DNA of 64,000 bases from Lentzea tibetensis (GTDB taxonomy: Bacteria > Actinomycetota > Actinomycetes > Mycobacteriales > Pseudonocardiaceae), in assembly GCF_007845675.1 (NCBI RefSeq), contig NZ_VOBR01000001.1, positions 372,001 to 436,000 of the forward strand, read 5' to 3'. Every line of letters begins with the position of its first letter. Position 1 is the stretch's first letter. Below, piece after piece: positions 1 through 64,000 of this stretch. Position numbers and translations under genes: made by a program. The notes beneath the pieces were generated by a model. The model searched no databases. It worked only from the letters and a program-made list of their open reading frames with translations, and was not told the DNA's origin.

Positions 1-698
1 GCGAACGACTGCGCCGACATCAGCACCGACTCGTGACCGAGGAACAACGGTTGCAGCACACCGCTGATCAGGCCCATGTCGTGGAACACCGGCAGCCAGC
101 ACACCGTGGTCGACCGCTCGTAGCGCTCGTCCGGACGCGATCCGGCGCTGACGATCAGCGACAGGTTGCGCAGCACGTTGCGGTGCGTCAGCACGACACC
201 GCGCGGCTTGCCTGTCGTGCCTGAGGTGTACTGGAGGTAGGCGACACCGCTCGGGCTGGCCGGACGCCACTCGTCCGACCGGTCGTCCAGGTTCTGGGTC
301 GCCAGTGCGCCGACGTCCAGCACGGTGTCCTCAGTGGACAGGATCAGGTCGGGATCGCAGTCGTCGACGATCCCGAGGAGCCTGGTGTGCCTGGCGTCAC
401 CGCTGGCCCGCCGCACGGGTGGCGCGGGGACGGCGACCACGTCGGCGTAGAGGCAGCCGAGGAACGCGGTGACGAAGTCCAGGCCCGGTGGATGGCACAG
501 CAGGACTCGCGCGCCGGGTCTCACCCGTTCCCGCAGCCACACGGCGATGCTGCGCGCGCGGCGGTCGAGTTGTTGGTAGGTCAGCGAATCCTGTTCGACG
601 ACCCCGCTGTCGAGGAAGACGAACGCCCGTTCGTGCGGCCGGACCTCGGCCTGCCGCCGGCAGAGGTCCACCAGGCTCGCCACTTCTGTTCCCAGCAT
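1..698 (-). CDS. Fatty acyl-AMP ligase (FAAL), N-terminal part, runs off the window
   Basis: The gene reads leftwards and continues past base 1, so only about 232 N-terminal residues are present. They start from an ATG at 698 preceded by GGGGAG. The AMP-binding signature YTSGTTGKPRGVV is visible, followed by the FAAL-type stretch WLPVFHDMGLISGVLQPLF and a HESVLMSAQSF segment. Members activate fatty acids as acyl-adenylates and load them onto an acyl carrier protein rather than CoA. The FAAL assignment rests on the HDMGL...PLFLG context; the diagnostic insertion motif and C-terminal domain lie outside the window. It is divergent from the ketoacyl synthase at 830, which suggests a common lipid or polyketide-starter function. 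Confidence 0.85.
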   Translation of the reverse strand, partial: MLGTEVASLVDLCRRQAEVRPHERAFVFLDSGVVEQDSLTYQQLDRRARSIAVWLRERVRPGARVLLCHPPGLDFVTAFLGCLYADVVAVPAPPVRRASGDARHTRLLGIVDDCDPDLILSTEDTVLDVGALATQNLDDRSDEWRPASPSGVAYLQYTSGTTGKPRGVVLTHRNVLRNLSLIVSAGSRPDERYERSTTVCWLPVFHDMGLISGVLQPLFLGHESVLMSAQSF

Positions 699-829
699 TG
701 CGTCTCCCCTTCCGATGCGGATTTCGAAGCTACGGAAGGGATTCACGGGTGTAATCGGTCGCGCGACGGATTCCCGGATCAGTCCCGCGACGACTGTTGC
801 CCGCGTCCGCCGAGTGCTGCTCTTGAACC

Positions 830-2089
830 ATGCCAGTCGACTTCTCACTGCTCCACCCATCGCTGCCGCCGCTGCCGGGACACGACGACTCAGACGTCGT
901 CGTCACCGGGCTCGGCATGTCCACCCCACAGGGTGGCGACGTCGCGTCCACCTGGTCCGCGCTGCTCGCAGGCACATCAGGCGTGCGGGTGCTGGACGAA
1001 CCGTGGTCGGCCGACCTGCCGGTCCGGCTGGGCGCCCCGCTGTTCTCCGAACCATCGCTCGACCGCGTGGCGAAGCGCCGGATGGACCGCTGCCAGCAGC
1101 TGGCCGTCGTGGTCGCCCGTCAGGCGTGGGCCGATGCGGGCACCCCGGAGGTCGAACCGGCGCGGCTCGCGGTCGTCTTCGGCACCGGGCTCGGCGGCGG
1201 ATCCACGCTGGTCGAGCAGTACGACCGGTGCCGCGACCTCGGTCCGGACCGGGTGTCGCCGTTCACCGTCACGATGCTCATGCCGAACGGCCCGGCCGCG
1301 GTGGTCAGCATGGACCTCGGCGCGCGGGGCGGTGCGCACGCGCCGACGAGCGCCTGCGCATCCGGTGCCGAGGCGATCGCGCTGGGGTCGGCGCTGCTGC
1401 GGCGCGGGCTGGCGGACGTCGTGGTCACCGGCGGCACCGAGGCGTGCCTCGGCAAGCTGTCGATCGCCGCGTTCGCGCGGATGGGCGCGCTTTCCAAGCG
1501 GCACAGCGATCCCGCGGGCGCGTCACGTCCGTTCGAGGCCTCGCGCGACGGGTTCGTGATGGCCGAGGGCGCCGGGGCGCTGGTGCTGGAACGCGGTCCG
1601 TTCGCGCGGGCGCGTGGGGCGAGGGTGTACGCACGGCTCGCGGGCACCGGCATGAGCTCCGACGCGCACGACATGACCGCGCCGTCGCCAGCAGGCCAGA
1701 TCCAGGCGATGCAGCAGGCGATCCGCGCGGCCGGGCTGAGCGCGTACGACATCGCGCACGTCAACGCGCACGCGCCCGGCACGCCGGTCGGCGACCGGGT
1801 GGAGGCGGCCGCGATACTCGACGCACTCGGCCCGCACCCGCTGGTCAGCGCGACGAAGTCGGTGACCGGCCACCTGATCGGCGGTGCGGGTGCGGTCGAG
1901 GCGATCTTCACGGTGCTCGCCGTGCAGGGCGGCGTGGTGCCGCCGACGCGCAACCTCGACGAGCAGGACCCGGACGTGAAGCTGGAGATCGTGACGAGTC
2001 CGCGGCGGGCCCGCATCGGCGCCGCGATCTCCAACTCGTTCGGCTTCGGCGGCCACAACGTCGTGCTCGCCTTCACCCGGTCCGGCTGA
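830..2089 (+). CDS. Beta-ketoacyl-ACP synthase, KASII/FabF-like
   Basis: This 419-residue condensing enzyme has an intact Cys-His-His triad. Cys176 lies in TSACASGAEA, His314 in VNAHAPGTP, and His348 in KSVTGHLIGGAGAVE with Lys343 just before it. The SFGFGGHN C-terminal loop is also present. Such enzymes perform decarboxylative Claisen condensation of an acyl-enzyme with malonyl-ACP. The usual NAHGTST motif reads NAHAPGT, a departure from housekeeping FabF. It is divergent from the FAAL, and its 3' end overlaps the convergent response regulator by 17 bases. With the FabG-like reductase nearby it looks like part of a dedicated acyl-chain pathway rather than primary fatty acid synthesis; that is inference. 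Confidence 0.9.
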   Translation: MPVDFSLLHPSLPPLPGHDDSDVVVTGLGMSTPQGGDVASTWSALLAGTSGVRVLDEPWSADLPVRLGAPLFSEPSLDRVAKRRMDRCQQLAVVVARQAWADAGTPEVEPARLAVVFGTGLGGGSTLVEQYDRCRDLGPDRVSPFTVTMLMPNGPAAVVSMDLGARGGAHAPTSACASGAEAIALGSALLRRGLADVVVTGGTEACLGKLSIAAFARMGALSKRHSDPAGASRPFEASRDGFVMAEGAGALVLERGPFARARGARVYARLAGTGMSSDAHDMTAPSPAGQIQAMQQAIRAAGLSAYDIAHVNAHAPGTPVGDRVEAAAILDALGPHPLVSATKSVTGHLIGGAGAVEAIFTVLAVQGGVVPPTRNLDEQDPDVKLEIVTSPRRARIGAAISNSFGFGGHNVVLAFTRSG

Positions 2090-2684
2090 CGAGTCCCATC
2101 CGCTGCGCGTAGAGCGCGGCGTGCATGCGGTTGGGCTGGTGCAGCTTCGTGAGGATGTGGGACACGTGCGACTTCACCGTGGCGCAGGTGAGGAACAGCT
2201 CCCGCGCGATCTCGTCGTTGCTGCTCCCCCGCGCCAGGAACGCGAGCACCTCCAGCTCCCGTCTGCTCAACCGGCACAGCGACACCGGGTCGACCGGCGG
2301 CACGATCTCGAACCGGTCGACCAGGTGCGCGGTCATCTCCGAGCAGATGAACGCGTGCCCGCGCGCGACGGCCCGCACCGCGCTCACCAGCTCGTCGTGC
2401 GACACGCGCTTGAGCACAAAACCCCTTGCCCCGCTTCGGATCGCGCGGTGCAGTTGGTCGTCGCGGTCGGTCGCGGCCAGCACGATCACCGGTGCGTCGA
2501 ACACGTCCAGGCCGGCGATGTCAGCGGTGAGCACGACGTCCGGGCGGTGTTCGTCCGCCTTTCTGATGGCCTCGTGCTGGGTGCGCGCCTCGGCGACGAC
2601 CAGGAGGTCCGGTGTGTCGTCGAGCGCCGTGCGGACCCCTCTCCGGACCAGGTCCTCGTCGTCGACGAGCAGCACGCGGGCCAT
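2073..2684 (-). CDS. NarL/LuxR-type response regulator with atypical receiver
   Basis: The 203-residue protein has an N-terminal receiver (VLLVDDED start) and a C-terminal LuxR helix-turn-helix (LSRRELEVLAFLARGSSNDEIARELF, then the recognition helix in TVKSHVSHILTKL). The phosphoacceptor region reads VVLTADIAG instead of the usual VVLMDxxMP. An Ala stands at the canonical position 54 with Asp55 next to it, and the conserved switch Thr is replaced by Ala (VLAATD). The Lys of FVLKR is kept. Phosphorylation may therefore be weak or absent. Its ATG shares one base with the stop of the FabG-like gene (TGATG), so the two are co-translated. No kinase gene is adjacent. Confidence 0.85.
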   Translation of the reverse strand: MARVLLVDDEDLVRRGVRTALDDTPDLLVVAEARTQHEAIRKADEHRPDVVLTADIAGLDVFDAPVIVLAATDRDDQLHRAIRSGARGFVLKRVSHDELVSAVRAVARGHAFICSEMTAHLVDRFEIVPPVDPVSLCRLSRRELEVLAFLARGSSNDEIARELFLTCATVKSHVSHILTKLHQPNRMHAALYAQRMGLVSRTG

Positions 2685-3376
2685 CAGTGCCCCATCCCGA
2701 GCCCGCCGTCGACCGGGATGACGGCGCCCGTCACGTAGTCCGCACCGGCGAGCCACACCACCGCTGACGCGATCTCCTCGGGTTGCGCGAACCGCCGCAA
2801 CGGGATCGCCTCCCGGTACTGCTTGCCGTACTGCGCGGGCAACGCGGCCGTCATGTCGGTGTTGACGTACCCCGGCGCGACGACGTTGGCCGTCACACCT
2901 CGGCTGCCCAGTTCCCTGGCCAGCGACCGGGCGAGCCCGATCAGCCCGGCCTTGCTGGCCGCGTAGTTCGCGAGCCCGGCGCTGCCGTACATCCCGACGA
3001 CCGACGAGATGAAGATCATCCGCCCGGTTCGACGACGCACCATGCCGCTCGCCGCTCTGCGAGCACACCGCCACGCACCGGTCAGGTTGGTGTCCACAAC
3101 GGACACGAACTGCGCCTCGGTCATGCGGGTGATCACCGTGCTGTCGGTGATGCCCGCGTTGGCGACGAGCACGTCGATCGGCCCCAGCTCGGCCTCGACG
3201 ACGTCGAACGCGGCGTCGACCTCCGTCTTGGACGTCACGTCGCACTTCACGCCGAACACGCCGTCCGGCAGCGGACCACCTCGATGTGTCACGGCCACCG
3301 ACGCGCCGTCGGCGAGGAACGCCTCCGCCACGGCGCGCCCGATTCCCCGGTTCCCTCCGGTCACCAGCACAGTCAC
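2684..3376 (-). CDS. 3-oxoacyl-ACP reductase (FabG-like SDR)
   Basis: This 230-residue short-chain dehydrogenase starts at a GTG (3376) six bases after AAAGGAG; longer in-frame starts lack this site. The NADP-binding TGGNRGIG is at residues 6-13 and NAG at 73-75. Asn97, Ser125, Tyr138 and Lys142 (YAASK) form the catalytic set, and the C-terminus has the FabG-type PVDGGLGMGH. It would reduce 3-ketoacyl-ACP after condensation by the neighbouring synthase. It is followed by the response regulator with a TGATG junction and lies divergent to the AraC-type gene across about 120 bases. Confidence 0.88.
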   Translation of the reverse strand: MTVLVTGGNRGIGRAVAEAFLADGASVAVTHRGGPLPDGVFGVKCDVTSKTEVDAAFDVVEAELGPIDVLVANAGITDSTVITRMTEAQFVSVVDTNLTGAWRCARRAASGMVRRRTGRMIFISSVVGMYGSAGLANYAASKAGLIGLARSLARELGSRGVTANVVAPGYVNTDMTAALPAQYGKQYREAIPLRRFAQPEEIASAVVWLAGADYVTGAVIPVDGGLGMGH

Positions 3377-3497
3377 GAATGCTCCTTTCGACCGCATGCC
3401 GTCCGGGTGATACCGCCGGTACCAGCGCTTCGCTGCCCTATCGTTGAGGGTTGTCCGGGCACCGGCGCCCCTTGATCCGAGACTAGGGAGAGCCGCC

Positions 3498-4490
3498 GTG
3501 TGCGCCTCGTGCCTCAACGGCCGACAGGTTGATGTTTCCGGCCAGTTCCGGCGTGGCCTCGCGGGCGTGCACGCGATGCTCTCGGTCGGTGCCTCACGTG
3601 GAGTTCCCGCCTCGACGTGTCTGGACGGTGCCGGAATCTCCTTGCAGGAGAGCGAGATCTGCGTCTCGCAGGAGCTCCGGGTGGCCCGGAACCTGGTCGA
3701 CGCCGTCGGCCACGCACCCGGCCTCGGCATCACCGTCGGTCAGCGCATGGGCCTGCGCGCCTACGGCGTGTGGGGCTTCGCGCTGCTGACGAGCCCCACC
3801 CTGCGGCACGCGTCCGACCTGGGACTTCGCTACCTGCCACTGACCTACGCGCTGACCTCGCTCCGCATGGGCGTCACCGCGTCCGAGGTGTCGCTGGTGG
3901 TGTCGTCCGACGCGCCGTTCCTGGTGGAACGCGAGATCGCGACCATCGCCGGCCTGGTGCGCTCACTGCTCGGCGCATCCCCTTCGATGCGCGTCGAACT
4001 GCGCCTGCCGCCGTCACCGGTGTACTCGTCGATGCTGGGCGTGCCGGTGGTCTTCGACGCACCCCACAACGCACTCGTCGCGGACGCCTCCGTGCTGGAA
4101 CAACCGCTCCCCCAGGCAGATCCGGTCACCATGGCCGCGTGCGAACAGGCGTGCCGCACCCTGGTCACCCAACGCGTGCCCGCGTCGTTGTCCGGCGCTG
4201 TTCGCGCGCTGGTGGCCTCAGGCGTCACAGACGCCGACGCCATCGCCCTCCGGCTGCACCTCTCCGCCCGCACCCTGCGCAGACGTCTCGCTCTGGAGCA
4301 CACGTCGTTGCGCGCCCTCGTCTCCGAGACCCGGCGGGCGGCGGCCTTTTCGTTGCTGGTCAAGGGGTGCACGGTGGAACAGGTGTCGTCGCGCCTCGGT
4401 TACACCGACGCGGCCACGTTCATCCGGGCGTTCCGGCGGTGGACCGGAACTACTCCCGGGGCCTGGCGTTGCGCAGCCGAATACCGCTGA
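3498..4490 (+). CDS. AraC-family transcriptional regulator (arabinose_bd-type N-terminus)
   Basis: This protein of about 330 residues has an N-terminal ligand-binding region of the OruR/ArgR class and a C-terminal AraC helix-turn-helix pair. The first helix-turn-helix has LHLSARTLRRRL, the second VSSRLGYTDAATFIRAFRRWTGTTPGAWR. I chose GTG 3498 because GGGAGAG lies five bases upstream; a TTG at 3444 also stays open. It is divergent from the FabG-like operon, so it may control it. Its 3' end overlaps the convergent gene at 4450 by 41 bases. The inducer cannot be predicted. Confidence 0.85.
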   Translation: MCASCLNGRQVDVSGQFRRGLAGVHAMLSVGASRGVPASTCLDGAGISLQESEICVSQELRVARNLVDAVGHAPGLGITVGQRMGLRAYGVWGFALLTSPTLRHASDLGLRYLPLTYALTSLRMGVTASEVSLVVSSDAPFLVEREIATIAGLVRSLLGASPSMRVELRLPPSPVYSSMLGVPVVFDAPHNALVADASVLEQPLPQADPVTMAACEQACRTLVTQRVPASLSGAVRALVASGVTDADAIALRLHLSARTLRRRLALEHTSLRALVSETRRAAAFSLLVKGCTVEQVSSRLGYTDAATFIRAFRRWTGTTPGAWRCAAEYR

Positions 4491-4977
4491 ACGCGAGTGT
4501 GCTGCTGCGCACGGCGTCCCAGAAGCCCCACAGGTTGGGCAGGACCCGCAGACCGATCCCCGCTTCTTCGTGCAGCTCGAGCAGGTTCCCGACGCTCTCC
4601 GGCGGGCCCAGCGGTGCCACCGGCTCAGTCGCCACCATCGCGTGCTTCTGGAACCTCTCGAACTCGGTGGCCGGCAGGCGGTACGCGTAGAGCTCCACCG
4701 ACGCGATCCGGTCGAGCCAGGCGTACTCGACGGCGTGGACCCTGGTTCCGCAACCCGGTCCGATGATCCTGTCCCGGTCCTCCCGCGTGGTGCCGTCCGC
4801 GGTCCACGCCATGCCGCGCGGGCAGTCGCGGGGGAACCAGTAGTCCGGCGCCCGGTCGTGGTCCACCGCCCAGACGTACGCCTCCGGCTGCTGCGCGGTC
4901 GCCGCCACGTGCGGGACGAACCGCGTGATCGTCGGGTCCTCCGAGAAGTGCAGCACCTCACCGGGCCGTGGTCGCAT
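4450..4977 (-). CDS. DUF6886-like protein of unknown function
   Basis: A 175-residue cytoplasmic protein beginning MRPRPGEVLHFSEDPTI. The opening HFSEDP segment and the later WAVDHDRAPDYWFPRDCPRG block resemble the DUF6886 family as I remember it. There is no membrane segment or known catalytic motif. Conserved-looking Asp, His and Cys residues (VDHDRAPDYWFPRDC; GPGCGTRVHAVE) could bind a ligand or metal, but this is speculative. It sits downstream of the flavoprotein gene by only 11 bases on the same strand, so the pair may be one transcript. Confidence 0.6.
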   Translation of the reverse strand: MRPRPGEVLHFSEDPTITRFVPHVAATAQQPEAYVWAVDHDRAPDYWFPRDCPRGMAWTADGTTREDRDRIIGPGCGTRVHAVEYAWLDRIASVELYAYRLPATEFERFQKHAMVATEPVAPLGPPESVGNLLELHEEAGIGLRVLPNLWGFWDAVRSSTLAFSGIRLRNARPRE

Positions 4978-4988
4978 GCCTCCAGCAT

Positions 4989-6749
4989 TCAGGACCGGGA
5001 CGCGCAGTGGCGACCGGCCACGTGCCCGAACACCACGGCGGGCCCGAGCGTCCCGCCCGCACCCCAGTACCCGTGCCCGGCAGGCGAAGCGACGCAGTTC
5101 CCGGCCCCGTACAACCCGGGAACAGGCCGATCATCGGCCAGGATCCGCCCGGACGCGTCGATCGCAGGCCCGCCGTTGGTGTCCTGCAACCCGGAACTGA
5201 GGATCACCGCGTAGTAGGGCGGCCGCAACGGCCGCATGGTCGGGTTCGGGTAGTCGGAGTTGGCGCTGACGCAGTTCCGCACCGGGCCCGCGTCGACACC
5301 TTGGAACGTCAGGCAGAACGCGTGCCACCACAGGTCGATGGGCTGCTCACCCCGGTGGAAGTCCACATCCCGACCGCTGACGGCGAACCCGTTGAACCGC
5401 GACAAGGTGGCGGCCAGCGAAGCGGCGAACGAGGGTGCCAGACCGAACGCCGCGGTAGCCGGATCCGTGGCGAAACGAGCGAGGATCTTCGAGGTCAGCG
5501 ACTCCACAGTGGACGCTGGACCGATGAACGTGTTCACCAGAGGCGTGACGTGGCCACCGATGCCGGCGAACCGCGCGAGCGTGTGCGAGTCGAACACGCT
5601 GACCAGGAACCGGTTGTCCGGCGCGAAGTGGACCTGGGTGCGATCGTGGTAGTTCGTCTTCTCGTTCACCACCCGCACCCCGCGCCGGTTCACCATGAAC
5701 ATCGAGTCACCGTTCGACCAGTAGTTCTGGAAGAACAGGTAGTTCGGTGCGACGCGGCTGTCCGGGTCGATCTTGTACTGCTCGTACAGGTTCTGGATGA
5801 ACCACGCGCGATCCATGCTCTCCAGCTGGAAACCGTGCCGCTCGGCGATGTGCACCAGGTCGCCCTGCGCGCTGGTCACCGCGCACCCACCGCCGGTCAA
5901 CGACCGCGAGCCGGCGAAGTTGGCCGCCACCCGCGCGGCGTTCTTGGAGAAGCCGCCGGACGTGAAGATCACGCCGCGGCGGGCCGAGAGCTCCGTGCCG
6001 TTCAGCGACACGCCGGTGACGCGCCCGCGGGAGAACACCAGGTCAGTCACGCGGTGGTTGGTCAGGAACCGGACGCCGCGGGTCACGCAGGCGTGGGTCA
6101 GCCACGCGACGAGGTACGCGCCGCCGAGACCGGAGCCCGAGTGGGGCAGGCCCAGTTGCAGGTCCTCGGTCAGGTGCGTCGGGTCGAAGCGCTTCGGGAC
6201 GACGCTGCGTCCGCGACGAGGCACGTTCTCCACCAGCTCGGGGTGGTAGTCGGGCGCGAACTCGCCGTGCAGGCCCAGCGGATCGCTGGTCAGCGGTAGA
6301 CCGGCACCGCGAACAGCGTCCCACGGCAGCGCACCGGTGGAACGGAACCAGTCCAGCACGTCGGACCCGTTGTCGTAGTACGCGCTGAGCTGCGCGTGGT
6401 GCCGAGGCGACAGGCCGAGCAGCGGGGCGTCCGGATCATACGAAGCGGGATGGGCCAGCCGTGCCATGTAGCGCAGCGCCATGTCGCGGGGGTCGGCCAG
6501 CCCGGCGGCCCGCATGTCCGCGTTGTTCGGGATCCACAGCCAGCCGCCGGACCGGATGGACGTGCCACCGTTCAACGGCTGCGCCTCCAGCACCAGCACG
6601 GACGCCCGCGGGTCTGCCCTCTTCACGCCCAGCGCGGCCGACAGGCCTGCCGCGCCGCCTCCCACGACGATCACGTCGCAGGTGCGGTCGACCAGGCCGC
6701 TCACCCCGGCGACGGCCGCGCCGACGAGCAGTTGACGACGACTCAGCAT
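4989..6749 (-). CDS. Secreted FAD-dependent oxidoreductase (FAD_binding_2 family)
   Basis: This protein of about 586 residues opens with a twin-arginine-like signal, MLSRRQLLVGAAVAGVSGL, and the FAD dinucleotide-binding motif follows (DVIVVGGGAAGLSAAL). A GGTSIRSGG segment and the C-terminal PGLYGAGNCVASPAGHGYWG...TLGPAVVFG block are typical of the fumarate reductase/3-ketosteroid-dehydrogenase flavoprotein family. The ATG at 6749 is preferred because GGGAG is seven bases upstream; the GTG at 6764 overlaps that site. Substrate unknown; Tat export of a folded flavoprotein is likely. The DUF6886-like gene follows directly. Confidence 0.85.
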   Translation of the reverse strand: MLSRRQLLVGAAVAGVSGLVDRTCDVIVVGGGAAGLSAALGVKRADPRASVLVLEAQPLNGGTSIRSGGWLWIPNNADMRAAGLADPRDMALRYMARLAHPASYDPDAPLLGLSPRHHAQLSAYYDNGSDVLDWFRSTGALPWDAVRGAGLPLTSDPLGLHGEFAPDYHPELVENVPRRGRSVVPKRFDPTHLTEDLQLGLPHSGSGLGGAYLVAWLTHACVTRGVRFLTNHRVTDLVFSRGRVTGVSLNGTELSARRGVIFTSGGFSKNAARVAANFAGSRSLTGGGCAVTSAQGDLVHIAERHGFQLESMDRAWFIQNLYEQYKIDPDSRVAPNYLFFQNYWSNGDSMFMVNRRGVRVVNEKTNYHDRTQVHFAPDNRFLVSVFDSHTLARFAGIGGHVTPLVNTFIGPASTVESLTSKILARFATDPATAAFGLAPSFAASLAATLSRFNGFAVSGRDVDFHRGEQPIDLWWHAFCLTFQGVDAGPVRNCVSANSDYPNPTMRPLRPPYYAVILSSGLQDTNGGPAIDASGRILADDRPVPGLYGAGNCVASPAGHGYWGAGGTLGPAVVFGHVAGRHCASRS

Positions 6750-6809
6750 GTGGTGCTCCCGCACTCGTCCGGACCTGCGGGAGCATCATGTCGATCTATC
6801 GGTGAGGGA

Positions 6810-9800
6810 TCAAAATCGGGGTGTCCCCGTCAGCACCTCGACCGGTGACAACGGCCGCAGCGTCAGCTGGTACGAGTACGACCGGTCCGCGCGCACCTGG
6901 TACTTCTCGCGCACCGGGTTCGGCGTGTCACCGACGCCGGTCACCGCGTGGTCGGCGTGCAGGGTGATCCACCCGTCGTTGCGCTGCTTCTGGAAACCGT
7001 ACGTGGCGCGGTCCAGCGAGTCGTACCGGCTCACGGACACGTCGTTGGCGCCGGTGACGAGCAGGCCGCCGGTGCGCCCGTCGGTGAGCAACGCCCACTT
7101 CGCGTCGGTGTGGTTGGCGTTGTCCTGCGGAGAGTCGTAGTCGACGTACTGCTTGTCCACTGTGGACCGCCACACGCCCGTCGGGGTGCCGTCCTTGCGG
7201 TCGTTGTAGCTCTCCACCGGACCGCGCCCGTACCAGGCGAAGCGCTGGAACCGGTCCGGCACGGCCACCTGCACGCCCATCCGCGGCAGGTACGGCAACG
7301 TCCGCAGCTTGCCGGTCGGCTCGACCGAGTGCGCGAGCCGCACCGTGCCCGCGCCGTCGATCACGTACGTCAACGTCTGCACGAACGCGGCGTCCGGGGA
7401 ACCGGCGGTCGACTTCACCGTGATCGTGTTGCCGGAGACCTCGACGGACTGCGCGGTGTCCCGCAGCTTGTCGAGCCCGACGGCACGCCAGTCCAGGTGC
7501 TCGGCCTTGCCCCAGTCCGCGGTCTCGTTGCTGATCGGCGTGCGCCACACGTCGAGCGCGGTGCCCTTGTCGTGCAACAGTTCCACGCCACGCGCGCGCA
7601 TCGAGCGCAGGCCACCGGTGCGCTTGTCGATCTCGTACCGGAAGCCGGGACCGCGCACGACCACGGCGTCAGCGGCCTGCTCGACGACCGGAGCACCAAG
7701 AGCCACGGGCGTCTCGAACGACTCCGCGGCACCCACCTGGAACTGGTCGTGTGCGTACACCGCTCCGTCGCGCCACACCTCGACGGTCAGGAGACCGGAG
7801 CCGGACGGCACCGGCACGCGCAAGGTCTCACCGGGTCCGATGCGCACCGGCTGAGATCCGCGCTGCGAGCCCAACGACCACCGCAGCTCGCCGTCCAGGG
7901 CGGCGAAAACCCGTTCACTGGTCACGGTCAAAGTCCGGTCCTGCAAAGCGAAGCGCAACGGCTGGTGCACCCAGGCGAGCTGCGCGGTCTCGGGCTGCAG
8001 CTCACGGTCCGAGGTGACCACACCGTCGACACCGGCCAAAGCGACACCGTGCGACAGGTACGTGCCGCGATCGACGATCCGGTCGAAGTCGACGGAGTAC
8101 ACCGGCGTCCCGGACGCCGCTGGCGGCACCGCGCGGTCGAAGATCCGCAGGTCGTCGATCGTGCCGTGCGCCATCCGCCCGTTGTACTTCTCGCGCATGG
8201 TCTCGGCGTTGCGGCCGATGTTGACGGGCCACGCGTTCGACGGGATCCCGCCGGCCCACTCGGCCGAGGCGACCTGCTGGTCGTCGATGTACAGCCGCAG
8301 CTGAGCACCGTCGTAGGTCCCGGTCACCCGGTGGAAGCGGTCGAAGAAATCGGCGGGCACAGGCGCCGAGACAGCCTTGCCCGCGAAGAACTCCAGCGTC
8401 TTCTCGTCCTTCATCCGCAGGCCGTAGGCGTTGCCCTTGGTGACGATCGTGAAGTTGCTCCACGGCCGCGCGGGCTTCACCCACGCGTCGAGCGTCAGCG
8501 CGCCGGTGATGTCGAGCTTCGGGTCGCGGTAGGTCTCGACGAAGTCGTCCAGCCCGGAGAAGTACAGCGCCTTGCCGCTGTGCCCGGCGACGTGCTCCGG
8601 CTTGCCGGTGAGGTGGGTGAGCACCGACGCGGGCAGGACGCGCAGCCGTTGCCGCATGTTCTGCTCGGCCCAGTCCCACACGAAGCCGCCCTGGGCCTGC
8701 GGGTTGGCCCTGATGATGTCCCAGAACTCGCGGAAGTTGCCGAGCGCGTTGCCCATCGCGTGCGCGTACTCGCCCAGGATCAGCGGTTTCGTGGTCTGCG
8801 CCACCTGCGTCGCGAACTTCTCCGGTGACGGGTAGCGCGGGCCCCACACGTGTGCGAACGGCGCGTCACCGCTCGGCTTGTTCGGCTGGTGGTAGAGCGG
8901 GCGCGACGGCTCGTTGACCTTGGCCCACTCGGCCATCCGGAAGTGCGCGGCGCCGAGCCCCGCCTCGTTCCCGGTGTCCCACATGAAGACGCTGGGGTGG
9001 TTCTTGTCCCGCTCGACCATCGCGACGAACCGTTCCAGGAACGCGTCGCTCCACTCAGGACGGTCGGCGAGGCAGTCCTGCGGGCAGTTCTCGTGCGCGT
9101 GCGTCTCGACGTCCATCTCGTCGTCGATCCACAGGCCCTGCGAGTCGGCGAGGTCGTAGAAATACGGGTCGGACGGGTAATGCGCGGTGCGGACGGCGTT
9201 GATGTGCAGCTGCTTCATCAGCTTCACGTCCTGCTGCTGCCGCGAGCGCGGTTGGTGCCTGCCGTGGTCGGGGTCGGTCTCGGGCCGGTTGACGCCCTTG
9301 AACAGCACCCGCTTGCCGTCGATCTTCAGCTGCCGGTCCGCGATCGTGATGTCGCGGAACCCGACCTTCTCCTGCGTCACGTGCTGGCCCAGCCGCAGCA
9401 CGAGCGTGTAGAGGTTCGGCGTCTCGTCGTTCCACCGCAACGGGTTGTCGACGTTCATCGTCAGCGTCGGCCCACCGGCCGCGGTCGCGACCTGCCTGCC
9501 GTTGCGGTCGTACAACCCGGCCCAGACCGAGCCGGAGCCGACGACGTCGACCTCGGCCTTCAGCGTCGAGCCCTGCGTGGTGACGGCGACGTCCTGGATG
9601 TAGTCCCGCGGCGTCGAGTACATCCAGACCGAGCGGAAGATGCCGCTGAACCGCCACTGGTCGTAGTCCTCGAGGTACGAGCCCGCGCCCCAGCGGTGCA
9701 CCTGCAGCGCGACGCGGTTGCGCCCCGGCACGAGCAGGTTGGTCACGTCGAACTCGGCGGGCGTGTAGCCGCCCTGGTCGAACCCTGCGTAGCGCCCGTT

Positions 9801-10325
9801 GACCCACACGAAGTAGCCGGCCGTCACGCCCTCGAACCGCAGGAACGTGCGCCTGCCGTCCCACTGCTGCGGCACCTCGAACGACCGCACGTAGGCGGCG
9901 GTCGGGTTGATGTCGCGCGGCACGTTCGGCGGGTTGTCCGGCCAGATCTCCTCGACCGTGTTCCGGAACATCGGGTGGTCGAGGCCGTCGGTCTGCAACG
10001 TGTGCGGGACGCGCACGGCCTGCCACGAGCGCACGTCGAAGTCCGGCTCGTAGAACCCGGTGGGCACCTGCTCCGGCAGATCGGACATGTGCACTCGCCA
10101 CTCGCCGTCCAGCGACGCGGTGTACGGAGTGCGCTCGTCACCGCGCAACGCCTGCTGCACGGAGGAGTAGGGACGCAACTCGGCGTGGTGCGGCTGCTGG
10201 CCCTCACCGGTCATCCTCGGGTCCTCGAGGTAGCGGTGGACGTCCAGCACCGGTGCCGCCTGCGCGCTCACCGCCTGGCCGAGAACCATCACAATTGACA
10301 GGGAAAACGCCACAATCGAACGCAC
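6810..10325 (-). CDS. Secreted GH2 beta-galactosidase with an internal LamG domain
   Basis: The 1171-residue protein has a signal peptide (cleavage near VSAQA/AP, residue 23-24). Next come the GH2 sugar-binding domain (about 65-235), the immunoglobulin-like domain (about 240-340), and the TIM barrel (340-575) with acid/base Glu454 (DTGNEAGLG) and nucleophile Glu519 (ILGEYAHAMGN). After the barrel comes a LamG/concanavalin-like insert (about 590-750: ALYFSGLDD...TIDDLRIFDRAV). The C-terminal LacZ small-chain domain (about 880-1165: WYGRGPVESYNDR) completes it. It hydrolyses terminal beta-galactosides outside the cell, and the LamG insert probably aids polysaccharide binding. It is the longest gene of the window and is complete. 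The sigma factor gene ends 78 bases upstream on the same strand. Confidence 0.93.
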   Translation of the reverse strand: MRSIVAFSLSIVMVLGQAVSAQAAPVLDVHRYLEDPRMTGEGQQPHHAELRPYSSVQQALRGDERTPYTASLDGEWRVHMSDLPEQVPTGFYEPDFDVRSWQAVRVPHTLQTDGLDHPMFRNTVEEIWPDNPPNVPRDINPTAAYVRSFEVPQQWDGRRTFLRFEGVTAGYFVWVNGRYAGFDQGGYTPAEFDVTNLLVPGRNRVALQVHRWGAGSYLEDYDQWRFSGIFRSVWMYSTPRDYIQDVAVTTQGSTLKAEVDVVGSGSVWAGLYDRNGRQVATAAGGPTLTMNVDNPLRWNDETPNLYTLVLRLGQHVTQEKVGFRDITIADRQLKIDGKRVLFKGVNRPETDPDHGRHQPRSRQQQDVKLMKQLHINAVRTAHYPSDPYFYDLADSQGLWIDDEMDVETHAHENCPQDCLADRPEWSDAFLERFVAMVERDKNHPSVFMWDTGNEAGLGAAHFRMAEWAKVNEPSRPLYHQPNKPSGDAPFAHVWGPRYPSPEKFATQVAQTTKPLILGEYAHAMGNALGNFREFWDIIRANPQAQGGFVWDWAEQNMRQRLRVLPASVLTHLTGKPEHVAGHSGKALYFSGLDDFVETYRDPKLDITGALTLDAWVKPARPWSNFTIVTKGNAYGLRMKDEKTLEFFAGKAVSAPVPADFFDRFHRVTGTYDGAQLRLYIDDQQVASAEWAGGIPSNAWPVNIGRNAETMREKYNGRMAHGTIDDLRIFDRAVPPAASGTPVYSVDFDRIVDRGTYLSHGVALAGVDGVVTSDRELQPETAQLAWVHQPLRFALQDRTLTVTSERVFAALDGELRWSLGSQRGSQPVRIGPGETLRVPVPSGSGLLTVEVWRDGAVYAHDQFQVGAAESFETPVALGAPVVEQAADAVVVRGPGFRYEIDKRTGGLRSMRARGVELLHDKGTALDVWRTPISNETADWGKAEHLDWRAVGLDKLRDTAQSVEVSGNTITVKSTAGSPDAAFVQTLTYVIDGAGTVRLAHSVEPTGKLRTLPYLPRMGVQVAVPDRFQRFAWYGRGPVESYNDRKDGTPTGVWRSTVDKQYVDYDSPQDNANHTDAKWALLTDGRTGGLLVTGANDVSVSRYDSLDRATYGFQKQRNDGWITLHADHAVTGVGDTPNPVREKYQVRADRSYSYQLTLRPLSPVEVLTGTPRF

Positions 10326-10403
10326 TGGGCACCCCGCACCACTCGCAGTTGCCCAAGAGCATGCTGAATCAAACGGAAACGCTCAAGAGCCAAGTGGCGT
10401 CAC

Positions 10404-10919
10404 TCAGCAGCCGAACCACTTGCGGAGCAGGCCCAGCGCGTAGTGCGACCTGGACTTCACGGTGCCGACCGGCAGTCCGAGCGCGGCCGCGGCCTCGCTG
10501 TCGCTGCGTCCGAGGAAGTAGAGCTCGGTCAGCACCCGCCGGTGGTCGGCGGACAGCTCGCCGAGCGCGCGGTGCAGCACGACCGAGTCGACGACGCCCT
10601 GCGCGTGGTCGCGCTGCACGGGCGTGGTCGCCACCGAGCCCGCCACCTCCGCGACCTCGACCGGCCGCACGGACCGGAAGCGGGCGTGGTCGATGATCAC
10701 GTTGCGCGCGACGGTCAGCAGCCAGCCGCGCGCAGAGCCCCTTCCCTCCTCGAAGGACTCGGGGTGCCGCCAGGCCCGCAGGAGGGTCTCCTGCACGACG
10801 TCCTCGGCGAAGCAACGGTCGCCGGTGGCTCTCCGCGCGTAGTTCAGCAGAACCCTTCCGTGCTCCTCGTAGAGAGCCTGGATGAAGGTGTCAGGCGGCC
10901 GTACGTCTAAACCGGACAT
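10404..10919 (-). CDS. ECF sigma factor, SigL/SigM-like
   Basis: The 171-residue protein has region 2 (LLNYARRATGDRCFAEDVVQETLLRAWRH...) and region 4 (LGELSADHRRVLTELYFLGRSDSEAAAALGLPVGTVKSRSHYALGLLRKW). It lacks any C-terminal extension. No zinc-finger anti-sigma gene follows; the downstream gene on the same strand is the beta-galactosidase, which it could help transcribe. GAGGGG lies six bases before the ATG. A promoter-like pair is present upstream (see separate entry). Confidence 0.9.
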   Translation of the reverse strand: MSGLDVRPPDTFIQALYEEHGRVLLNYARRATGDRCFAEDVVQETLLRAWRHPESFEEGRGSARGWLLTVARNVIIDHARFRSVRPVEVAEVAGSVATTPVQRDHAQGVVDSVVLHRALGELSADHRRVLTELYFLGRSDSEAAAALGLPVGTVKSRSHYALGLLRKWFGC

Positions 10920-10959
10920 CGGTTCGCCCCTCGGTTCCGCAGGAGGTGCTGGCGCCGCG

Positions 10960-10988
10960 AAGCTAATTCACAATTCGCCGTTTGACAA
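10960..10988 (-). promoter_or_regulatory. Predicted promoter of the SigL-like sigma gene
   Basis: On the minus strand TTGTCA (10988-10983) and TAGCTT (10965-10960) are separated by exactly 17 bases, about 40 bases before the ATG at 10919. The stretch is AT-rich against its surroundings. The call rests on sequence match alone. Confidence 0.45.
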
Positions 10989-11050
10989 CGCATGACCGCT
11001 GTCTTTCCGTTATCTGCCGTGGAACCCGTACGACTGCGGAGAGGCGGCGG

Positions 11051-11578
11051 GTGACGGACACTTGGCGCATGACGCGCCTCTCCGTGGCGACCTGGCCACC
11101 GCCCGGCGTCGTGCGCACGATCGCCCGGCTCGCCCGCCCGCCGCACCCGCTCGTGACCTGGTCCGATCCGGCGCAGTGGCTCGTGAAGCTGCGGCCGCTC
11201 GGCACCGTGCCCGACCGGCTCGTCCCGGAGCTGATTGAAGCGCTGCAAGGAGAACTCACCTTCGCCGAGCCCGCGCGGTGCGTGCTCGGCCCGGTGACGC
11301 GACGGCTCGGCGGGCAGTGGCTCGGCGTCCCCGTCGCCGGCCTGGACGACCTCTCGGCGGTCGTGTTCGACGCGACGGCCGGGATCGTGCCGGTCACGCA
11401 CCCGCAGCCGTTCGAGGCCGACGTGGTGATCGCACGCGGCAGGGTGCCGAAGGAGCTCGCGGGTGAAGCGGTGGAGGGTGAATGGCTCACCAACCGCGTC
11501 GCACTCGTTGCCGACCGATCAGCTCCCGGCCGTCCGAGGTTCGACGACCTGGCAGTTTTCGAGCTGACGCTTGACTGA
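11051..11578 (+). CDS. 2'-5' RNA ligase (LigT)-family protein lacking both HxT motifs
   Basis: The 175-residue protein follows the actinobacterial 2'-5' RNA ligase family from end to end: LSVATWPPP start, LRPLGTVPD, LGVPVAGLDDL and the second-lobe PFEADVVIARGR. Functional members carry two His-x-Thr motifs. Here the first is Leu44-Val-Lys46 (QWLVKLRPLG) and the second Asp124-Val-Val126. Both are gone, so phosphodiesterase or ligase activity is unlikely and it may be a binding-only descendant. GTG 11051 has GGAGAGG six bases upstream; ATG 11069 has no such site. Divergent from the sigma gene. Confidence 0.7.
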   Translation: MTDTWRMTRLSVATWPPPGVVRTIARLARPPHPLVTWSDPAQWLVKLRPLGTVPDRLVPELIEALQGELTFAEPARCVLGPVTRRLGGQWLGVPVAGLDDLSAVVFDATAGIVPVTHPQPFEADVVIARGRVPKELAGEAVEGEWLTNRVALVADRSAPGRPRFDDLAVFELTLD

Positions 11579-11582
11579 TTGT

Positions 11583-11595
11583 GTCAATTATTGAC
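11583..11595. promoter_or_regulatory. Short inverted repeat before the LPMO gene
   Basis: GTCAAT and ATTGAC form a perfect 6-bp dyad around a single T, just after the LigT-like stop codon in an AT-rich stretch. It could be an operator of the downstream secreted gene; no family is assigned. Confidence 0.3.
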
Positions 11596-11675
11596 CACTC
11601 ATTAACTAGTGACTTCATGTCGGAGACCTGTCAATACCCATGTGTATCTGATTCATGGGGCTTGGTATGTACTTC

Positions 11676-11705
11676 TTGTCACGGACTCGTCACGCCCGGT
11701 ATGGT
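11676..11705 (+). promoter_or_regulatory. Predicted promoter of the LPMO gene
   Basis: TTGTCA (11676-11681) and TATGGT (11700-11705) lie 18 bases apart, 60 bases before the ATG at 11766. The -10 hexamer overlaps the DasR-like operator, as expected for repression. Confidence 0.5.
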
Positions 11706-11715
11706 CTAGACCTGT
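11700..11715. promoter_or_regulatory. DasR-responsive element (dre)-like operator
   Basis: The site carries the palindromic core GGTCTAGACC (11703-11712) flanked by T on both sides. This matches the DasR operator known from Streptomyces chitin and N-acetylglucosamine genes. It overlaps the predicted -10 of the LPMO gene. DasR represses until glucosamine-6-phosphate releases it, so chitin breakdown products would induce this LPMO. The dasR gene is not in the window. Confidence 0.75.
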
Positions 11716-11765
11716 CCGCCGCCTGGTGACCCTGCAACGCTCCACCAAGGCAGAAGGAACCGCCC

Positions 11766-12281
11766 ATGAACTTCCGACGCAAGTTGACCGCGGCCCTGGC
11801 CGGTGTGCTCGTCGCGCCGTTGCTCGTGGTCGTCATGCCGACCAGCCCTGCGTCCGCGCACGGCTACGTGTCCTCGCCGGCCAGCAGGCAGGCGCAGTGC
11901 GCCCGCGGCCAGGTGTCGTGCGGCGACATCAAGTACGAGCCGCAGAGCGTTGAGGCCCCCAAGGGCTCCACGGCCTGCAACGGCGGCGGCTCCCGGTTCG
12001 CCGAGCTGAACAACGACGGCAAGGGGTGGAAGGTCGCCTCGGTCGGCCAGACGGCGACGTTCAACTGGACGTTCACCGCGCGGCACCGCACGGCGAACTA
12101 CGAGTACTTCGTGAACGGCCGGAAGGTCGCGACCTTCGACGGTGGCAACCAGCAGCCGCCGGCCACGGTCTCGCACAAGGTCAACCTCGGCGCCAAGGGC
12201 AAGCTGAAGGTGCTCGCGCGCTGGAACATCGGTGACACCGCGATGGCGTTCTACTCCTGCATCGACGTGCAGGCCAGCTAG
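11766..12281 (+). CDS. Secreted lytic polysaccharide monooxygenase (AA10/CBM33)
   Basis: The 171-residue precursor has a Sec signal ending SPASA. The mature protein starts at His32 (HGYVSSPASRQ), giving the N-terminal His of the copper histidine brace. The second brace His is His107 (FTARHRTANYEYF), and the axial aromatic is in MAFYSCIDV near the end. The length of about 140 residues fits a bare catalytic domain without a binding module. Such enzymes oxidatively cleave chitin or cellulose; the DasR-like operator in its promoter points to chitin. AGAAGGAACCGCC precedes the ATG. Its end overlaps the convergent propeller gene by four bases. Confidence 0.93.
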   Translation: MNFRRKLTAALAGVLVAPLLVVVMPTSPASAHGYVSSPASRQAQCARGQVSCGDIKYEPQSVEAPKGSTACNGGGSRFAELNNDGKGWKVASVGQTATFNWTFTARHRTANYEYFVNGRKVATFDGGNQQPPATVSHKVNLGAKGKLKVLARWNIGDTAMAFYSCIDVQAS

Positions 12282-13228
12282 TTGCTCGACCGCGTGGCCG
12301 GGATCGTTTCGTGGACGATCCCGGTCACGCGCAGCGTTCCGTCGTCCGCGAGCGAGAAAACCTGCAGCACACCGTTCGCGTCGACCGCGGCAGCGGGACG
12401 ACCGCGCGGCCCGATCTCGGTCCAGCCCGGCGCGTCGAGCCGCGCCAGGCCGAGCCCCTCCGCGCGGTTGGCGATCAGCGTCCCGGCGACCACGGTCACC
12501 GCGCCCTCGCCCGCACCGCCCAGGTTCTCGGTCACGCCGTCCGACACGCGCACCACGGTGCCGTCGGCGAGCCGGTAGTAGAGCTTCCCGTTCGACAGCG
12601 CGGGCGGACCGGCGGGCTCAGGCCCGTCCAGGTCGGCGATCCCGCCGCTCGTCCAGTGCTTGATCCTGCCGACGCCGTTGTCCACGGCGTACCCGAAGAC
12701 CTCGTCACCGCTGACCGCGAGCCCGTCGCGCACCCCGGTGCCACCGAGGTCCAACCAGCCGCCATCCCCCAGCACGAGTGCGCTCACTCCCCCGTGCGCG
12801 TTCCGCGCGACCACGCGCACCCGGCCGTCGGACCGCAGTGCCGCCACCGGGCTGCCCGCCTGCACGCCCAGCGACTCCCACGTCTGCGGGAAGCCGCCGT
12901 AGCGGTCGTTCTGCGCGATGGTGACGATCTCGCCGGTGTCCGCCCGGCGCGCGAACACCCGCAGCGTGCCGTCCGCCGTCGAGACCACGGACACCGCGGG
13001 CGCCAGCGGTCCCGGCGCGGAGAGCACGGCGGGCGGGGCGAACACCCCGTTCTCCTGCCACCAGGTCACGAGCTCGCCCTCGTGCACGGCGAACGCCTGC
13101 AACGACCCGTCCGCGTTCCGGCCGACCCAGTTCGCGCCCGGTTCGGCGACGACCTCGCCGGTCGCCGCGGCAACCGGCGAGCACACGGCGAGGACGAGCA
13201 GCAGCGCGAGGGCGATCGTCCGGGTCAT
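12278..13228 (-). CDS. Secreted beta-propeller-like repeat protein
   Basis: The 316-residue protein has a signal peptide (MTRTIALALLLVLAVCSPVAAA). Repeated blades follow, of the form DGxLxVFAR or GRVRVVARNAHG (near residues 40, 90 and 135, and again near 300), as in PLL/tectonin-like lectin propellers. No catalytic motif is seen. It may bind carbohydrate, which would fit its convergent LPMO neighbour. The function is inferred from repeats only. Confidence 0.65.
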   Translation of the reverse strand: MTRTIALALLLVLAVCSPVAAATGEVVAEPGANWVGRNADGSLQAFAVHEGELVTWWQENGVFAPPAVLSAPGPLAPAVSVVSTADGTLRVFARRADTGEIVTIAQNDRYGGFPQTWESLGVQAGSPVAALRSDGRVRVVARNAHGGVSALVLGDGGWLDLGGTGVRDGLAVSGDEVFGYAVDNGVGRIKHWTSGGIADLDGPEPAGPPALSNGKLYYRLADGTVVRVSDGVTENLGGAGEGAVTVVAGTLIANRAEGLGLARLDAPGWTEIGPRGRPAAAVDANGVLQVFSLADDGTLRVTGIVHETIPATRSSN

Positions 13229-13295
13229 GGTGCCAAAGCTAGGAGGCCGACCTCTAAATCCTCTGCAGGCCGGTTTACAGGCGTCCTGAATGGAC

Positions 13296-14078
13296 TCAGA
13301 CCCGGCGCTTGCCCGTGCGTCGCCCGCCGCCGCTCCAGAACACGACGCCCGCGGCCACCGCGATGATCACGAGCACGCCCGGCAGCCAGCCGGTGGCGTC
13401 GGACCGCTGACCGGCCTGACCCGTCTGACCTGGGGCTGGGAACTGGGGCGGTAGCTGCTGCGCCTGCTGCTGCTTGGCCGCATTGGACGACGCGGCGAGC
13501 TTCGCGACGGGGATCGCGGTGGTGTCGCTGAAGTCGACCATGCCGGTGGCCTCGATGACCGTGATGTGGTCGAGCACGACCTCCATGCAGCGCTTGGCGA
13601 AGTCGCGGATCAACGTGTTGCGCGTGCCCGTGCGCACCTCGGCGAGGAACTTGTAGACGGAGCCGTGCGCGGCGCGCAGCCGGTTCGCGAAGACGCGGTC
13701 GAACTCGACGCTGCGGGCCGGTGCCGCGGTCATCTCGCCGATCCAGCCCTGCTGGTCCGCGTTGGCCTCGGTGGGCAGCTCGACGTTGAGCGTCCGGCCG
13801 AGCTCCAGCACCTTCGCGTCCAGCTCGGTGTGCCCCTCGATGAGGTGTCTGCCCGCGTCCTTCACGAGCGGGTTGGCCGACTTCTCCAGGCCGAGGCGAC
13901 CGGCTGGTCCCTCCCAGAGCCCGGCGAGTCGCACCTTCACCAGCATGTCGCGACCGGCGGGCCCCATCGGCCCGAACGCGGTCGGTGTGAAGTCGGGGCC
14001 GAGGCCGGGCTGCGCCGCGGCCACCGGCGACAACAGGAGCACGAGTGCCAGTACGGCACCGGCTGTGCGGGTGAACAC
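13296..14078 (-). CDS. DUF4142-type exported protein with C-terminal membrane anchor
   Basis: The GTG at 14078, with AAGGGAG seven bases upstream, gives a protein of about 260 residues. A signal peptide is followed by a DUF4142-like all-helical domain (about 30-195: DMLVKVRLAGLWEGPAGRL...VKDAGRHLIEGHTELD...) with ferritin-like His/Glu residues. A Gln/Pro-rich linker follows. A final transmembrane helix (WLPGVLVIIAVAAGVVFW) with a Lys/Arg tail anchors it. Role unknown; relatives are small periplasmic or surface helical proteins. Confidence 0.7.
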   Translation of the reverse strand: MFTRTAGAVLALVLLLSPVAAAQPGLGPDFTPTAFGPMGPAGRDMLVKVRLAGLWEGPAGRLGLEKSANPLVKDAGRHLIEGHTELDAKVLELGRTLNVELPTEANADQQGWIGEMTAAPARSVEFDRVFANRLRAAHGSVYKFLAEVRTGTRNTLIRDFAKRCMEVVLDHITVIEATGMVDFSDTTAIPVAKLAASSNAAKQQQAQQLPPQFPAPGQTGQAGQRSDATGWLPGVLVIIAVAAGVVFWSGGGRRTGKRRV

Positions 14079-14180
14079 GTGGTCTCCCTTCGCGTCGAGG
14101 ACACTCCGGGGTACGGGCGGCACACCGTCCCGCGATCATTGCCCAGTGCAAGCGTTACCTTTTCGTGATCTGGGTAGGCT

Positions 14181-14654
14181 GTGCGCGTGACTCGATCCGT
14201 CAGCGACGTCGACGCGCTCACCGACGCGGTGCTGACCGCCTCCAAGCTGCTCGTAGCCGTCTCCGTCCGATCGATCGCCGCGGTCGAGGACACCATCACG
14301 CTCCCCCAGTTCCGGCTGCTCGTGGTGCTGGAGGGCCGCGGCTCGATGAAGCTGACGGCGCTCGCCGACCACCTGGGCGTCAACCCGTCGACGGCGACGC
14401 GGATGGTCGACCGGCTCGTCGCCGCGGACATGGTCGAGCGGCAGCCGAACCCGGAGTCGCGCCGCGAGGTCGTCATCGAGCTGACCGCGGAGGGCCTGCG
14501 CGTGGTGCGCGGCGTGTTCCGGCGGCGGCGCGCCGAGATCAGCCGGATCGTCGCGCGGATGCCCGAGTCGAAGCGGCGCGGTCTGGTCAACGCGCTCGTG
14601 GCGTTCACCGAGGCGGGCGGCGAGCCACCGGTCGACGATCTCAGCTGGCTCTGA
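14181..14654 (+). CDS. MarR-family transcriptional regulator
   Basis: The 157-residue protein has a winged helix: LPQFRLLVVLEGRGSMKLTALADHLGVNPSTATRMVDRLVAADMVER is followed by the wing PNPESRREVVIELTAEG. GTG 14181 and GTG 14187 are both possible starts. It lies 73 bases upstream of hemA on the same strand, so it may regulate tetrapyrrole synthesis or be merely adjacent. The ligand is unknown. Confidence 0.88.
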   Translation: MRVTRSVSDVDALTDAVLTASKLLVAVSVRSIAAVEDTITLPQFRLLVVLEGRGSMKLTALADHLGVNPSTATRMVDRLVAADMVERQPNPESRREVVIELTAEGLRVVRGVFRRRRAEISRIVARMPESKRRGLVNALVAFTEAGGEPPVDDLSWL

Positions 14655-14727
14655 CCGGGCTCTCGCCCGTGCCGCCCGGCGGAACGCGTGGTGGTGGAAC
14701 GAGAGCGGGGCCGCGAAAACTGGACGC

Positions 14728-15951
14728 ATGAACCTGCTGGTCGTCGGCGTCTCGCACCGCACAGCCCCGGTTTCACTGCTGGAACGGATCGCCGTGCGAC
14801 CGGACGACCTGGTCCTGTCGGGTCACGTCCGCGAGGCGATGGTGCTGTCGACGTGCAACCGCGTGGAGATCGTCGCGGCGGTCAACGGGTTCCACGGCGC
14901 GCTCGCCGAGATCGGCGGGCTGCTCGCCGCACAAGCCGGTATGGACGTGCAGGACCTCGCCGAGCACCTCACCGTCTCCTACGACGACGAGGCGGTGCGG
15001 CACGTCTTCCGCGTCGCATCAGGACTCGACTCGATGGTCGTCGGCGAGGCGCAGATCCAGGGCCAGCTCAGGGACGCCTACGCGCGGGCGGCGGACACCG
15101 TCGGGAGCACGCTGCACGAGCTGGTGCAGCAGGCGCTGAAGACCGGCAAGCGGGTGCGCACCGAGACCCGCGTCGACGAGGCGGGCCGCAGCGTGGTCAC
15201 CGCGGCGCTCGAGCTCGGACTCGCGCAGTCGGGCATCACGCCGCGCCGGGGACTCGTCGTCGGCACCGGCGCGATGGGCAGGCTCGCGCTCGCGACGCTG
15301 CGCCGCGCGGGCATCGGCGAGCTGATGGTCGCCGGGCGCACGCCCGAGCGGATCGCCGCGGACCACGAGGCGGTCGCCGTGCCGCTGTCCGAACTGCACG
15401 ACGCGCTGGACGAAGTGGACGTCGTCGTCTCCGCGACCGCGTCGCCCGGCGAGGTGATCACCCGCGTGCCCGCGCGGAGGATGCTGATCCTCGACCTCGC
15501 CGTGCCGCGCGACGTCGACCCGGCCGTCGCGGACGCGCCGGGCGTCACGCTGATCGACATGACGCGCCTCGGCGCCGCGCTCACGGACAGCGCGACCGAC
15601 GTCGCCGCCGCGGACGCGATCGTCGCCGAGGAGGTCGACGGCTACCTGCGGTGGCTGCGCGCGTCCGTGATCGCACCAACGGTCGCCACTCTCCGCAACC
15701 GGGCCGAGGACCTCGTCGGCACCGAGCTGGCCGCGTTGCGCAGGCGGCGCCCCGAGCTGACCGAGGACCAGCGCGCCGACGTCGCGCGCACCGTGCGGCG
15801 GGTCGTGCGGCAGCTGCTGCACCAGCCGACCGTGCGCGTGCGCGAGCTCGCCGCGGGACCGGACGGCGACCGGTACGCGTCCCTCATCCGGGAATTGTTC
15901 GATCCCGAATACAACACGAACGGGATCAAACGAGCGCTTGATTTACACTGA
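14728..15951 (+). CDS. hemA: Glutamyl-tRNA reductase
   Basis: The 407-residue enzyme makes glutamate-1-semialdehyde from glutamyl-tRNA, the first step of C5 tetrapyrrole synthesis. It has the N-terminal GVSHRTAPV and the catalytic Cys43 in LSTCNRVE. The signature GLDSMVVGEAQIQGQ is followed by the NADPH domain (GLVVGTGAMGRLAL; VVSATASPGEVI) and a helical dimerisation domain ending near RELFDPEYN. Unlike most actinobacterial hemA genes it is not followed by hemC, hemD or hemB. It may be a second copy, or the locus may be rearranged. Confidence 0.93.
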   Translation: MNLLVVGVSHRTAPVSLLERIAVRPDDLVLSGHVREAMVLSTCNRVEIVAAVNGFHGALAEIGGLLAAQAGMDVQDLAEHLTVSYDDEAVRHVFRVASGLDSMVVGEAQIQGQLRDAYARAADTVGSTLHELVQQALKTGKRVRTETRVDEAGRSVVTAALELGLAQSGITPRRGLVVGTGAMGRLALATLRRAGIGELMVAGRTPERIAADHEAVAVPLSELHDALDEVDVVVSATASPGEVITRVPARRMLILDLAVPRDVDPAVADAPGVTLIDMTRLGAALTDSATDVAAADAIVAEEVDGYLRWLRASVIAPTVATLRNRAEDLVGTELAALRRRRPELTEDQRADVARTVRRVVRQLLHQPTVRVRELAAGPDGDRYASLIRELFDPEYNTNGIKRALDLH

Positions 15952-16093
15952 ACCGGCCGAATTTCTGCGAATAATCGTCATGTCCACTTCTTGAACTGCT
16001 CCATTCGTACTACGCTCCGATCTGGTCCGGCCCAGGTCAACCACCCGAGCTCGGACCAGGACGTACTGGCGGCCGTATGGCGGGCGGTGACGC

Positions 16094-16312
16094 ATGAAAC
16101 GCGGTCCGAATGGCAGCAATGGCGACGAGCGGCTGACGGGTCTCACCGCAGTCGTGGCGTTGTTCGGATTCTTACTGTTCCTACCGCCGCTGCTGACCGC
16201 ATTCGACCGGGGAGCGCAGATCTTCAACGTCCCCGTCGTGTGGGCTTACCTCTTCGCGGCCTGGGCCGTCGTGATCGGGCTCGTCGCGCTGCTCGTCCGA
16301 CGGTCGGGTTGA
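16094..16312 (+). CDS. Small two-helix membrane protein before the symporter-kinase
   Basis: The 72-residue protein has two transmembrane helices (GLTAVVALFGFLLFLPPLLTAF and VVWAYLFAAWAVVIGLVALLV) and charged ends. It ends four bases before the symporter-kinase start, so the two are co-translated. Small proteins of this kind often accompany sodium/solute symporters and may act as an accessory subunit. Confidence 0.75.
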   Translation: MKRGPNGSNGDERLTGLTAVVALFGFLLFLPPLLTAFDRGAQIFNVPVVWAYLFAAWAVVIGLVALLVRRSG

Positions 16313-16316
16313 CGCG

Positions 16317-18869
16317 GTGCTCCAGACCTGGTTCGTCATCGTCGTCTCCTTCGCCTATTTGGGGATCCTGTTCGCGGTCGCCTTCTACGGCGACCGCCGC
16401 GGTGATACCGGCCGCAGCCTGATCAGCGGTGGCACCATCTACGCGCTGTCACTCGCCGTGTACGCCACCTCGTGGACCTACTACGGCAGCGTCGGCCGGG
16501 CGGCCACCTCCGGCGTCGGCTTCCTGCCGATCTACCTCGGCCCGACGCTGATGCTCGCGCTCGGCTGGCTGGTGCTGCGCCGGATCATCCGGATCAGCCG
16601 CCGCAACCGGATCACCTCGCTCGCGGACTTCGTGTCCGCCCGCTACGGCAAGAGCGCGACGCTCGGCGCGCTGGTCGCGATCGTCGCGACCGTCGGCGTG
16701 GTCCCGTACATCGCGCTGCAGCTGAAAGCGGTTTCCAACACCTTCGAGCTCATCCGCAGGCACCCGGACGTCATCCCCACCGCGCAGCTCGGCCAGGTGC
16801 CGCTGCTCCAGGACACCGCCCTGTACGTGACGCTGCTGCTGGCGGCGTTCACGATCCTGTTCGGAACGCGGCACCTCGACGCGACCGAGCGGCACGAGGG
16901 CATGGTGACCGCCATCGCGTTCGAGTCCATCGTGAAGCTCGTCGCGTTCGTCGCCGCGGGTGTGTTCGTCACTTTCGGGCTGTACAACGGTTTCGGCGAC
17001 CTGTTCGCGCGCGCGTCCGAGGCAGGCCTGTCGACGGTGTTCACACTCGGCGACGACACCGGTGAATGGGTGTGGCTCACCCTGCTGTCGATGCTCGCGA
17101 TCTTCCTGCTTCCGCGCCAGTGGCAGATCGCCGTCGTCGAGAACGTGGACGAGCGGCACCTCAAGCGCGCGATGTGGCTGACGCCGCTGTACATGTTCCT
17201 CATCAGCATCTTCGTGCTGCCGATTGCCGCAGCGGGGTTGCTGCGGCTCGGTAACACCGTCGACGCCGACACGTATGTACTCGGTGTGCCCATGGCGGCT
17301 GGACAGGAAGCGTTGACACTGCTGGTGTTCATCGGCGGGCTCAGCGCTGCCACCGGCATGATCATCGTCGAGACGGTCGCGCTCAGCACGATGATCTCGA
17401 ACTCGCTCGTGATGCCGGTGCTGCTTCGTCGATGGTCGTACCGTCACAAGCTCGCCGGTCTGATCCTCGGTGTCCGCAGGGTGAGCATCGTCGTCGTGAT
17501 GCTGTTGGGCTACGCGTACTTCCGCCTCGCGGGCGAAGGCGCGGCGTTGGTCTCCATGGGACTCGTGTCGTTCGCGGCGGTCGCCCAGTTCGCGCCCGCG
17601 ATCCTCGGCGGACTGTTCTGGAAGGCCGGCACGCGCAACGGCGCGCTCGTCGGTCTGTCCGCGGGCTTCGCCGCGTGGGTGTACACGTTGCTGCTGCCGA
17701 ACTTCGCGAGGTCCGGCTGGATGTCGCAGTCGTTCCTCACCGAGGGCCCGTTCGGGATCTCGGCGCTGCGCCCGGAAGAGCTGTTCGGCATCAGCGGGAT
17801 GGACAACATCAGCCACTCGATGTTCTGGAGCATGCTCGTGAACATCGGTGGCTACGTTGTAATTTCGTTGCTCAGCAGGCCTCGCGCGCGCGAACAGGCG
17901 CAGGCGGTGCTCTTCGTGGACGCGCTCGCCGATCCCGAACGACCGCGCTTGTGGCGCGGCCGCATACCCGTGGAAGATCTGCACGAGGTGCTGCGCCGTT
18001 CGATCGGCCGGACCGCGACAGATGAGGCGTTCGCCGAATATGCACGCGATCGGGGCATTGAGGTGCCGAGCACGGGCGACGCGGACCCGGATCTGGTACA
18101 CCACGCCGAGACGTTGCTCGCGGGTTCGGTCGGCTCCGCCTCGGCACGGATCATGGTCGCGTCGATCGCTGGGGAGGAACAACTGCGGGTCGAGGAAGTC
18201 ATGGAGATGCTCGACGAGGCGTCCCAGGTGGCTGCTCTCGAAGAGCGCCACCGGCTCGCACGCGAGCTGCACGACTCCGTCTCGCAGGCGCTGTTCTCCA
18301 TGACCCTGCACGCCCGCGCGGTCGAACTGGCCGTGCAGAAGGAAGGCGGCGACCCGAACGGCCCAGTCGCGCGTGGACTCACCGAGCTGCGCTCGCTGAC
18401 CGCGGGCGCGCTGGCCGAGATGCGCGCGTCGCTGTTCCAGCTCCGCCCGGACGCGCTGCGCGAGGACGGCCTCGCCGAGGCGATCCGCAAGCAGTCCGCG
18501 GCCATCGCCGCCCGCGAGGGCCTGGTGATCGCCGTCGAAGCACCCGAGTACCGCCTCGAGCTCGACGACCGGGCCGAGGAAGAACTGTTCCGCGTCGTGC
18601 AGGAAGCCGTGCACAACAGCGTGAAGCACGCCAGCGCCGGACGCATCGACATCATCCTCGACGAGGCCCCGGACGGCCTCGTCGTCGAGGTGATCGACGA
18701 CGGCACAGGTTTCGACCCGCTCGACGCGCCACCCGGAGGCATGGGCCTCAACGGGATGCGGGAACGCATGGCGCGGATCGGCGGCGAGCTCGTCATAGAC
18801 AGCAGCACATCGGGGTCGACCACCGTTCGCGCGGTGCTGCCCGACCAGTCACTAGGAGATCCACGATGA
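16317..18869 (+). CDS. Sodium/solute symporter-sensor histidine kinase fusion
   Basis: The 850-residue membrane protein has an N-terminal SSS-family transporter of about 13 helices (residues 1-530). Early signatures are YATSWTYYGSVGRA and TSLADFVSARYGKSATLGA. A linker is followed by a HisKA_3 dimerisation domain with phospho-acceptor His652 (LARELHDSVSQALFSM) and a HATPase_c domain (EELFRVVQEAVHNSVKHA; DDGTGFDP; GGMGLNGMRERM). It probably senses transport of a small solute and phosphorylates the downstream regulator, as in CbrA-type proteins; the solute is unknown. GTG start; the stop overlaps the regulator ATG (ATGA). Confidence 0.9.
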   Translation: MLQTWFVIVVSFAYLGILFAVAFYGDRRGDTGRSLISGGTIYALSLAVYATSWTYYGSVGRAATSGVGFLPIYLGPTLMLALGWLVLRRIIRISRRNRITSLADFVSARYGKSATLGALVAIVATVGVVPYIALQLKAVSNTFELIRRHPDVIPTAQLGQVPLLQDTALYVTLLLAAFTILFGTRHLDATERHEGMVTAIAFESIVKLVAFVAAGVFVTFGLYNGFGDLFARASEAGLSTVFTLGDDTGEWVWLTLLSMLAIFLLPRQWQIAVVENVDERHLKRAMWLTPLYMFLISIFVLPIAAAGLLRLGNTVDADTYVLGVPMAAGQEALTLLVFIGGLSAATGMIIVETVALSTMISNSLVMPVLLRRWSYRHKLAGLILGVRRVSIVVVMLLGYAYFRLAGEGAALVSMGLVSFAAVAQFAPAILGGLFWKAGTRNGALVGLSAGFAAWVYTLLLPNFARSGWMSQSFLTEGPFGISALRPEELFGISGMDNISHSMFWSMLVNIGGYVVISLLSRPRAREQAQAVLFVDALADPERPRLWRGRIPVEDLHEVLRRSIGRTATDEAFAEYARDRGIEVPSTGDADPDLVHHAETLLAGSVGSASARIMVASIAGEEQLRVEEVMEMLDEASQVAALEERHRLARELHDSVSQALFSMTLHARAVELAVQKEGGDPNGPVARGLTELRSLTAGALAEMRASLFQLRPDALREDGLAEAIRKQSAAIAAREGLVIAVEAPEYRLELDDRAEEELFRVVQEAVHNSVKHASAGRIDIILDEAPDGLVVEVIDDGTGFDPLDAPPGGMGLNGMRERMARIGGELVIDSSTSGSTTVRAVLPDQSLGDPR

Positions 18870-19519
18870 CGCCCATCCGCGTGTTCCTGGTCGACGACCA
18901 CGCGGTCGTGCGGCGCGGCATGCGAGCGTTCTTCGAAATGCTCGACGACATCGACGTGCAGGGCGAGGCCGCGGACGGCCAGGCCGCTTTGGACCAGTTG
19001 GCCGTGCTCGCGGCGCAGGACAACCTGCCCGACGTCGTGTTGATGGACCTCCTGATGCCTCGGCTGGACGGGATCGGTGCCACCAAAGCCATCAAGGCCC
19101 GCTACCCGCAGGTGGAGGTGGTCGCGCTGACGTCGTTCAGCGAGGCTGAACGGGTGCACGTGGCCCTGGAGGCCGGCGCCGCCGGTTATCTGCTGAAGGA
19201 CGCCGAGGCCGATCAGGTGGGAGCCGCTGTCCGCGCCGCCAAGCGGGGACAGGTGCACCTGGACCCTGCTGTCGCCCGGACGCTCACCCGGTCGTTGGTC
19301 GCTCCGCAACGAACAGCCACCGCGTTGACGCCGCGGGAGCGGGAGATCCTGGTGCTCGTCGCTCAGGGGAAGTCCAATCGGGACATCGCCGACGCGCTGG
19401 TGATCAGCGAGCGGACCGCGCGGACCCACGTGAGCAACGTGTTGAACAAGCTCGGGCTGGCTTCCCGGACCCAGGCCGCTCTGTGGGCGGTGCGGGAAGG
19501 GTTGGTCACCGGGCCCTAG
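18866..19519 (+). CDS. NarL-type response regulator, partner of the symporter-kinase
   Basis: The 217-residue protein has a canonical receiver with Asp61 in PDVVLMDLLMP, switch Thr in VALTSFS and Lys in GYLLKDA. The LuxR helix-turn-helix is LTPREREILVLVAQGKSNRDIADALVISERTARTHVSNVLNKL. Translational overlap with the kinase (ATGA) makes the pairing firm. Its targets are unknown. The 3' end overlaps the convergent gene by four bases. Confidence 0.93.
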   Translation: MTPIRVFLVDDHAVVRRGMRAFFEMLDDIDVQGEAADGQAALDQLAVLAAQDNLPDVVLMDLLMPRLDGIGATKAIKARYPQVEVVALTSFSEAERVHVALEAGAAGYLLKDAEADQVGAAVRAAKRGQVHLDPAVARTLTRSLVAPQRTATALTPREREILVLVAQGKSNRDIADALVISERTARTHVSNVLNKLGLASRTQAALWAVREGLVTGP

Positions 19520-20262
19520 CCGGTGGCGTAGGAGGCGAAGTAGGCCTTGACGACACGGACTTTCACCGGTGGTGGGAACTCCTGGTTGTTGTCGCCCAGC
19601 CCGCCGACTATCGCGGTCCACGCCTCCTGTGAGCGGTTGACGACGCCGTGGGTGTCGTCGATGAGCACGAACTCTCCGTCGCGGTCGCAGTAGTAGGCGC
19701 CGTTGAGGCCGTCCGCGCGGCCCGGCCAGCTGCCGCCGTTGCGCACCTGGCACTTCGCGCCGTCGGCCAGTTCCAGGCCCCACGGCACCGGGTCGGTGGG
19801 GGCGGCCACCCGGACGACCGGCGCGGTCGACGTCATGCGCTTCAGCGTCTTCTCCCACGGCGTGGTGCCGCACAACAGGGTGGTGCGGTTCGGCGTCACC
19901 CAGCAGACGTCCGCTCTCGCCGCGGACGGGACGCACATCACGATGTCGGAGTCCATCCCCGCGCTGGACTGGCCGCAGTTCGACACCTCCTCACCGGCCA
20001 GCACGGTGTAGCCGGCGGCCGGTGTGCCCGTGCGGTCGACCGGGATCAGCTGCACCATCTCGGTGGCCCTGTCCGGATCGGGATCCGCGAGGGTGCTCGT
20101 GGCGATGGTGGTCGTGGGTGGCTCCTGGGTGGGCACGGCGCTGGGCACGGTCACGACCGCCACACCCGTCGTCGACGAGCGCATCACCGACCGGGCAACG
20201 ACTATTCCACCCGCGAGGACCAGCGCGGCGATCACCGCGAGCCACGCGACGCGCTGGTTCAC
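19516..20262 (-). CDS. Membrane-anchored extracytoplasmic protein, unknown
   Basis: The 248-residue protein has an N-terminal transmembrane anchor (VAWLAVIAALVLAGGIVVA) and a Ser/Thr/Pro-rich stalk. The outer domain holds several Cys (SNCGQSS, DIVMCVPS, ADVCWVTP, LLCGTTP, AKCQVRNG, AYYCDRDG), suggesting three disulfides. I do not recognise the family. Its start overlaps the stop of the upstream gene (ATGA), so the two form an operon and may act together at the surface. Confidence 0.6.
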   Translation of the reverse strand: MNQRVAWLAVIAALVLAGGIVVARSVMRSSTTGVAVVTVPSAVPTQEPPTTTIATSTLADPDPDRATEMVQLIPVDRTGTPAAGYTVLAGEEVSNCGQSSAGMDSDIVMCVPSAARADVCWVTPNRTTLLCGTTPWEKTLKRMTSTAPVVRVAAPTDPVPWGLELADGAKCQVRNGGSWPGRADGLNGAYYCDRDGEFVLIDDTHGVVNRSQEAWTAIVGGLGDNNQEFPPPVKVRVVKAYFASYATG

Positions 20263-21140
20263 GGCGCGCCGCCGATCTCGGCCAGCAGTGAGCGGACCTT
20301 CTCCGGCGAGCAGTCGATCAGGTCCCAGTCGCTGGTCTTGTCACTCGCCGCCACGCCCGGCGGGTAGAGGAGGCACTGGAACACACCGGGTTTCATCCCC
20401 GGTTGCACCGCGAGGCGCGCGTACCTGCCGGGGCTGACTCGGTCGAACCCGTCGACCTTTCCGTTGAGCGGCAAGGAGACCGTCGCCTTCTTCTCGCCCG
20501 TCGCGACGTCCGCGACGATGCGGCCCGAGTAGCTGTGGCCGGTGTCGCCGAGCAGGTGCAGCTCGATCGAGCCCTGCTCGCCCGGCTGGAGGTTGAAGGC
20601 GAACGGGCCGGTGGTCTGGGTTTCGAGGTCGACCAGCTGTGCCTGTGGATCACGGTCCAGCCGCAGGTGGAGGATGGCGTTGTCGCCGTTTCCACCGTCG
20701 GGGCAGCGGAACAACATGACCGGACGCGGGTCGTACTTCTTCAGGTCCACCGCGCGGACGTTGCTGATCGCGAGCATCGCGCCGTCCTGGGCGATGCTGC
20801 GCAGCGCGATCCGCTGGTACGGCGGGACTTCCTGGCCGACCTTCGTGAGCCACTCGACGACCTTCGGCGTGCAGTAGCCGTCGTCGCCGGGCGGCATGTC
20901 CTCGAGCCGGACGTCCAGCGGCAGCACGAACTCCGTGACACCGGGCTTGTTCACCGGTTCGGCGCTCAGGCTGGAGACCTCGGTCTCGTCCTTGACCAGG
21001 TCCGGAACCGGGCCGACGACGGCCGCCACCAGGCTGACGCCCGCGATGGCCGCGCCCGCGACCAGGAACCACGGGCTCTTGACCGCGGACGCCAGCCTGC
21101 CGGACTTCTTGGACTTCTTGGACTTCCTGCGCCGACTCAC
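20259..21140 (-). CDS. Membrane-anchored extracytoplasmic protein, unknown
   Basis: The 293-residue protein has a strongly basic cytoplasmic N-terminus (RRRKSKKSKKSGR), one transmembrane helix (PWFLVAGAAIAGVSLVAAVVG), and a large outer domain. That domain has paired Cys (DGYCTPKV, LFRCPDGG, FQCLLYPP, LIDCSPEK). No known domain is recognised. It is the first gene of a two-gene operon with the anchored protein that follows. Confidence 0.6.
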   Translation of the reverse strand: MSRRRKSKKSKKSGRLASAVKSPWFLVAGAAIAGVSLVAAVVGPVPDLVKDETEVSSLSAEPVNKPGVTEFVLPLDVRLEDMPPGDDGYCTPKVVEWLTKVGQEVPPYQRIALRSIAQDGAMLAISNVRAVDLKKYDPRPVMLFRCPDGGNGDNAILHLRLDRDPQAQLVDLETQTTGPFAFNLQPGEQGSIELHLLGDTGHSYSGRIVADVATGEKKATVSLPLNGKVDGFDRVSPGRYARLAVQPGMKPGVFQCLLYPPGVAASDKTSDWDLIDCSPEKVRSLLAEIGGAP

Positions 21141-21180
21141 GACGGCGTCATCGTGCTCACGCCGAGCGCCGTTACGGATC

Positions 21181-22683
21181 TCAGCCGAGCGACCACGCGA
21201 TCAGGTTGCCCGTTGTGCCCGTGCCGAAGCCGCCCGAGTTGCCGTCGATCATGTAGAGCACGCCGTTGGCCATGATCGGGCTCGACCAGTGGTGCTCGCC
21301 GATCGCGCCGGTCCACACGACCGCTCCGGTCACCGGGTTGATGGCCTGGAGCTCGCGCGCCTTGAAGGTGTGCGTCTTCTCGCCACCGCCGTTGGCCGCG
21401 TACAGCACACCGTTCGCGACGAAAGCCGATGTCGTCCAGGTGTTCCAGATCGTCCACTTGAGACTGATGCGCGGGTTGCCCTGCGCGTCCACCTCGACCT
21501 GGAAGCCCGCGATGCCCTTCTCCCCCGGCACGAACACCCAGACCTTCCCGTCGGCCGGGTTGGTCCAGACGGCGCCCTGCGAGCGCATCATGCTCATGTC
21601 CGGGAAGTCGAACAGCTGCAGCTCGCCGCCGAGGTGGCCGGGCCCGCCCTTGCCGGACAGGTTGGCGATGTTCAGCAGCCTGATCTTGCGGTCCTTGCCG
21701 GGCTGCACGCCGAGGTGCGGGTACTTGGCGCTGATGTTCTTCGGCAGGATCAGCAGTCCGCCGCTGCCGATGTCGCGGTCCGACTTCACCGACGCCTCCC
21801 AGTCGGTCGGCGTGTAGCTGTCGACCGGGTAGCCGCCACCGTCGCGGAGCTGGGTGCTGCCGTCCGGCGCGAGCGCGACCCAGCTCTGCCGCCACACCTT
21901 GCCGGGCACCCAGGTGTTGCCGTTGTTGGAGCCGCCCATCTGGAAGAGCCGTTGCAGGACCGGGTCGAACGACGGGCCGCGCGCCCACGGGTTCGGGCCG
22001 CGCACGTCGCACGTGGGGCCGCCCGGCGTGCCGAAGTGGGTGTCCGGCCGGTTCGCGCAGGCCAGGCTGAACACGTGCTGCGTGCCGGTGGCCAGGTTGA
22101 TCGTGGTGACGTGGCCGTTGCCCTGGTTGGACGCGTAGAGGTACGACGTGCCGTCGGTCGCGGTGCCGATGGTGAGCGCCGAGCTGGCCTTGCCGGGACC
22201 CGCCTGCTGCGGCCAGCCGCCGCCGATGATCTCGGTACCGTCGGCGACCTTCAGCTTGTGCACCATGCCGTCGTTGGTGTTCGCGTAGAGGAACTGGCGG
22301 TTCGGGTCGAGCGCGGGGCTCGCGTTGGCGATGCCGCTGCCGGTGAACGTCTTCGACCACACGTGCGCGCCGGTGCGCGCGTCGAACGCGCTGACCTTGC
22401 CGCGTTCCCCTTGCAGGTAAACGAGATCGCGCATGCCATCGGACGTGGCAACCCCGGTCAGCAGCACCGGCGCGCCGTCGGGCACGTCGTTCAGCGGTGT
22501 CTTGAAGAGCGGCTTCAACCGGGCCACGTTGTCGAGCCCGATCGCGGTCTCGAGCGTGTTGTTCGCGGACTTCGTCTGGTCGAGGCCGAACTGGAGCCAG
22601 TCGTACTTGGTCCGCGCGGCCGAGGACGGTGCGCCGGACAGCGTCAACACCACTGCGGCGATGAGCACGGGTAGTCGTCTCAC
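21181..22683 (-). CDS. Secreted PQQ-type beta-propeller protein
   Basis: The protein of about 500 residues has a signal peptide (LPVLIAAVVLTLSGAPSSA) and repeated propeller blades (GKVSAFDARTGAHVWSKTF, ...LYANTNDGMVHKLK, GNGHVTTINLATGTQ, ...LQAINPVTGAVVWTGAIG, NGVLYMIDGNSGG). GTG 22683 is chosen because GGAGG sits five bases upstream. Families of this fold include quinoprotein dehydrogenases and BamB-like scaffolds; I see no clear PQQ-ligating set, so enzyme activity is not claimed. Confidence 0.75.
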   Translation of the reverse strand: MRRLPVLIAAVVLTLSGAPSSAARTKYDWLQFGLDQTKSANNTLETAIGLDNVARLKPLFKTPLNDVPDGAPVLLTGVATSDGMRDLVYLQGERGKVSAFDARTGAHVWSKTFTGSGIANASPALDPNRQFLYANTNDGMVHKLKVADGTEIIGGGWPQQAGPGKASSALTIGTATDGTSYLYASNQGNGHVTTINLATGTQHVFSLACANRPDTHFGTPGGPTCDVRGPNPWARGPSFDPVLQRLFQMGGSNNGNTWVPGKVWRQSWVALAPDGSTQLRDGGGYPVDSYTPTDWEASVKSDRDIGSGGLLILPKNISAKYPHLGVQPGKDRKIRLLNIANLSGKGGPGHLGGELQLFDFPDMSMMRSQGAVWTNPADGKVWVFVPGEKGIAGFQVEVDAQGNPRISLKWTIWNTWTTSAFVANGVLYAANGGGEKTHTFKARELQAINPVTGAVVWTGAIGEHHWSSPIMANGVLYMIDGNSGGFGTGTTGNLIAWSLG

Positions 22684-22763
22684 GTCAGCCTCCACTCACG
22701 TGCCGAGCGGCGGCTGAAAACCTTTCCTACCGCTGCCAGGCCGTGCCTGGCAAGGTGATGCGA

Positions 22764-23567
22764 ATGCACGCGATCATCACCGGCGGTTCGAGCGGCATCG
22801 GCCTCGCGACGGCCCGCCTGCTCTCGGCACGCGGCGCGACGGTGTCACTGCTGGCACGCGGCGCCGCCCGGCTCGAAGCGGCGGCTCAGGAGATCGGCGC
22901 GCACAGCCGCGCCGTCGACGTGTCCGACGAGGCCGCGCTCACCACGGCTCTGCAGGAGTTGGAGGGGCTGGGCGGTCCGTGCGACGTGCTGATCAGCTGC
23001 GCGGGCCTGGCCAGGCCGGGCCGGTTCCTCGAGCTCGAGCCCGCGGTGTTCCGCGAGATGATCGAGGTCGACTACTTCGGCACGCTGTACGCGATCCGCG
23101 CTGTCGCACCCGGCATGGTCGAGCGCGGGCGCGGCAGCATCGTGGCCGTGTCCTCGGCGGCCGGGCTGCTCGGCATCTACGGCTACAGCGCGTACGGCCC
23201 GGCGAAGTTCGCCGTGCGCGGCCTGATGGAGTCGCTGCGCGCCGAGCTGACCCCGCACGGCGTGCACGTCGGCGTGGTGTTCCCGCCGGACGTCGACACG
23301 CCGCAGCTCGCCGACGAGAACCGGTTCAAGCCCGCGGAGACGTTCGCGATCAGCGGCACCATCAAGCCGTTGTCTCCCGAGGCGGTCGCGGCCTCGATCG
23401 TGCTGGGCATCGACAAGCGCAGGTTCCTGATCTGCCCGGACACCGGCACCAAGCTGCTGGCGCGGCTCGGCGGTGTGCTCGCTCCGGTGCTGAACTGGTC
23501 GTTCGACCGGAAGGTGCGATCGGTGACACCTGGTTCGGCGGGTGCACGCCGGGCCGACAGGAGGTAG
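22764..23567 (+). CDS. Short-chain dehydrogenase, 3-ketodihydrosphingosine reductase-like
   Basis: The enzyme of about 267 residues has TGGSSGIG near residue 7 and SCAG near 75. The catalytic Tyr and Lys are in GYSAYGPAKFA. A C-terminal PLSPEAVAASIVLGIDKRRFLICPD...NWSFDRKV block resembles the KDSR-like group. Its substrate is probably a ketone on a long acyl or sphingoid chain, but this is only a family hint. ATG 22764 has AAGG eight bases upstream. It precedes the RibD-like gene by seven bases. Confidence 0.82.
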   Translation: MHAIITGGSSGIGLATARLLSARGATVSLLARGAARLEAAAQEIGAHSRAVDVSDEAALTTALQELEGLGGPCDVLISCAGLARPGRFLELEPAVFREMIEVDYFGTLYAIRAVAPGMVERGRGSIVAVSSAAGLLGIYGYSAYGPAKFAVRGLMESLRAELTPHGVHVGVVFPPDVDTPQLADENRFKPAETFAISGTIKPLSPEAVAASIVLGIDKRRFLICPDTGTKLLARLGGVLAPVLNWSFDRKVRSVTPGSAGARRADRR

Positions 23568-23574
23568 GAGAGTC

Positions 23575-24117
23575 ATGCGCGTTGTCGCCACTGAGTACAT
23601 CTCGCTCGACGGTGTCTTCGAGGAGCCCGGCGTGTGGTCCGGCCCGTGGTTCGGCGAGGAGTGCGGCCAGTTCAAGGACGCCGAGCTGCAGGCGAGTGAT
23701 GCGTTGCTGCTGGGGCGCAAGACCTACGAGGGTTTCGCGGCCGCGTGGCCGAACATGATCGAGGAGACGGGCGACTTCGGCGTCAAGATGAACACGATGC
23801 CGAAGTACGTCGTCTCCGCCACGCTCGACAAGGTCGAGTGGGAAGGGTCCGTGCTGCTCGAGGGCGACCCGGTCGAGGCGATCCGCGAGCTGAAGCAGCG
23901 GCCGGGCAACGACCTGCTGCTGTCCGGCAGCGCGCAGGTGTTCAACGCGGCGCACGCGGCCGGCCTCATCGACCTCTACCGGTTCATGGTCTACCCGGTC
24001 GTGCTCGGTGGTGGAGCGCGTCTCTTCGCCGACGGCCTCTCCCAGGTCAACCTCAAGAAGGTCGCCACGAAGACGCTCGACGGCGCCGTCACGGTCCTGG
24101 AGTTCGAGCCCGCCTGA
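23575..24117 (+). CDS. Dihydrofolate reductase/RibD C-terminal-type protein
   Basis: The 180-residue protein begins MRVVATEYISLDGVFEEPG. It contains DALLLGRKTYEGFAAAWP, KYVVSATLDKVEWEGS, LLLSGSAQVFNAAHAAGLID and PVVLGGGARLF, the signature series of RibD_C/YyaP-like reductases. The physiological substrate is unknown. AGGAGGTAGGAG precedes the ATG. Likely co-transcribed with the SDR; overlaps the convergent DUF1992 gene by 29 bases. Confidence 0.88.
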   Translation: MRVVATEYISLDGVFEEPGVWSGPWFGEECGQFKDAELQASDALLLGRKTYEGFAAAWPNMIEETGDFGVKMNTMPKYVVSATLDKVEWEGSVLLEGDPVEAIRELKQRPGNDLLLSGSAQVFNAAHAAGLIDLYRFMVYPVVLGGGARLFADGLSQVNLKKVATKTLDGAVTVLEFEPA

Positions 24118-24496
24118 ACTCGGCCAGCACGGCCTCCGCGTCGTACTGCACGAGGTTGAGCGGCGGACCGGACAGCGGTTTGCGGAGCGCGTCGAGAATC
24201 CTCGCGTTGATCTCCTCGACGATCCGGCGCGCTTCCTCCTCCGTCTTCGCGTTCACCGCCGCCGCGCGGGCGTCCGCCGCCTCCTTGCGCAGCTGCAAGG
24301 AGGCGGGCAGGGCCGTGCCCTCCTCTTCGCGGATCTTCTTCTTGAGCCACCACAGTTCGTCGTGCGGCTCGCCCGCACCGGGGAGCGGCTTGCCGGCGCT
24401 GGGCAGGTCGTCGAACTCGCCGCGCTCCTGAGCCTCGCGGATCTGCCGGTCGATCCACGACTCGAAGCTCACACCGGGTGGCTTGCGCTCGGTCAT
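24089..24496 (-). CDS. DUF1992 (DnaJ-C28-like) protein
   Basis: The 135-residue protein has the family core: FESWIDRQIREAQERGEFDDLPSAGKPL, then HDELWWLKKKIREEE, and a helical VEEINARILDALRKP. It is charged, cytoplasmic and without membrane segments. Its biological role is unknown; relatives are called DnaJ homologue subfamily C member 28 but lack a J domain. Confidence 0.85.
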   Translation of the reverse strand: MTERKPPGVSFESWIDRQIREAQERGEFDDLPSAGKPLPGAGEPHDELWWLKKKIREEEGTALPASLQLRKEAADARAAAVNAKTEEEARRIVEEINARILDALRKPLSGPPLNLVQYDAEAVLAEFRRARTPGP

Positions 24497-24516
24497 GTTC
24501 TCGAGCGTACCGACGG

Positions 24517-25137
24517 TCAGCGGGACCTGGGCGGGGCCTTGGTCGTGGCCACGCCGTCCCGCTTGAACACGATCCGGAAGTCGCCCGTGGCGATCGTCAG
24601 GTGGCTCTCGGTCGCCGACACCGTGGCCTGCTTCGCCAAGGCCAGCGCCTCCATCACGTCGCTGACGAGCACCCGCACCGGATCTTCGTCGCTGTAGCCG
24701 ATCTCGGTCATGAGGCCGCCGTTGATCGCGATCACGTCAGTGCTCGCGTCGATCTTGATGTTGCACCTCAACCAGTTCACCGAGTCGTAGAGAGTCATCT
24801 CGCGGTCGTTCATGAAAGTCGCCGTTGCTTCGACGTCAGCGGGAACCGGGGTCGTGCGCCCGTTCCTGGTGATCGACTCCACCTGCCAGCGGTACCCGAC
24901 GTAGTGCTGCGCGGTCGACGTGCTCGGCCCAGGAGGCGGGGCGCTGTCGTTGAGCGAAACAACGGCCACCGGTGCGGCGACCGCCACCACGGCCGCGACG
25001 CAGGCGGCGACCAGCCACTTCCTGCCGTCGGACCGCTGCGGCTCCGGCAGGGTCGACCTGCGCAGCGTCTCCGGCGTGATCTCCTCGGCGCCCTCCCGCA
25101 GCGCGGCGCGCACCCGGTCCTCCACGTCGTCCCTCAT
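24517..25137 (-). CDS. Membrane-anchored protein coupled to an ECF sigma factor (possible anti-sigma)
   Basis: The 206-residue protein has a cytoplasmic helical segment of about 40 residues and a single transmembrane helix (WLVAACVAAVVAVAAPVAVV). The extracytoplasmic domain is about 140 residues. The start overlaps the sigma factor stop (ATGA). That layout suggests an anti-sigma or sensor role, although no zinc-binding HxxxCxxC motif is seen. Confidence 0.6.
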   Translation of the reverse strand: MRDDVEDRVRAALREGAEEITPETLRRSTLPEPQRSDGRKWLVAACVAAVVAVAAPVAVVSLNDSAPPPGPSTSTAQHYVGYRWQVESITRNGRTTPVPADVEATATFMNDREMTLYDSVNWLRCNIKIDASTDVIAINGGLMTEIGYSDEDPVRVLVSDVMEALALAKQATVSATESHLTIATGDFRIVFKRDGVATTKAPPRSR

Positions 25138-25643
25138 TCGACACTCCCGTCCAGAACACCACGAAGGCTCGACACGGCGCGGTGCAGTGATGCCGACACC
25201 GCAGTGGGCTTGATGCCCAGCAACTGGGCTATCTCGGCGATCTCGAGGTCCTCGAAGTACCGCAGCACCACGACCTCACGCTGCCGCTGCGGCAACCTGC
25301 GGATCGCGGTGCGGATCCGGTCGTTCTCGGCCCGCTTGACGATCTCCGCGTCCGCCGGTTCGGCGTCGGTGCGCTGCGGCGGTACCACCACCGAGCGCAC
25401 GACGCGACGACGGCGCAGCACCGACCTGGACCGGTTGACCACGGCCCTGACGAGGTAGTGCTCCGGCCGCGTCAGGTCTGCCCGTCGGTTGCGCTGCAGC
25501 GCCGCGAAGACGTCCTGCACGACGTCCTCGGCCGCCTCCTGGCCGTCGACGAGCGACGCGGCGAGGCGCACCAGGTGGAGGTAGTGCTCGGCGAAGAGCA
25601 CTTGCACGTCCGGTTCCGACCGCCGGTCGGTGATCAGCTCCAT
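25134..25643 (-). CDS. ECF sigma factor, SigE-family
   Basis: The protein of about 169 residues has region 2 (FAEHYLHLVRLAASLVDGQEAAEDVVQDVFAALQRN) and region 4 (LPQRQREVVVLRYFEDLEIAEIAQLLGIKPTAVSASLHRAVSSL). ATG 25643 is preceded by GAGGGGGG; ATG 25655 is an alternative. Its stop overlaps the membrane-protein ATG, so the two form a sensing unit responding to an unknown envelope signal. Confidence 0.9.
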   Translation of the reverse strand: MELITDRRSEPDVQVLFAEHYLHLVRLAASLVDGQEAAEDVVQDVFAALQRNRRADLTRPEHYLVRAVVNRSRSVLRRRRVVRSVVVPPQRTDAEPADAEIVKRAENDRIRTAIRRLPQRQREVVVLRYFEDLEIAEIAQLLGIKPTAVSASLHRAVSSLRGVLDGSVE

Positions 25644-25733
25644 GGCCCCCCTCATCCCTCGAGGACCGTTTCAGGCCCACACCCCAGTAGACGCACGGGG
25701 TGCGGGCCCATCAACACGACTTCGAAAGTCAGG

Positions 25734-26518
25734 TCACCAGGTGGCGATCTTCTCCTGGGCCTCGGCCATGTCCTCCGGTGTCGGCGCGTCGTCCTGGGTG
25801 AGCGCGCGACGCCAGTACCCGGTGAACTCGATCGACTTCTTGTCGATGCCGCGCTCCCCCACCAGGTGCCGCCGCATCGTCCGGACCGCGCCCGCCTCAC
25901 CGGCGAGCCACGCGAAGCCGTTGCTCGGCGGGAAGGTCGCCGACGACACGGCGTCCACAACGGACTCACCGGCCGACCGGTGCAGCCAGTGGACGCCGGG
26001 CAACGGCAGTTCTTCTTCTGGGGCGGCGACTTCGACGAACACGAGCGCGGACGTCCGCTCAGGCAATGACTCCAGCAGCGAGCCGATCGCCGGCAGCGCC
26101 GTCTCGTCGCCCGCGAACAGGTACCAGTCCGCGTCGCCGAGCGGGCGGTAGTAGACCTTGTCCGGCCCGTACCGGCCGATCACGTCGCCGGGTGCCGCGC
26201 TCAGCGCCCACCGCGAGGCGGGACCGGCGTCGCCGTGCAGCACGAAGTCGACGTCGATCTCGTGGCGCGCCGGGTCGTGAGCGCGCACGGTGAAGCTGCG
26301 CATCCACGGGCGTTCGGAGTCCGGGATCGCCATGAATGCCTGGTACCAGGACATCGCGTCCGCGTCGTCGAGCCGGGGCACCGCGTGCCCCGGCTTCGGG
26401 AAGCACAGCTTCAGCTGCTGGTCCGGCCACGTCTCGAACTCGTCGAGGCCTTCGCCGCCGAAGCTGATCCGCGCCATGCGCGGCGTCAGCCGCCGTGCGG
26501 ACGAAACAGTCAGCATCT

Positions 26519-26522
<4 letters not shown>
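25734..26522 (-). CDS. Siderophore-interacting protein (FAD-dependent ferric-siderophore reductase)
   Basis: The protein of about 262 residues follows the SIP/ViuB fold. The FAD-binding barrel has PWMRSFTVRAHD and the loop GDVIGRYGPDKVYY. The NAD(P)H domain has YLFAGDETALPAIGSLLESLP and FAWLAGEAGAVRTMRRHLVGERGI, then IEFTGYWRRAL near the end. It releases iron by reducing ferric siderophores in the cytoplasm. Its ATG overlaps the stop of the UvrA-like gene (ATGA), so it belongs to the TetR-controlled operon. Confidence 0.92.
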
Positions 26523-28777
<2,255 letters not shown>

Positions 28778-28792
28778 GTTGCATCCCCCTGA

Positions 28793-28812
28793 TACTTTAT
28801 GGTGTAAAGAGT
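28793..28812. promoter_or_regulatory. TetR-type operator 1
   Basis: The inverted repeat CTTTA (28795-28799) and TAAAG (28805-28809) is separated by five bases, 16 bases upstream of the UvrA-like ATG. A second copy with the same spacing lies 31 bases away, about three helical turns. Likely bound by the divergent TetR protein. Confidence 0.65.
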
Positions 28813-28823
28813 CAGCGCGACGT

Positions 28824-28843
28824 TACTTTATCCCGTAAGGAGT
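28824..28843. promoter_or_regulatory. TetR-type operator 2, overlapping the tetR ribosome-binding site
   Basis: CTTTA (28826-28830) and TAAGG (28836-28840) repeat operator 1 with one mismatch and the same five-base spacer. The AAGGAG ribosome site of the TetR gene lies inside it, consistent with autoregulation. Confidence 0.6.
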
Positions 28844-28849
28844 GGCAAG

Positions 28850-29641
28850 TTGGTGGTCTTCGCCGGACAGGGCGACCCGCAGCGCTCGTTGCCGCTGCTC
28901 TGGCGCGTTCCCTCCACCGCCTCGCGGCCGGGCCCCAAACAGGGCCTGACCGTGGACGAGATAGTCGACGCCGCGATCGCCGTGGCGGACGCGTCCGGCA
29001 TGGCCGCCCTGTCGATGCGCGCCGTGGGTGACCGGCTCGGGCGCACCGCGATGGCCCTCTACACGTACGTGCCCAACAAGAGCGACCTCGTCGACCTCAT
29101 GTACGACCGCACACTCGCCGAGCTGCCCACCTCGTACGCCTTTGACGGAGGATGGCGCACCGCGGTGACGTCGTGGGCTTCCGACCTGTGGGAGTTCTAC
29201 CTGCGCCACTCCTGGGTGCTGCAGGTGTCGCAGGCGCGGCCCGTGCTGGGGCCCAACGAGTTCTCCACTTTGGAGACCGTTGCCGGGATTCTGCGGTCCA
29301 CCGGACTGTCCGCTACCCGGTTGCGGCCCGTCGTCAGCGCGCTGACCCACTTCGTGCGCGGGTCCGCGCAGGTGGTTGCCGAGGCGCGTGAGGCTGCCAC
29401 CGCCACCGGGATGACCGATGACACGTGGTGGTACGCCCGGTCCGCTGTGCTCGAGGAGATCGCGCCCGACTTCGCCGCTCGGTTCCCCACGCTCGTGTGG
29501 CTGGAGAGCGATGGGAACTCGCCGCCCGAGGATGACACTCCCTACTTCGAGCACAAGGTGCGGACGACGTTCACCGCTGGGCTCGACGTGTTGCTCGACG
29601 GGGTGGAGGCGGCGATCGCGGCCGAGGCCGCGTCCAGCTAG
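28850..29641 (+). CDS. TetR-family repressor (TetR_C_1 type)
   Basis: The 263-residue protein has a leading extension of about 30 residues before the helix-turn-helix (LTVDEIVDAAIAVADASGMAALSMRAVGDRLGRTAMALYTYVPNKSDLVDLM). A C-terminal all-helical ligand domain follows, typical of repressors beside export or resistance genes. TTG 28850 is seven bases from AAGGAG (28837-28842); GTG 28853 is possible. It is divergent from the DrrC-like operon. The inducer is probably a hydrophobic drug or pigment, by analogy. Confidence 0.88.
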   Translation: MVVFAGQGDPQRSLPLLWRVPSTASRPGPKQGLTVDEIVDAAIAVADASGMAALSMRAVGDRLGRTAMALYTYVPNKSDLVDLMYDRTLAELPTSYAFDGGWRTAVTSWASDLWEFYLRHSWVLQVSQARPVLGPNEFSTLETVAGILRSTGLSATRLRPVVSALTHFVRGSAQVVAEAREAATATGMTDDTWWYARSAVLEEIAPDFAARFPTLVWLESDGNSPPEDDTPYFEHKVRTTFTAGLDVLLDGVEAAIAAEAASS

Positions 29642-29847
29642 GTCGCGGGTAGGTCGCGGGCGCGATGCTCGGCAACCCCCAACACACGGCGAAGTGCCTG
29701 CGGTCCGGCCCGAATCGCGGGCCGCCACAACAGCCGGCGTGTCCACCGGCACGCTGAACTGACGGGCCATCACCGGCTCCTGAGCCGCGGCGAGCACCAC
29801 CGCCCCGTCTGTGGTTCGCCACGGCCGCAGGACCGAGGAGCGAGCGA

Positions 29848-30870
29848 CTAGACGCGGATGAGGATCCAGGTCGCGCCACCGTCCGAAGTGCCGTACAGCT
29901 CGGCCACTTCGGACTGCGGGCCGCCGCGCACCACGTGGCCGTTGAACGGGTCGGTGAACGCCAGGTCGAACAGCGGCGGTCCTTCCTGGACGAACGGTGT
30001 CGTCCACTTGCCGTCGACGGCGCGGTGCAGCCAGCCCGCACCGATGCCGACCGCCGACACGACCACGGTGGACGGTGACGCGGCCGCGAAGTCGACCGTG
30101 ATGCCCTCGTTCGGGCCCTGGCTCACCGTGGTGAACTCGCCGCCCTCCTTGGCGGCGCGGAGCTCCTTGAACATGTAGCCCATGCCGGGGTTCCAGCTGC
30201 ACAGCGCGAACGCGAGCGTGTCGGCCGCGCCGAGCTTGGTCGTGCTGCTGACGTCGCACGGCGGCTTGGCCTCCTGCCAGCCGAGCCTGCCGTTCACCCA
30301 GTACCTGGTCTCCTCGTGCACGCGGGAGAGCACGACGTACGAGCGCCAGCCGCTGGTCGCGATGTCGCCGTCCGCCGCGCCCGTCATGACGACGCCGGGG
30401 ACCGGACTCCAGGCGCCGCTGCCCGCGAGCGGCGCGCGGTAGAGGTGCGTGCTCGCCGGGCTCGACACGAGTACCAGGAACGAGTTGGTGTCCGACGCGA
30501 TCGCGCCGAACGACACGCGGGTGGGCGTCGGTAAGAACACCTCGTTCCACGTCGTGCCGCCGGTGCGCGTCACGAACAGGCGCGAGCCGTCGGTGATGAC
30601 GCCGGCGATCTCGTTCGCGAAGTGCACGCGCAGCCGCGAGTCGCCCGTGGGCGGCGTGATGGCCGGCGTGTTGGTGCGCTTCCACGACGCGCCGCCGTCG
30701 ACGGTGCGCATCAGCACCGAGTACTTCCCGTCGACGCCGAGCGCCCACCCGCGTGACTTGGTGGTCCACGACGTCGACGAGACCTGGAAGGTGGTGACCG
30801 GATCCGCCAGCGCGGGGCCGGCCACTCCCATCGTGAGCAGGGCCGCCAAAGCGACCGCAGCACCCTTCAT
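29848..30870 (-). CDS. Secreted BNR/YCF48-like beta-propeller protein
   Basis: The 340-residue protein has a signal peptide (MKGAAVALAALLTMGVAGPALA) and repeated blades. Several carry the Asp-box-like form TVDGGASWKR, RTGGTTWNEVF and TSDGGATWILIR. Sialidase catalytic residues are not seen, so it is a binding or scaffold propeller. It stands alone between the TetR and geosmin synthase genes. The 206 bases between it and the TetR stop hold nothing I can assign. Confidence 0.7.
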   Translation of the reverse strand: MKGAAVALAALLTMGVAGPALADPVTTFQVSSTSWTTKSRGWALGVDGKYSVLMRTVDGGASWKRTNTPAITPPTGDSRLRVHFANEIAGVITDGSRLFVTRTGGTTWNEVFLPTPTRVSFGAIASDTNSFLVLVSSPASTHLYRAPLAGSGAWSPVPGVVMTGAADGDIATSGWRSYVVLSRVHEETRYWVNGRLGWQEAKPPCDVSSTTKLGAADTLAFALCSWNPGMGYMFKELRAAKEGGEFTTVSQGPNEGITVDFAAASPSTVVVSAVGIGAGWLHRAVDGKWTTPFVQEGPPLFDLAFTDPFNGHVVRGGPQSEVAELYGTSDGGATWILIRV

Positions 30871-30940
30871 GACAATTCCCCCTCGTGAAAGTGCCTGCCT
30901 TCGAACGTACTCCCGAGGACCGACAGTCGAGGGCGGGCGA

Positions 30941-33223
<2,283 letters not shown>

Positions 33224-34411
33224 CTACGACCGGCCCAGCGGACCCAACTCCTCGTGATATTCCACTGCACGAGGCAAGGTCAGTGCTACGACAACGGTGG
33301 CCAGCGTGCCGAGGCCACCGGAGACGAGGAACGTCGTCGACGGCGACGTCGCGTCCAGCAGGAAGCCGCCACCGATGTACGACCCCGCGGCGGCGATCCC
33401 GATGGCCCCGTAGAGGTTGCCGAACACGCGGCCCAGCATCGCGGGCGGCACGAGCCGCTGGAGCAGCGTGTTGCTGGCGACGTCCATGCCCGCGATGCCC
33501 AGCCCGCGCACGGTCTGCACGGCGAACGCGAACGCCACCGCGCCGGCGAGCCCGGTGAGCAGGTTGCCGACGCTGCTGATCGCGAACCCGGCGATGAGCA
33601 ACGCGGCCATCGGCGGCGAGAAGCGAGCCAGCAGCAGGTATCCCGAGAACAGGCCGATGCCGACGGCCGCCAGCAGCAGGCCGACCGCGGAGTCGCCCGC
33701 CACGAAGGTGTCCTTCGCGAGCTTGACCAGTGCGACGTCGTCGATGCCGTTGAAGAACACGACGGCGCAGAACCCGAGCGCGATGATCCGCAGCGCGGGC
33801 ACCCGCCACAGCATGCGCAGCCCGGCTTTCGCCTGCCCCACCAGCGTTTCGCCGTCCGGCACCCGCGGCAGCGACCCGAGCCTGCTCAGCAGCACCGCGG
33901 ACAGCAGGAACGACGCGGCGTCCACGAACAGCACGCCGCGGATGCTCGTGAACGGCACCAGCGCCGCCGCGAGCAGCGGCCCGGCGACCTCGGCGCCGTT
34001 GGTTCCGAAGCCCAGCAACGAGTTCGCGCGCGGCAGGTCGGCGTCCGGCACCAGCGCGGGCACGGCGGCACGGGACGCGGGCAGGAAGATCTGCCCGGTG
34101 ATCGCCCGCAGCGCGACCAGCACGAGCAGCAACGGCAAGGCGGGCAACGAGAACGCGATGAGTGCGACCAGGCCTGCCTGCACCAGCTCACACGTGATCA
34201 TCACGCGCTTGAGGTCGAACCGGTCGCTCACCGCACCGGCGAGCGGGCTGAGCAGCGAGGGCACGAAGTCGCCCGCCAGCAACAGCATCGACAACGCGAT
34301 GGCCTGCCCCGCCGTGCTCTCGACGTGCAGCATCAGCGCGACGAGGCTCAGCGAGTCGCCGACGAACGACACGATGCGGGCCGTCCACAGGGTGCGGAAC
34401 GGCCCCGGCAT
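33224..34411 (-). CDS. MFS transporter, MFS_3-like exporter
   Basis: The protein of about 395 residues has 12 predicted helices and starts MPGPFRTLWTARIVSFVGDSLSL. The motif-A-like loop GAVSDRFDLKRVM follows helix 2. Its ATG shares one base with the stop of the upstream 108-residue gene (TGATG). The family includes enterobactin and macrolide exporters; the cargo is unknown. Confidence 0.85.
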   Translation of the reverse strand: MPGPFRTLWTARIVSFVGDSLSLVALMLHVESTAGQAIALSMLLLAGDFVPSLLSPLAGAVSDRFDLKRVMITCELVQAGLVALIAFSLPALPLLLVLVALRAITGQIFLPASRAAVPALVPDADLPRANSLLGFGTNGAEVAGPLLAAALVPFTSIRGVLFVDAASFLLSAVLLSRLGSLPRVPDGETLVGQAKAGLRMLWRVPALRIIALGFCAVVFFNGIDDVALVKLAKDTFVAGDSAVGLLLAAVGIGLFSGYLLLARFSPPMAALLIAGFAISSVGNLLTGLAGAVAFAFAVQTVRGLGIAGMDVASNTLLQRLVPPAMLGRVFGNLYGAIGIAAAGSYIGGGFLLDATSPSTTFLVSGGLGTLATVVVALTLPRAVEYHEELGPLGRS

Positions 34412-34737
34412 CACGGCCATTCCATGTACCACTCGTGCTGTTGCCGTTCCCAGGCCGACATGTCCGGGTACTCGTCGCGGCAGTAGCGCCGCTCGAGGTA
34501 GGTGTGGAACGCCCTCAGCTCGTCCTCGTCGACCAGGTGCAGCTCCTCGTCACCGCTGGCCTTGAGGATGAACCCGCCCTCGGGCAGGACGTGCAGCGTC
34601 GCGTAGCCGGCGGTCTTCTCCCACGGACAGGTCGTCGTGCAGTACGCCGAGAACACGACCCGGTACGCGAGATCGTCGTGCTCGTCGCGGATCCAGTCCA
34701 CGAAGTCCTTGAACTTCTCTGGGAACGGCTCCTCCAC
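34411..34737 (-). CDS. Unknown 108-residue protein coupled to the MFS exporter
   Basis: The acidic soluble protein starts MEEPFPEKFKDFVDWIRDEHDD. It has a CTTTCPW segment (two Cys), a WERQQHEWYMEWP tail and many aromatic residues. I do not recognise a family. Translational coupling with the exporter suggests a joint role. Confidence 0.6.
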   Translation of the reverse strand: MEEPFPEKFKDFVDWIRDEHDDLAYRVVFSAYCTTTCPWEKTAGYATLHVLPEGGFILKASGDEELHLVDEDELRAFHTYLERRYCRDEYPDMSAWERQQHEWYMEWP

Positions 34738-34746
34738 GCGCGCAGC

Positions 34747-35615
34747 CTACGACGCGAGCTCCTCCACGATGGCCGGAAACACGTCGACCGCCGCGTCCCG
34801 TCCGATGAGGAGGTCGAGGTGCCCGTACGCGGGGAACGAGCGCACCGCGTGCGTGCGCCGCTGGCTCTCCGGCAGGAACGTGCGGTTGCGCTCCCCCACG
34901 AGGAACACGAACCGCGCGTCGGACTCGACCGGGCCCGCGTGCAGCGTCCCTGCGCGGATGTCGCAAGGCCCGCGCGCTCATGCCGCGGACCTGGCTGCCC
35001 TCGACGAGCCAGTCGACGAACGCCGGGTAGCCCGCGTCCTGCACGTACCAGCCGCGGCCGTCCGGAAGCGCACGGTGCCGGTGATCACCGGGCCCTTGCT
35101 GGGGTGGACGGGCAGGTCGGCGCTGAACATGAACCCGAGCAGGTCGCCGTTGCCGCTGAACCTCTTGCCCAACACAGGACTCAGCAACGGGAAGCGGTCG
35201 CGGTTGCGCAGCAGCAGTTCGGTGGTGCCGAGCGCTCCTGCCGCGAGCACGAGCCGGTCGCAGATGAAGAACGACGTGCGCCCGGTGCGGTGGTCGAGGT
35301 ACCGGATGCCGTAGCCGCCCTGGTCGCGCGGCGCGATGTGGGTGACTCGCACTCGGTGCGCACGTCGGCGCCGTGGCGTTCCGCTGCCGCGAGGTACGTG
35401 CGGTCCATGGACTTCTTGGCGCCCTCGTTGCAGCCGAGGTTGCACTCGCCGCAGTTGCGGCACTTCTCGAACTCGATGCCGAGCGGGATGGCGGTGGGCC
35501 GCAGCATCCGTTCGACGGCGTCGTAGTGCGGGTCCAGCTCGGCAGTGACTCGTCCGGCACGAACCAAATGGTCGCGAAATCCGATCGACCGCGCGGGTGA
35601 CCAGCTGATACGCAT
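34747..35615 (-). pseudogene. Decayed GMC oxidoreductase (cholesterol-oxidase-like)-hydrolase fusion
   Basis: Pieces of one protein are spread over three frames. The 5' piece has CRNCGECNLGCNEGAKKSMD (about 35400-35460). The next frame has GIRYLDHRTGRTSFFICDRL and LGKRFSGNGDLLGFMFSADL. A late piece reads GWYVQDAGYPAFVDWLVEG. The last frame ends in an alpha/beta-hydrolase tail, RSFPAYGHLDLLIGRDAAVD...EELAS, with a TAG at 34747-34749. The N-terminal FAD motif is missing and at least two frameshifts or deletions interrupt the rest. Intact relatives are GMC oxidoreductases with a C-terminal hydrolase domain acting on sterols or other lipids. Confidence 0.8.
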
Positions 35616-35621
35616 GGCCGG

Positions 35622-36773
35622 GTGTGGCGCTACCTGAGCTCAGCCGGACTGGCCCGGCTCGCTGACGAGATGGTCCTGTTCGCGCTGGTCCTGCTCGTCG
35701 CGGACCGCACGGAGAGCATGTTGCTGACCGCGTTGACCACGGCCGGGTACACGCTGCCCGCGCTCGTCACCGGCCCGGTGCTCGGGGCGTGGCTGGACCG
35801 CACCGAACGGCCATTGGTCGCGCTGGCCGGCAACCAGTTCGTGCTCTCGGTTGCGGCGTTCGGGCTGATCTTCGTGCCGCCGTTCGGCATGCCGCTGCTG
35901 GCGTTGCTCGCCGGACTGACGCTGCCGATGACGAGCGGCGGGTTCACCAGCATGCTGCCCAGGCTGGGCGTCGATCTGCCGCGGGTGACCGCCTACGACT
36001 CGATGCTGTACAGCGGGACCGCGATCGCCGGTCCCGCGCTGGCGGGCACGATCGCGTTCGCCTGGTCTCCTTCGCTCGCGATGGTCGTGGTGTGCGCGCT
36101 CGGTGCGATCGGTGGCGTGTGCACGCTCGGACTCGTGCTCGCACCCGCGCCGGCGTCGTCGCACGCGTCGCTGGCGAGTGCGCTGCGGGCCGGGACGCGG
36201 CACCTCGTGTGCACGGCACCGCTGCGCGCAGCCACGGTCACGTCCGTGGTCAGCTTCGTCGGGTTCGGGATGCTGACCGTGTCGCTGCCGTGGCTGATCG
36301 GGTCGATCGGGTCGGACCGGAACCTGGCCGGTGTGCTGATGGGCGTGCTCGACCTGGGCTGCCTCCTGTCGGTGCTGGCGTTGCGGCCGTACCTGGTGCG
36401 GTGGCTGCCGGAGCGGATCCTGTTCGTGACGATCGCCCTGTACGGGGTCGCGCTCGTGCCGTGGGCGTTCGCCGGGAACATCGGCTGGCTGTTCGCGTTC
36501 GCGCTGCTGACCGGGCTGGTGCAGGGTCCGACACTGACCTCGTTGATCACCGCCAGGCAGCGCTACAGCCCGCCGGACCTGCTGGGCCAGGTGTCCACGA
36601 CAGGGGCGAGCCTGAAGATCGGCGCGTTCTCGCTGGGCGCGCTGCTCGCCGGTCCGCTGCTGCCGCTCGGGCCGGACGTGGTCGTGCTGGTCGTCGTGGC
36701 CTGCCAGTTCGTCGCGGTCGCCGTCGGCCTCATCGCCGGACGCGCCACGCGAACACCAGTGCCAGTGCCGTAG
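35622..36773 (+). CDS. MFS transporter
   Basis: The 383-residue protein has 12 predicted helices and starts at GTG (VWRYLSSAGLARLADEMVLFALVLLV). LGAWLDRTERP follows helix 2. It resembles drug/metabolite exporters of the MFS_1/MFS_3 group. It begins seven bases from the wrecked GMC gene on the other strand, and its end overlaps the convergent MFS gene by 44 bases. Confidence 0.82.
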   Translation: MWRYLSSAGLARLADEMVLFALVLLVADRTESMLLTALTTAGYTLPALVTGPVLGAWLDRTERPLVALAGNQFVLSVAAFGLIFVPPFGMPLLALLAGLTLPMTSGGFTSMLPRLGVDLPRVTAYDSMLYSGTAIAGPALAGTIAFAWSPSLAMVVVCALGAIGGVCTLGLVLAPAPASSHASLASALRAGTRHLVCTAPLRAATVTSVVSFVGFGMLTVSLPWLIGSIGSDRNLAGVLMGVLDLGCLLSVLALRPYLVRWLPERILFVTIALYGVALVPWAFAGNIGWLFAFALLTGLVQGPTLTSLITARQRYSPPDLLGQVSTTGASLKIGAFSLGALLAGPLLPLGPDVVVLVVVACQFVAVAVGLIAGRATRTPVPVP

Positions 36774-37905
36774 CCCCGCCCAGCGCCGCGGCCACACCGG
36801 CGTATCCGCCCAGCGCGAGCCCGAGACCGCCGAGCGCGGCGCCCGCGAACACGCCGAGGCTCATGCCCGCGCCGTTCAGCGCCAGCGCCGCGCCGCGCAA
36901 GAGCCCGCACCGGCGCACGACCAGGCTGACGACGCAGGCCGCCGCCGCGGCGTGGCCGGCGCCGAGCACGACCATCATCGCGATGGCGATCGGGAGGCTG
37001 TGCGTGGTGTAGAAGGCGATCATGGCGGCCAGCGCGGCGGCGATCGCTCCGATCAGGACCTTCTCGGGGTTGCCGTTCGTGTTCGTGTAGCGGCCGGCGA
37101 GGAGGTTGCCGACGAAGAACGCGCCGCCGGAGACGGACCACACGATCGCGAAGGCCGCCGGCTGGAGGTGGAACCGGTCGGCGCAGAACGCGGCGAGGTA
37201 GGACAGGTAGCCCATGAACGCCGTGGTGCGCAGCATCGCGACGGCGAGCAGCGGCAGCGCGCCGGGAACGTCACGAAGCCTGCGGAACGTCTTCAGGTAG
37301 CCGATCTTCTGGCTGCGCACCGGATCAACCTCGCGGCGCAGGAAGAACACCGCGATCAGCAGCGCGATCGCGGTGACCGCGACGAGGTCGCCCTGCCAGC
37401 CCCAGAACAGCGCGGGCAGTGCGATGACCGGTGCGGCGAGCATCGCGGCGAGCGACTGGGTCGCCGAGACCAGCGTCGCGGCCCGCGCGGCGGCCGGGCC
37501 GTCACCGAACCGGTCAGCCGCAGCGGCCGAGAGCGCCGGGTTCAGCACGGCCGTTGCCGCCCCGACGAGCAGGCAGAACCCGGCCAGCGCGAAGAAGTCG
37601 CCGCTCGCACCGAGCAGTGCGGACAGTCCGAGCAGGGTCAGGCTGCCCGCCGCCGCGAGGTGCTTCGGGACGCGGTCGATCAACGGGGCCAGCGCCACGC
37701 CGACGGCCAGCGCGGCCAGGCCGCCGAGTCCGCGCAGGCTGCCGAGCGCGGCGACACCGGCACCCGCGGCCGCGGCGATCTGCACGAGGAACGTGTTGAA
37801 GACGGTGAACGGCAGCGAGCTCACGGCCGCGGCGGGGAGGACGGGTCCCAGCGCGCGCACCATGCGCAGGTCGCTGGGAACCGGCGGGGTCGTCAGGGTG
37901 GTCAT
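36730..37905 (-). CDS. MFS exporter, last gene of the Zur-box operon
   Basis: The 391-residue protein has 12 helices (LPFTVFNTFLVQIAAAAGAGV near the start; RYTNTNGNPEKVLIG loop in the middle). The start overlaps the DUF364 gene stop by four bases (ATGA), placing it as the seventh gene of an operon with an Opp-type importer. In metallophore operons such as staphylopine the MFS protein exports the newly made chelator; I infer that role here. Confidence 0.85.
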   Translation of the reverse strand: MTTLTTPPVPSDLRMVRALGPVLPAAAVSSLPFTVFNTFLVQIAAAAGAGVAALGSLRGLGGLAALAVGVALAPLIDRVPKHLAAAGSLTLLGLSALLGASGDFFALAGFCLLVGAATAVLNPALSAAAADRFGDGPAAARAATLVSATQSLAAMLAAPVIALPALFWGWQGDLVAVTAIALLIAVFFLRREVDPVRSQKIGYLKTFRRLRDVPGALPLLAVAMLRTTAFMGYLSYLAAFCADRFHLQPAAFAIVWSVSGGAFFVGNLLAGRYTNTNGNPEKVLIGAIAAALAAMIAFYTTHSLPIAIAMMVVLGAGHAAAAACVVSLVVRRCGLLRGAALALNGAGMSLGVFAGAALGGLGLALGGYAGVAAALGGATALALVFAWRVRR

Positions 37906-38675
37906 GTCTCACTTCGGTAGCAGTAGACGGTGGTGAGTTCGGCGCTGAACTGGGAGAACGGGAAGGGTTCCGCGCACAGTGCGGTCACGCCGCTGCCGAG
38001 GAACTCCCTCGCCACCGCGCTGCCCGTCTGGGCGTAGATCACCAGCGGGATCTCGCGTTCGCGGCATCGGCGGAGGATCGTGTCGAAGCTGCCGTTGCTC
38101 AGCGTCATGCCGGTCGCGACGATCGCGTCGGCGACGTCGAGCACCTCGTGCATGTCCGGTGTGACCGCCTTGCCCCACGCGGTCTCCCTCAGGTTCAGGT
38201 CGCACGGCAGGCACTCGCCGCCGCGCGCCTCGATGGCGGCGACGAGCGGGTTGACCACACCGATCAGGCCGACGCGTTTTTCCTCACCCAGCAACCCGGC
38301 GATGGCCTCGTCCCGCGCGGCGGCCCTCTCCTCGGGTGTGCCGACGGGCAAGTAGACGTGGTCGGCGGCCGACTCGCGGTGCGGTGCGCGCTCGGCGAGT
38401 TGCGCGTCCAGCACAGCGACGCGCACCGGGAGCGGCGCGGTGCGCAGGAGATCGGTGACGGTCCGGCCGGAGATGCTTGCGCACACGTCCGGATCGAGCT
38501 GGCCGTCCTCGAACGCGCAGGCGCCGAACGACGTTCCCAGGCGCACGACCGCGTAGTGGTTGCGGTAGGTGACGTCCGCCCCCGCCAGCCTGGTCGTGTT
38601 GTGCAGCCAGAACGCGCTGGTCACCACGTCGTCAGCGGTGACCGATTCCATCAGCTCAGCCACAGTCGCGGGCAT
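37902..38675 (-). CDS. DUF364/DUF4213-like Rossmann protein (putative heavy-metal chelation family)
   Basis: The 257-residue protein has an N-terminal enolase-N-like part (FWLHNTTRLAGADVTYRNHYAVVRLG) and a C-terminal Rossmann-like part (KRVGLIGVVNPLVAAIEARGGECLPCDLN; ADAIVATGMTLSNGSFDTILRRC). This arrangement fits PF04016, which Pfam labels putative heavy-metal chelation. It overlaps the PLP enzyme by 20 bases and the MFS exporter by four. A biosynthetic or metal-handling role in a zinc-metallophore pathway is inferred from context. Confidence 0.8.
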   Translation of the reverse strand: MPATVAELMESVTADDVVTSAFWLHNTTRLAGADVTYRNHYAVVRLGTSFGACAFEDGQLDPDVCASISGRTVTDLLRTAPLPVRVAVLDAQLAERAPHRESAADHVYLPVGTPEERAAARDEAIAGLLGEEKRVGLIGVVNPLVAAIEARGGECLPCDLNLRETAWGKAVTPDMHEVLDVADAIVATGMTLSNGSFDTILRRCREREIPLVIYAQTGSAVAREFLGSGVTALCAEPFPFSQFSAELTTVYCYRSET

Positions 38676-39690
38676 CGGTGTGCTCCCCTCGGCACCAGTC
38701 CATCACGGTCCACGGCAGTGCGATCTCGTCCTGGGACGCGGCCTTCGCCGGCCTGAGGTCGCCGATCTCGGTGGTGGTGTGCTTCGCGAACGCGTCGACG
38801 TACCGGTGGCCGGTGTCGGCGGCGATCACGACGTACGTGCGGTCGCGGTCCAGTTCCCGCTCCCACAGCGCGGCCAGGTACGAGGCGCCCGCCGACAGCC
38901 CGGCGAACACGCCGCTGGTGCGCAGCAGGTCGACCGCACCGGCGGTGGCGTGGCCGTAGGACACCCAGTGCAGCCGGTCGTAGCACGCGTGCCGGACGTT
39001 GCGGAACTCGATCGACGACCCGATCCCGGCGATGATCATCTCCGGGTCGCTGGTGTGCTCGGCACCGAACGTGACGCTGCCGAACGGTTGCACGCCAACG
39101 AGTTCGACGTCCCGGTCGTGCTCGCGCAGGTAGGACGCGATCGACCCGGTCGACGCACCGGTGCCGACGCCGCCGACGATCGTCAGCGGCCCCAGCGGGA
39201 TCATCGCGCCCAGCTGCCGCGCGACCTCGTGGTAGCCGAGGTAGTGGACGCTGTCGTGGTACTGGCGCATCCAGTGGTAGCGCGGGTTCTCGCGCAGGAT
39301 CTCCTCGATCCGGCGCACCCGCCGATTCTGGTCGAGCCCGAGGTTCTCGGACGGCGGCATCTGCTCCAGCGTCGCGCCGAGGATCTCCAGCTGGACCTTC
39401 AGCGTGCGGTCCACGGTCGTGGAACCCACGATGTGGCAACGCAGTCCGTAGCGGTGGCACGCCAACGCGAGTGCGTGCGCGTAGATGCCGCTGGAGCTGT
39501 CGACGAGCGTGTCACCCGGCTCGACGGTGCCGGTGTCGAGCAGGTGCCGCACCGCCCCGAGCGCCGAGTAGATCTTCATGATCTCGAACCGCAGGCACAC
39601 CAGTCCCGGCCGCAGCTCGATCAGATCTGGCTCCTTGGCCGCGTCGGCCACGTGCCGGTGCAAAGTTGTTGTCCCTGTCCTTGTTGTCAC
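38656..39690 (-). CDS. PLP-dependent cysteine-synthase-family enzyme
   Basis: The 344-residue fold-type II protein has VDSSSGIYAHALA (asparagine-loop position), GGVGTGASTGSIASYL (phosphate-binding glycine loop) and FAGLSAGASYLAALWE. The Schiff-base Lys is normally in a GSxKDR context. Here the equivalent stretch is FEIMKIYSALGAVRHLL, with Lys39 displaced and Arg48 at the usual spot. It may use Lys39 or be altered. Relatives such as SbnA join amino acids to amines in chelator synthesis. ATGA overlap with the ATPase gene. Confidence 0.8.
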   Translation of the reverse strand: MTTRTGTTTLHRHVADAAKEPDLIELRPGLVCLRFEIMKIYSALGAVRHLLDTGTVEPGDTLVDSSSGIYAHALALACHRYGLRCHIVGSTTVDRTLKVQLEILGATLEQMPPSENLGLDQNRRVRRIEEILRENPRYHWMRQYHDSVHYLGYHEVARQLGAMIPLGPLTIVGGVGTGASTGSIASYLREHDRDVELVGVQPFGSVTFGAEHTSDPEMIIAGIGSSIEFRNVRHACYDRLHWVSYGHATAGAVDLLRTSGVFAGLSAGASYLAALWERELDRDRTYVVIAADTGHRYVDAFAKHTTTEIGDLRPAKAASQDEIALPWTVMDWCRGEHTDARDCG

Positions 39691-40877
39691 TGTTCCTCCA
39701 GAACGACCACGTGGTCCGCCACGGCGGCGACCACGTCCAGGTCATGACTGATCCACACCAGCGCGCTGTCCATTTCGGACAGCGTGCGCAACACCAGCTC
39801 CGTCGCCTCGTCATCGAGCGCGGTCGTGATCTCGTCGCACACGAGCACGTCCGGTCCGGCGAGCAGGGCCCGCGCGAGCGCCGCCCGTTGCAGCTCACCG
39901 CCCGACACCTCGCGCGGCCTTCTGCTCGCGGTGTCCGCGGCGACGCCGAGGCGTTCGAGCGTGTTCACCGCTTGTCGTCGAGCTTGCGACTCGGGTGCGC
40001 CGCACAGCCTGACCGCGGTGCGCGCGACCTGGTCCAGCACGATGCGGCGCGGGTCGAACGACGCGTGCACCTCCTGCCACACGTACTGGACCCTCTTGCG
40101 CTGCAAGGGGGAGCGCTGGCGCGTGAGGACGTCGTCGCCGAGCCGGATGGTGCCGCGGTAGCGCTCGTGCAGGCCCGCGATGCACCGGGCGAGCGTGGTC
40201 TTGCCGCTGCCGGACGGTCCGATGACGCCGACCCTGCCGCGTTCCGGCAGCACGAAGTCGACCTCGGGCGAGTACGCGGTGCCCACTCCGTCGACGACCA
40301 GCAGCTCGGGTCCCGGCTTCGGCCTGGTCGTGCGCGGGACGTGGCGCGGTTCGAGGATGCTCGGCGGCCCCTCTCGCTCGACCGTCCCGTCGCGCAGCAC
40401 GATGACGTGATCCGCCAGCGCGTGCACGAGCTCGAGGTCGTGGCTGAGCAACAGGATCGCGAGCCCGTCCTGCACCAGCTCACCGAGCTCGTCGGCGAGC
40501 CGCTTGCGGTTGGCCGGGTCGAGACCGGTGCTGGGTTCGTCGAGCACCAGTACTTCTGGCCGCGTGGTGAGGACCTGGGCCAACGCGATGCGTTGCCGTT
40601 GCCCGCCGGAGAACTGGTGCGGGAACCTCCGGAGCTGCTCGCGATCCAGCGGCAGCTGCACCCTGGCGAGCGCCTCGGCCGCATCACCACCGTGGAGCCG
40701 TTCGAGCTCCCGGAGCGTCACCCCGACGCGGCGCGCGGGGTTGAGCACCGAACCCGGATGTTGTGGCAGGTAACCGATCCTGGCGTCGGTGGCGTCCACG
40801 AGTCTCAGCGCGGCGGTCGTCTTACCGCTGCCGGACGGCCCCACCAACGCGGTCACCGTCCCCGGTGCGGGGATCAC
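39687..40877 (-). CDS. Opp/Dpp-type ABC transporter, two ATPases in one chain
   Basis: The protein of about 396 residues carries two nucleotide-binding domains. Domain 1: GPSGSGKTTAALRL, FSGGQRQRIALAQVL, VLVLDEPSTGLDP. Domain 2: GPSGSGKTTLARCI, VSGGELQRAALARAL, VLVCDEITTALDD. The GTG at 40877 overlaps the permease stop (GTGA) and gives a very short start (VIPAPGTVTALVG), so the first domain lacks the usual leading strand. It energises the importer encoded upstream. Confidence 0.92.
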   Translation of the reverse strand: MIPAPGTVTALVGPSGSGKTTAALRLVDATDARIGYLPQHPGSVLNPARRVGVTLRELERLHGGDAAEALARVQLPLDREQLRRFPHQFSGGQRQRIALAQVLTTRPEVLVLDEPSTGLDPANRKRLADELGELVQDGLAILLLSHDLELVHALADHVIVLRDGTVEREGPPSILEPRHVPRTTRPKPGPELLVVDGVGTAYSPEVDFVLPERGRVGVIGPSGSGKTTLARCIAGLHERYRGTIRLGDDVLTRQRSPLQRKRVQYVWQEVHASFDPRRIVLDQVARTAVRLCGAPESQARRQAVNTLERLGVAADTASRRPREVSGGELQRAALARALLAGPDVLVCDEITTALDDEATELVLRTLSEMDSALVWISHDLDVVAAVADHVVVLEEQ

Positions 40878-41791
40878 CGGGTCCGCCGATCGGCGAGCAG
40901 GCTGAGCCCGAGCGTGAACGCGACGATCATCCCAGCCGGCGCGAGCACCGCCCACGACTGCAACAACAGACCCTGGCGGTTGTGCGAGATGGCGACCGCC
41001 CAGTCCGCCGCCGCCGGGCTGAGCCCGAGCCCGAGGAAGTTGGCCGACGCCACCAGGAACACCGCCAGCGCCACCCGCGTGCCCACGTCCGCCTTGAGCG
41101 GTCCGAGCACGCTCCGGCCGATGAATCCGACTCGCGCCAGCGACTCCCCCTGCAGCCACATGGCTTCGACCACCGGACTGCTGGCGGCGTCGAGCGCCGC
41201 GGCGCGCACCAGCCGCGCGACGGTCGGCACGTTCAGCACCGCCACCGCCAGCACGACCGCTTCGGGACGCCACACGACGACCACGCTGATCACCAGGAGG
41301 GAGGGCATCGGGAGCAGCACGTCCAGCGGTCGCATCAGCACCTCGTCGAGGACGCGGTTGGACGCCGCCGCGAGCCCGATCGCGCCGCCCACCAGGTATG
41401 CCAGCGCGACCGCGCCCACCGCCACGCCGAGCGTGCCGCCGCCTCGCAGGAGTTGGGTGAGCACGTCGCGGCCGAGGCCGTCGGTACCGAGCAGGCCGTC
41501 GGCCGCGTAGGGCGGGCCCGGTGGTGGGTGCAGGTTTGTTGCTACGGCTGGACCGAAAACGGCGACGCACACCGGGACTGTCAGCAGCAGCCATGCGAGC
41601 ACGGCGCCAAGGCGCACTGCCGGTTGAGCTGCACTCCGGAGCCCATACTTGTCAGGGGTCGCCGCTAGGCTCGGATTCGGGGGGTCGTGATCTCCCGCTC
41701 GGGCAGGAGCACCCCCCGAATCGAGCCTACTCGGCACCACCGACAGTTCCGTCGCCTCCGTCGCCTCAGACGGCTTAGGCTCGCGGATCAT
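40874..41791 (-). CDS. ABC transporter permease, DppC-like
   Basis: The 305-residue protein has an unusual hydrophilic N-terminal extension of about 60 residues (MIREPKPSEATEATELSVV...). Six helices follow, including AVLAWLLLTVPVCVAVFGPAV. The DGLLGTDGLGRDVLTQLLRGG signature is DppC-type and the EAA loop is ALDAASSPVVEAMWLQG. The ATG overlaps the first permease stop (ATGA). A long inverted repeat lies inside the extension (separate entry). Confidence 0.88.
   Translation of the reverse strand: MIREPKPSEATEATELSVVPSRLDSGGAPARAGDHDPPNPSLAATPDKYGLRSAAQPAVRLGAVLAWLLLTVPVCVAVFGPAVATNLHPPPGPPYAADGLLGTDGLGRDVLTQLLRGGGTLGVAVGAVALAYLVGGAIGLAAASNRVLDEVLMRPLDVLLPMPSLLVISVVVVWRPEAVVLAVAVLNVPTVARLVRAAALDAASSPVVEAMWLQGESLARVGFIGRSVLGPLKADVGTRVALAVFLVASANFLGLGLSPAAADWAVAISHNRQGLLLQSWAVLAPAGMIVAFTLGLSLLADRRTR
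41668..41727. repeat. Large imperfect inverted repeat inside the DppC-like N-terminal extension
   Basis: The left arm (41668-41685, GGCTCGGATTCGGGGGGT) and right arm (41711-41727, ACCCCCCGAATCGAGCC) pair over 17 bases with one bulged G around a 25-base loop. It lies within the coding extension of the second permease. It could be an inserted REP-like element or an intra-operon attenuator that lowers expression of the distal genes. Confidence 0.6.
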
Positions 41792-42708
41792 CGGGCCACC
41801 TGCCTGCGGGGCACGAGCCGGTCGCAGACGAGATCGGCGACCAGGTTGATCAGCAGCGCCGCCACCGCCAAGAACAGGGTGATGCCCTGCACGACGGGCA
41901 CGTCACGCGACCGCACCGCCGCCACGAGCTCGGTGGCCAGGCCGGGTATCGCGAACAGCGCCTCGACCACCAGCACCCCACCGAGCAGCGCGTCGCCGGT
42001 GCGGGCCAGCTCCTGCACCGCGGGGACGGCGGCGTTCGGCAGGATGTGCCGCAGCAGCAACGGAACCGGCCGCACCCCGAAGCGGCGGGCTTGGACCACG
42101 TAGTCGGCGGACGCGGTGGCCACCATCCCGGCGCGGACCTGGCGCGACAGCAGGCACACCGACCGGCCGAGCAGCACGAGCACCGGCAGCACCAGCACCG
42201 CGGGCGACGCGGACATCCAGGTCGCGGGCAGCCAGTCCAGCCACAGCGAGAACACGGCGATCAGGACCACCGCGAGCACGAAGTCCGGGATCGCGCTCAG
42301 CCCGACGGTCACCACGGTGATCAGCCGGTCCCAGCGACCGCCTGCCCGCGCGCCCGCCACGCCGCCCAGCGTCACCGCGAGCGGGATGACCACCAGGAGC
42401 GTGGACAGCGTCAGCAACGCGGTCATGCCGACGCTGGTCCCGATGACGGACGTGACGGGTCGTCCGCTCACCAGTGACGTCCCCAGGTCGCCGCGCACAA
42501 CCCCGCCCAGCCACGCCGCGAAGCGCTCGACGGGTGGTGCGTCGAGGCCCAACCGCGCACGAAGGGCGGACACCTCGGCCGCGGACGCGTGCTCGGCGAA
42601 CCGGACGTCGGCCGCGTCGCCGGGGAGCAGGCCGGTCAGCGCGAACACCAGCACCGCGAGCACGGCCAGTTGCACGAAACCCAGCGCCAGGCGCCGAACC
42701 ACGTACAT
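41788..42708 (-). CDS. ABC transporter permease, DppB-like
   Basis: The protein of about 306 residues begins MYVVRRLALGFVQLAVLAVLVF. It has the periplasmic loop RLGLDAPPVERFAAWLGGVVRGDLGTSLVSGRPV and the EAA-type loop ADYVVQARRFGVRPVPLLLRHILPN, standard for DppB/NikB. Start ATG 42708 shares one base with the binding-protein stop (TGATG). With the DppC partner it forms the channel for a metal-chelate or peptide. Confidence 0.9.
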   Translation of the reverse strand: MYVVRRLALGFVQLAVLAVLVFALTGLLPGDAADVRFAEHASAAEVSALRARLGLDAPPVERFAAWLGGVVRGDLGTSLVSGRPVTSVIGTSVGMTALLTLSTLLVVIPLAVTLGGVAGARAGGRWDRLITVVTVGLSAIPDFVLAVVLIAVFSLWLDWLPATWMSASPAVLVLPVLVLLGRSVCLLSRQVRAGMVATASADYVVQARRFGVRPVPLLLRHILPNAAVPAVQELARTGDALLGGVLVVEALFAIPGLATELVAAVRSRDVPVVQGITLFLAVAALLINLVADLVCDRLVPRRQVAR

Positions 42709-44192
42709 CAGGCGAACGACACGCGGTCGAAGCGGGCCCAGTTCAGGGTGTTCGGCGGCGCGGGCACGACACCGCGCACCGACGGCGCCACCGCGTTGAT
42801 CCAGTTCGGGTGGCCCCACGCGATCAGGCCGCCCTCGTCGTGCAGGATGCGTTGCAGTGCGCCGTACTGAGCCGTCCGCGTCGACGGGTCGACCACGGCC
42901 GAGGCCGCGGCGAACGCGGCGTCGAAGTCGGGGCGCTTCCACGCCGTCGCGTTGAAGGCGGACGACGACAGCAGGCGTTGCGTCAGGTACTCGGGGATGG
43001 GCATGGCGCCCGAGCGGTGACTGCCGAGCGCACCGGTCGTCAGCTGGTCCTTGAAGTACGTCTCGGCGGGCCCGTTCACCACGTCGACCCGCAGTCCGGC
43101 CTCGCCCGCCTGCTCGGCGAAGAGGGTCGCGGCCTCGACGAAACCCGGTGAGGCGGACGAGGTGTAGAGCTCCAGCGGCGTGTTGAGCGCGCCCGCCTTG
43201 CGCAGCAGGGAGCGCGCCTCGTCGACGTCGCGCGGGCGTTGCGGCAGGTCCGGGTAGTAGCGGTAGCCCTTCCCGAACAGGTCGTTGCCGACCACGCCGC
43301 GCCCGGCGAGCACCACGTCGACCATGCGCTGCCGGTCGGCGAGCAGCTTGAGCGCGCGGATCACGTCCGGCGCGACCTGGTCGGTCTTCACCGCGATGGC
43401 GTGAGTCGTGCAGCCGGGTGTCTCGATGATCTGCACGGACCCGGCCGCACGCGCGAACGTCGGGGTCATGTCGTGGGCGTAGTCGGCCTGGCCGCCGCGC
43501 ACCGCGTTGCCGCGCGCGTCGGTGTCGGCCGACAGCACGTGCAGCTCGTCGACCAGGGGCGCGCCCTCCCAGTGCTCGGCGAACCGGCGCGCGACGAGCT
43601 CGCGGCCGGGCGTGAACGACCCGAAGCGGAACGGGCCGGTGCCGACCGGGGAGCCGGGGTCGAAACCCGCGCGGACGACGGCGGTGCCTGCCACGGCGAG
43701 CAGCGCGGGCAGTTCCGCTGCGGGTCGCGAGGTCACCAGTTCGACCGTGCGGGGATCGACGGCCCGGCACCGGCCGAGGTCGAGGACGGACAGCGACGCG
43801 CGGCCGATGCGGCCGGGCACCGCCGGATCCAGCACGCGCGCCAGGCTGAACAGCACGTCGTCCGCGGTGAGCGTCGCGCCGTCGTGGAACAGCGCCTCAC
43901 GCAGCCGAATTCGCCACACCGTCGCGTCCGAAGTGGACTCGAAGTCCGACGCGAGCCGCGGCACGGGCGCGAGGTCGTCACCCAGCTCGAAGAGCTTGTC
44001 GAACATCGCCTTGTGCCTGGCCTGGTCGACGTACAGGTTCTGCGCGTGCGGGTCGAGCGTCTCCTTCGCGCCGCCGCCTGCGAAGACCGCGCGGAACACG
44101 CCGCCCTGCCCCTTGTCCGGCGAAGCGCACCCCGACAACAGGGCGGCACCCGACAACGCGAGGAAGCCGCGGCGGGTCAGGGCGTGGTTCAT
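42708..44192 (-). CDS. ABC substrate-binding lipoprotein, SBP_bac_5 family
   Basis: The 494-residue protein has a twin-arginine start and lipobox (LTRRGFLALSGAALLSGCAS, lipid Cys near residue 22). The family features ETLDPHAQNLYVDQARHKAMFDKLFE and LREALFHDGATLTADDVLFSLARVLDP are present. NikA, CntA and oligopeptide receptors share this fold. GGGAGGA precedes the ATG by six bases. It is the first gene of the operon, directly behind a promoter with a Zur-like box, so a zinc-chelate ligand is the favoured guess. Confidence 0.9.
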   Translation of the reverse strand: MNHALTRRGFLALSGAALLSGCASPDKGQGGVFRAVFAGGGAKETLDPHAQNLYVDQARHKAMFDKLFELGDDLAPVPRLASDFESTSDATVWRIRLREALFHDGATLTADDVLFSLARVLDPAVPGRIGRASLSVLDLGRCRAVDPRTVELVTSRPAAELPALLAVAGTAVVRAGFDPGSPVGTGPFRFGSFTPGRELVARRFAEHWEGAPLVDELHVLSADTDARGNAVRGGQADYAHDMTPTFARAAGSVQIIETPGCTTHAIAVKTDQVAPDVIRALKLLADRQRMVDVVLAGRGVVGNDLFGKGYRYYPDLPQRPRDVDEARSLLRKAGALNTPLELYTSSASPGFVEAATLFAEQAGEAGLRVDVVNGPAETYFKDQLTTGALGSHRSGAMPIPEYLTQRLLSSSAFNATAWKRPDFDAAFAAASAVVDPSTRTAQYGALQRILHDEGGLIAWGHPNWINAVAPSVRGVVPAPPNTLNWARFDRVSFA

Positions 44193-44221
44193 CAGAGGTC
44201 CTCCCAGTAGGTGTACCGAGG

Positions 44222-44250
44222 ACCCTAACGAAAACGATTGTCAGTTTCAA
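44222..44250 (-). promoter_or_regulatory. Predicted promoter of the metallophore operon
   Basis: On the minus strand TTGAAA (44250-44245) and TAGGGT (44227-44222) are separated by exactly 17 bases, about 30 bases before the ATG at 44192. The spacer is filled by the Zur-like box. Confidence 0.6.
44229..44243. promoter_or_regulatory. Zur-like box
   Basis: CGAAAACGATTGTCA matches 13 of 15 positions of the actinobacterial Zur box TGAAAACGATTTTCA. It lies wholly inside the 17-bp spacer of the predicted promoter, the classic place for a repressor. Zinc-loaded Zur would shut the operon off. An iron box of the IdeR/DmdR type is not seen here. Confidence 0.65.
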
Positions 44251-44294
44251 GAAGTCTGGGTTTTGCCTAGAACCGACCCAGTAGGCTGCCCGGC

Positions 44295-45029
44295 GTGACT
44301 GGTGTGGCGGTGGTGACGGGTGCGGGCTCGGGCGTCGGACGCGCGGTGGCGGAGACGCTGCTCTACGCGGGATACCGGGTCGCGCTGGCTGGACGACGGC
44401 GCGAGACGCTCGAGGAGACGGCGAAGGGCGACGGCGTCCTCGTGGTCCCGACGGACGTCACCGACGAGGCGTCGGTGAAGGCGCTCTTCGACGCCACGCT
44501 GGCCGAGTGGGGCCGGATCGACGTGCTGTTCAACAACGCGGGAACGAACGTCCCCGCGACGCCGGTCGAGGACTTCACCGTCGAGCAGTGGACGAAGGTC
44601 GTCGACACCAACCTGACCGGCGTGTTCCTGTGTGCCCGCGAGGCGTTCCGGGTCATGCGCGACCAGGACCCGCAGGGCGGCCGCATCATCAACAACGGCT
44701 CGATCTCCGCGACCACGCCGCGCCCGAACGCGATCGCCTACAACGCGACCAAGCACGCCGTCACCGGCATCACGAAGTCCCTGTCGCTCGAGGGCCGCCG
44801 GTACGGCATCGCGTGCGGCCAGATCGACATCGGCAACGCCGCGACGCCCATGACCGAGCGGATGAGCCAGGGCGTCATGCAGGCCAACGGCACCAAGGCG
44901 CCCGAGCCGACCATGGACGTGCAAAACGTCGCCGACGCCGTGCGCTACATGGCCGGGCTTCCGCTCAACGCCAACGTGCAGTTCATGACCGTCATGGCCA
45001 CGACCATGCCGTTCATCGGACGCGGGTGA
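44295..45029 (+). CDS. Short-chain dehydrogenase
   Basis: The 244-residue protein has TGAGSGVG (residues 8-15), NNAG, and [22 protein letters not shown] carrying the catalytic Ser, Tyr and Lys. The segment [19 protein letters not shown] follows the active site. GTG start. It is divergent from the metallophore operon across about 100 bases, and the Zur-like box could influence both. The substrate is unknown. Confidence 0.88.
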
Positions 45030-45835
45030 GCGCGACCTCCAGCTGGTCGGCCAGCTTGTTCATGATCTTCGCGTAGCCGGCGCAGCTCATGGGCGCGACG
45101 GCGTCCCACTCGGCGAACCGGTCCCCCGCCGCGGGCAGTGCCGCGAACACGGGGTGCTGCTTCATCTCGGCGGGCTTGTTGGACGCGCGCCGGGTGTCCC
45201 ACATGATGATGTCCGGACTGTAGAGGCCGGCGTTCTCCCAGGACAGCCGCTCGAAGTAACCCTCGGTGTCCGGGTTCGCGCGCGTGGTGATCGGCAGGCC
45301 GAGGCTGACGTAGCAGTCGAGGTCGGGCGCGCGCATGGGCACCGCGACGAAGTAGCCCTGCGTGGTCCCGCCGGACCGCGAGCACCGAGCGTCCCTGCGA
45401 CTTGAGCTTCGCACCGATGTCCCGAATGCGGCCGGACGCCTTGGCGAACGCCTCCTCGTCTGCCTTCACGCGCGCCGAGTCGACGTCACCACCAAGTGCG
45501 CGGGCCACGTCGCGATAGCGGGAGATGGTCTCCGGCAGCGCCTTGCCGGACTGCAGGACGCCGACCGTCGGCACGATGTGCCGCACGGCCTTCTCCTGCT
45601 CGTCGGTGAGGTGCCACAGGACAGCGAACTCGGCGTACTTGCCGCTCACCAGCAGGTCCGGCGCGAGACCGGCCACCTTCTCCCTGTCCAGCTCGCCGTA
45701 GCCGCCGCCGGTGACGTCGGTGACCGAGCCCGGATCGATGCTGCCCGCCTCGGCCTCGGCGGTGCCGTCTTCGCGCTTCAACGGGCCGAAAGTGCCGACG
45801 ACGCGAACATCTTCTTCTGCAGAATTCCCCCGGCG
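45013..45835 (-). pseudogene. Truncated, frameshifted siderophore-binding (FecB/TroA-like) protein
   Basis: The middle of the domain reads VVGTFGPLKREDGTAEAEAG, DLLVSGKYAEFAVLWHLTDEQ and IVPTVGVLQSGKALPETISR. After GRSVLAV (near 45380) the frame changes, and the sequence continues as TTQGYFVAVPMRAPDLDCYV, ANPDTEGYFERLSWENAGLY and APMSCAGYAKIMNKLADQLE to a stop at 45013. No signal peptide or lipobox precedes it. The remnant of an iron or metal-chelate receptor next to a metallophore operon suggests an older uptake system that has been replaced. Confidence 0.8.
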
Positions 45836-45903
45836 ACGTTGTCGATTCGCGGGTTCCCGCTTCGACGTCTCAGTAGAAGGAAGAACAAGCTGGAGGGGAC
45901 GTC

Positions 45904-46254
45904 ATGAACGCAACGCTCGCGGACCGCCTGGTCACCGAAGACCGCGCAGAGGACGTCGGCCTGCTGGACCCCGACGACCGGCTCACCTGCCACGTCCACG
46001 GCCGGTGGATCCACCAGTGCGTCTCCTCCCCCTTGCACATCAACCAGATCACCCGCCACCGCTGGTGCCGCGACTGCTCCACCGAACTGGGCGTCGTTGT
46101 CGACGAGTTGTCTCGCGACGTCGCCATGATGTGCCGCCGGTGCGGCGGAGGTGGCAGCGCTGCCACCTCCCGGCTGATCGCAGCCTGCCGCAAGAGCCTG
46201 CGAGCCGTCGCAGTCGAAGCCGGCCGCGTCAGCCCGCTCACCGCCTGCGCGTGA
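45904..46254 (+). CDS. Small Cys/His-rich (zinc-ribbon-like) protein, unknown
   Basis: The 116-residue protein has GGAGGGG before its ATG. It carries CHVHGRWIHQC, HRWCRDCSTE and MMCRRCGGG; four Cys in two CxxC pairs plus nearby His could hold one or two zinc ions. No known family is recognised. It lies between two pseudogenes but itself looks intact. Confidence 0.6.
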   Translation: MNATLADRLVTEDRAEDVGLLDPDDRLTCHVHGRWIHQCVSSPLHINQITRHRWCRDCSTELGVVVDELSRDVAMMCRRCGGGGSAATSRLIAACRKSLRAVAVEAGRVSPLTACA

Positions 46255-46301
46255 CCTTTGACCTTCGTCACGGCAGCCTCGGTTGATCACTCCTGCCCGC
46301 G

Positions 46302-47080
46302 GTGCTGCGGCCATTGCACCCGCATGACCTCGTCGGCAACTCGACGCCGCTGATCGACAAGCACAAGCTGTCGCTGAAACCGGTCGACCGCCAGGACCAG
46401 ATGATCGACTACCTGAAGCGCACACCCGGCGTCCGCGACGTCGTCGTCTCCGGCGGCGACGTCGCCAACGTGCCGTGGCCGCAACTCGAGTCGTTCCTCA
46501 TGCGCCTGCTGGACATCGACACCGTCCGCGACATCCGCCTCGCCACCAAGGCACTCGCCGGCCTCCCCCAGCACTGGCTCCAGCCCCGCGTCGTCGAGGG
46601 CCTGGAGCGCGTCGCCCGCACCGCCTCACGCCGCGGCGTCAACCTCGCGATCCACACCCACGTCAACCACGCCCAGTCCGTCACACCCCTCGTCGCCGAG
46701 GCCGCGCGCACCGCACTCGAAGTCGGCGTACGCGGGAAGCGAACATCCTGCCGTACTACTTCTACATGTGCGACATGATCCCCAACGCCGAACACTGGCG
46801 CGTCGCGGTCTGGGAGGCACAGGAACTCCAGCACGCGATCATGGGCTACCTGCCTGGGTACGCGACGCCGCGCATCGTGTGCGACGTGCCCTACGTCGGG
46901 AAGCGCTGGGTGCACCAACTCGCGTCGTACGACCGTGAGCTGGGCATTTCGTACTGGACCAAGAACTACCGGACCGGGATCGAGCTCGAGGACCCCGAGG
47001 CCCTGGACCGCCAGTACCCCTACTACGACCCGATCTCCACGCTCGGCGAGACCGGCCAGAACTGGTGGGCCAACCAGTAA
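46302..47080 (+). pseudogene. Remnant of a lysine 2,3-aminomutase (KamA) gene
   Basis: The reading starts inside the protein at DLVGNSTPLIDKHKLSL, just after where the radical-SAM CxxxCxxC motif should be. It continues through VVVSGGDVANVPWPQLESF and RGVNLAIHTHVNHAQSVTPL. Near 46735 about 30 residues are missing and the frame changes. It then resumes with LPYYFYMCDMIPNAEHWRV, YATPRIVCDVPYVGKRWVHQ and YPYYDPISTLGETGQNWWA to a TAA at 47080. The loss of the iron-sulfur motif and the internal deletion make it non-functional. Confidence 0.85.
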
Positions 47081-47591
47081 GTCGGGCGATTTCGGCCGGT
47101 CGCGGAGCTGCTTCCACGACCGGCCTCCGCATGCCCGTTTCCGCAGGTCAGGCCCATCACGTCGCATTGCGTCCCGTTGCGATTTTCTCTGACGGCCTGT
47201 AGACGACCTGATCAAGCCACAGTGGACAGTCTATTGTGTTCTAGATACGGGCAGGTTTTGGTACTGCGCATGCGAGAGCGCAGTACCACGAGGTGATCCA
47301 CTGCGACGTCAACACTCATGTGCTGAACAATGCTGAAGCCCACGAGCACGCCGTCGCGAATGTCGAACTCGTCAGCGACCTGCGGCGCCACTTGAATGAT
47401 GAGCAGCGCCGCATCGCGGAACAACAGGACGAACTGGCCGCCACGGTCGCCGTAGTCGGAAACAAGTACGCCACATAGGCGCCGGAAGTGGCGGTCCGGA
47501 CGATCAGTCGGCGACCGGAGCCGGGCATGACTTCTTGTCACGCCCGGTACTCCACATACGCCGTGAACTGCGGTGTCACGATGAAGGAGGC
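47081..47591. other. Stretch without a supportable gene; holds one hairpin
   Basis: The 510 bases between the KamA remnant and the small secreted gene contain only low-quality overlapping ORFs on both strands. The best is a 61-codon GTG ORF at 47293-47478 with no ribosome site. The only clear structure is the stem-loop at 47260-47287. Confidence 0.5.
47260..47287. terminator. Perfect 10-bp stem-loop
   Basis: GGTACTGCGC (47260-47269) and GCGCAGTACC (47278-47287) pair around an 8-base loop. A short T-run precedes it on the plus strand, giving an A-run after it on the plus complement. It may terminate transcription in either direction. Confidence 0.45.
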
Positions 47592-48005
47592 TCAGTCGAA
47601 GTAGCCCTGCTCGACGTCGAGCGCCAGCACTCGTTTCGTGGAGGCCGGGCAGATCGCCGTTGACTCCGACGTGGTGCCGCGCCATGGACCGTAGAAGGTT
47701 CCGGTCTTGGTGGCAGAGCCTTCCTTGTACTCGCACCTGATCCAGGCACGATGATTCCAAGTCGGCTCCCAGTAGCAACGACTTGTCGCGGCCCAACGGT
47801 ACGTCGAATCGCGGAAGGCCGAACAGGGCAACGCTCCCGTGGAACTCCTCGACGCAGCACCTACTACGTAGGACGGGGCGGCAGTCGATGCGACCTTGGA
47901 GGCTGACCTCTCCAGCCGCCCAGCAGGCGACTCGGCGCTGGCAGCACCGCCACAAGTGATGATGGTCAGCAAGATTCCAGTGGGCAAAGCAAATCCGTGT
48001 TTCAT
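47592..48005 (-). CDS. Small secreted protein, unknown
   Basis: The precursor of 137 residues starts at ATG 48005 with AAGGA five bases upstream. It has a signal peptide (MKHGFALPTGILLTIITCGG...ASA). The mature part has four Cys (LPCSAF, SRCYWEP, IRCEYKEG, AICPAS), likely two disulfides, plus many Ser, Thr and Trp. It ends DVEQGYFD. No family recognised; divergent from the SARP regulator. Confidence 0.65.
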   Translation of the reverse strand: MKHGFALPTGILLTIITCGGAASAESPAGRLERSASKVASTAAPSYVVGAASRSSTGALPCSAFRDSTYRWAATSRCYWEPTWNHRAWIRCEYKEGSATKTGTFYGPWRGTTSESTAICPASTKRVLALDVEQGYFD

Positions 48006-48187
48006 CACAGTCCTTGTCGAGTCGGATGGATACCGAGTTCACAGGCGGCCGCCGGTGGATCGTCTTGAGGTGAGGCGGCGGCCCGCCCCCTGTAGTTCAT
48101 CGGGCCGCCACCTCGATTCGTATGGTGCGCGGCCGTTCGTGTGAATCTCTTGCGAGGTTTCTGCATCGCGCTGGTCAACCCGCTATC

Positions 48188-48212
48188 CCGCCCTGTCCTC
48201 TTGGCAGGGCGG
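48188..48212. repeat. Stem-loop just before the SARP start
   Basis: CCGCCCTG (48188-48195) and CAGGGCGG (48205-48212) form an 8-bp stem with a 9-base loop ending 18 bases before the ATG at 48231. It could sequester translation initiation or act as a leader element. Confidence 0.35.
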
Positions 48213-48230
48213 TGGCCAGCGGGGGCGGGT

Positions 48231-51035
48231 ATGGCAGTGGAATTGGGTCTGCTGGGTGAGGTGACCGCGCACGTGGATGGGCGGGCGGTGGAGTTGGGGA
48301 CGCCCCGGCAGCGGTGTGTGTTGGCGGCGTTGGCGGTGGACGTCGGCCGGGTGGTACCGGCGGAACGGCTGATGCAGCGGGTGTGGGGTGCGGACACGCC
48401 GCGGCGGGGGCGGGCGACGTTGCACAGCCACATCTCGCGGCTGCGGCAAGTCCTACCGGCCGCAGACGGCGTGGAAATCGTCCTGCGCTCAGGCGGCTAC
48501 GCCTTGGTTGTGGACCAGGAGGTCCATGCGGTGGATCTGCACCGGTTTCACGACCTGTGCGCTCGCGCCCGCGGCACCGACGACGACAGGCAACGGGTTG
48601 CGTTGCTGACCGAGGCGCTGGCGTTGTGGCGCGGGGAGCCGCTGACCGGCTTGAGCGGGGAGTGGGTACATGCCGAACGCGACCGGATGCGGCAGGAAGT
48701 GCTGGCCGCCGGTCACGACCTGGTCGACGCCCGGCTGCGCGTCGGCCACGGCGAGGAGTTGGTGGCAGAACTGTCGGTGCGCACCGCCCAGTACCCGTTG
48801 GACGAGCGGGCGGCCGGGCAGTACCTGCTTGCCCTGTACCGGGCCGGGCGATCAGCGGATGCCTTGGAGCATTACCAGCGGTTACGCGAAAGGCTGGTCG
48901 AGGAACTGGGGGCCGACCCCGGTGCCCCGCTGCAGGAGCTGCACCAGCGGATCCTCGCTGCCGACCCCACGTTGTCCGCTCCACCCGGCAGCCAAGTGGT
49001 CGAGCCGGTGGTTGTCGCCCGGCAGTTGCCCGCCGCACCACCGCACTTCACCGGCCGTGATACCGACCTCGCCGCCCTGACCGCCACCCTGGACACGGCG
49101 AGACAAGGCCGAATGGTGGTGATCTCCGCGATCGCCGGCGCCGGTGGTATCGGCAAGACGTGGCTGGCGGTGCACTGGGCGCACAAACAGCGCGTTCAGT
49201 TCCCGGACGGGCAATTGTTCGTGGACCTGCGCGGCTTCAGCCCGGACAGCGAGCCGATGGCACCGACAGTGGTGGTGCGCGGGTTCCTCGACGCTCTGGG
49301 CGTGGAGCCTGGCCGGATCCCGGTCGAGCCGCAGGCGCAGGCCGGGTTGTTCCGCAGCCTGGTCGCGGACAAGCGGATGCTGATCGTGCTGGACAACGCC
49401 GCCCACGCCGAACAGGTCATGCCGCTGCTGCCGGGCGGAGACGCGTGCACGGTCGTGGTGACCAGCCGCAGAACCCTGACCGGTCTGGTTACCCGGCACG
49501 GCGCACACCACCTGACCCTCGACACGCTCAGCAGCGACGAGGCCCGCACCCTGCTGACCCAGCGGCTCGGGACAGCGCGGGTGACAGCCGAACCAGAGGC
49601 GGTAGCCCAGCTGGTCGACTTGTGCGGCGGATTCCCGCTGGCGCTGGGCATCATCGCCGGCCGCGCCCTCACTCACCCTCGAGCCCCGTTGGCTGTCTTC
49701 GCCGCGGAACTACGCGACTTGGGCTTGGGTGCATTGGAGGACGACGACCCCGCCACCGATCTTCCCACGGTGTTGTCCTGGTCCTACCGAGCATTGACCA
49801 CCGAGCAACAGGTTGTGTTCGGGCTGCTCGGCATCGCCCCCGGCCCGGACATCAGCCTGCCCGCCGCCGCCAGCCTCACCGGCCTACCCCCGGCGCTGAT
49901 CGGGAAGGTGCTGCGGGGCCTGGAAGAAGCCTCGCTGCTCGGCCGCGACGCACATGGCCGGTACACGATGCACGACCTGATCCGCCGCTACGCCACCGAC
50001 CACTCGGCCCACGACCTCACCGGTGGGCAGCGGGATGCGGCACTGCGCAGGGTGACGGACTTCTACCTGCACACCGCGTTTGCCGCCGACCGCCTCCTGG
50101 ACCCACATCGCCAGTCGATCGAACTCGCCCCTCCCTGCCAGGACTACCACCCCCGTCTGTTGGCCGACCAGGACGCCGCGACGGCGTGGCTCACGGCCGA
50201 GCACCCCAACCTGCTGGCTGCTCAACGCCTTGCCGTCGAACAGGGCATGCACACGGCTGTGTGGCAACTCGCCTGGGCTCTGGACACGTTCCACAACCGA
50301 CAGGGGCAGCCCCACAACAGACGCGCGATGTGGCGAGCCGGGCTTGCGGCCGCCGAATTCCTCGGCGACGCCACGACCTGCGTTCTGGCTCACCGTCTCC
50401 TCGGCGGCATCAGCCTCTACACCGGACAGCACGACGAGGCGGTGGAGAACCTGACCCGAGCGCTGGAGCTGGCCGAGCACATCGACGACCGTCTGGCCCA
50501 AGCCCATACCCACCACGTGATCGCCAGGGTTTGGGAGGAGCAAGAACAGGACCAAAGAGCACTGCACCATGCTGTCCGCGCCCTGCACCTGTTCCAAGGG
50601 CTGGATCAGCCGGTGTGGCACGCTATTGCGCTCAACGCGGTGGGCTGGATGCAGGCGCGGCAGGGCGACTACGAGCCCGCCCGCGCCCACTGCGAAGCCG
50701 CGCTGGACGTGGCTCGCACCCACCGCCTGCATCACGAAGTCGAAGCCGCCACGCTGGACAGCCTGGGCTACATCGCCCACCAAACCGGCCACCACACCAC
50801 GGCCTTGAGCCACTACGAGCACGCTCTCACCCTGTATCGGGATCTCAGCGAGACCTACTACGCGGCCGACACGCTGAACCACCTCGGCGACATCCACCAC
50901 GCCCTCGACCTGCACGACCAGGCGCGGTCGGCGTGGCAGGAGGCACTGGAGCTTTACCGAGCACAACAACGCGCCGACGAGGCCGACCGCGTCCAACAGC
51001 AACTCGATGCCCTCGACCACAAGCCACTGAGCTGA
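48231..51035 (+). CDS. AfsR/SARP-family regulator (winged helix-BTAD-NB-ARC-TPR)
   Basis: The protein of about 934 residues starts MAVELGLLGEVTAHVDGRAV. Its domains are an OmpR-like DNA-binding domain (about 1-95), BTAD (98-243), and NB-ARC ATPase with the P-loop GAGGIGKT at 303-310. TPR repeats fill about 690-925 (HYEHALTLYRDLSETYYAADTL...). ATG 48231 is chosen; longer in-frame starts add an unrelated basic leader. Such proteins activate secondary metabolism genes after ATP binding. No biosynthetic cluster adjoins it, so its target may be distant or the 52-62 kb island. Confidence 0.92.
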   Translation: MAVELGLLGEVTAHVDGRAVELGTPRQRCVLAALAVDVGRVVPAERLMQRVWGADTPRRGRATLHSHISRLRQVLPAADGVEIVLRSGGYALVVDQEVHAVDLHRFHDLCARARGTDDDRQRVALLTEALALWRGEPLTGLSGEWVHAERDRMRQEVLAAGHDLVDARLRVGHGEELVAELSVRTAQYPLDERAAGQYLLALYRAGRSADALEHYQRLRERLVEELGADPGAPLQELHQRILAADPTLSAPPGSQVVEPVVVARQLPAAPPHFTGRDTDLAALTATLDTARQGRMVVISAIAGAGGIGKTWLAVHWAHKQRVQFPDGQLFVDLRGFSPDSEPMAPTVVVRGFLDALGVEPGRIPVEPQAQAGLFRSLVADKRMLIVLDNAAHAEQVMPLLPGGDACTVVVTSRRTLTGLVTRHGAHHLTLDTLSSDEARTLLTQRLGTARVTAEPEAVAQLVDLCGGFPLALGIIAGRALTHPRAPLAVFAAELRDLGLGALEDDDPATDLPTVLSWSYRALTTEQQVVFGLLGIAPGPDISLPAAASLTGLPPALIGKVLRGLEEASLLGRDAHGRYTMHDLIRRYATDHSAHDLTGGQRDAALRRVTDFYLHTAFAADRLLDPHRQSIELAPPCQDYHPRLLADQDAATAWLTAEHPNLLAAQRLAVEQGMHTAVWQLAWALDTFHNRQGQPHNRRAMWRAGLAAAEFLGDATTCVLAHRLLGGISLYTGQHDEAVENLTRALELAEHIDDRLAQAHTHHVIARVWEEQEQDQRALHHAVRALHLFQGLDQPVWHAIALNAVGWMQARQGDYEPARAHCEAALDVARTHRLHHEVEAATLDSLGYIAHQTGHHTTALSHYEHALTLYRDLSETYYAADTLNHLGDIHHALDLHDQARSAWQEALELYRAQQRADEADRVQQQLDALDHKPLS

Positions 51036-51126
51036 CGTCTTCGCCTCGGTGCACGGATCGCCAACACAGCGTTGCCTCGGGGTACTAGCACCACGGCGTC
51101 TGTAGGCGACGACACCGGAGCCGACG

Positions 51127-51308
51127 TCAGGCGGTCTGATCAACCAACGTGGCGCCCTCAGCCGCCCCTTAACCGCCTCAGTGCCCTTGATCGCCGCAGC
51201 CTTCGTCTCGTAGGCCTCGCCAGTCGCAACGATCTCACCGTTCCCTGCCTTGAACCGGAAACGGAACTTCCCCTGCTTATCCCGATACACCTCGAACTTG
51301 CCAACCAC
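51127..51308 (-). pseudogene. YegP/DUF1508-family gene with a frameshift
   Basis: The GTG start at 51308 gives VGKFEVYRDKQGKFRFRFKA and GEIVATGEAYETKAAAIKG, a clear YegP domain. After GTEAVK the frame is lost at a run of four C (about 51165). In the next frame the family's usual ending GAAEGATLVDQTA and a TGA at 51129-51127 follow. One base is missing, either a real mutation or a sequencing error. It lies two bases after the kelch gene on the same strand. Confidence 0.8.
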
Positions 51309-51310
51309 TG

Positions 51311-52414
51311 CTACCGGAGATCGCGGGGTTTGAGGGACAAGGCATCTACATCCGCCAGGTATCTGGGTGTGCCGCCGACAGGACTACCGCCGCCGATCGC
51401 GAGAACCGTGCCGTTCGGTTGGACGGCGCAGTCATGTGAAACTCGCCCGACCGGCAGCAGGACATCCAGCAGCGTCCACCGGCCGGTGTGGAGATTGAAG
51501 ACCTCGGAGGTACGTCTGACCTTGACGATTTCGCCGTCCGCGTTGTGCTCGATACCGCCGACGGCGAGGACAACACGTTGGTTGCCGACCACGGTCTCGA
51601 CGACACAGGGCAGGTAACGGGACTCGCGCATCGGGTTCATAGTGCGCCAACTGTCGGACCTGGGGTCGTAGCGCTCCACCGTGGTCAGAGTCTGATTGCG
51701 TTCGTCCCGACCTCCGATGGCGTACAGATAGCCTCCCGACGCGACCAGTCTGTGCCGATCACGAGCCGTGGGCATCGGGGCGGCCGACCTCCAGACGCGT
51801 CTTCTGGGATCGTAAACGATCATCGAGTTGGCGAGTTCGTCTTCGCCGTTCGCCAGCAGGACCCCACCACCGGCCACGTAGAGCAAGCCACCCAGGGCGG
51901 CTACACCGGCCGCAGCGCGTGGCCGGGGAAGTGGCACGCCGTTCGTCCAACGACCTGACCTCGGGTGGAACACCTCCACGACGTTCACCACTGTGTTCGT
52001 CCGATCGAACCCACTGACCGCGTAGACGAGCCCTCCTACCTCGGCAGTGGCGTGGTTGGCGCGCGGAGTCGGCATGGGTGCTGCTAGATCACGCCACGTC
52101 CCGATGCCGGTCCTGCGCCGGGCTTCGACTACGTCGACCAAAGGGTCCCCGGCATCGAACCCGCCGATGGCGAGAATTTGGCCGCCCACCGTGGCCACTC
52201 CCAGGCCGACTCGGGCTCTCAGGAGAGGAGGCTGCGACGTCCACCGGGTCGGACTACCCGCATGGTCGTCCGAGGTGCCAGCCCCTCGCGCCGGCCGAGC
52301 GGCTAATATCGACGATGCGGCGAGTGCAGCGACGACGAGCACGGTCGCGAATCCCGGCGCAAGGAGTCGCCTCGTAGTGTCCGAGCTGAGAGGTCTACCT
52401 GGCCAGTTCAGCAT
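51311..52414 (-). CDS. Secreted kelch-repeat propeller protein
   Basis: The 367-residue protein has a signal or anchor segment (FATVLVVAALAASSILAARPARG) and about six kelch blades (GGQILAIGGFDAGDPLVDVVE, GGLVYAVSGFDRTNTVVNVVE, GGLLYVAGGGV, GGYLYAIGGRDERNQTLTTVE, ...). Each blade has the diglycine and spaced Tyr/Trp pattern. AAGGA lies six bases before the ATG. Probably a surface-binding protein; no enzyme residues are seen. Confidence 0.82.
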   Translation of the reverse strand: MLNWPGRPLSSDTTRRLLAPGFATVLVVAALAASSILAARPARGAGTSDDHAGSPTRWTSQPPLLRARVGLGVATVGGQILAIGGFDAGDPLVDVVEARRRTGIGTWRDLAAPMPTPRANHATAEVGGLVYAVSGFDRTNTVVNVVEVFHPRSGRWTNGVPLPRPRAAAGVAALGGLLYVAGGGVLLANGEDELANSMIVYDPRRRVWRSAAPMPTARDRHRLVASGGYLYAIGGRDERNQTLTTVERYDPRSDSWRTMNPMRESRYLPCVVETVVGNQRVVLAVGGIEHNADGEIVKVRRTSEVFNLHTGRWTLLDVLLPVGRVSHDCAVQPNGTVLAIGGGSPVGGTPRYLADVDALSLKPRDLR

Positions 52415-52984
52415 GATCCTTACTCCTCAGAAGCTGCATTGACGCACAAAATGGTGACATCGATTGACAGGCAGACAGCACAAGCCTTTCACACCGAATC
52501 AGGCCAGGCGGTGCCAACAGTCGGACAACTGCGATCGCGAGAACTGCTTCCTCAATCGCCGACGTCTAACAATTAAGTTGGCGCCACCAGGTCGCCGCCA
52601 CACTAGGGGCCTTCGACCCCTCTTGGGATATTTGTAGCTTGCAAACTCTGCGCATCGCAGATACGCGAGCATCTTCTTAGCCATGTCAAGTGGAATCATT
52701 TGCCGCTTCTGTCGCCCGCGCAGTCCTCGCCGCGCTGGCGACTGCGACGCTCACCCAGAACACTGAGATGTCGGAGCCAGCCTGGTATCCCCCGCGGGTC
52801 ACGTCGTCAGCCACTCTGCCGGGCGGGGCTGACCGTCGTCATCAGCATGACGCTGAGATGACCGTGCGCGACGCGTTGGCGTTCCGGCGGACAGCCGCCT
52901 TTACCCCGTGCTGGGCGGCGATCAGGAACTGCCACTCCCCTCACCTCGGCGATGTCACGCTCCTGCCCGGATCATCAGCCAACT
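52415..52984. other. Gene-poor stretch, lower GC
   Basis: The 570 bases between the kelch gene and the first operator repeat contain only short, Arg-rich or unsupported ORFs (66 codons on minus at 52499-52699; 98 codons on plus at 52690-52986), none with a convincing ribosome site. Base composition is visibly less GC-rich than its surroundings, consistent with a boundary of acquired DNA. Confidence 0.45.
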
Positions 52985-53006
52985 GAATACGCCTGGAGGC
53001 GAATTC
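52985..53006 (+). promoter_or_regulatory. Island inverted repeat, copy a
   Basis: Arms GAATACGCCT and AGGCGAATTC separated by GG, a nearly perfect dyad. It ends 53 bases before the ATG of the 67-residue membrane protein that precedes the first OppB-like permease. It is one of six related sites between 52.9 and 61.1 kb and the most symmetrical. Confidence 0.7.
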
Positions 53007-53059
53007 CCCTGTCGGCACACCGAGCGGAGGCTCATCGTGTCGAAAGGGAGTTGAGCGTC

Positions 53060-53263
53060 ATGGCAACGATCACGCAGTCGAAGTCCGTGCAGTTCTACCA
53101 ATTCCTCGTGGCGGTGCTCGGAGTCGCGCTCGCTGCCGCGACCGCGATGGCGATCTACTTCGCCGTCCAGCGCACGACCGAGGTGGTTCCGCAGGACGAC
53201 CACGTCACCGTCGCACCAGCGAGTCCGGGGCCGAACTGCTCCCGGCCACTCGTTCCGTGCTGA
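53060..53263 (+). CDS. Small single-helix membrane protein before the OppB-like permease
   Basis: The 67-residue protein starts at ATG 53060 after AAGGGAG. It has one transmembrane helix (QFLVAVLGVALAAATAMAIYFAV) and a C-terminal outer tail with two Cys (PNCSRPLVPC). It ends seven bases before the permease start, so the two are co-translated under inverted repeat a. No family recognised; an accessory subunit is possible. Confidence 0.65.
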   Translation: MATITQSKSVQFYQFLVAVLGVALAAATAMAIYFAVQRTTEVVPQDDHVTVAPASPGPNCSRPLVPC

Positions 53264-53270
53264 CCACGTC

Positions 53271-54269
53271 GTGGTCGCGTATCTGATCCGTCGTCTGTTG
53301 CTGGCCGTCGGCACGTTGCTGGTCGGCAGTTTCCTGTCGTTCCTGCTGGTCGCCTCCGCGGGCAACCCACTCGCCGAACTGCGCCTGCGGCCGGGAGCTA
53401 CCGAGGCGCAGATTCGTGCCCTGGAGGCCGAACTCGGCGCGGACGGGCCGGTCGTCACGCGGTACTGGACGTGGCTGACTGGCTTCGTCCGAGGCGACTG
53501 GGGCCGGAGCATCGCACTGACCCAGGCGCGGGCCGAGGTCTACCCTGCGGTGATGGAAGCGGTGTCCATCACCGCTCGCCTCGTCGCCGGCGCGGTGGTC
53601 CTGGCGCTCCTGCTGGGCGTGCTGGTGGGCGTGCTGCAAGCGGTCGCCCAGTACTCGATCTTCGACTACGTCGCGACCGGGCTCGCATACATGATGTTCT
53701 CGATACCGCTCTTCTGCGTCACAGTGGTGGTCAAGACCTACGGGATCAAGGTCAACGACCTGCTCGAGTTCGTCGGCATGGGCCGATGGATCACTACGGC
53801 GGGTTCACCGAACACCGGATTCACCGGGACCGCGGTGGACATGGTCTACAAGTACACCGGCACGCTCCTGCTGCCGACTGTCAGCCTCGTGCTGATCAGC
53901 TTCGCGGGGTACAGCCGGTTCCAGCGCGCGTCCATGCTAGAGGTGCTGAACTCCGACTACGTGCGCACCGCCAAGGCGAAGGGGATCTCCCAGTCGAGGG
54001 TCGTCGTGCGGCACGCGCTGCGCAACGCGCTGATCCCCGTGTTCACGATGTTCTCGATGGACTTCAGCGGGTTCCTCGGTGGAGCGATCATCGTCGAGAC
54101 CGTGTTCGGTTGGCCGGGTATGGGCAACCTGCTGGTGAACTCGGTGCGGCAGTACGACCCGCACATGCTCATGGGCTGGCTGATGGTGACAGCGACCATG
54201 GTCGTGCTGTGCAACCTGGCGGCGGACCTGCTCTACGCCGTGCTCGATCCAAGGATCCGCGTCACCTAG
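53271..54269 (+). CDS. Orphan OppB/DppB-like ABC permease, copy 1
   Basis: The 332-residue protein has the DppB start VAYLIRRLLLAVGTLLVG and the loop NPLAELRLRPGATEAQI. The EAA-type segment is SDYVRTAKAKGISQSRVVVRHALRNALIP, and VFGWPGMGNLLVNSVRQYDP lies near the end. No partner permease, ATPase or binding protein is nearby. A closely similar permease of equal length is at 61749-62747. Its stop overlaps the convergent regulator remnant through a shared CTAG. Confidence 0.88.
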   Translation: MVAYLIRRLLLAVGTLLVGSFLSFLLVASAGNPLAELRLRPGATEAQIRALEAELGADGPVVTRYWTWLTGFVRGDWGRSIALTQARAEVYPAVMEAVSITARLVAGAVVLALLLGVLVGVLQAVAQYSIFDYVATGLAYMMFSIPLFCVTVVVKTYGIKVNDLLEFVGMGRWITTAGSPNTGFTGTAVDMVYKYTGTLLLPTVSLVLISFAGYSRFQRASMLEVLNSDYVRTAKAKGISQSRVVVRHALRNALIPVFTMFSMDFSGFLGGAIIVETVFGWPGMGNLLVNSVRQYDPHMLMGWLMVTATMVVLCNLAADLLYAVLDPRIRVT

Positions 54270-54478
54270 TGCGGCGCGACCACGCTCAGGTGGGACAGGA
54301 CAATCGCTGCGACCTCGGCCCGCGTACGCACGCCCGTGCGGTCGAAGATGTGTTCCATGTGCTTGCGGACGGTGCTGACCGAGATGAACAGCTCACGCGC
54401 GATGTCCGCGTTGCCGCGCCCCTGGGCCGCCAGCGTGAGCACTTCCAACTCGCGGCCGCTCAACCGAGGAACGGGCTA
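54266..54478 (-). pseudogene. Remnant of a LuxR-type regulator, DNA-binding domain only (module copy 1)
   Basis: Only the C-terminal 70 residues are left: VPRLSGRELEVLTLAAQGRG, NADIARELFISVSTVRKHME and HIFDRTGVRTRAEVAAIVLS to a TAG at 54266-54268. The sequence closely matches the intact regulator at 54591, but the N-terminal ligand or sensor part is gone upstream of about 54478. Its stop shares CTAG with the permease stop. Confidence 0.75.
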
Positions 54479-54590
54479 CCTGCACCGCTGTGGTGGTCAC
54501 GGTTCTAGTAGTACGTGCACGGTAGGAAATCCTCCCCACCAACCAGTACCCATCGAACAGTCCGCCCTCGATCCCAGGGGGCAGGATCGT

Positions 54591-55358
54591 CTAGTGAGGG
54601 TCGATCACGCTCAGGTGCGGCAGAACGAGCGCCGCGGCTTCGGCCCGCGTGCGCACACCTGTGCGGTCGAAGATGTGCTCCAGGTGTTTGCGCACGGTGC
54701 TCACAGCCACGAAGAGCTCCTGGGCGATGGCCGCATTGCTGCGCCCAGACGCCGCGAGACGCAGCACATCCAGCTCGCGGCGGCTCAGTTGCGGGACGTT
54801 TCGCCGGCGCCGTTGAGTGTCGAGGTAGACCTCGTAGAGGTGCGGCCTCAGAAGCTGGACGAGCAGCCGTTCCCGTTCTCCGAAGTCACTTCCGTCGTCA
54901 CGCCAGAGTTTCACGAACCGGCTGCATCCTGGTGCGGCGGGCAACGCGGCTTTCATGCCGTGCTTCGCCCCCTCGATGGAGTACAGCTCCGTCCATATCG
55001 GAGTCGCGTGCAGCTCGGACGTCGTGTAGAAGTCCGACCATTTGACCACGGCGCTGAGGCTGCCGCCGTTGTTGTGGAAGTCGCATGGCAGGAAACCCCG
55101 TGATAGCTCCCAAGAAGGATCGTCCGCGTCGTCGAAGTCGACTCCGTAGAAGCGGTCACCGTCGGCCGCGCCTTGGAACGTCAACGTGTTCGGTCGTCGA
55201 AGGTCCAGATCGCAGAAGTTGACCGCATCGCACCCGATCAGGTCGCGGAGCCCGTCCAGTACCGCCCAAGGCACCCCAGCCGTCGGCTCGTCATTGCGGC
55301 CCGCGTCGATGATCTCCATCAGGGCGCGAAGATCCTTCTCCGTCAGGGAATCAGCCAT
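54591..55358 (-). CDS. LuxR-type regulator with novel N-terminal domain (module copy 2)
   Basis: The 255-residue protein has an N-terminal domain of about 180 residues (MADSLTEKDLRALMEIIDAG; GVPWAVLDGLRDLIGCDAVN; VVKWSDFYTTSELHATPIW) and the LuxR helix-turn-helix (QLSRRELDVLRLAASGRSNA...VSTVRKHLEHIFDRTGVRTR). No receiver or autoinducer-binding signature is recognised; size and layout fit a LuxR solo. Its ATG lies within a 46-codon ORF that starts upstream, so it may be translationally coupled. A short trace of a permease 3' end (CTCGATCC...) faces its stop. Confidence 0.85.
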   Translation of the reverse strand: MADSLTEKDLRALMEIIDAGRNDEPTAGVPWAVLDGLRDLIGCDAVNFCDLDLRRPNTLTFQGAADGDRFYGVDFDDADDPSWELSRGFLPCDFHNNGGSLSAVVKWSDFYTTSELHATPIWTELYSIEGAKHGMKAALPAAPGCSRFVKLWRDDGSDFGERERLLVQLLRPHLYEVYLDTQRRRRNVPQLSRRELDVLRLAASGRSNAAIAQELFVAVSTVRKHLEHIFDRTGVRTRAEAAALVLPHLSVIDPH

Positions 55359-55483
55359 CGTGCTTCACCGTCGGTCCACCACTGCGGATCGCCGCACTCG
55401 AGTGCGGTACAACTACATGTGAGGGAGTCCTGCCAAGGCAGCCGGTACGGGTCGTTGCGTTGGTGGACGTTCTGATCCAGCAC
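55343..55483 (-). CDS. 46-residue Cys/Trp-rich ORF overlapping the regulator start
   Basis: GTG 55483 is nine bases from GGAGG and opens VLDQNVHQRNDPYRLPWQDS. The C-terminal half holds three closely spaced Cys (TCSCTALEC) and four Trp in all, ending ARWLIP. Its TGA lies 13 bases inside the regulator gene, suggesting translational coupling. It could be a leader, a signal peptide precursor or a RiPP-like precursor. No export or maturation gene is beside it, so any function is speculative. Confidence 0.45.
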   Translation of the reverse strand: MLDQNVHQRNDPYRLPWQDSLTCSCTALECGDPQWWTDGEARWLIP

Positions 55484-55693
55484 GTGTCTTCGCCTCCCTC
55501 CGCCTCTCGGTGTTGAACCGACGTGCGAGGCGAATCGAACTCCGTGAAGTCGACCGCAGCGCGACTGATGGCTTCGCGTCGTTCGGCTCTTGACTCCTTC
55601 CTCTACGAACGTCACGAGAGAGGGTGAGGGGCCCTGTGGGCGGTGTGGGCCATCGGCAACTCTCCTGACGTTACGCCGCAGCGCACCAGACAG

Positions 55694-55714
55694 GAATACG
55701 CCTAGAAGCGAACG
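55694..55714 (+). promoter_or_regulatory. Island inverted repeat, copy b
   Basis: GAATACGCCT followed by AG and AAGCGAACG: the left arm is perfect, the right arm has one internal change and a diverged end. A 26-bp perfect palindrome begins three bases later. It stands upstream of the small secreted ORF at 55840 on the plus strand. Confidence 0.6.
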
Positions 55715-55716
55715 TC

Positions 55717-55742
55717 GGAGCAACACTCGCGAGTGTTGCTCC
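55717..55742. repeat. Perfect 26-bp palindrome next to repeat b
   Basis: GGAGCAACACTCG is followed directly by its reverse complement. A related shorter dyad (GAACAAC...GTTGTTC, 59912-59934) occurs downstream of repeat e, so the pair of elements recurs. It may be a second protein-binding site or a hairpin in the leader RNA. Confidence 0.6.
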
Positions 55743-55839
55743 GGAAGAACATCTGGGCAAGGCCAACGTGACTCTATGGCCGTGGTGGTCACGCTTCGCC
55801 GCCAGGACCGATCCATGAAGCAGTATGATCCGGCGAAAT

Positions 55840-56097
55840 TCCATGGGAAACAGGAAAACGGTCCGCCTCGCGGCGATCGCCGCAGTTGCCGTTCTGACGC
55901 GACCCGTCATTCCTACCTACACCGTCCACAATGCACTCGGCGACCACGAGACCGCCTCGCGCCTCAGCCCTTCGCAATCAGGGGATCCCATGGCACACAA
56001 CGCCCAACGACCACTACTCGACCTGTCAAGCGCAGATGGCAGCCCTGCACCACTGTCATCTGCGAGCGATGCGAGAGCGTTAAGCGCCATGGTGTGA
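55840..56097 (+). CDS. Small secreted ORF with operator and terminator, unknown
   Basis: The ORF of 85 residues starts MGNRKTVRLAAIAAVAVL, a basic and then hydrophobic signal-like segment. It continues with a polar Ser/Ala/Pro-rich part without a fold I recognise. Repeat b and the palindrome lie upstream, and a strong stem-loop starts 14 bases after the stop, so a transcription unit is likely. The short, plain mature part suggests it may be a decayed relative of the secreted protein at 59182. Confidence 0.4.
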   Translation, partial: SMGNRKTVRLAAIAAVAVLTRPVIPTYTVHNALGDHETASRLSPSQSGDPMAHNAQRPLLDLSSADGSPAPLSSASDARALSAMV

Positions 56098-56110
56098 GCC
56101 CAAGGTAGTT

Positions 56111-56138
56111 CGACGGTGCGCGCATGGGCGCACCGTCG
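56111..56138 (+). terminator. Stem-loop terminator after the small secreted ORF
   Basis: CGACGGTGCGC (56111-56121) pairs with GCGCACCGTCG (56128-56138) around a 6-base loop, 14 bases after the stop at 56097. No T-run follows, as is common in actinomycetes. Confidence 0.6.
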
Positions 56139-56279
56139 CAGTGTCTACCTCTGGCCACAGCAACACGTGGTGCCGGTGACCACTAGCGCCCATATCGGCG
56201 TCAAGTATCTCGCCATGGCCTGCCGCGAACGCCGTGCTCGCGTGAACAAGTCGGTGCTTCCCAAACTGAGGTGAGCTTG

Positions 56280-57518
56280 CTACCGGGCCGGCCGGAAGTG
56301 GTGTCTGATGGTCCAGTCGGACACCTGGTGCCCCAACTTGTTCCCGTCGATCATCGCTTTGCGGAAGTGGATGCCGAGCCAGATCCTGGCGTTCATCGTC
56401 TCCACGTCGAGCTCGCGAGCGGTCCGGAAGTGCTTGACCGTCGAGGTGACCGAGGAAGACACTTCCAGATCAAGGGATCTGCTCCCGAAGAGGTGGCCGA
56501 ACGTGTTCGACGCCGCTCCGCTGATGCAGGCATGTCCACTTGTGTAGTCGGGGTATGGCGGAGTCTGTACCAGTGGCGTCCAGCTGGCGTCGGTCGTCCG
56601 GATCGCCGTGATCGGGCGCCAGTAAGCGTAGTCGTACTTCGCGCGCCAGCAGGAGACCAAGGCATCTGCCGTGGCGGTGTTGAGCAAGACGAAGGCCCGC
56701 GCGCTGTGCAGGATGCCGAGTCCACGACGAGTCACCTGGTCGCGCAGAGCCACCTGGTACTGCAGCACCACATTGGCGTTCCAGAACAGCGCGGTTTCGG
56801 TCTGCTGTGCGGTGCGCGACGATCCCTCCTTCGCACCGTAGGCCTTCACCTCCGCGAGGTCCCGCGCGTAGGCCTTGGTGTGGAGCGCGTCCGGGCCGGG
56901 CAGCCGGATCTGCGTCGGGGAGCGAAGTGCCAGAGGTGTGACGAAACCCAGCCAGGGCACGGCCATCGGGGCGAACGCGTCCGGGGTTGGGCGCCACACG
57001 CCTGGGTTGGGGGCCACGTCCAGTGACACGTTCGCGTCACGGCCGTCGTTCTGCCGCAACCGGATCAACGTGGCCGCCGCGATCTCGCCGACCCGCTTGC
57101 CCTGCTCCAGTCCGGCACCGGGTGGAATACCGGCCAGGGAAGCCGCGTAGTCGGTGGAGAGTTTCTCTCCGGACGCGGGGAAGTAGTGGCTCAGCACCCG
57201 ATACGCGGCGGTGGCCGCCGCGGCCTCGGACGAGGCTCTGGGGTGGGGACGTGGCTGTTTCGTGTACGGCTCGTAACCGCCCTTGATCGTCACTACCGCG
57301 TCGTACACAGCGATGGAGACGAACCCGAAGTACAGCCCTGACGCCGGAATCGGCGTCGCGTTCTCGGTGAAGATGGTGCGAGCGGCGATCGTATTCCACT
57401 CGGTGATTACAGCCGGGTTGGCCATGGTGACCTGTGATTCGGCGTGACTCGGCGCGACCGAGAAGCCGACAGCGGTGAGGCTGGCGATGGCAAGAATTCT
57501 CGATAATCGAACAGGCAT
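56280..57518 (-). CDS. Secreted vanadium-haloperoxidase/PAP2-like protein
   Basis: The 412-residue protein has a signal peptide (LSRILAIASLTAVGFSVAPSHA). The PAP2-type active-site series is KYDYAYWRPITAIR (Lys, Arg), YTSGHACISGAASNTFGHLFG (Ser-Gly-His) and ARIWLGIHFRKAMIDGNKLG (second Arg/His region). The family binds vanadate and oxidises halides with peroxide, or acts as a phosphatase. ATG 57518 has GGAGG six bases before it, and inverted repeat d lies 54 bases upstream, linking it to the island regulon. Confidence 0.85.
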   Translation of the reverse strand: MPVRLSRILAIASLTAVGFSVAPSHAESQVTMANPAVITEWNTIAARTIFTENATPIPASGLYFGFVSIAVYDAVVTIKGGYEPYTKQPRPHPRASSEAAAATAAYRVLSHYFPASGEKLSTDYAASLAGIPPGAGLEQGKRVGEIAAATLIRLRQNDGRDANVSLDVAPNPGVWRPTPDAFAPMAVPWLGFVTPLALRSPTQIRLPGPDALHTKAYARDLAEVKAYGAKEGSSRTAQQTETALFWNANVVLQYQVALRDQVTRRGLGILHSARAFVLLNTATADALVSCWRAKYDYAYWRPITAIRTTDASWTPLVQTPPYPDYTSGHACISGAASNTFGHLFGSRSLDLEVSSSVTSTVKHFRTARELDVETMNARIWLGIHFRKAMIDGNKLGHQVSDWTIRHHFRPAR

Positions 57519-57572
57519 AGTTCCTCCAGTTAGAGTCCGCGCACCAGCATGCACCCGCATGAAGAGCAGGGC

Positions 57573-57593
57573 TATTCGCCTGAAGGCGTATCC
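57573..57593 (-). promoter_or_regulatory. Island inverted repeat, copy d
   Basis: Read on the minus strand: GATACGCCT, two spacer bases, AGGCGAATAG. It ends 54 bases before the haloperoxidase ATG at 57518, the same spacing as copy a before its gene. Confidence 0.7.
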
Positions 57594-57803
57594 ATAGACT
57601 GTCCTCAGTGGACAAAGGGTGCCGGAGATCCGTGATGGTTACATAGCGGTGTCCGCTGCGGCACAAGAGCGCGTTGCTTCGCCGACAGCTGACCGGCCCG
57701 ATCTGCTACGAGCCCGCAGACCGATTCTGGTTCGCAGCCCTGTCACGACTGAGACACTTTCGCGCTAGCACGAGATCTTCCCGGTCTCTCACGCTGGCAT
57801 CGC

Positions 57804-57922
57804 AAGTTCATCAAGTACGACCCGCACGTGCTGACAGGCTGGCTGAGGGTCTCCGCGACGATGGTCGTCCTGTGAGTCGCCTGCCTCCTGCACGTCACCA
57901 TCGATCCACGGTCCACATCACC
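57804..57922 (+). pseudogene. 3' remnant of an OppB-like permease (module copy 3)
   Basis: The frame reads KFIKYDPHVLTGWLRVSATM and VVL, then a TGA where the intact copies have Cys or Phe, then VACLLHVTIDPR. This matches the last 40 residues of the permeases at 53271 and 61749 (RQYDPHMLMGWLMVTATMVV). Everything upstream is gone. It faces the intact regulator at 57918. Confidence 0.75.
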
Positions 57923-58664
57923 TGACGTGCGGCAACACCAATGCGGCCGCCGCGGCCCGCGAGCGCGCGCCAGTGCGGTCGAAGAGGTGTTTCAGGTGCT
58001 TGCGGACCGTGCTGACGGCGATGAACAACTCATCTGCGATGGACGCATTGCTCTGCCCTTGCGCGGCCAGCAGCAGGACGTCGAGCTCCCGTCGGCTCAG
58101 CTGGGGCACACCGCCCCGCTTTCGTTGCACGTCCAGGTAGATCTCGTACAGGTGCGGCCGGAGGAGCTGGAGCACCATGCGGTCGCGCTCGGTGAAGTCG
58201 GCGCCATCGAATCGGTCGATCAGGATGCACCGCTTCCGGCCGGGCGCGGTCGCCAGTCGCACCAACATCCGGTGCACCGGACGCGAGCGCATGTCGATGA
58301 CGTACGGCGTGGCCGCCAGTTGTGGCTGGGTGTAGAAGTCCGAGTACATGACGATACTTCTCGTGTCACCAGTGCGGTCGGCGTAGCCGCACGGAAGAAA
58401 ATCGCGCCACAGCACCCAGTACGGATTGTCGGCGTCTCCAACGTTCTGCTCGAGCTCGCGCTCGCCGACCTGCACCCACTGGTCAGTGAGAAAGACCTTC
58501 TGCGGCGCGTCGACCTCCACAAAACCGACGGAGTCGCATGGAATCAACCTGCTCAACCCGTCGAGCACCGCCCACGGCATCACGCCGTCCGGTTGGGCGC
58601 GCCGCCCTTCCTCGACGAACGTCACGAGTGAGCGACGATCCCTGTCCGAAAGGAGTTCTGTCAT
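57918..58664 (-). CDS. LuxR-type regulator with novel N-terminal domain (module copy 3)
   Basis: The 248-residue protein is homologous to the copy at 54591 along its length: LVTFVEEGRRAQPDGVMPWA, VLDGLSRLIPCDSVGFVEVD, MYSDFYTQPQLAATPYV and the helix-turn-helix QLSRRELDVLLLAAQGQSNASIADELFIAVSTVRKHLKH. ATG 58664 has GGAGG five bases before it. Inverted repeat c is 46 bases upstream, suggesting autoregulation or regulation by a paralogue. Confidence 0.85.
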   Translation of the reverse strand: MTELLSDRDRRSLVTFVEEGRRAQPDGVMPWAVLDGLSRLIPCDSVGFVEVDAPQKVFLTDQWVQVGERELEQNVGDADNPYWVLWRDFLPCGYADRTGDTRSIVMYSDFYTQPQLAATPYVIDMRSRPVHRMLVRLATAPGRKRCILIDRFDGADFTERDRMVLQLLRPHLYEIYLDVQRKRGGVPQLSRRELDVLLLAAQGQSNASIADELFIAVSTVRKHLKHLFDRTGARSRAAAAALVLPHVR

Positions 58665-58710
58665 CACGGCCTCCTGCTAGACCAACGCTACGCCGCGCGA
58701 CATCGCACAG

Positions 58711-58730
58711 GAATACACCTCAAGGCGAAG
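58711..58730 (+). promoter_or_regulatory. Island inverted repeat, copy c
   Basis: GAATACACCT, two spacer bases, AGGCGAAG: one change in the left arm. It lies 46 bases upstream of the regulator ATG at 58664 (reading left). Confidence 0.6.
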
Positions 58731-58739
58731 ACTCGGGTC

Positions 58740-59117
58740 GGCGTCCAGAGAGTTGTAGGCCCACGGTCGCGCATGGATCCCCACACTGGGCTCACTCGAG
58801 GCTGGGCCGGCCCTGTGGAGTTCGATCACCATCGCCGCCGCGATGGGTCGACCGCAGACCGACTCCTGTATATGCGACGACGTACCGGTGATTCTTATGC
58901 GGCCTGGATATGGGTTCATCGTCTTCACGTACTGCGATCCCGTGCGCGGTCGCAGATGGCGCTAGAACGCCTCTCGCCACCACCGAATGCGATGTGGCCG
59001 CCCTGCAGGTGACCGAACAGTAAGCCCAAGACCGTCGAGCAGTTCGGCTCGGAGAAGACACAGGTGCGGATGCCATGTTGGCTAGCACCAGGCAACACCA
59101 ACTGGCGCGCCGAAGGT
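58740..59117. other. Stretch without a supportable gene
   Basis: Nothing convincing is seen in these 380 bases. A 79-codon plus-strand ORF (58773-59012) has no ribosome site and biased composition. Confidence 0.4.
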
Positions 59118-59149
59118 ATCGGGGCGCACCAGACCAGGTGCGCCCCGAT
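59118..59149 (-). terminator. Stem-loop terminator of the secreted acidic protein gene
   Basis: ATCGGGGCGCACC (59118-59130) and GGTGCGCCCCGAT (59137-59149) make a perfect 13-bp stem with a 6-base loop, 32 bases past the stop at 59182 on the minus strand. Confidence 0.7.
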
Positions 59150-59181
59150 CGTCGGACCGGCGGTCGGTCAGGAATCAAAGG

Positions 59182-59793
59182 TCAGGAGATGACAATGTGC
59201 ACGAAGGCGTTCACGGAGTTCCGGCACTGACCGCTGGTGCCATCGTCGTGCGAGTAGTAGCCGTTGTCGGAGTAGCCGTCGTCCTCGTAGCCCAGGATCA
59301 GGCTGCCGCCCCGGCCACCGACCACGAACTGCCTGCCGACGACGTTCTGCAACCGGACCAGGTGCGCGGTCGCCCCTGGGATGGTGATCAGGCCGTGGTA
59401 GAGGTCGTTGTCAGAGGCAGGATTTACATATCGCTTCCAGGTGCGCCCGTGCCCGCCGGTCTGCACGCAGCCTCCCGCGGTGACCGTGACGTGGTCGCCA
59501 CGAAGGAACGTCAAGGGGTACGCCATCTGGGCCTGGTTCACTACCGGTTCAGTGACCGTGCAGTCGATCGGCAGCGTCGCACCGAAACAACCAGGGCTCA
59601 ACTTCAATGCAGCTGGCAGCACTTCGGGCGTCCGGCGAACGTTGCGGTCGCCCGGCGACCCAGGCTGAGCAGCATCTGCTCTGGCGGTCGATCCTGGATT
59701 GGGGGTACCCGCGGCCGAGGTCGTGGTAGCCGGGCCGATCGAGGCGATCGCTGCCGTTGCGACGACAGCGGCAATCGTGATGCGCATTCTCAT
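59182..59793 (-). CDS. Secreted protein with acidic Asp/Tyr-rich C-terminus, possibly lectin-like
   Basis: ATG 59793 gives a precursor of 203 residues with a signal peptide (MRMRITIAAVVATAAIASIG...TSA) and a Pro/Ala linker. The domain after it carries GDHVTVTAGGCVQTGGHG, LQNVVGRQFVVGGRGG and a DDGYSDNGYYSHDDGTSGQC region. Those Asp residues, followed by NAFVHIVIS, resemble calcium-binding lectins of the PA-IL type, but I am not sure. Repeat e and a second dyad lie upstream; a strong terminator follows. Confidence 0.6.
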   Translation of the reverse strand: MRMRITIAAVVATAAIASIGPATTTSAAGTPNPGSTARADAAQPGSPGDRNVRRTPEVLPAALKLSPGCFGATLPIDCTVTEPVVNQAQMAYPLTFLRGDHVTVTAGGCVQTGGHGRTWKRYVNPASDNDLYHGLITIPGATAHLVRLQNVVGRQFVVGGRGGSLILGYEDDGYSDNGYYSHDDGTSGQCRNSVNAFVHIVIS

Positions 59794-59911
59794 GTGAAAT
59801 TCCCTCGGTTGGACATGACGAATAGACCAGAATCGTTGCTTCAACCACATCGGGGAACGCTCGAAGATCCTTCGGATTGCCTGCGGGTTCGTTCTCGTCC
59901 GTGTCGGCGAC

Positions 59912-59934
59912 GAACAACACTCGTGGCGTTGTTC
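59912..59934. repeat. Dyad related to the palindrome beside repeat b
   Basis: GAACAAC and GTTGTTC flank ACTCGTGGC; the left part shares AACACTCG with the 26-bp palindrome at 55717. It lies between repeat e and the secreted protein gene. Confidence 0.45.
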
Positions 59935-59995
59935 TTGATGTTGTTGCGTTGCACTCCCCGCGGTACGAGGGTGCATGCAGAGACATGGAGAGGTC

Positions 59996-60015
59996 TATTC
60001 GCTTCAAGGCGTATT
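59996..60015 (-). promoter_or_regulatory. Island inverted repeat, copy e
   Basis: On the minus strand: AATACGCCT, two spacer bases, AAGCGAATAG. It is about 200 bases upstream of the secreted protein at 59793, farther than copies a, d and f, with the second dyad in between. Confidence 0.6.
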
Positions 60016-60054
60016 TCCGCATGCCGTCAAGTAACGTAGGTGACGAGAAGGGTG

Positions 60055-60118
60055 TCGAGGGGCGCTATCGGATGCTCGAAACCCTGCGCGCACATGCTGC
60101 GGAACACACCCTCCGGGG
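60055..60118 (+). pseudogene. Fragment of an ATPase-type (AfsR/LuxR-like) regulator
   Basis: About 20 codons read EGRYRMLETLRAHAAEHTLR, the hallmark of the region after the NB-ARC domain in AfsR/LAL-type regulators. It is cut off on both sides and abuts the transposase remnant, evidence of deletion during transposition. Confidence 0.5.
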
Positions 60119-60540
60119 CGCTTGCGGCGCGCTCTTGATCATCCGCAGGTCCTCGGCCTCGACGACGGTGTCGAATGTCTCGCCGTATTTGCCGTCGCGG
60201 TCGCGCAGCAGGAAACGTGGGGACTCCATACGCAGCGCGAGGTCGGCCGCGAGATTCCTGGCCTGCTGCACTGTCCAGTCGCGCGTCGGATGCGTGGTGA
60301 CGCTGGTGATGTGCAGGCGTCTGGTGCCGTGTTCGAGAAACGCCAGTGCATACAGGCGTTTGCCGAGCGCGGTGTCGATGTGGAAGAAGTCTGCGGCGAT
60401 GATGCTTTTGGCTTGGGCGGTGAGCAACTGGCGCCAGGTGGGCCGCAGCGACGTGGTGCCGGATTGATGCCTGCAGCGTGCAGGATCTCCCAGACGATCG
60501 AGGCGTCGATACGATGTCCGAGCCGGGCCACTCACCGTGG
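60110..60540 (-). pseudogene. Remnant of an integrase-core (rve) transposase
   Basis: Pieces in two frames: ARLGHRIDASIVWEILHAAGIN then, after a frameshift near 60450, PTWRQLLTAQAKSIIAADFF, ALGKRLYALAFLEHGTRRLH, WTVQQARNLAADLALRMES and FLLRDRDGKYGETFDTVVEA. Both N- and C-terminal parts are missing. Related to, but different from, the copy at 62957. Confidence 0.8.
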
Positions 60541-60742
60541 ATCCGCCGATGTCCTCACCGCGGATTGTCTCTGGCACGCCGCACAACCACAGCCGAACGC
60601 GTTCCTCAACGCTTCAACCCGGTCCAGACCTCAGTCCTGGTGCTGAGCGGCACGGGCGCGGACCCAGGGCCGCTCAGCGGCCTCGTCCCCGGCTACTACC
60701 GGCCGGGCCGCGGCTTCCTCTCCACCCCGTCGTGCCGCCAGG

Positions 60743-60976
60743 TCATCCAGGTCGCTTGCTGAAGGTCCGCCGTCTGACCCGCGTGCGGCGTCTCCGGACC
60801 CGACGTCGCACGCGGTCACGGGCCCACCCGACCGCAACCACCACGAGGTACGCGGCGAACCCCACAAGCAGGCCGATGTTGCGGGCGTCCGGTGCCGCCG
60901 CGGCATAGGCGTTGTAAATGGCGATACCGACTGGAATCGCGGTTGCTGCGGCGAGGTTCCTCGTCTTGCTGTCCAT
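60743..60976 (-). CDS. 77-residue two-helix membrane protein with basic tail
   Basis: ATG 60976 follows GGAGG closely (GGAGGAACG), nearly the same leader as the haloperoxidase gene (GGAGGAACT). The protein MDSKTRNLAAATAIPVGIAI... has two helices (ending YNAYAAA and IGLLVGFAAYLVVVAVGW) and a strongly Arg-rich cytoplasmic tail of about 25 residues. Inverted repeat f is 57 bases upstream. Unknown; could be a holin-like or accessory membrane peptide. Confidence 0.65.
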   Translation of the reverse strand: MDSKTRNLAAATAIPVGIAIYNAYAAAAPDARNIGLLVGFAAYLVVVAVGWARDRVRRRVRRRRTRVRRRTFSKRPG

Positions 60977-61033
60977 CGTTCCTCCAATCGTTCTGCGGTG
61001 CCATAAGCCTGCATCGCTGGGCCGGTCGGGGGT

Positions 61034-61053
61034 ATTCGCATCAAGGCGTATTC
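61034..61053. promoter_or_regulatory. Island inverted repeat, copy f
   Basis: On the minus strand: GAATACGCCT, two spacer bases, ATGCGAATAC. It sits in the divergent region, 57 bases before the 77-residue membrane protein and 50 bases before the regulator remnant start at 61104, so it could serve both. Confidence 0.7.
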
Positions 61054-61103
61054 CGCCCCCGGCTGCGGACGTATCATCAACAGATGATCCGGAGGGGCGC
61101 CTC

Positions 61104-61752
61104 GTGACAGACCTGCTGGTGGAGAAGGATCGACCTGCCCGCGCGGGCCACGCTGACCGGTCAAGACAGCGACAACCAGGACCGGTCAATCCTGATAAAC
61201 GAGCCGTACGACCCAAATGATCCGTATTGGCAGTACTACCAGGACTTCCTGCCGTGCGTGTATCACGAACGCTCGAACGACTTGAGTGAAGCGATCAAGT
61301 TCTCGGACTTCTACACGCGGCGGGAACTGGATGCACACCCGCTGTGGGCCGAGATGTTCAACTGTGAAGGCGATGCACGGCATTGCATGCTGATCTCCAT
61401 GCCAACCGCACCTGGCCGAACTCGACGACTTCTCCTGTGGCGCAACAACGGACGCGACTTCAACGAACGCGATCGTCTCCTGATGAGGGTGTTGCGACCA
61501 CATGTGTACGAGGTCTACCTGGATTCGCAACGACGCCTGAACAAGGTCCCCAAGCTCAGCAAGCGCGAACTCGAGGTGCTGCAACTGGCCGCACAGGGTA
61601 GGAGCAACGCGGAGATCGCCCACGAGCTCTTCGTCGCGGTCAGCACCGTCCGCAAGCACATGGAGAACATCTTCGACCGCACCGGGGTCCGCAGCCGGGC
61701 TGCCGCGGCCGCACTGGTGCTGCCGCACCTGAGCGTGCCGGACGTTCGCTAG
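61104..61752 (+). pseudogene. LuxR-type regulator with an internal deletion (module copy 4)
   Basis: GTG 61104 after GGAGGGG opens VTDLLVEKD, matching the start of the other copies. About 40 residues are then missing and the frame has shifted. It resumes as LPARATLTGQDSDNQDRSIL, DPNDPYWQYYQDFLPCVYHE, FSDFYTRRELDAHPLW and an intact helix-turn-helix (KLSKRELEVLQLAAQGRSNAEIAHELFVAVSTVRKHMEN) to a TAG sharing CTAG with the permease stop. A shorter ORF from GTG 61258 could still make the C-terminal part. Confidence 0.75.
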
Positions 61753-62747
61753 GAAATCCTGATCCTCGGGTCGAGGACCCCGTAGAAGACGTCGGCCATC
61801 AGGTTGAAGAGCAGGATCACCGCACCGGCCACCATGAGCCAGCCCATGAGCATGTGCGGGTCGTACTGGCGTATCGACTTGATCAGCAACGAGCCCATGC
61901 CCGGCCAGCCGAACACCGTCTCGACCAGGAAGGCACCGGTCAGCACGGTGCCGAAATCCAGCGAGAACGCCGTCGTCACCGGGATCAAGGAGTTCCGGAA
62001 CACGTGCCGGACGATCACCCGGCTCTGTGACAGGCCTTTCGCCCGCGCGGTTCGGACGTGGTCGTCGTTCATGACTTCGAGCATGGACGAGCGTTGGAAC
62101 CGGCTGTACGCCGCGAAGCCGATCAGTGCCAGGCTCAACGTGGGCAACAGGAATGTGCCCGTGTACTTGAAGACGACTTCGCCGAAGCTCCCGGTGAATC
62201 CCGCGCTGGGCGCGCCGGCCGTGCTGAGCCAGCGGTCGATGCCGACGACCTCGAGGAAGTCGTTGAACCGGACGCCGAAGTTCTTGACCACCACAGCGAC
62301 GCACACCACTGGCATGGAGAACAGAACGTATGCCGTGCCGGTGGCGATGTAGTCGAAGATCGAGTACGGCTTCACGGCCGCCAGCACTCCCACGACCACA
62401 CCGATGAGCAGCGCCAAGATCTCGGCACCGACAACCAGTCGCACGGTGATCGACATGGCGTCGATAACCGCCGTGAACACGTCGCCACGGGCTTCGATCA
62501 ACGCGACGCTGCGACCCCAGTCGCCCTGCATGAATCCCACCAGCCAGTTCCAATAGCGCACCAGGACGGGGTCGTCGAGGCCGAATTCGTGCGCGAGCAC
62601 GTCCATCTGTTGCTGCGAGGCACCCGGCCGCATGCGCAGCTCAGCGAGCGGGTTGCCGGAGGCGGCGACCACGCAGAAGCTGATGAAGCTGCTGACCACG
62701 AGCGTGCCGACAGAGAGCAACAATCGGCGGACGAGATACCTGACCAC
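61749..62747 (-). CDS. Orphan OppB/DppB-like ABC permease, copy 4
   Basis: The 332-residue protein is collinear with the permease at 53271: VRYLVRRLLLSVGTLVVSSF, SGNPLAELRMRPGASQQQMD, the EAA-type segment DDHVRTARAKGLSQSRVIVRHVFRNSLIP and VFGWPGMGSLLIKSIRQYDP. GTG 62747 has GGAG seven bases upstream. No other ABC components are adjacent. Module orientation is reversed relative to copies 1-3. Confidence 0.88.
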   Translation of the reverse strand: MVRYLVRRLLLSVGTLVVSSFISFCVVAASGNPLAELRMRPGASQQQMDVLAHEFGLDDPVLVRYWNWLVGFMQGDWGRSVALIEARGDVFTAVIDAMSITVRLVVGAEILALLIGVVVGVLAAVKPYSIFDYIATGTAYVLFSMPVVCVAVVVKNFGVRFNDFLEVVGIDRWLSTAGAPSAGFTGSFGEVVFKYTGTFLLPTLSLALIGFAAYSRFQRSSMLEVMNDDHVRTARAKGLSQSRVIVRHVFRNSLIPVTTAFSLDFGTVLTGAFLVETVFGWPGMGSLLIKSIRQYDPHMLMGWLMVAGAVILLFNLMADVFYGVLDPRIRIS

Positions 62748-62830
62748 GACGCGACTCCAATGTGTCCGCGAGTGCCGCCACAGCTTGGTTCTCGAGTCGA
62801 TCTGACCGATTGTTAGCGAATTCCACGCGA

Positions 62831-62876
62831 CGGACGCCGAAGCCGCCCCGACGGATCGGGGCGGCTTCGGCGTCCG
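62831..62876. terminator. Very strong orphan terminator stem
   Basis: A 21-bp perfect stem (62831-62851 with 62856-62876) and a 4-base loop. No gene ends beside it on either strand: the permease starts at 62747 on the minus strand and the transposase at 62957 on the plus strand. A gene it served has probably been lost. Confidence 0.7.
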
Positions 62877-62956
62877 TTCAGAAGCCAGCGCAGTGCCTCC
62901 CGCACGGGTCGTGAACCGCGTTCGCAGCCTGGTCGTTGTCTCAGGCGGATGGCACC

Positions 62957-63803
62957 ATGATCAGTCTCTGGCACCGCAACCTTCTCCATCGCCGATACGC
63001 GCGGGCATCCCGCCCGAAGCGACCAGGCCGGCCGCCCACCATCCGCAGCATCCGAGCTCTCGTCCTGCGGCTCGCCCGTGAGAACCCCAGTTGGGGTTAC
63101 CGCCGCATCCACGGCGAACTCGCCACACTCGCGATCAAGGTCGCTCCCTCGACAGTCTGGGAGATCCTCAAGACCAACGACATCGAACCGGCACCCCGCC
63201 GCCATCAGGTCACCTGGGCGGCCTTCCTACGCAGCCAGGCACACACCATCCTCGCGGCCGACTTCTTCGAAACCAGAACCCTGACCGGAGCACGGCTGTA
63301 CGTCCTCACCGTCATCGAACACGCCACCCGCCGCATTCACGTCCTCGGCGCTACCACCCACCACCGCAGCCTGGACCACACAGCAAGCCCGCAACCTGCT
63401 CATGGACCTCCAGGACGCGGGCATCACCGCGAAGTACTTCATCCGAGATCGCGACAGGTACACCACGCCCTTCGACACCGTCCTCGCCGACAACGAAATC
63501 ACGATCATCAAAGCCGGGATCCGCATCACTCGGATGAACGCGATCATGGAGCGCTGGATCCGCACCTGCCGAGCCGAACTCCTCGACCGAATCCTCATCC
63601 CCAACCGGTCACACCTACTGCACGCACTGCGCGACTACGAAACCTCCTACAACCAGCACCGACCCCACCGCGCACTAGAACGCCGCAGCACCACAACGCC
63701 CGCTGCCCTACCGGTCACCGATCCGGGCAGACTCGCTCATCTCGACATCACACGGCATGACCGACTCGGCGGCATACTCCACGAGTACCACGACGCCGCC
63801 TGA
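62957..63803 (+). mobile_element. Integrase-core transposase with a frameshift
   Basis: The first part reads MISLWHRNLLHRRYARASRP, RPPTIRSIRALVLRLARENP, WGYRRIHGELATLAIKVAPS, AHTILAADFFETRTLTGARL and LTVIEHATRRIHVLGATTHH. Near 63370 the frame shifts. It continues as QQARNLLMDLQDAGITAKYF, IRDRDRYTTPFDTVLADNEI, AIMERWIRTCRAELLDRILI and YNQHRPHRALERRS to a TGA at 63803. The usual N-terminal 60 or so residues are absent, so the element is probably dead. No clear terminal inverted repeats are recognised. Confidence 0.85.
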
Positions 63804-63829
63804 CCTGCACGGACGTAGTTTTCGGCACC

Positions 63830-64000
63830 TACAATGTCAGCAAGTTGGCGCTCGTAGCGGCTGTGCACGGCGACCGAAACCGTGGCGCAGTCCGGGCACA
63901 TCGCGCTCGTCCCACACGGCCGCGCTCGGATCTGCAGGGGGCCGTCTTCGGTGTCGACCTGGTCGACAACGGCCCCCCGCCAGATGCGGGAACACGACCT
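63830..64000 (-). mobile_element. ISL3-family transposase, N-terminal part, runs off the window
   Basis: On the minus strand one frame reads IWRGAVVDQVDTEDGPLQIR, ARPCGTSAMCPDCATVSVAV and HSRYERQLADIVGA, the N-terminal zinc-finger region of ISL3 transposases (CPDC followed by the Ser-Arg-Tyr-Glu-Arg segment). It loses similarity at about 63830, where the other transposase begins to read out, so it was truncated at this junction. Confidence 0.7.

Follow-up and report, generated by a model that had tools for sequence, protein, structure and literature searches.

A 21-bp dyad as the probable operator of a LuxR-type regulator clade in Lentzea tibetensis

Introduction

Actinobacteria have many LuxR-type regulators for which the signal is not known and, to our knowledge, few of these have a known operator. 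The question of what such a regulator might recognize is raised by a stretch of 64,000 nucleotides from Lentzea tibetensis (the window), in which six copies of an inverted repeat lie at 52985-61053 among genes for LuxR-type regulators, permeases, and secreted or membrane proteins. The original prediction saw in them a lux-box-like operator that governs a local regulon, and this is also the best reading here, supported by comparison with other genomes. A description of the island operator was not found in the literature searched, which was covered in part through titles and the beginnings of abstracts, and among the matches listed for motif strings there was a 10-mer only, with subjects unrelated by title.

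Results

All six copies of the predicted repeat were recovered in the window as the 21-letter site TATTCGCCTNNAGGCGTATTC, the other strand of the motif as first given (Table 1); a seventh row of the window scan is site a on the opposite strand. Five starts agree exactly with those first proposed, while the sixth is 61033 and not 61034. The number expected by chance, from 100 dinucleotide shuffles, is 0.00. Comparison of 12 sites defines an imperfect 21-bp dyad in front of genes, with arms ATTCGCCT and AGGCGTAT and an invariant asymmetry in which T occupies mirrored positions. Over these 21 bases the six island copies have a mean identity of 79%, with flanks at 27-34% and mostly unrelated; the only flank pairs above 50% are b-d (65% over 20 bases, regulator side) and a-d (60% over 20 bases, other side).

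Scatter of the motif through the genome, named beforehand as the outcome that would speak against a regulon, was looked for and not seen. In the 9,363,882 bases scanned (105 contigs, 98.74% complete), no further copy was found with up to three mismatches (reversed control pattern, 0), and the looser pattern TTCGCNTNNANGNGTATYY, with up to one mismatch, returned these six only (control, 1), so that within the 9.36-Mb genome all copies found lie in the island. With no further genome copy found and flanks mostly unrelated, a generic repeat was rejected. The region 52500-63000 has no Rfam match at gathering score.

Table 1. Coordinates of sites, genes, and predicted elements in the island
Feature	Position	Strand	Description
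Site a	52985-53005	+	1 mismatch to GAATACGCCTNNAGGCGAATA; target side towards pep1 and perm1
pep1	53060-53263	+	67-aa one-helix peptide ending NCSRPLVPC; ATG 54 nt after site a
perm1	53271-54269	+	Orphan DppB/OppB-like ABC permease, 7 bp behind pep1; Pfam BPD_transp_1 4.6e-37
LuxR-type C-terminal fragment	54266-54463	-	76-77% identical to R1 C terminus
R1	54591-55358	-	LuxR-type, 255 aa; GerE 4.8e-14
Apparent N-terminal LuxR-type remnant	55588-55628	-	Behind site b; resembles R2 start, by eye, without alignment score
Site b	55694-55714	match +, regulator side -	3 mismatches to GAATACGCCTNNAGGCGAATA
Secreted PAP2/vanadium-haloperoxidase-like protein	56280-57518	-	412 aa; ATG 57518, 54 nt behind site c
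Site c	57573-57593	-	1 mismatch to GAATACGCCTNNAGGCGAATA
Permease C-terminal fragment	57780-57911	+	Convergent with R2
R2	57918-58664	-	LuxR-type, 248 aa; GerE 1.2e-15; ATG 58664
Predicted R2 -10 element	58685-58690	-	TAGCGT
Site d	58711-58731	match +, R2 side -	2 mismatches to GAATACGCCTNNAGGCGAATA; 46 nt before R2
Secreted Asp/Tyr-rich protein	59182-59793	-	203 aa; 202 nt behind site e
Site e	59996-60016	-	2 mismatches to GAATACGCCTNNAGGCGAATA; faces no regulator
77-aa membrane protein	60743-60976	-	ATG 60976, 56 nt behind site f
Site f	61033-61053	match -, R3 side +	1 mismatch to GAATACGCCTNNAGGCGAATA; between 77-aa gene and R3
Predicted -10 element, R3 side of site f	61072-61077	+	TATCAT
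R3	61104-61752	+	Frame-broken LuxR-type gene; site f 50 nt before GTG 61104
perm2	61749-62747	-	Second orphan DppB-like permease, convergent with R3

R1 and R2, which are 52.6% identical, both carry a GerE helix-turn-helix (HTH) above the Pfam gathering score (52.2 and 57.3 bits; cut-off, 23.5), preceded by an N-terminal sensor domain of predicted GAF-like fold, which is the shape of a quorum-sensing receptor. The best PDB matches of the regulator fold model are the quorum-sensing LuxR receptors SdiA (E 6.0e-7) and RhlR (E 7.5e-7); the sequence of the sensor domain gave nothing credible against the PDB (best E 1). Autoind_bind (PF03472) had no match in R1 or R2 up to E 0.1, nor genome-wide up to E 0.01, in a search in which E. 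coli matched among 14 control genomes, and no LuxI-type synthase (PF00765) was matched in the genome, the 14 control genomes likewise giving 0. The LuxR-type regulators expected behind the sites are represented by an intact R2, whereas R3 is frame-broken, its long open frame missing about 50 N-terminal residues. A distance of 46-50 nt to a regulator start, proposed for c and f, is found at f and at d but not at c. The island is partly decayed, with duplicated and decayed copies of both regulator and permease.

In the proposed scan of related genomes, close motif matches track the same regulator clade. In 390 other genomes of the family (391 with its own), all four matches with at most two mismatches adjoin a homolog of the island LuxR-type regulators, in Lentzea, Saccharothrix, and Amycolatopsis. 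At exactly three mismatches the figure is 2 of 39, near background; nine of these 39 are one repeat in genome G358, and across all 391 genomes the control with the pattern reversed matched 25 times. With up to 8 candidates scored in each, at least 7 of the 390 genomes have regulator homologs (E 1e-10), which are adjoined by the site in five of seven, R2 being 69% identical to the homolog in Lentzea aerocolonigenes. Intact homologs with a site have in common the recognition-helix stretch TVRKHxxHxxDRTG. One regulator-side site taken from each of five genomes gives 81% identity, with flanks at 28-45%, and in different genera the site is retained with differing divergent genes next to it. When the six site-bearing loci were compared (about 13-14 kb each, with real genes and shadow frames told apart by eye), the regulator was the only gene matched between all of them among the best 70 protein pairs.

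Three homologs count against the association: that of G124 has the same helix stretch without a site and leaves a 27-bp gap to the divergent gene, that of G242 is distant (38%) and without a site, and that of G167, which has lost the HTH core, carries the site at its 3' end. Farther afield, among 393 other genomes drawn from the class, with up to 8 candidates scored in each, a sensor-domain profile (E 1e-15) matched in at least 8; at these distant-homolog loci (3.3-3.6 kb) the best site matches have 6 mismatches (two loci) or 7-9, and no small ORF combining a Cys tail and a hydrophobic helix was found. A separate contig scan with one short pattern, which may miss relatives, returned 5 loci, all already found. 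Plasmid and phage origins were rejected, tblastn at E 1e-20 giving 0 matches for R2 in 72,556 plasmid records and for R1 in 50,697 phage records.

Regulator-side sites share one orientation and mostly a near-fixed distance to a predicted -10 element. In six of seven cases a TANNNT element begins at base 17-21 after the site (TAACGT at base 21 for site b), against a background rate of 0.0013 per position, which would put the dyad between -39.5 and -43.5 relative to the predicted start; b, d, and G229 are related by descent on the regulator side and hence are not independent. Several observations weigh on the other side: the element lies at base 58 in genome G072, site e has TAACGT at base 16 though it faces no regulator, and target sides have no TANNNT within 110 nt at any of the 12 sites, where by our own arithmetic about 1.7 would be expected. 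As a consensus scan of the region found 0 sigma-70 promoters (1.3 expected), the -10 reading rests on this comparison. Terminator-like sites numbered 4, versus 5.1 expected.

On the target side, most products look secreted or membrane-bound. A start codon follows 53-56 nt past the site in 5 of 12 cases (a, c, f, G162, and G182), the seven without this spacing counting against the operator reading; within the island the distance is 54-56 nt at a and f, two of the three copies first named for such a spacing, and at c in place of d. The haloperoxidase-like protein matched PAP2 at E 2.9e-4, under the gathering score, and a family match sought for the Asp/Tyr-rich protein gave none. For the latter, first listed as a secreted acidic protein, the association with site e is not well supported, its ATG being 202 nt away. 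The small secreted ORF proposed behind site b is probably no gene: this 90-aa frame, 110 nt from the site, has poor coding bias (third-position GC 0.64 versus 0.76-0.91 in ten other island ORFs measured).

The structure model of pep1 is one helix (residues 8-42), and its only clear relative among the 391 genomes is in G182. A C-terminal VPC is found on three targets in three species, two of which are one-helix peptides of 63-67 aa ending C(S)RPxVPC. The tail was noticed post hoc and defined from those two, which leaves G229 as the sole independent case, with a chance that we estimate at roughly 10 in 2,461. Third-position GC of the VPC ORFs is 0.92 in G182 and 0.86 in G229; a gene picker (300 picks) kept one of the three, pep1, and at the remaining two loci favored overlapping frames of greater length. 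A peptide profile gave two matches at E <1e-30, in the genome itself and G182, which are its source sequences; the other places listed (59 in 56 more genomes, from up to 15 candidates scored per genome) reach no better than E 4e-4 and were treated as noise.

The two island permeases are 65% identical to each other. For perm1, identity is 64% with a permease encoded on contig C18 of this genome, 66% with the one in G229, and 64% with that in G242. Whereas these three relatives lie inside transporter gene clusters (genes named by eye), which in this genome means another contig, the island permeases stand alone, with no binding protein, second permease, or ATPase seen adjacent.

Discussion

We consider it probable that the repeat serves as operator for a single clade of LuxR-type (GerE HTH) regulators, comprising R1, R2, and the decayed copies. 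The linkage between candidate operator and regulator is demonstrated by the sequence comparison; binding of the site by the regulator, and activation, are inferred. A signal would be bound by the N-terminal GAF-like domain, upon which a dimer could bind the imperfect 21-bp dyad and activate two divergent gene sets. One set would be the regulator's own gene, at which the site reaches the -35 position as in class II promoters, and the opposite set would comprise secreted or membrane proteins, including the 67-aa one-helix peptide and then the orphan oligopeptide permease. The predicted lux-box class II geometry makes autoactivation probable, and the outcome may be a local regulon with positive feedback.

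That the regulator acts as an activator seems a reasonable expectation, favored over repression with some reserve. Were the same regulators to bind as repressors, a dimer over the -35 region would keep their own and the divergent genes off until a signal arrives. This is a variant of the operator reading, with which its odds overlap, and we hold it to be unlikely. A site reaching the -35 position would permit occlusion as well as activation, one site in genome G229 is just 12 nt before a permease start codon, a placement that suits repression and counts against the preferred explanation, and there are precedents in CarR and CepR2, described as repressor LuxR proteins (PMC4338825). The predicted regulator promoters nevertheless have, as judged by eye, a TANNNT -10 without a good -35, as do activator-dependent promoters, and the consensus scan of the region is in line with this.

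It is improbable that some other regulator targets the motif and that the LuxR genes are merely members of its regulon. R1 would suit such a scheme, as it is without a site directly upstream (the nearest is 335 nt off, which counts against the operator reading), yet a LuxR gene is the only one seen common to all six site-bearing loci and adjoins every close match in the 390 genomes. Very improbable is a repeat that plays no part in regulation, whether mobile or duplicated, and was carried along as regulator and permease were duplicated: the decayed duplicates in the island and the flank portions shared by b-d and a-d are what it would predict, but the remaining flank pairs fall below 50%, and across genera the site persists next to differing divergent genes, with diverged flanks.

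When the preferred operator reading is placed beside known systems, one of the closest is LuxR and the lux box of the V. fischeri type, with which the island shares a dyad that is imperfect and about 20 bp long, a GerE HTH regulator, and a predicted GAF-like sensor fold. It differs in its invariantly asymmetric site, in that Autoind_bind was not found, and in its actinobacterial host. The island sequence presumably differs from that of the lux box. The lux box is given as 20 nt at 42.5 (PMC7585371), to which the predicted position of -39.5 to -43.5 in six of seven regulator-side cases would be similar, with autoregulation likely.

A second parallel is PipR of Pseudomonas sp. GM79, a LuxR solo associated with an ABC transporter for peptides. 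PipR responds to a tripeptide as well as to peptone and plant material, and in the model described for it a peptide-like signal is imported and activates PipR, which then activates a neighboring gene (PMC4981722). In the island, too, a LuxR-type regulator adjoins a peptide-transport gene. Unlike the five-gene transporter and two peptidase genes of PipR, the island has lone permeases only, no peptidase was noticed among its ORFs, and a candidate peptide gene lies under the same operator; a complete peptide ABC transporter with a peptidase was not found in the island, where families were scanned for part of the ORFs. For Streptomyces, BldK is described as a complete oligopeptide ABC transporter importing a signalling oligopeptide, and the excerpted source does not mention a LuxR operator of this kind (PMC11303876). 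The likeness to what is described there would be a possible actinobacterial uptake of an oligopeptide signal through an oligopeptide ABC transporter, complete in BldK and unlike the island in this.

It can be speculated that the island encodes a peptide pheromone circuit. The operator would drive small membrane-anchored or secreted precursors with RPxVPC or RLVPC tails; the freed tail would enter via Dpp, with the operon's DppB replacing the housekeeping subunit, and bind the GAF-like domain, whereupon the regulator would activate its own gene and the precursors. We regard this chain as a whole as unlikely, if conceivable.

With the operator reading, a clade of LuxR-type regulators would gain a defined DNA operator and a compact six-site regulon in one genome, and strains for comparison are at hand in Lentzea aerocolonigenes, one Saccharothrix, and two Amycolatopsis. 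If the VPC-tailed, operator-linked peptides are the signal, a LuxR receptor would here have as its ligand a peptide that its own host makes, for which PipR may be the nearest precedent among the systems compared.

A directional motif found in this genome only in the island

The original prediction of six inverted repeats holds at all six positions, but site f occupies 61033 to 61053. The distances that it gave are correct in value, with the letters c and d exchanged: sites a, c, and f lie 54 to 56 nt upstream of target start codons, and regulator start codons follow 46 nt after site d and 50 nt after site f. As the expectation from shuffles is 0.00, six sites are far above chance. A local regulon had also been proposed, and the genome bears this out to the extent that no further copy is found in 9.36 Mb at up to three mismatches; a looser pattern with one mismatch recovered the same six sites only across the genome (reversed control, one).

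Read towards the regulator, the motif is TATTCGCCTNNAGGCGTATTC; the 12 sites compared, from six genomes, all agree in TTCGC, in the T preceding the spacer, in the central G of AGGCG, and in TAT. The imperfection of the dyad is fixed in this pattern, and every site consequently has a direction, with a regulator side and a target side. Mean identity among the six sites is 79% over 21 bases versus 27 to 34% in the flanks, where identity over 20 bases rises above 50% in two pairs only, b-d (65%) and a-d (60%). A comparison of five genomes with one regulator-side site apiece (d, G229, G072, G162, and G182, without b, f, the G167 site, or the second of G229) gave 81% identity for the site and 28 to 45% for the flanks.

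Features of the window and of site-bearing loci in other Pseudonocardiaceae genomes (G-numbers). Dyad-centre positions count the TANNNT hexamer as -12 to -7, and the starts are thus predicted; secretion was judged by eye and hydropathy.
Feature	Coordinates	TANNNT start after site, regulator side (base)	Dyad centre	Site to target start codon (nt)	Target or description
Site a				54	pep1, 67 aa, one predicted helix; permease gene perm1 7 bp downstream
Site b		21	-43.5	110	
Site c				54	Secreted PAP2/haloperoxidase-like enzyme (Pfam match below cut-off)
Site d		21	-43.5		No clear gene close behind
Site e				202	Secreted protein without Pfam match
Site f	61033-61053	19	-41.5	56	77-aa membrane protein
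G072, Saccharothrix sp. ALI-22-I		58	-80.5	34	Lipoprotein-like protein, 190 aa
G162, Amycolatopsis vancoresmycina		17	-39.5	53	158-aa protein, two hydrophobic stretches
G167					No clear gene close behind
G182, A. tucumanensis		21	-43.5	56	63-aa peptide
G229, Lentzea aerocolonigenes NBRC 13195		21	-43.5	12 (first site), 66 (second site)	Permease (first site); secreted 184-aa protein
pep1	53060-53263 +				Peptide gene
Regulator fragment	54266-54463				
R1	54591-55358				Intact LuxR-type regulator
R2	57918-58664				Intact LuxR-type regulator
Palindromes	55717-55742, 59912-59934				Directly behind b and e, target side
TAACGT element and short stretch	60017-60110				Other strand, beyond site e
Transposase-like pieces	60065-60586, 62936-63803				Within the island's eastern end and past it (weak rve, HTH matches)
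Separate transporter cluster	37902-44192

Linkage of the motif to one regulator clade

The pattern was searched in 391 family genomes, including that of L. tibetensis, and 43 matches are listed outside this genome (reversed control, 25 in all 391). A homolog of R1/R2, judged by tblastn on 29 foreign loci and by the positions of 10 regulator matches in all genomes, adjoins all four foreign matches with up to two mismatches (G072, G162, G167, and G229) and 2 of the 39 with exactly three (G182 and the second site of G229). Nine of the other three-mismatch matches are one repeat in G358, and the rest are near the control level. G358 has a similar palindrome, GKATTCGCCGNNAGGCGAATA, at nine scattered places (contigs 33, 77, 110, 114, 126, 132, 140, 170, and 174), and a search of it for R1/R2-type regulators gave no match; the palindrome may be another operator or a repeat.

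With up to eight candidates scored in each genome, relatives of the R2 sensor domain occur in at least 8 of the 391 genomes, our own included (E 1e-10), and a site adjoins five of the seven foreign homologs among the matches listed. It lies upstream of the homolog in G229, G072, G162, and G182, and in G167, whose homolog lacks the HTH core, at the 3' end of the gene. No site stands beside the distant homolog of G242 or beside that of G124 (Amycolatopsis sp. NBRC 101858), where only 27 bp separate the start codon from that of a divergent gene resembling the divergent gene of G162. The regulator is the one gene matched between all six site-bearing loci in the 70 best protein pairs, and a permease is also common to the window and G229. 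Comparison of these loci gives good support to the 21-bp motif as the operator of the R1/R2 clade, binding itself being predicted.

R1 and R2 are 52.6% identical, and GerE is their sole Pfam family above cut-off; R3 has a broken reading frame and no N-terminus, and an apparent regulator remnant lies behind site b. An AlphaFold model of R2 (7 sequences; pLDDT 76.5, residues 86 to 112 poor) gave its best matches with SdiA, RhlR, and CviR and a weaker one with TraR, and a second comparison matched GAF domains. A search of the genome for an Autoind_bind domain gave no match, which makes an acyl-homoserine lactone unlikely as the R1/R2 ligand.

Promoter geometry

A TANNNT element is expected at a background rate of 0.0013 per position, and its placement on the regulator side recurs in most cases (see table). 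A published account gives the lux box a length of 20 nt and a position of 42.5 upstream of the start (PMC7585371). By eye, the regulator-side -35 position is poor, which fits an activator-dependent promoter. We infer that the R1/R2 clade would activate transcription, regulate its own genes, and bind a signal. On the target side, none of the 12 sites has TANNNT within 110 nt. The palindromes behind b and e both contain CAACACTCG and may form hairpins; they are not among the sites of a terminator scan. The TAACGT element beyond site e precedes a short stretch, RYRMLETLRAHAAE, that resembles part of an AfsR-type regulator.

Target peptides and a speculative pheromone circuit

Identity between pep1 and the G182 peptide is 41%, and the two have a C-terminal C(S)RPxVPC in common; the secreted G229 protein ends in RLVPC. 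Sixteen loci totalling 304,014 bases (the window, seven regulator loci, and eight dpp loci) contain 2,461 ORFs of 30 aa or more, and these three are the only ones whose products end in VPC. All three begin behind an operator, provided that translation is taken to start at the first suitable ATG following the site. In eight whole genomes, RPxVPC-TGA, with arginine as CGN codons only, occurs eight times (reversed control, one), and in open frames of more than 50 codons only in pep1 and the G182 peptide.

It could be speculated from the common tails, the peptide-permease operon, and the precedent of PipR, described as a LuxR homolog needing a peptide ABC transporter (PMC4981722), that the targets include a peptide pheromone. 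Two observations count against such a circuit: clear members of this peptide family occur in only 2 of the 391 genomes among the matches listed, our own included, and inspection behind the sites of G072 and G162 showed no such peptide.

Permeases and history of the island

The DppB-like permease perm1 is 65% identical to perm2, and both are solitary in the island. Successive duplications and subsequent decay would account for the broken copies of both regulator and permease. The transposase-like pieces are presumably IS3. The separate cluster appears by eye to hold an oligopeptide-type ABC transporter and PLP-enzyme genes, and no operator copy lies within it. Transporter gene clusters in the same genome, in G229, and in G242 contain DppB-like permeases to which perm1 is 64 to 66% identical; the cluster genes were named by eye, and in the same genome two intervening genes were not cleanly called. 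Judged by sequence, perm1 and perm2 keep what we take to be the ATPase-contacting loop of this family, and it is therefore possible that the island permeases exchange with a transporter subunit.
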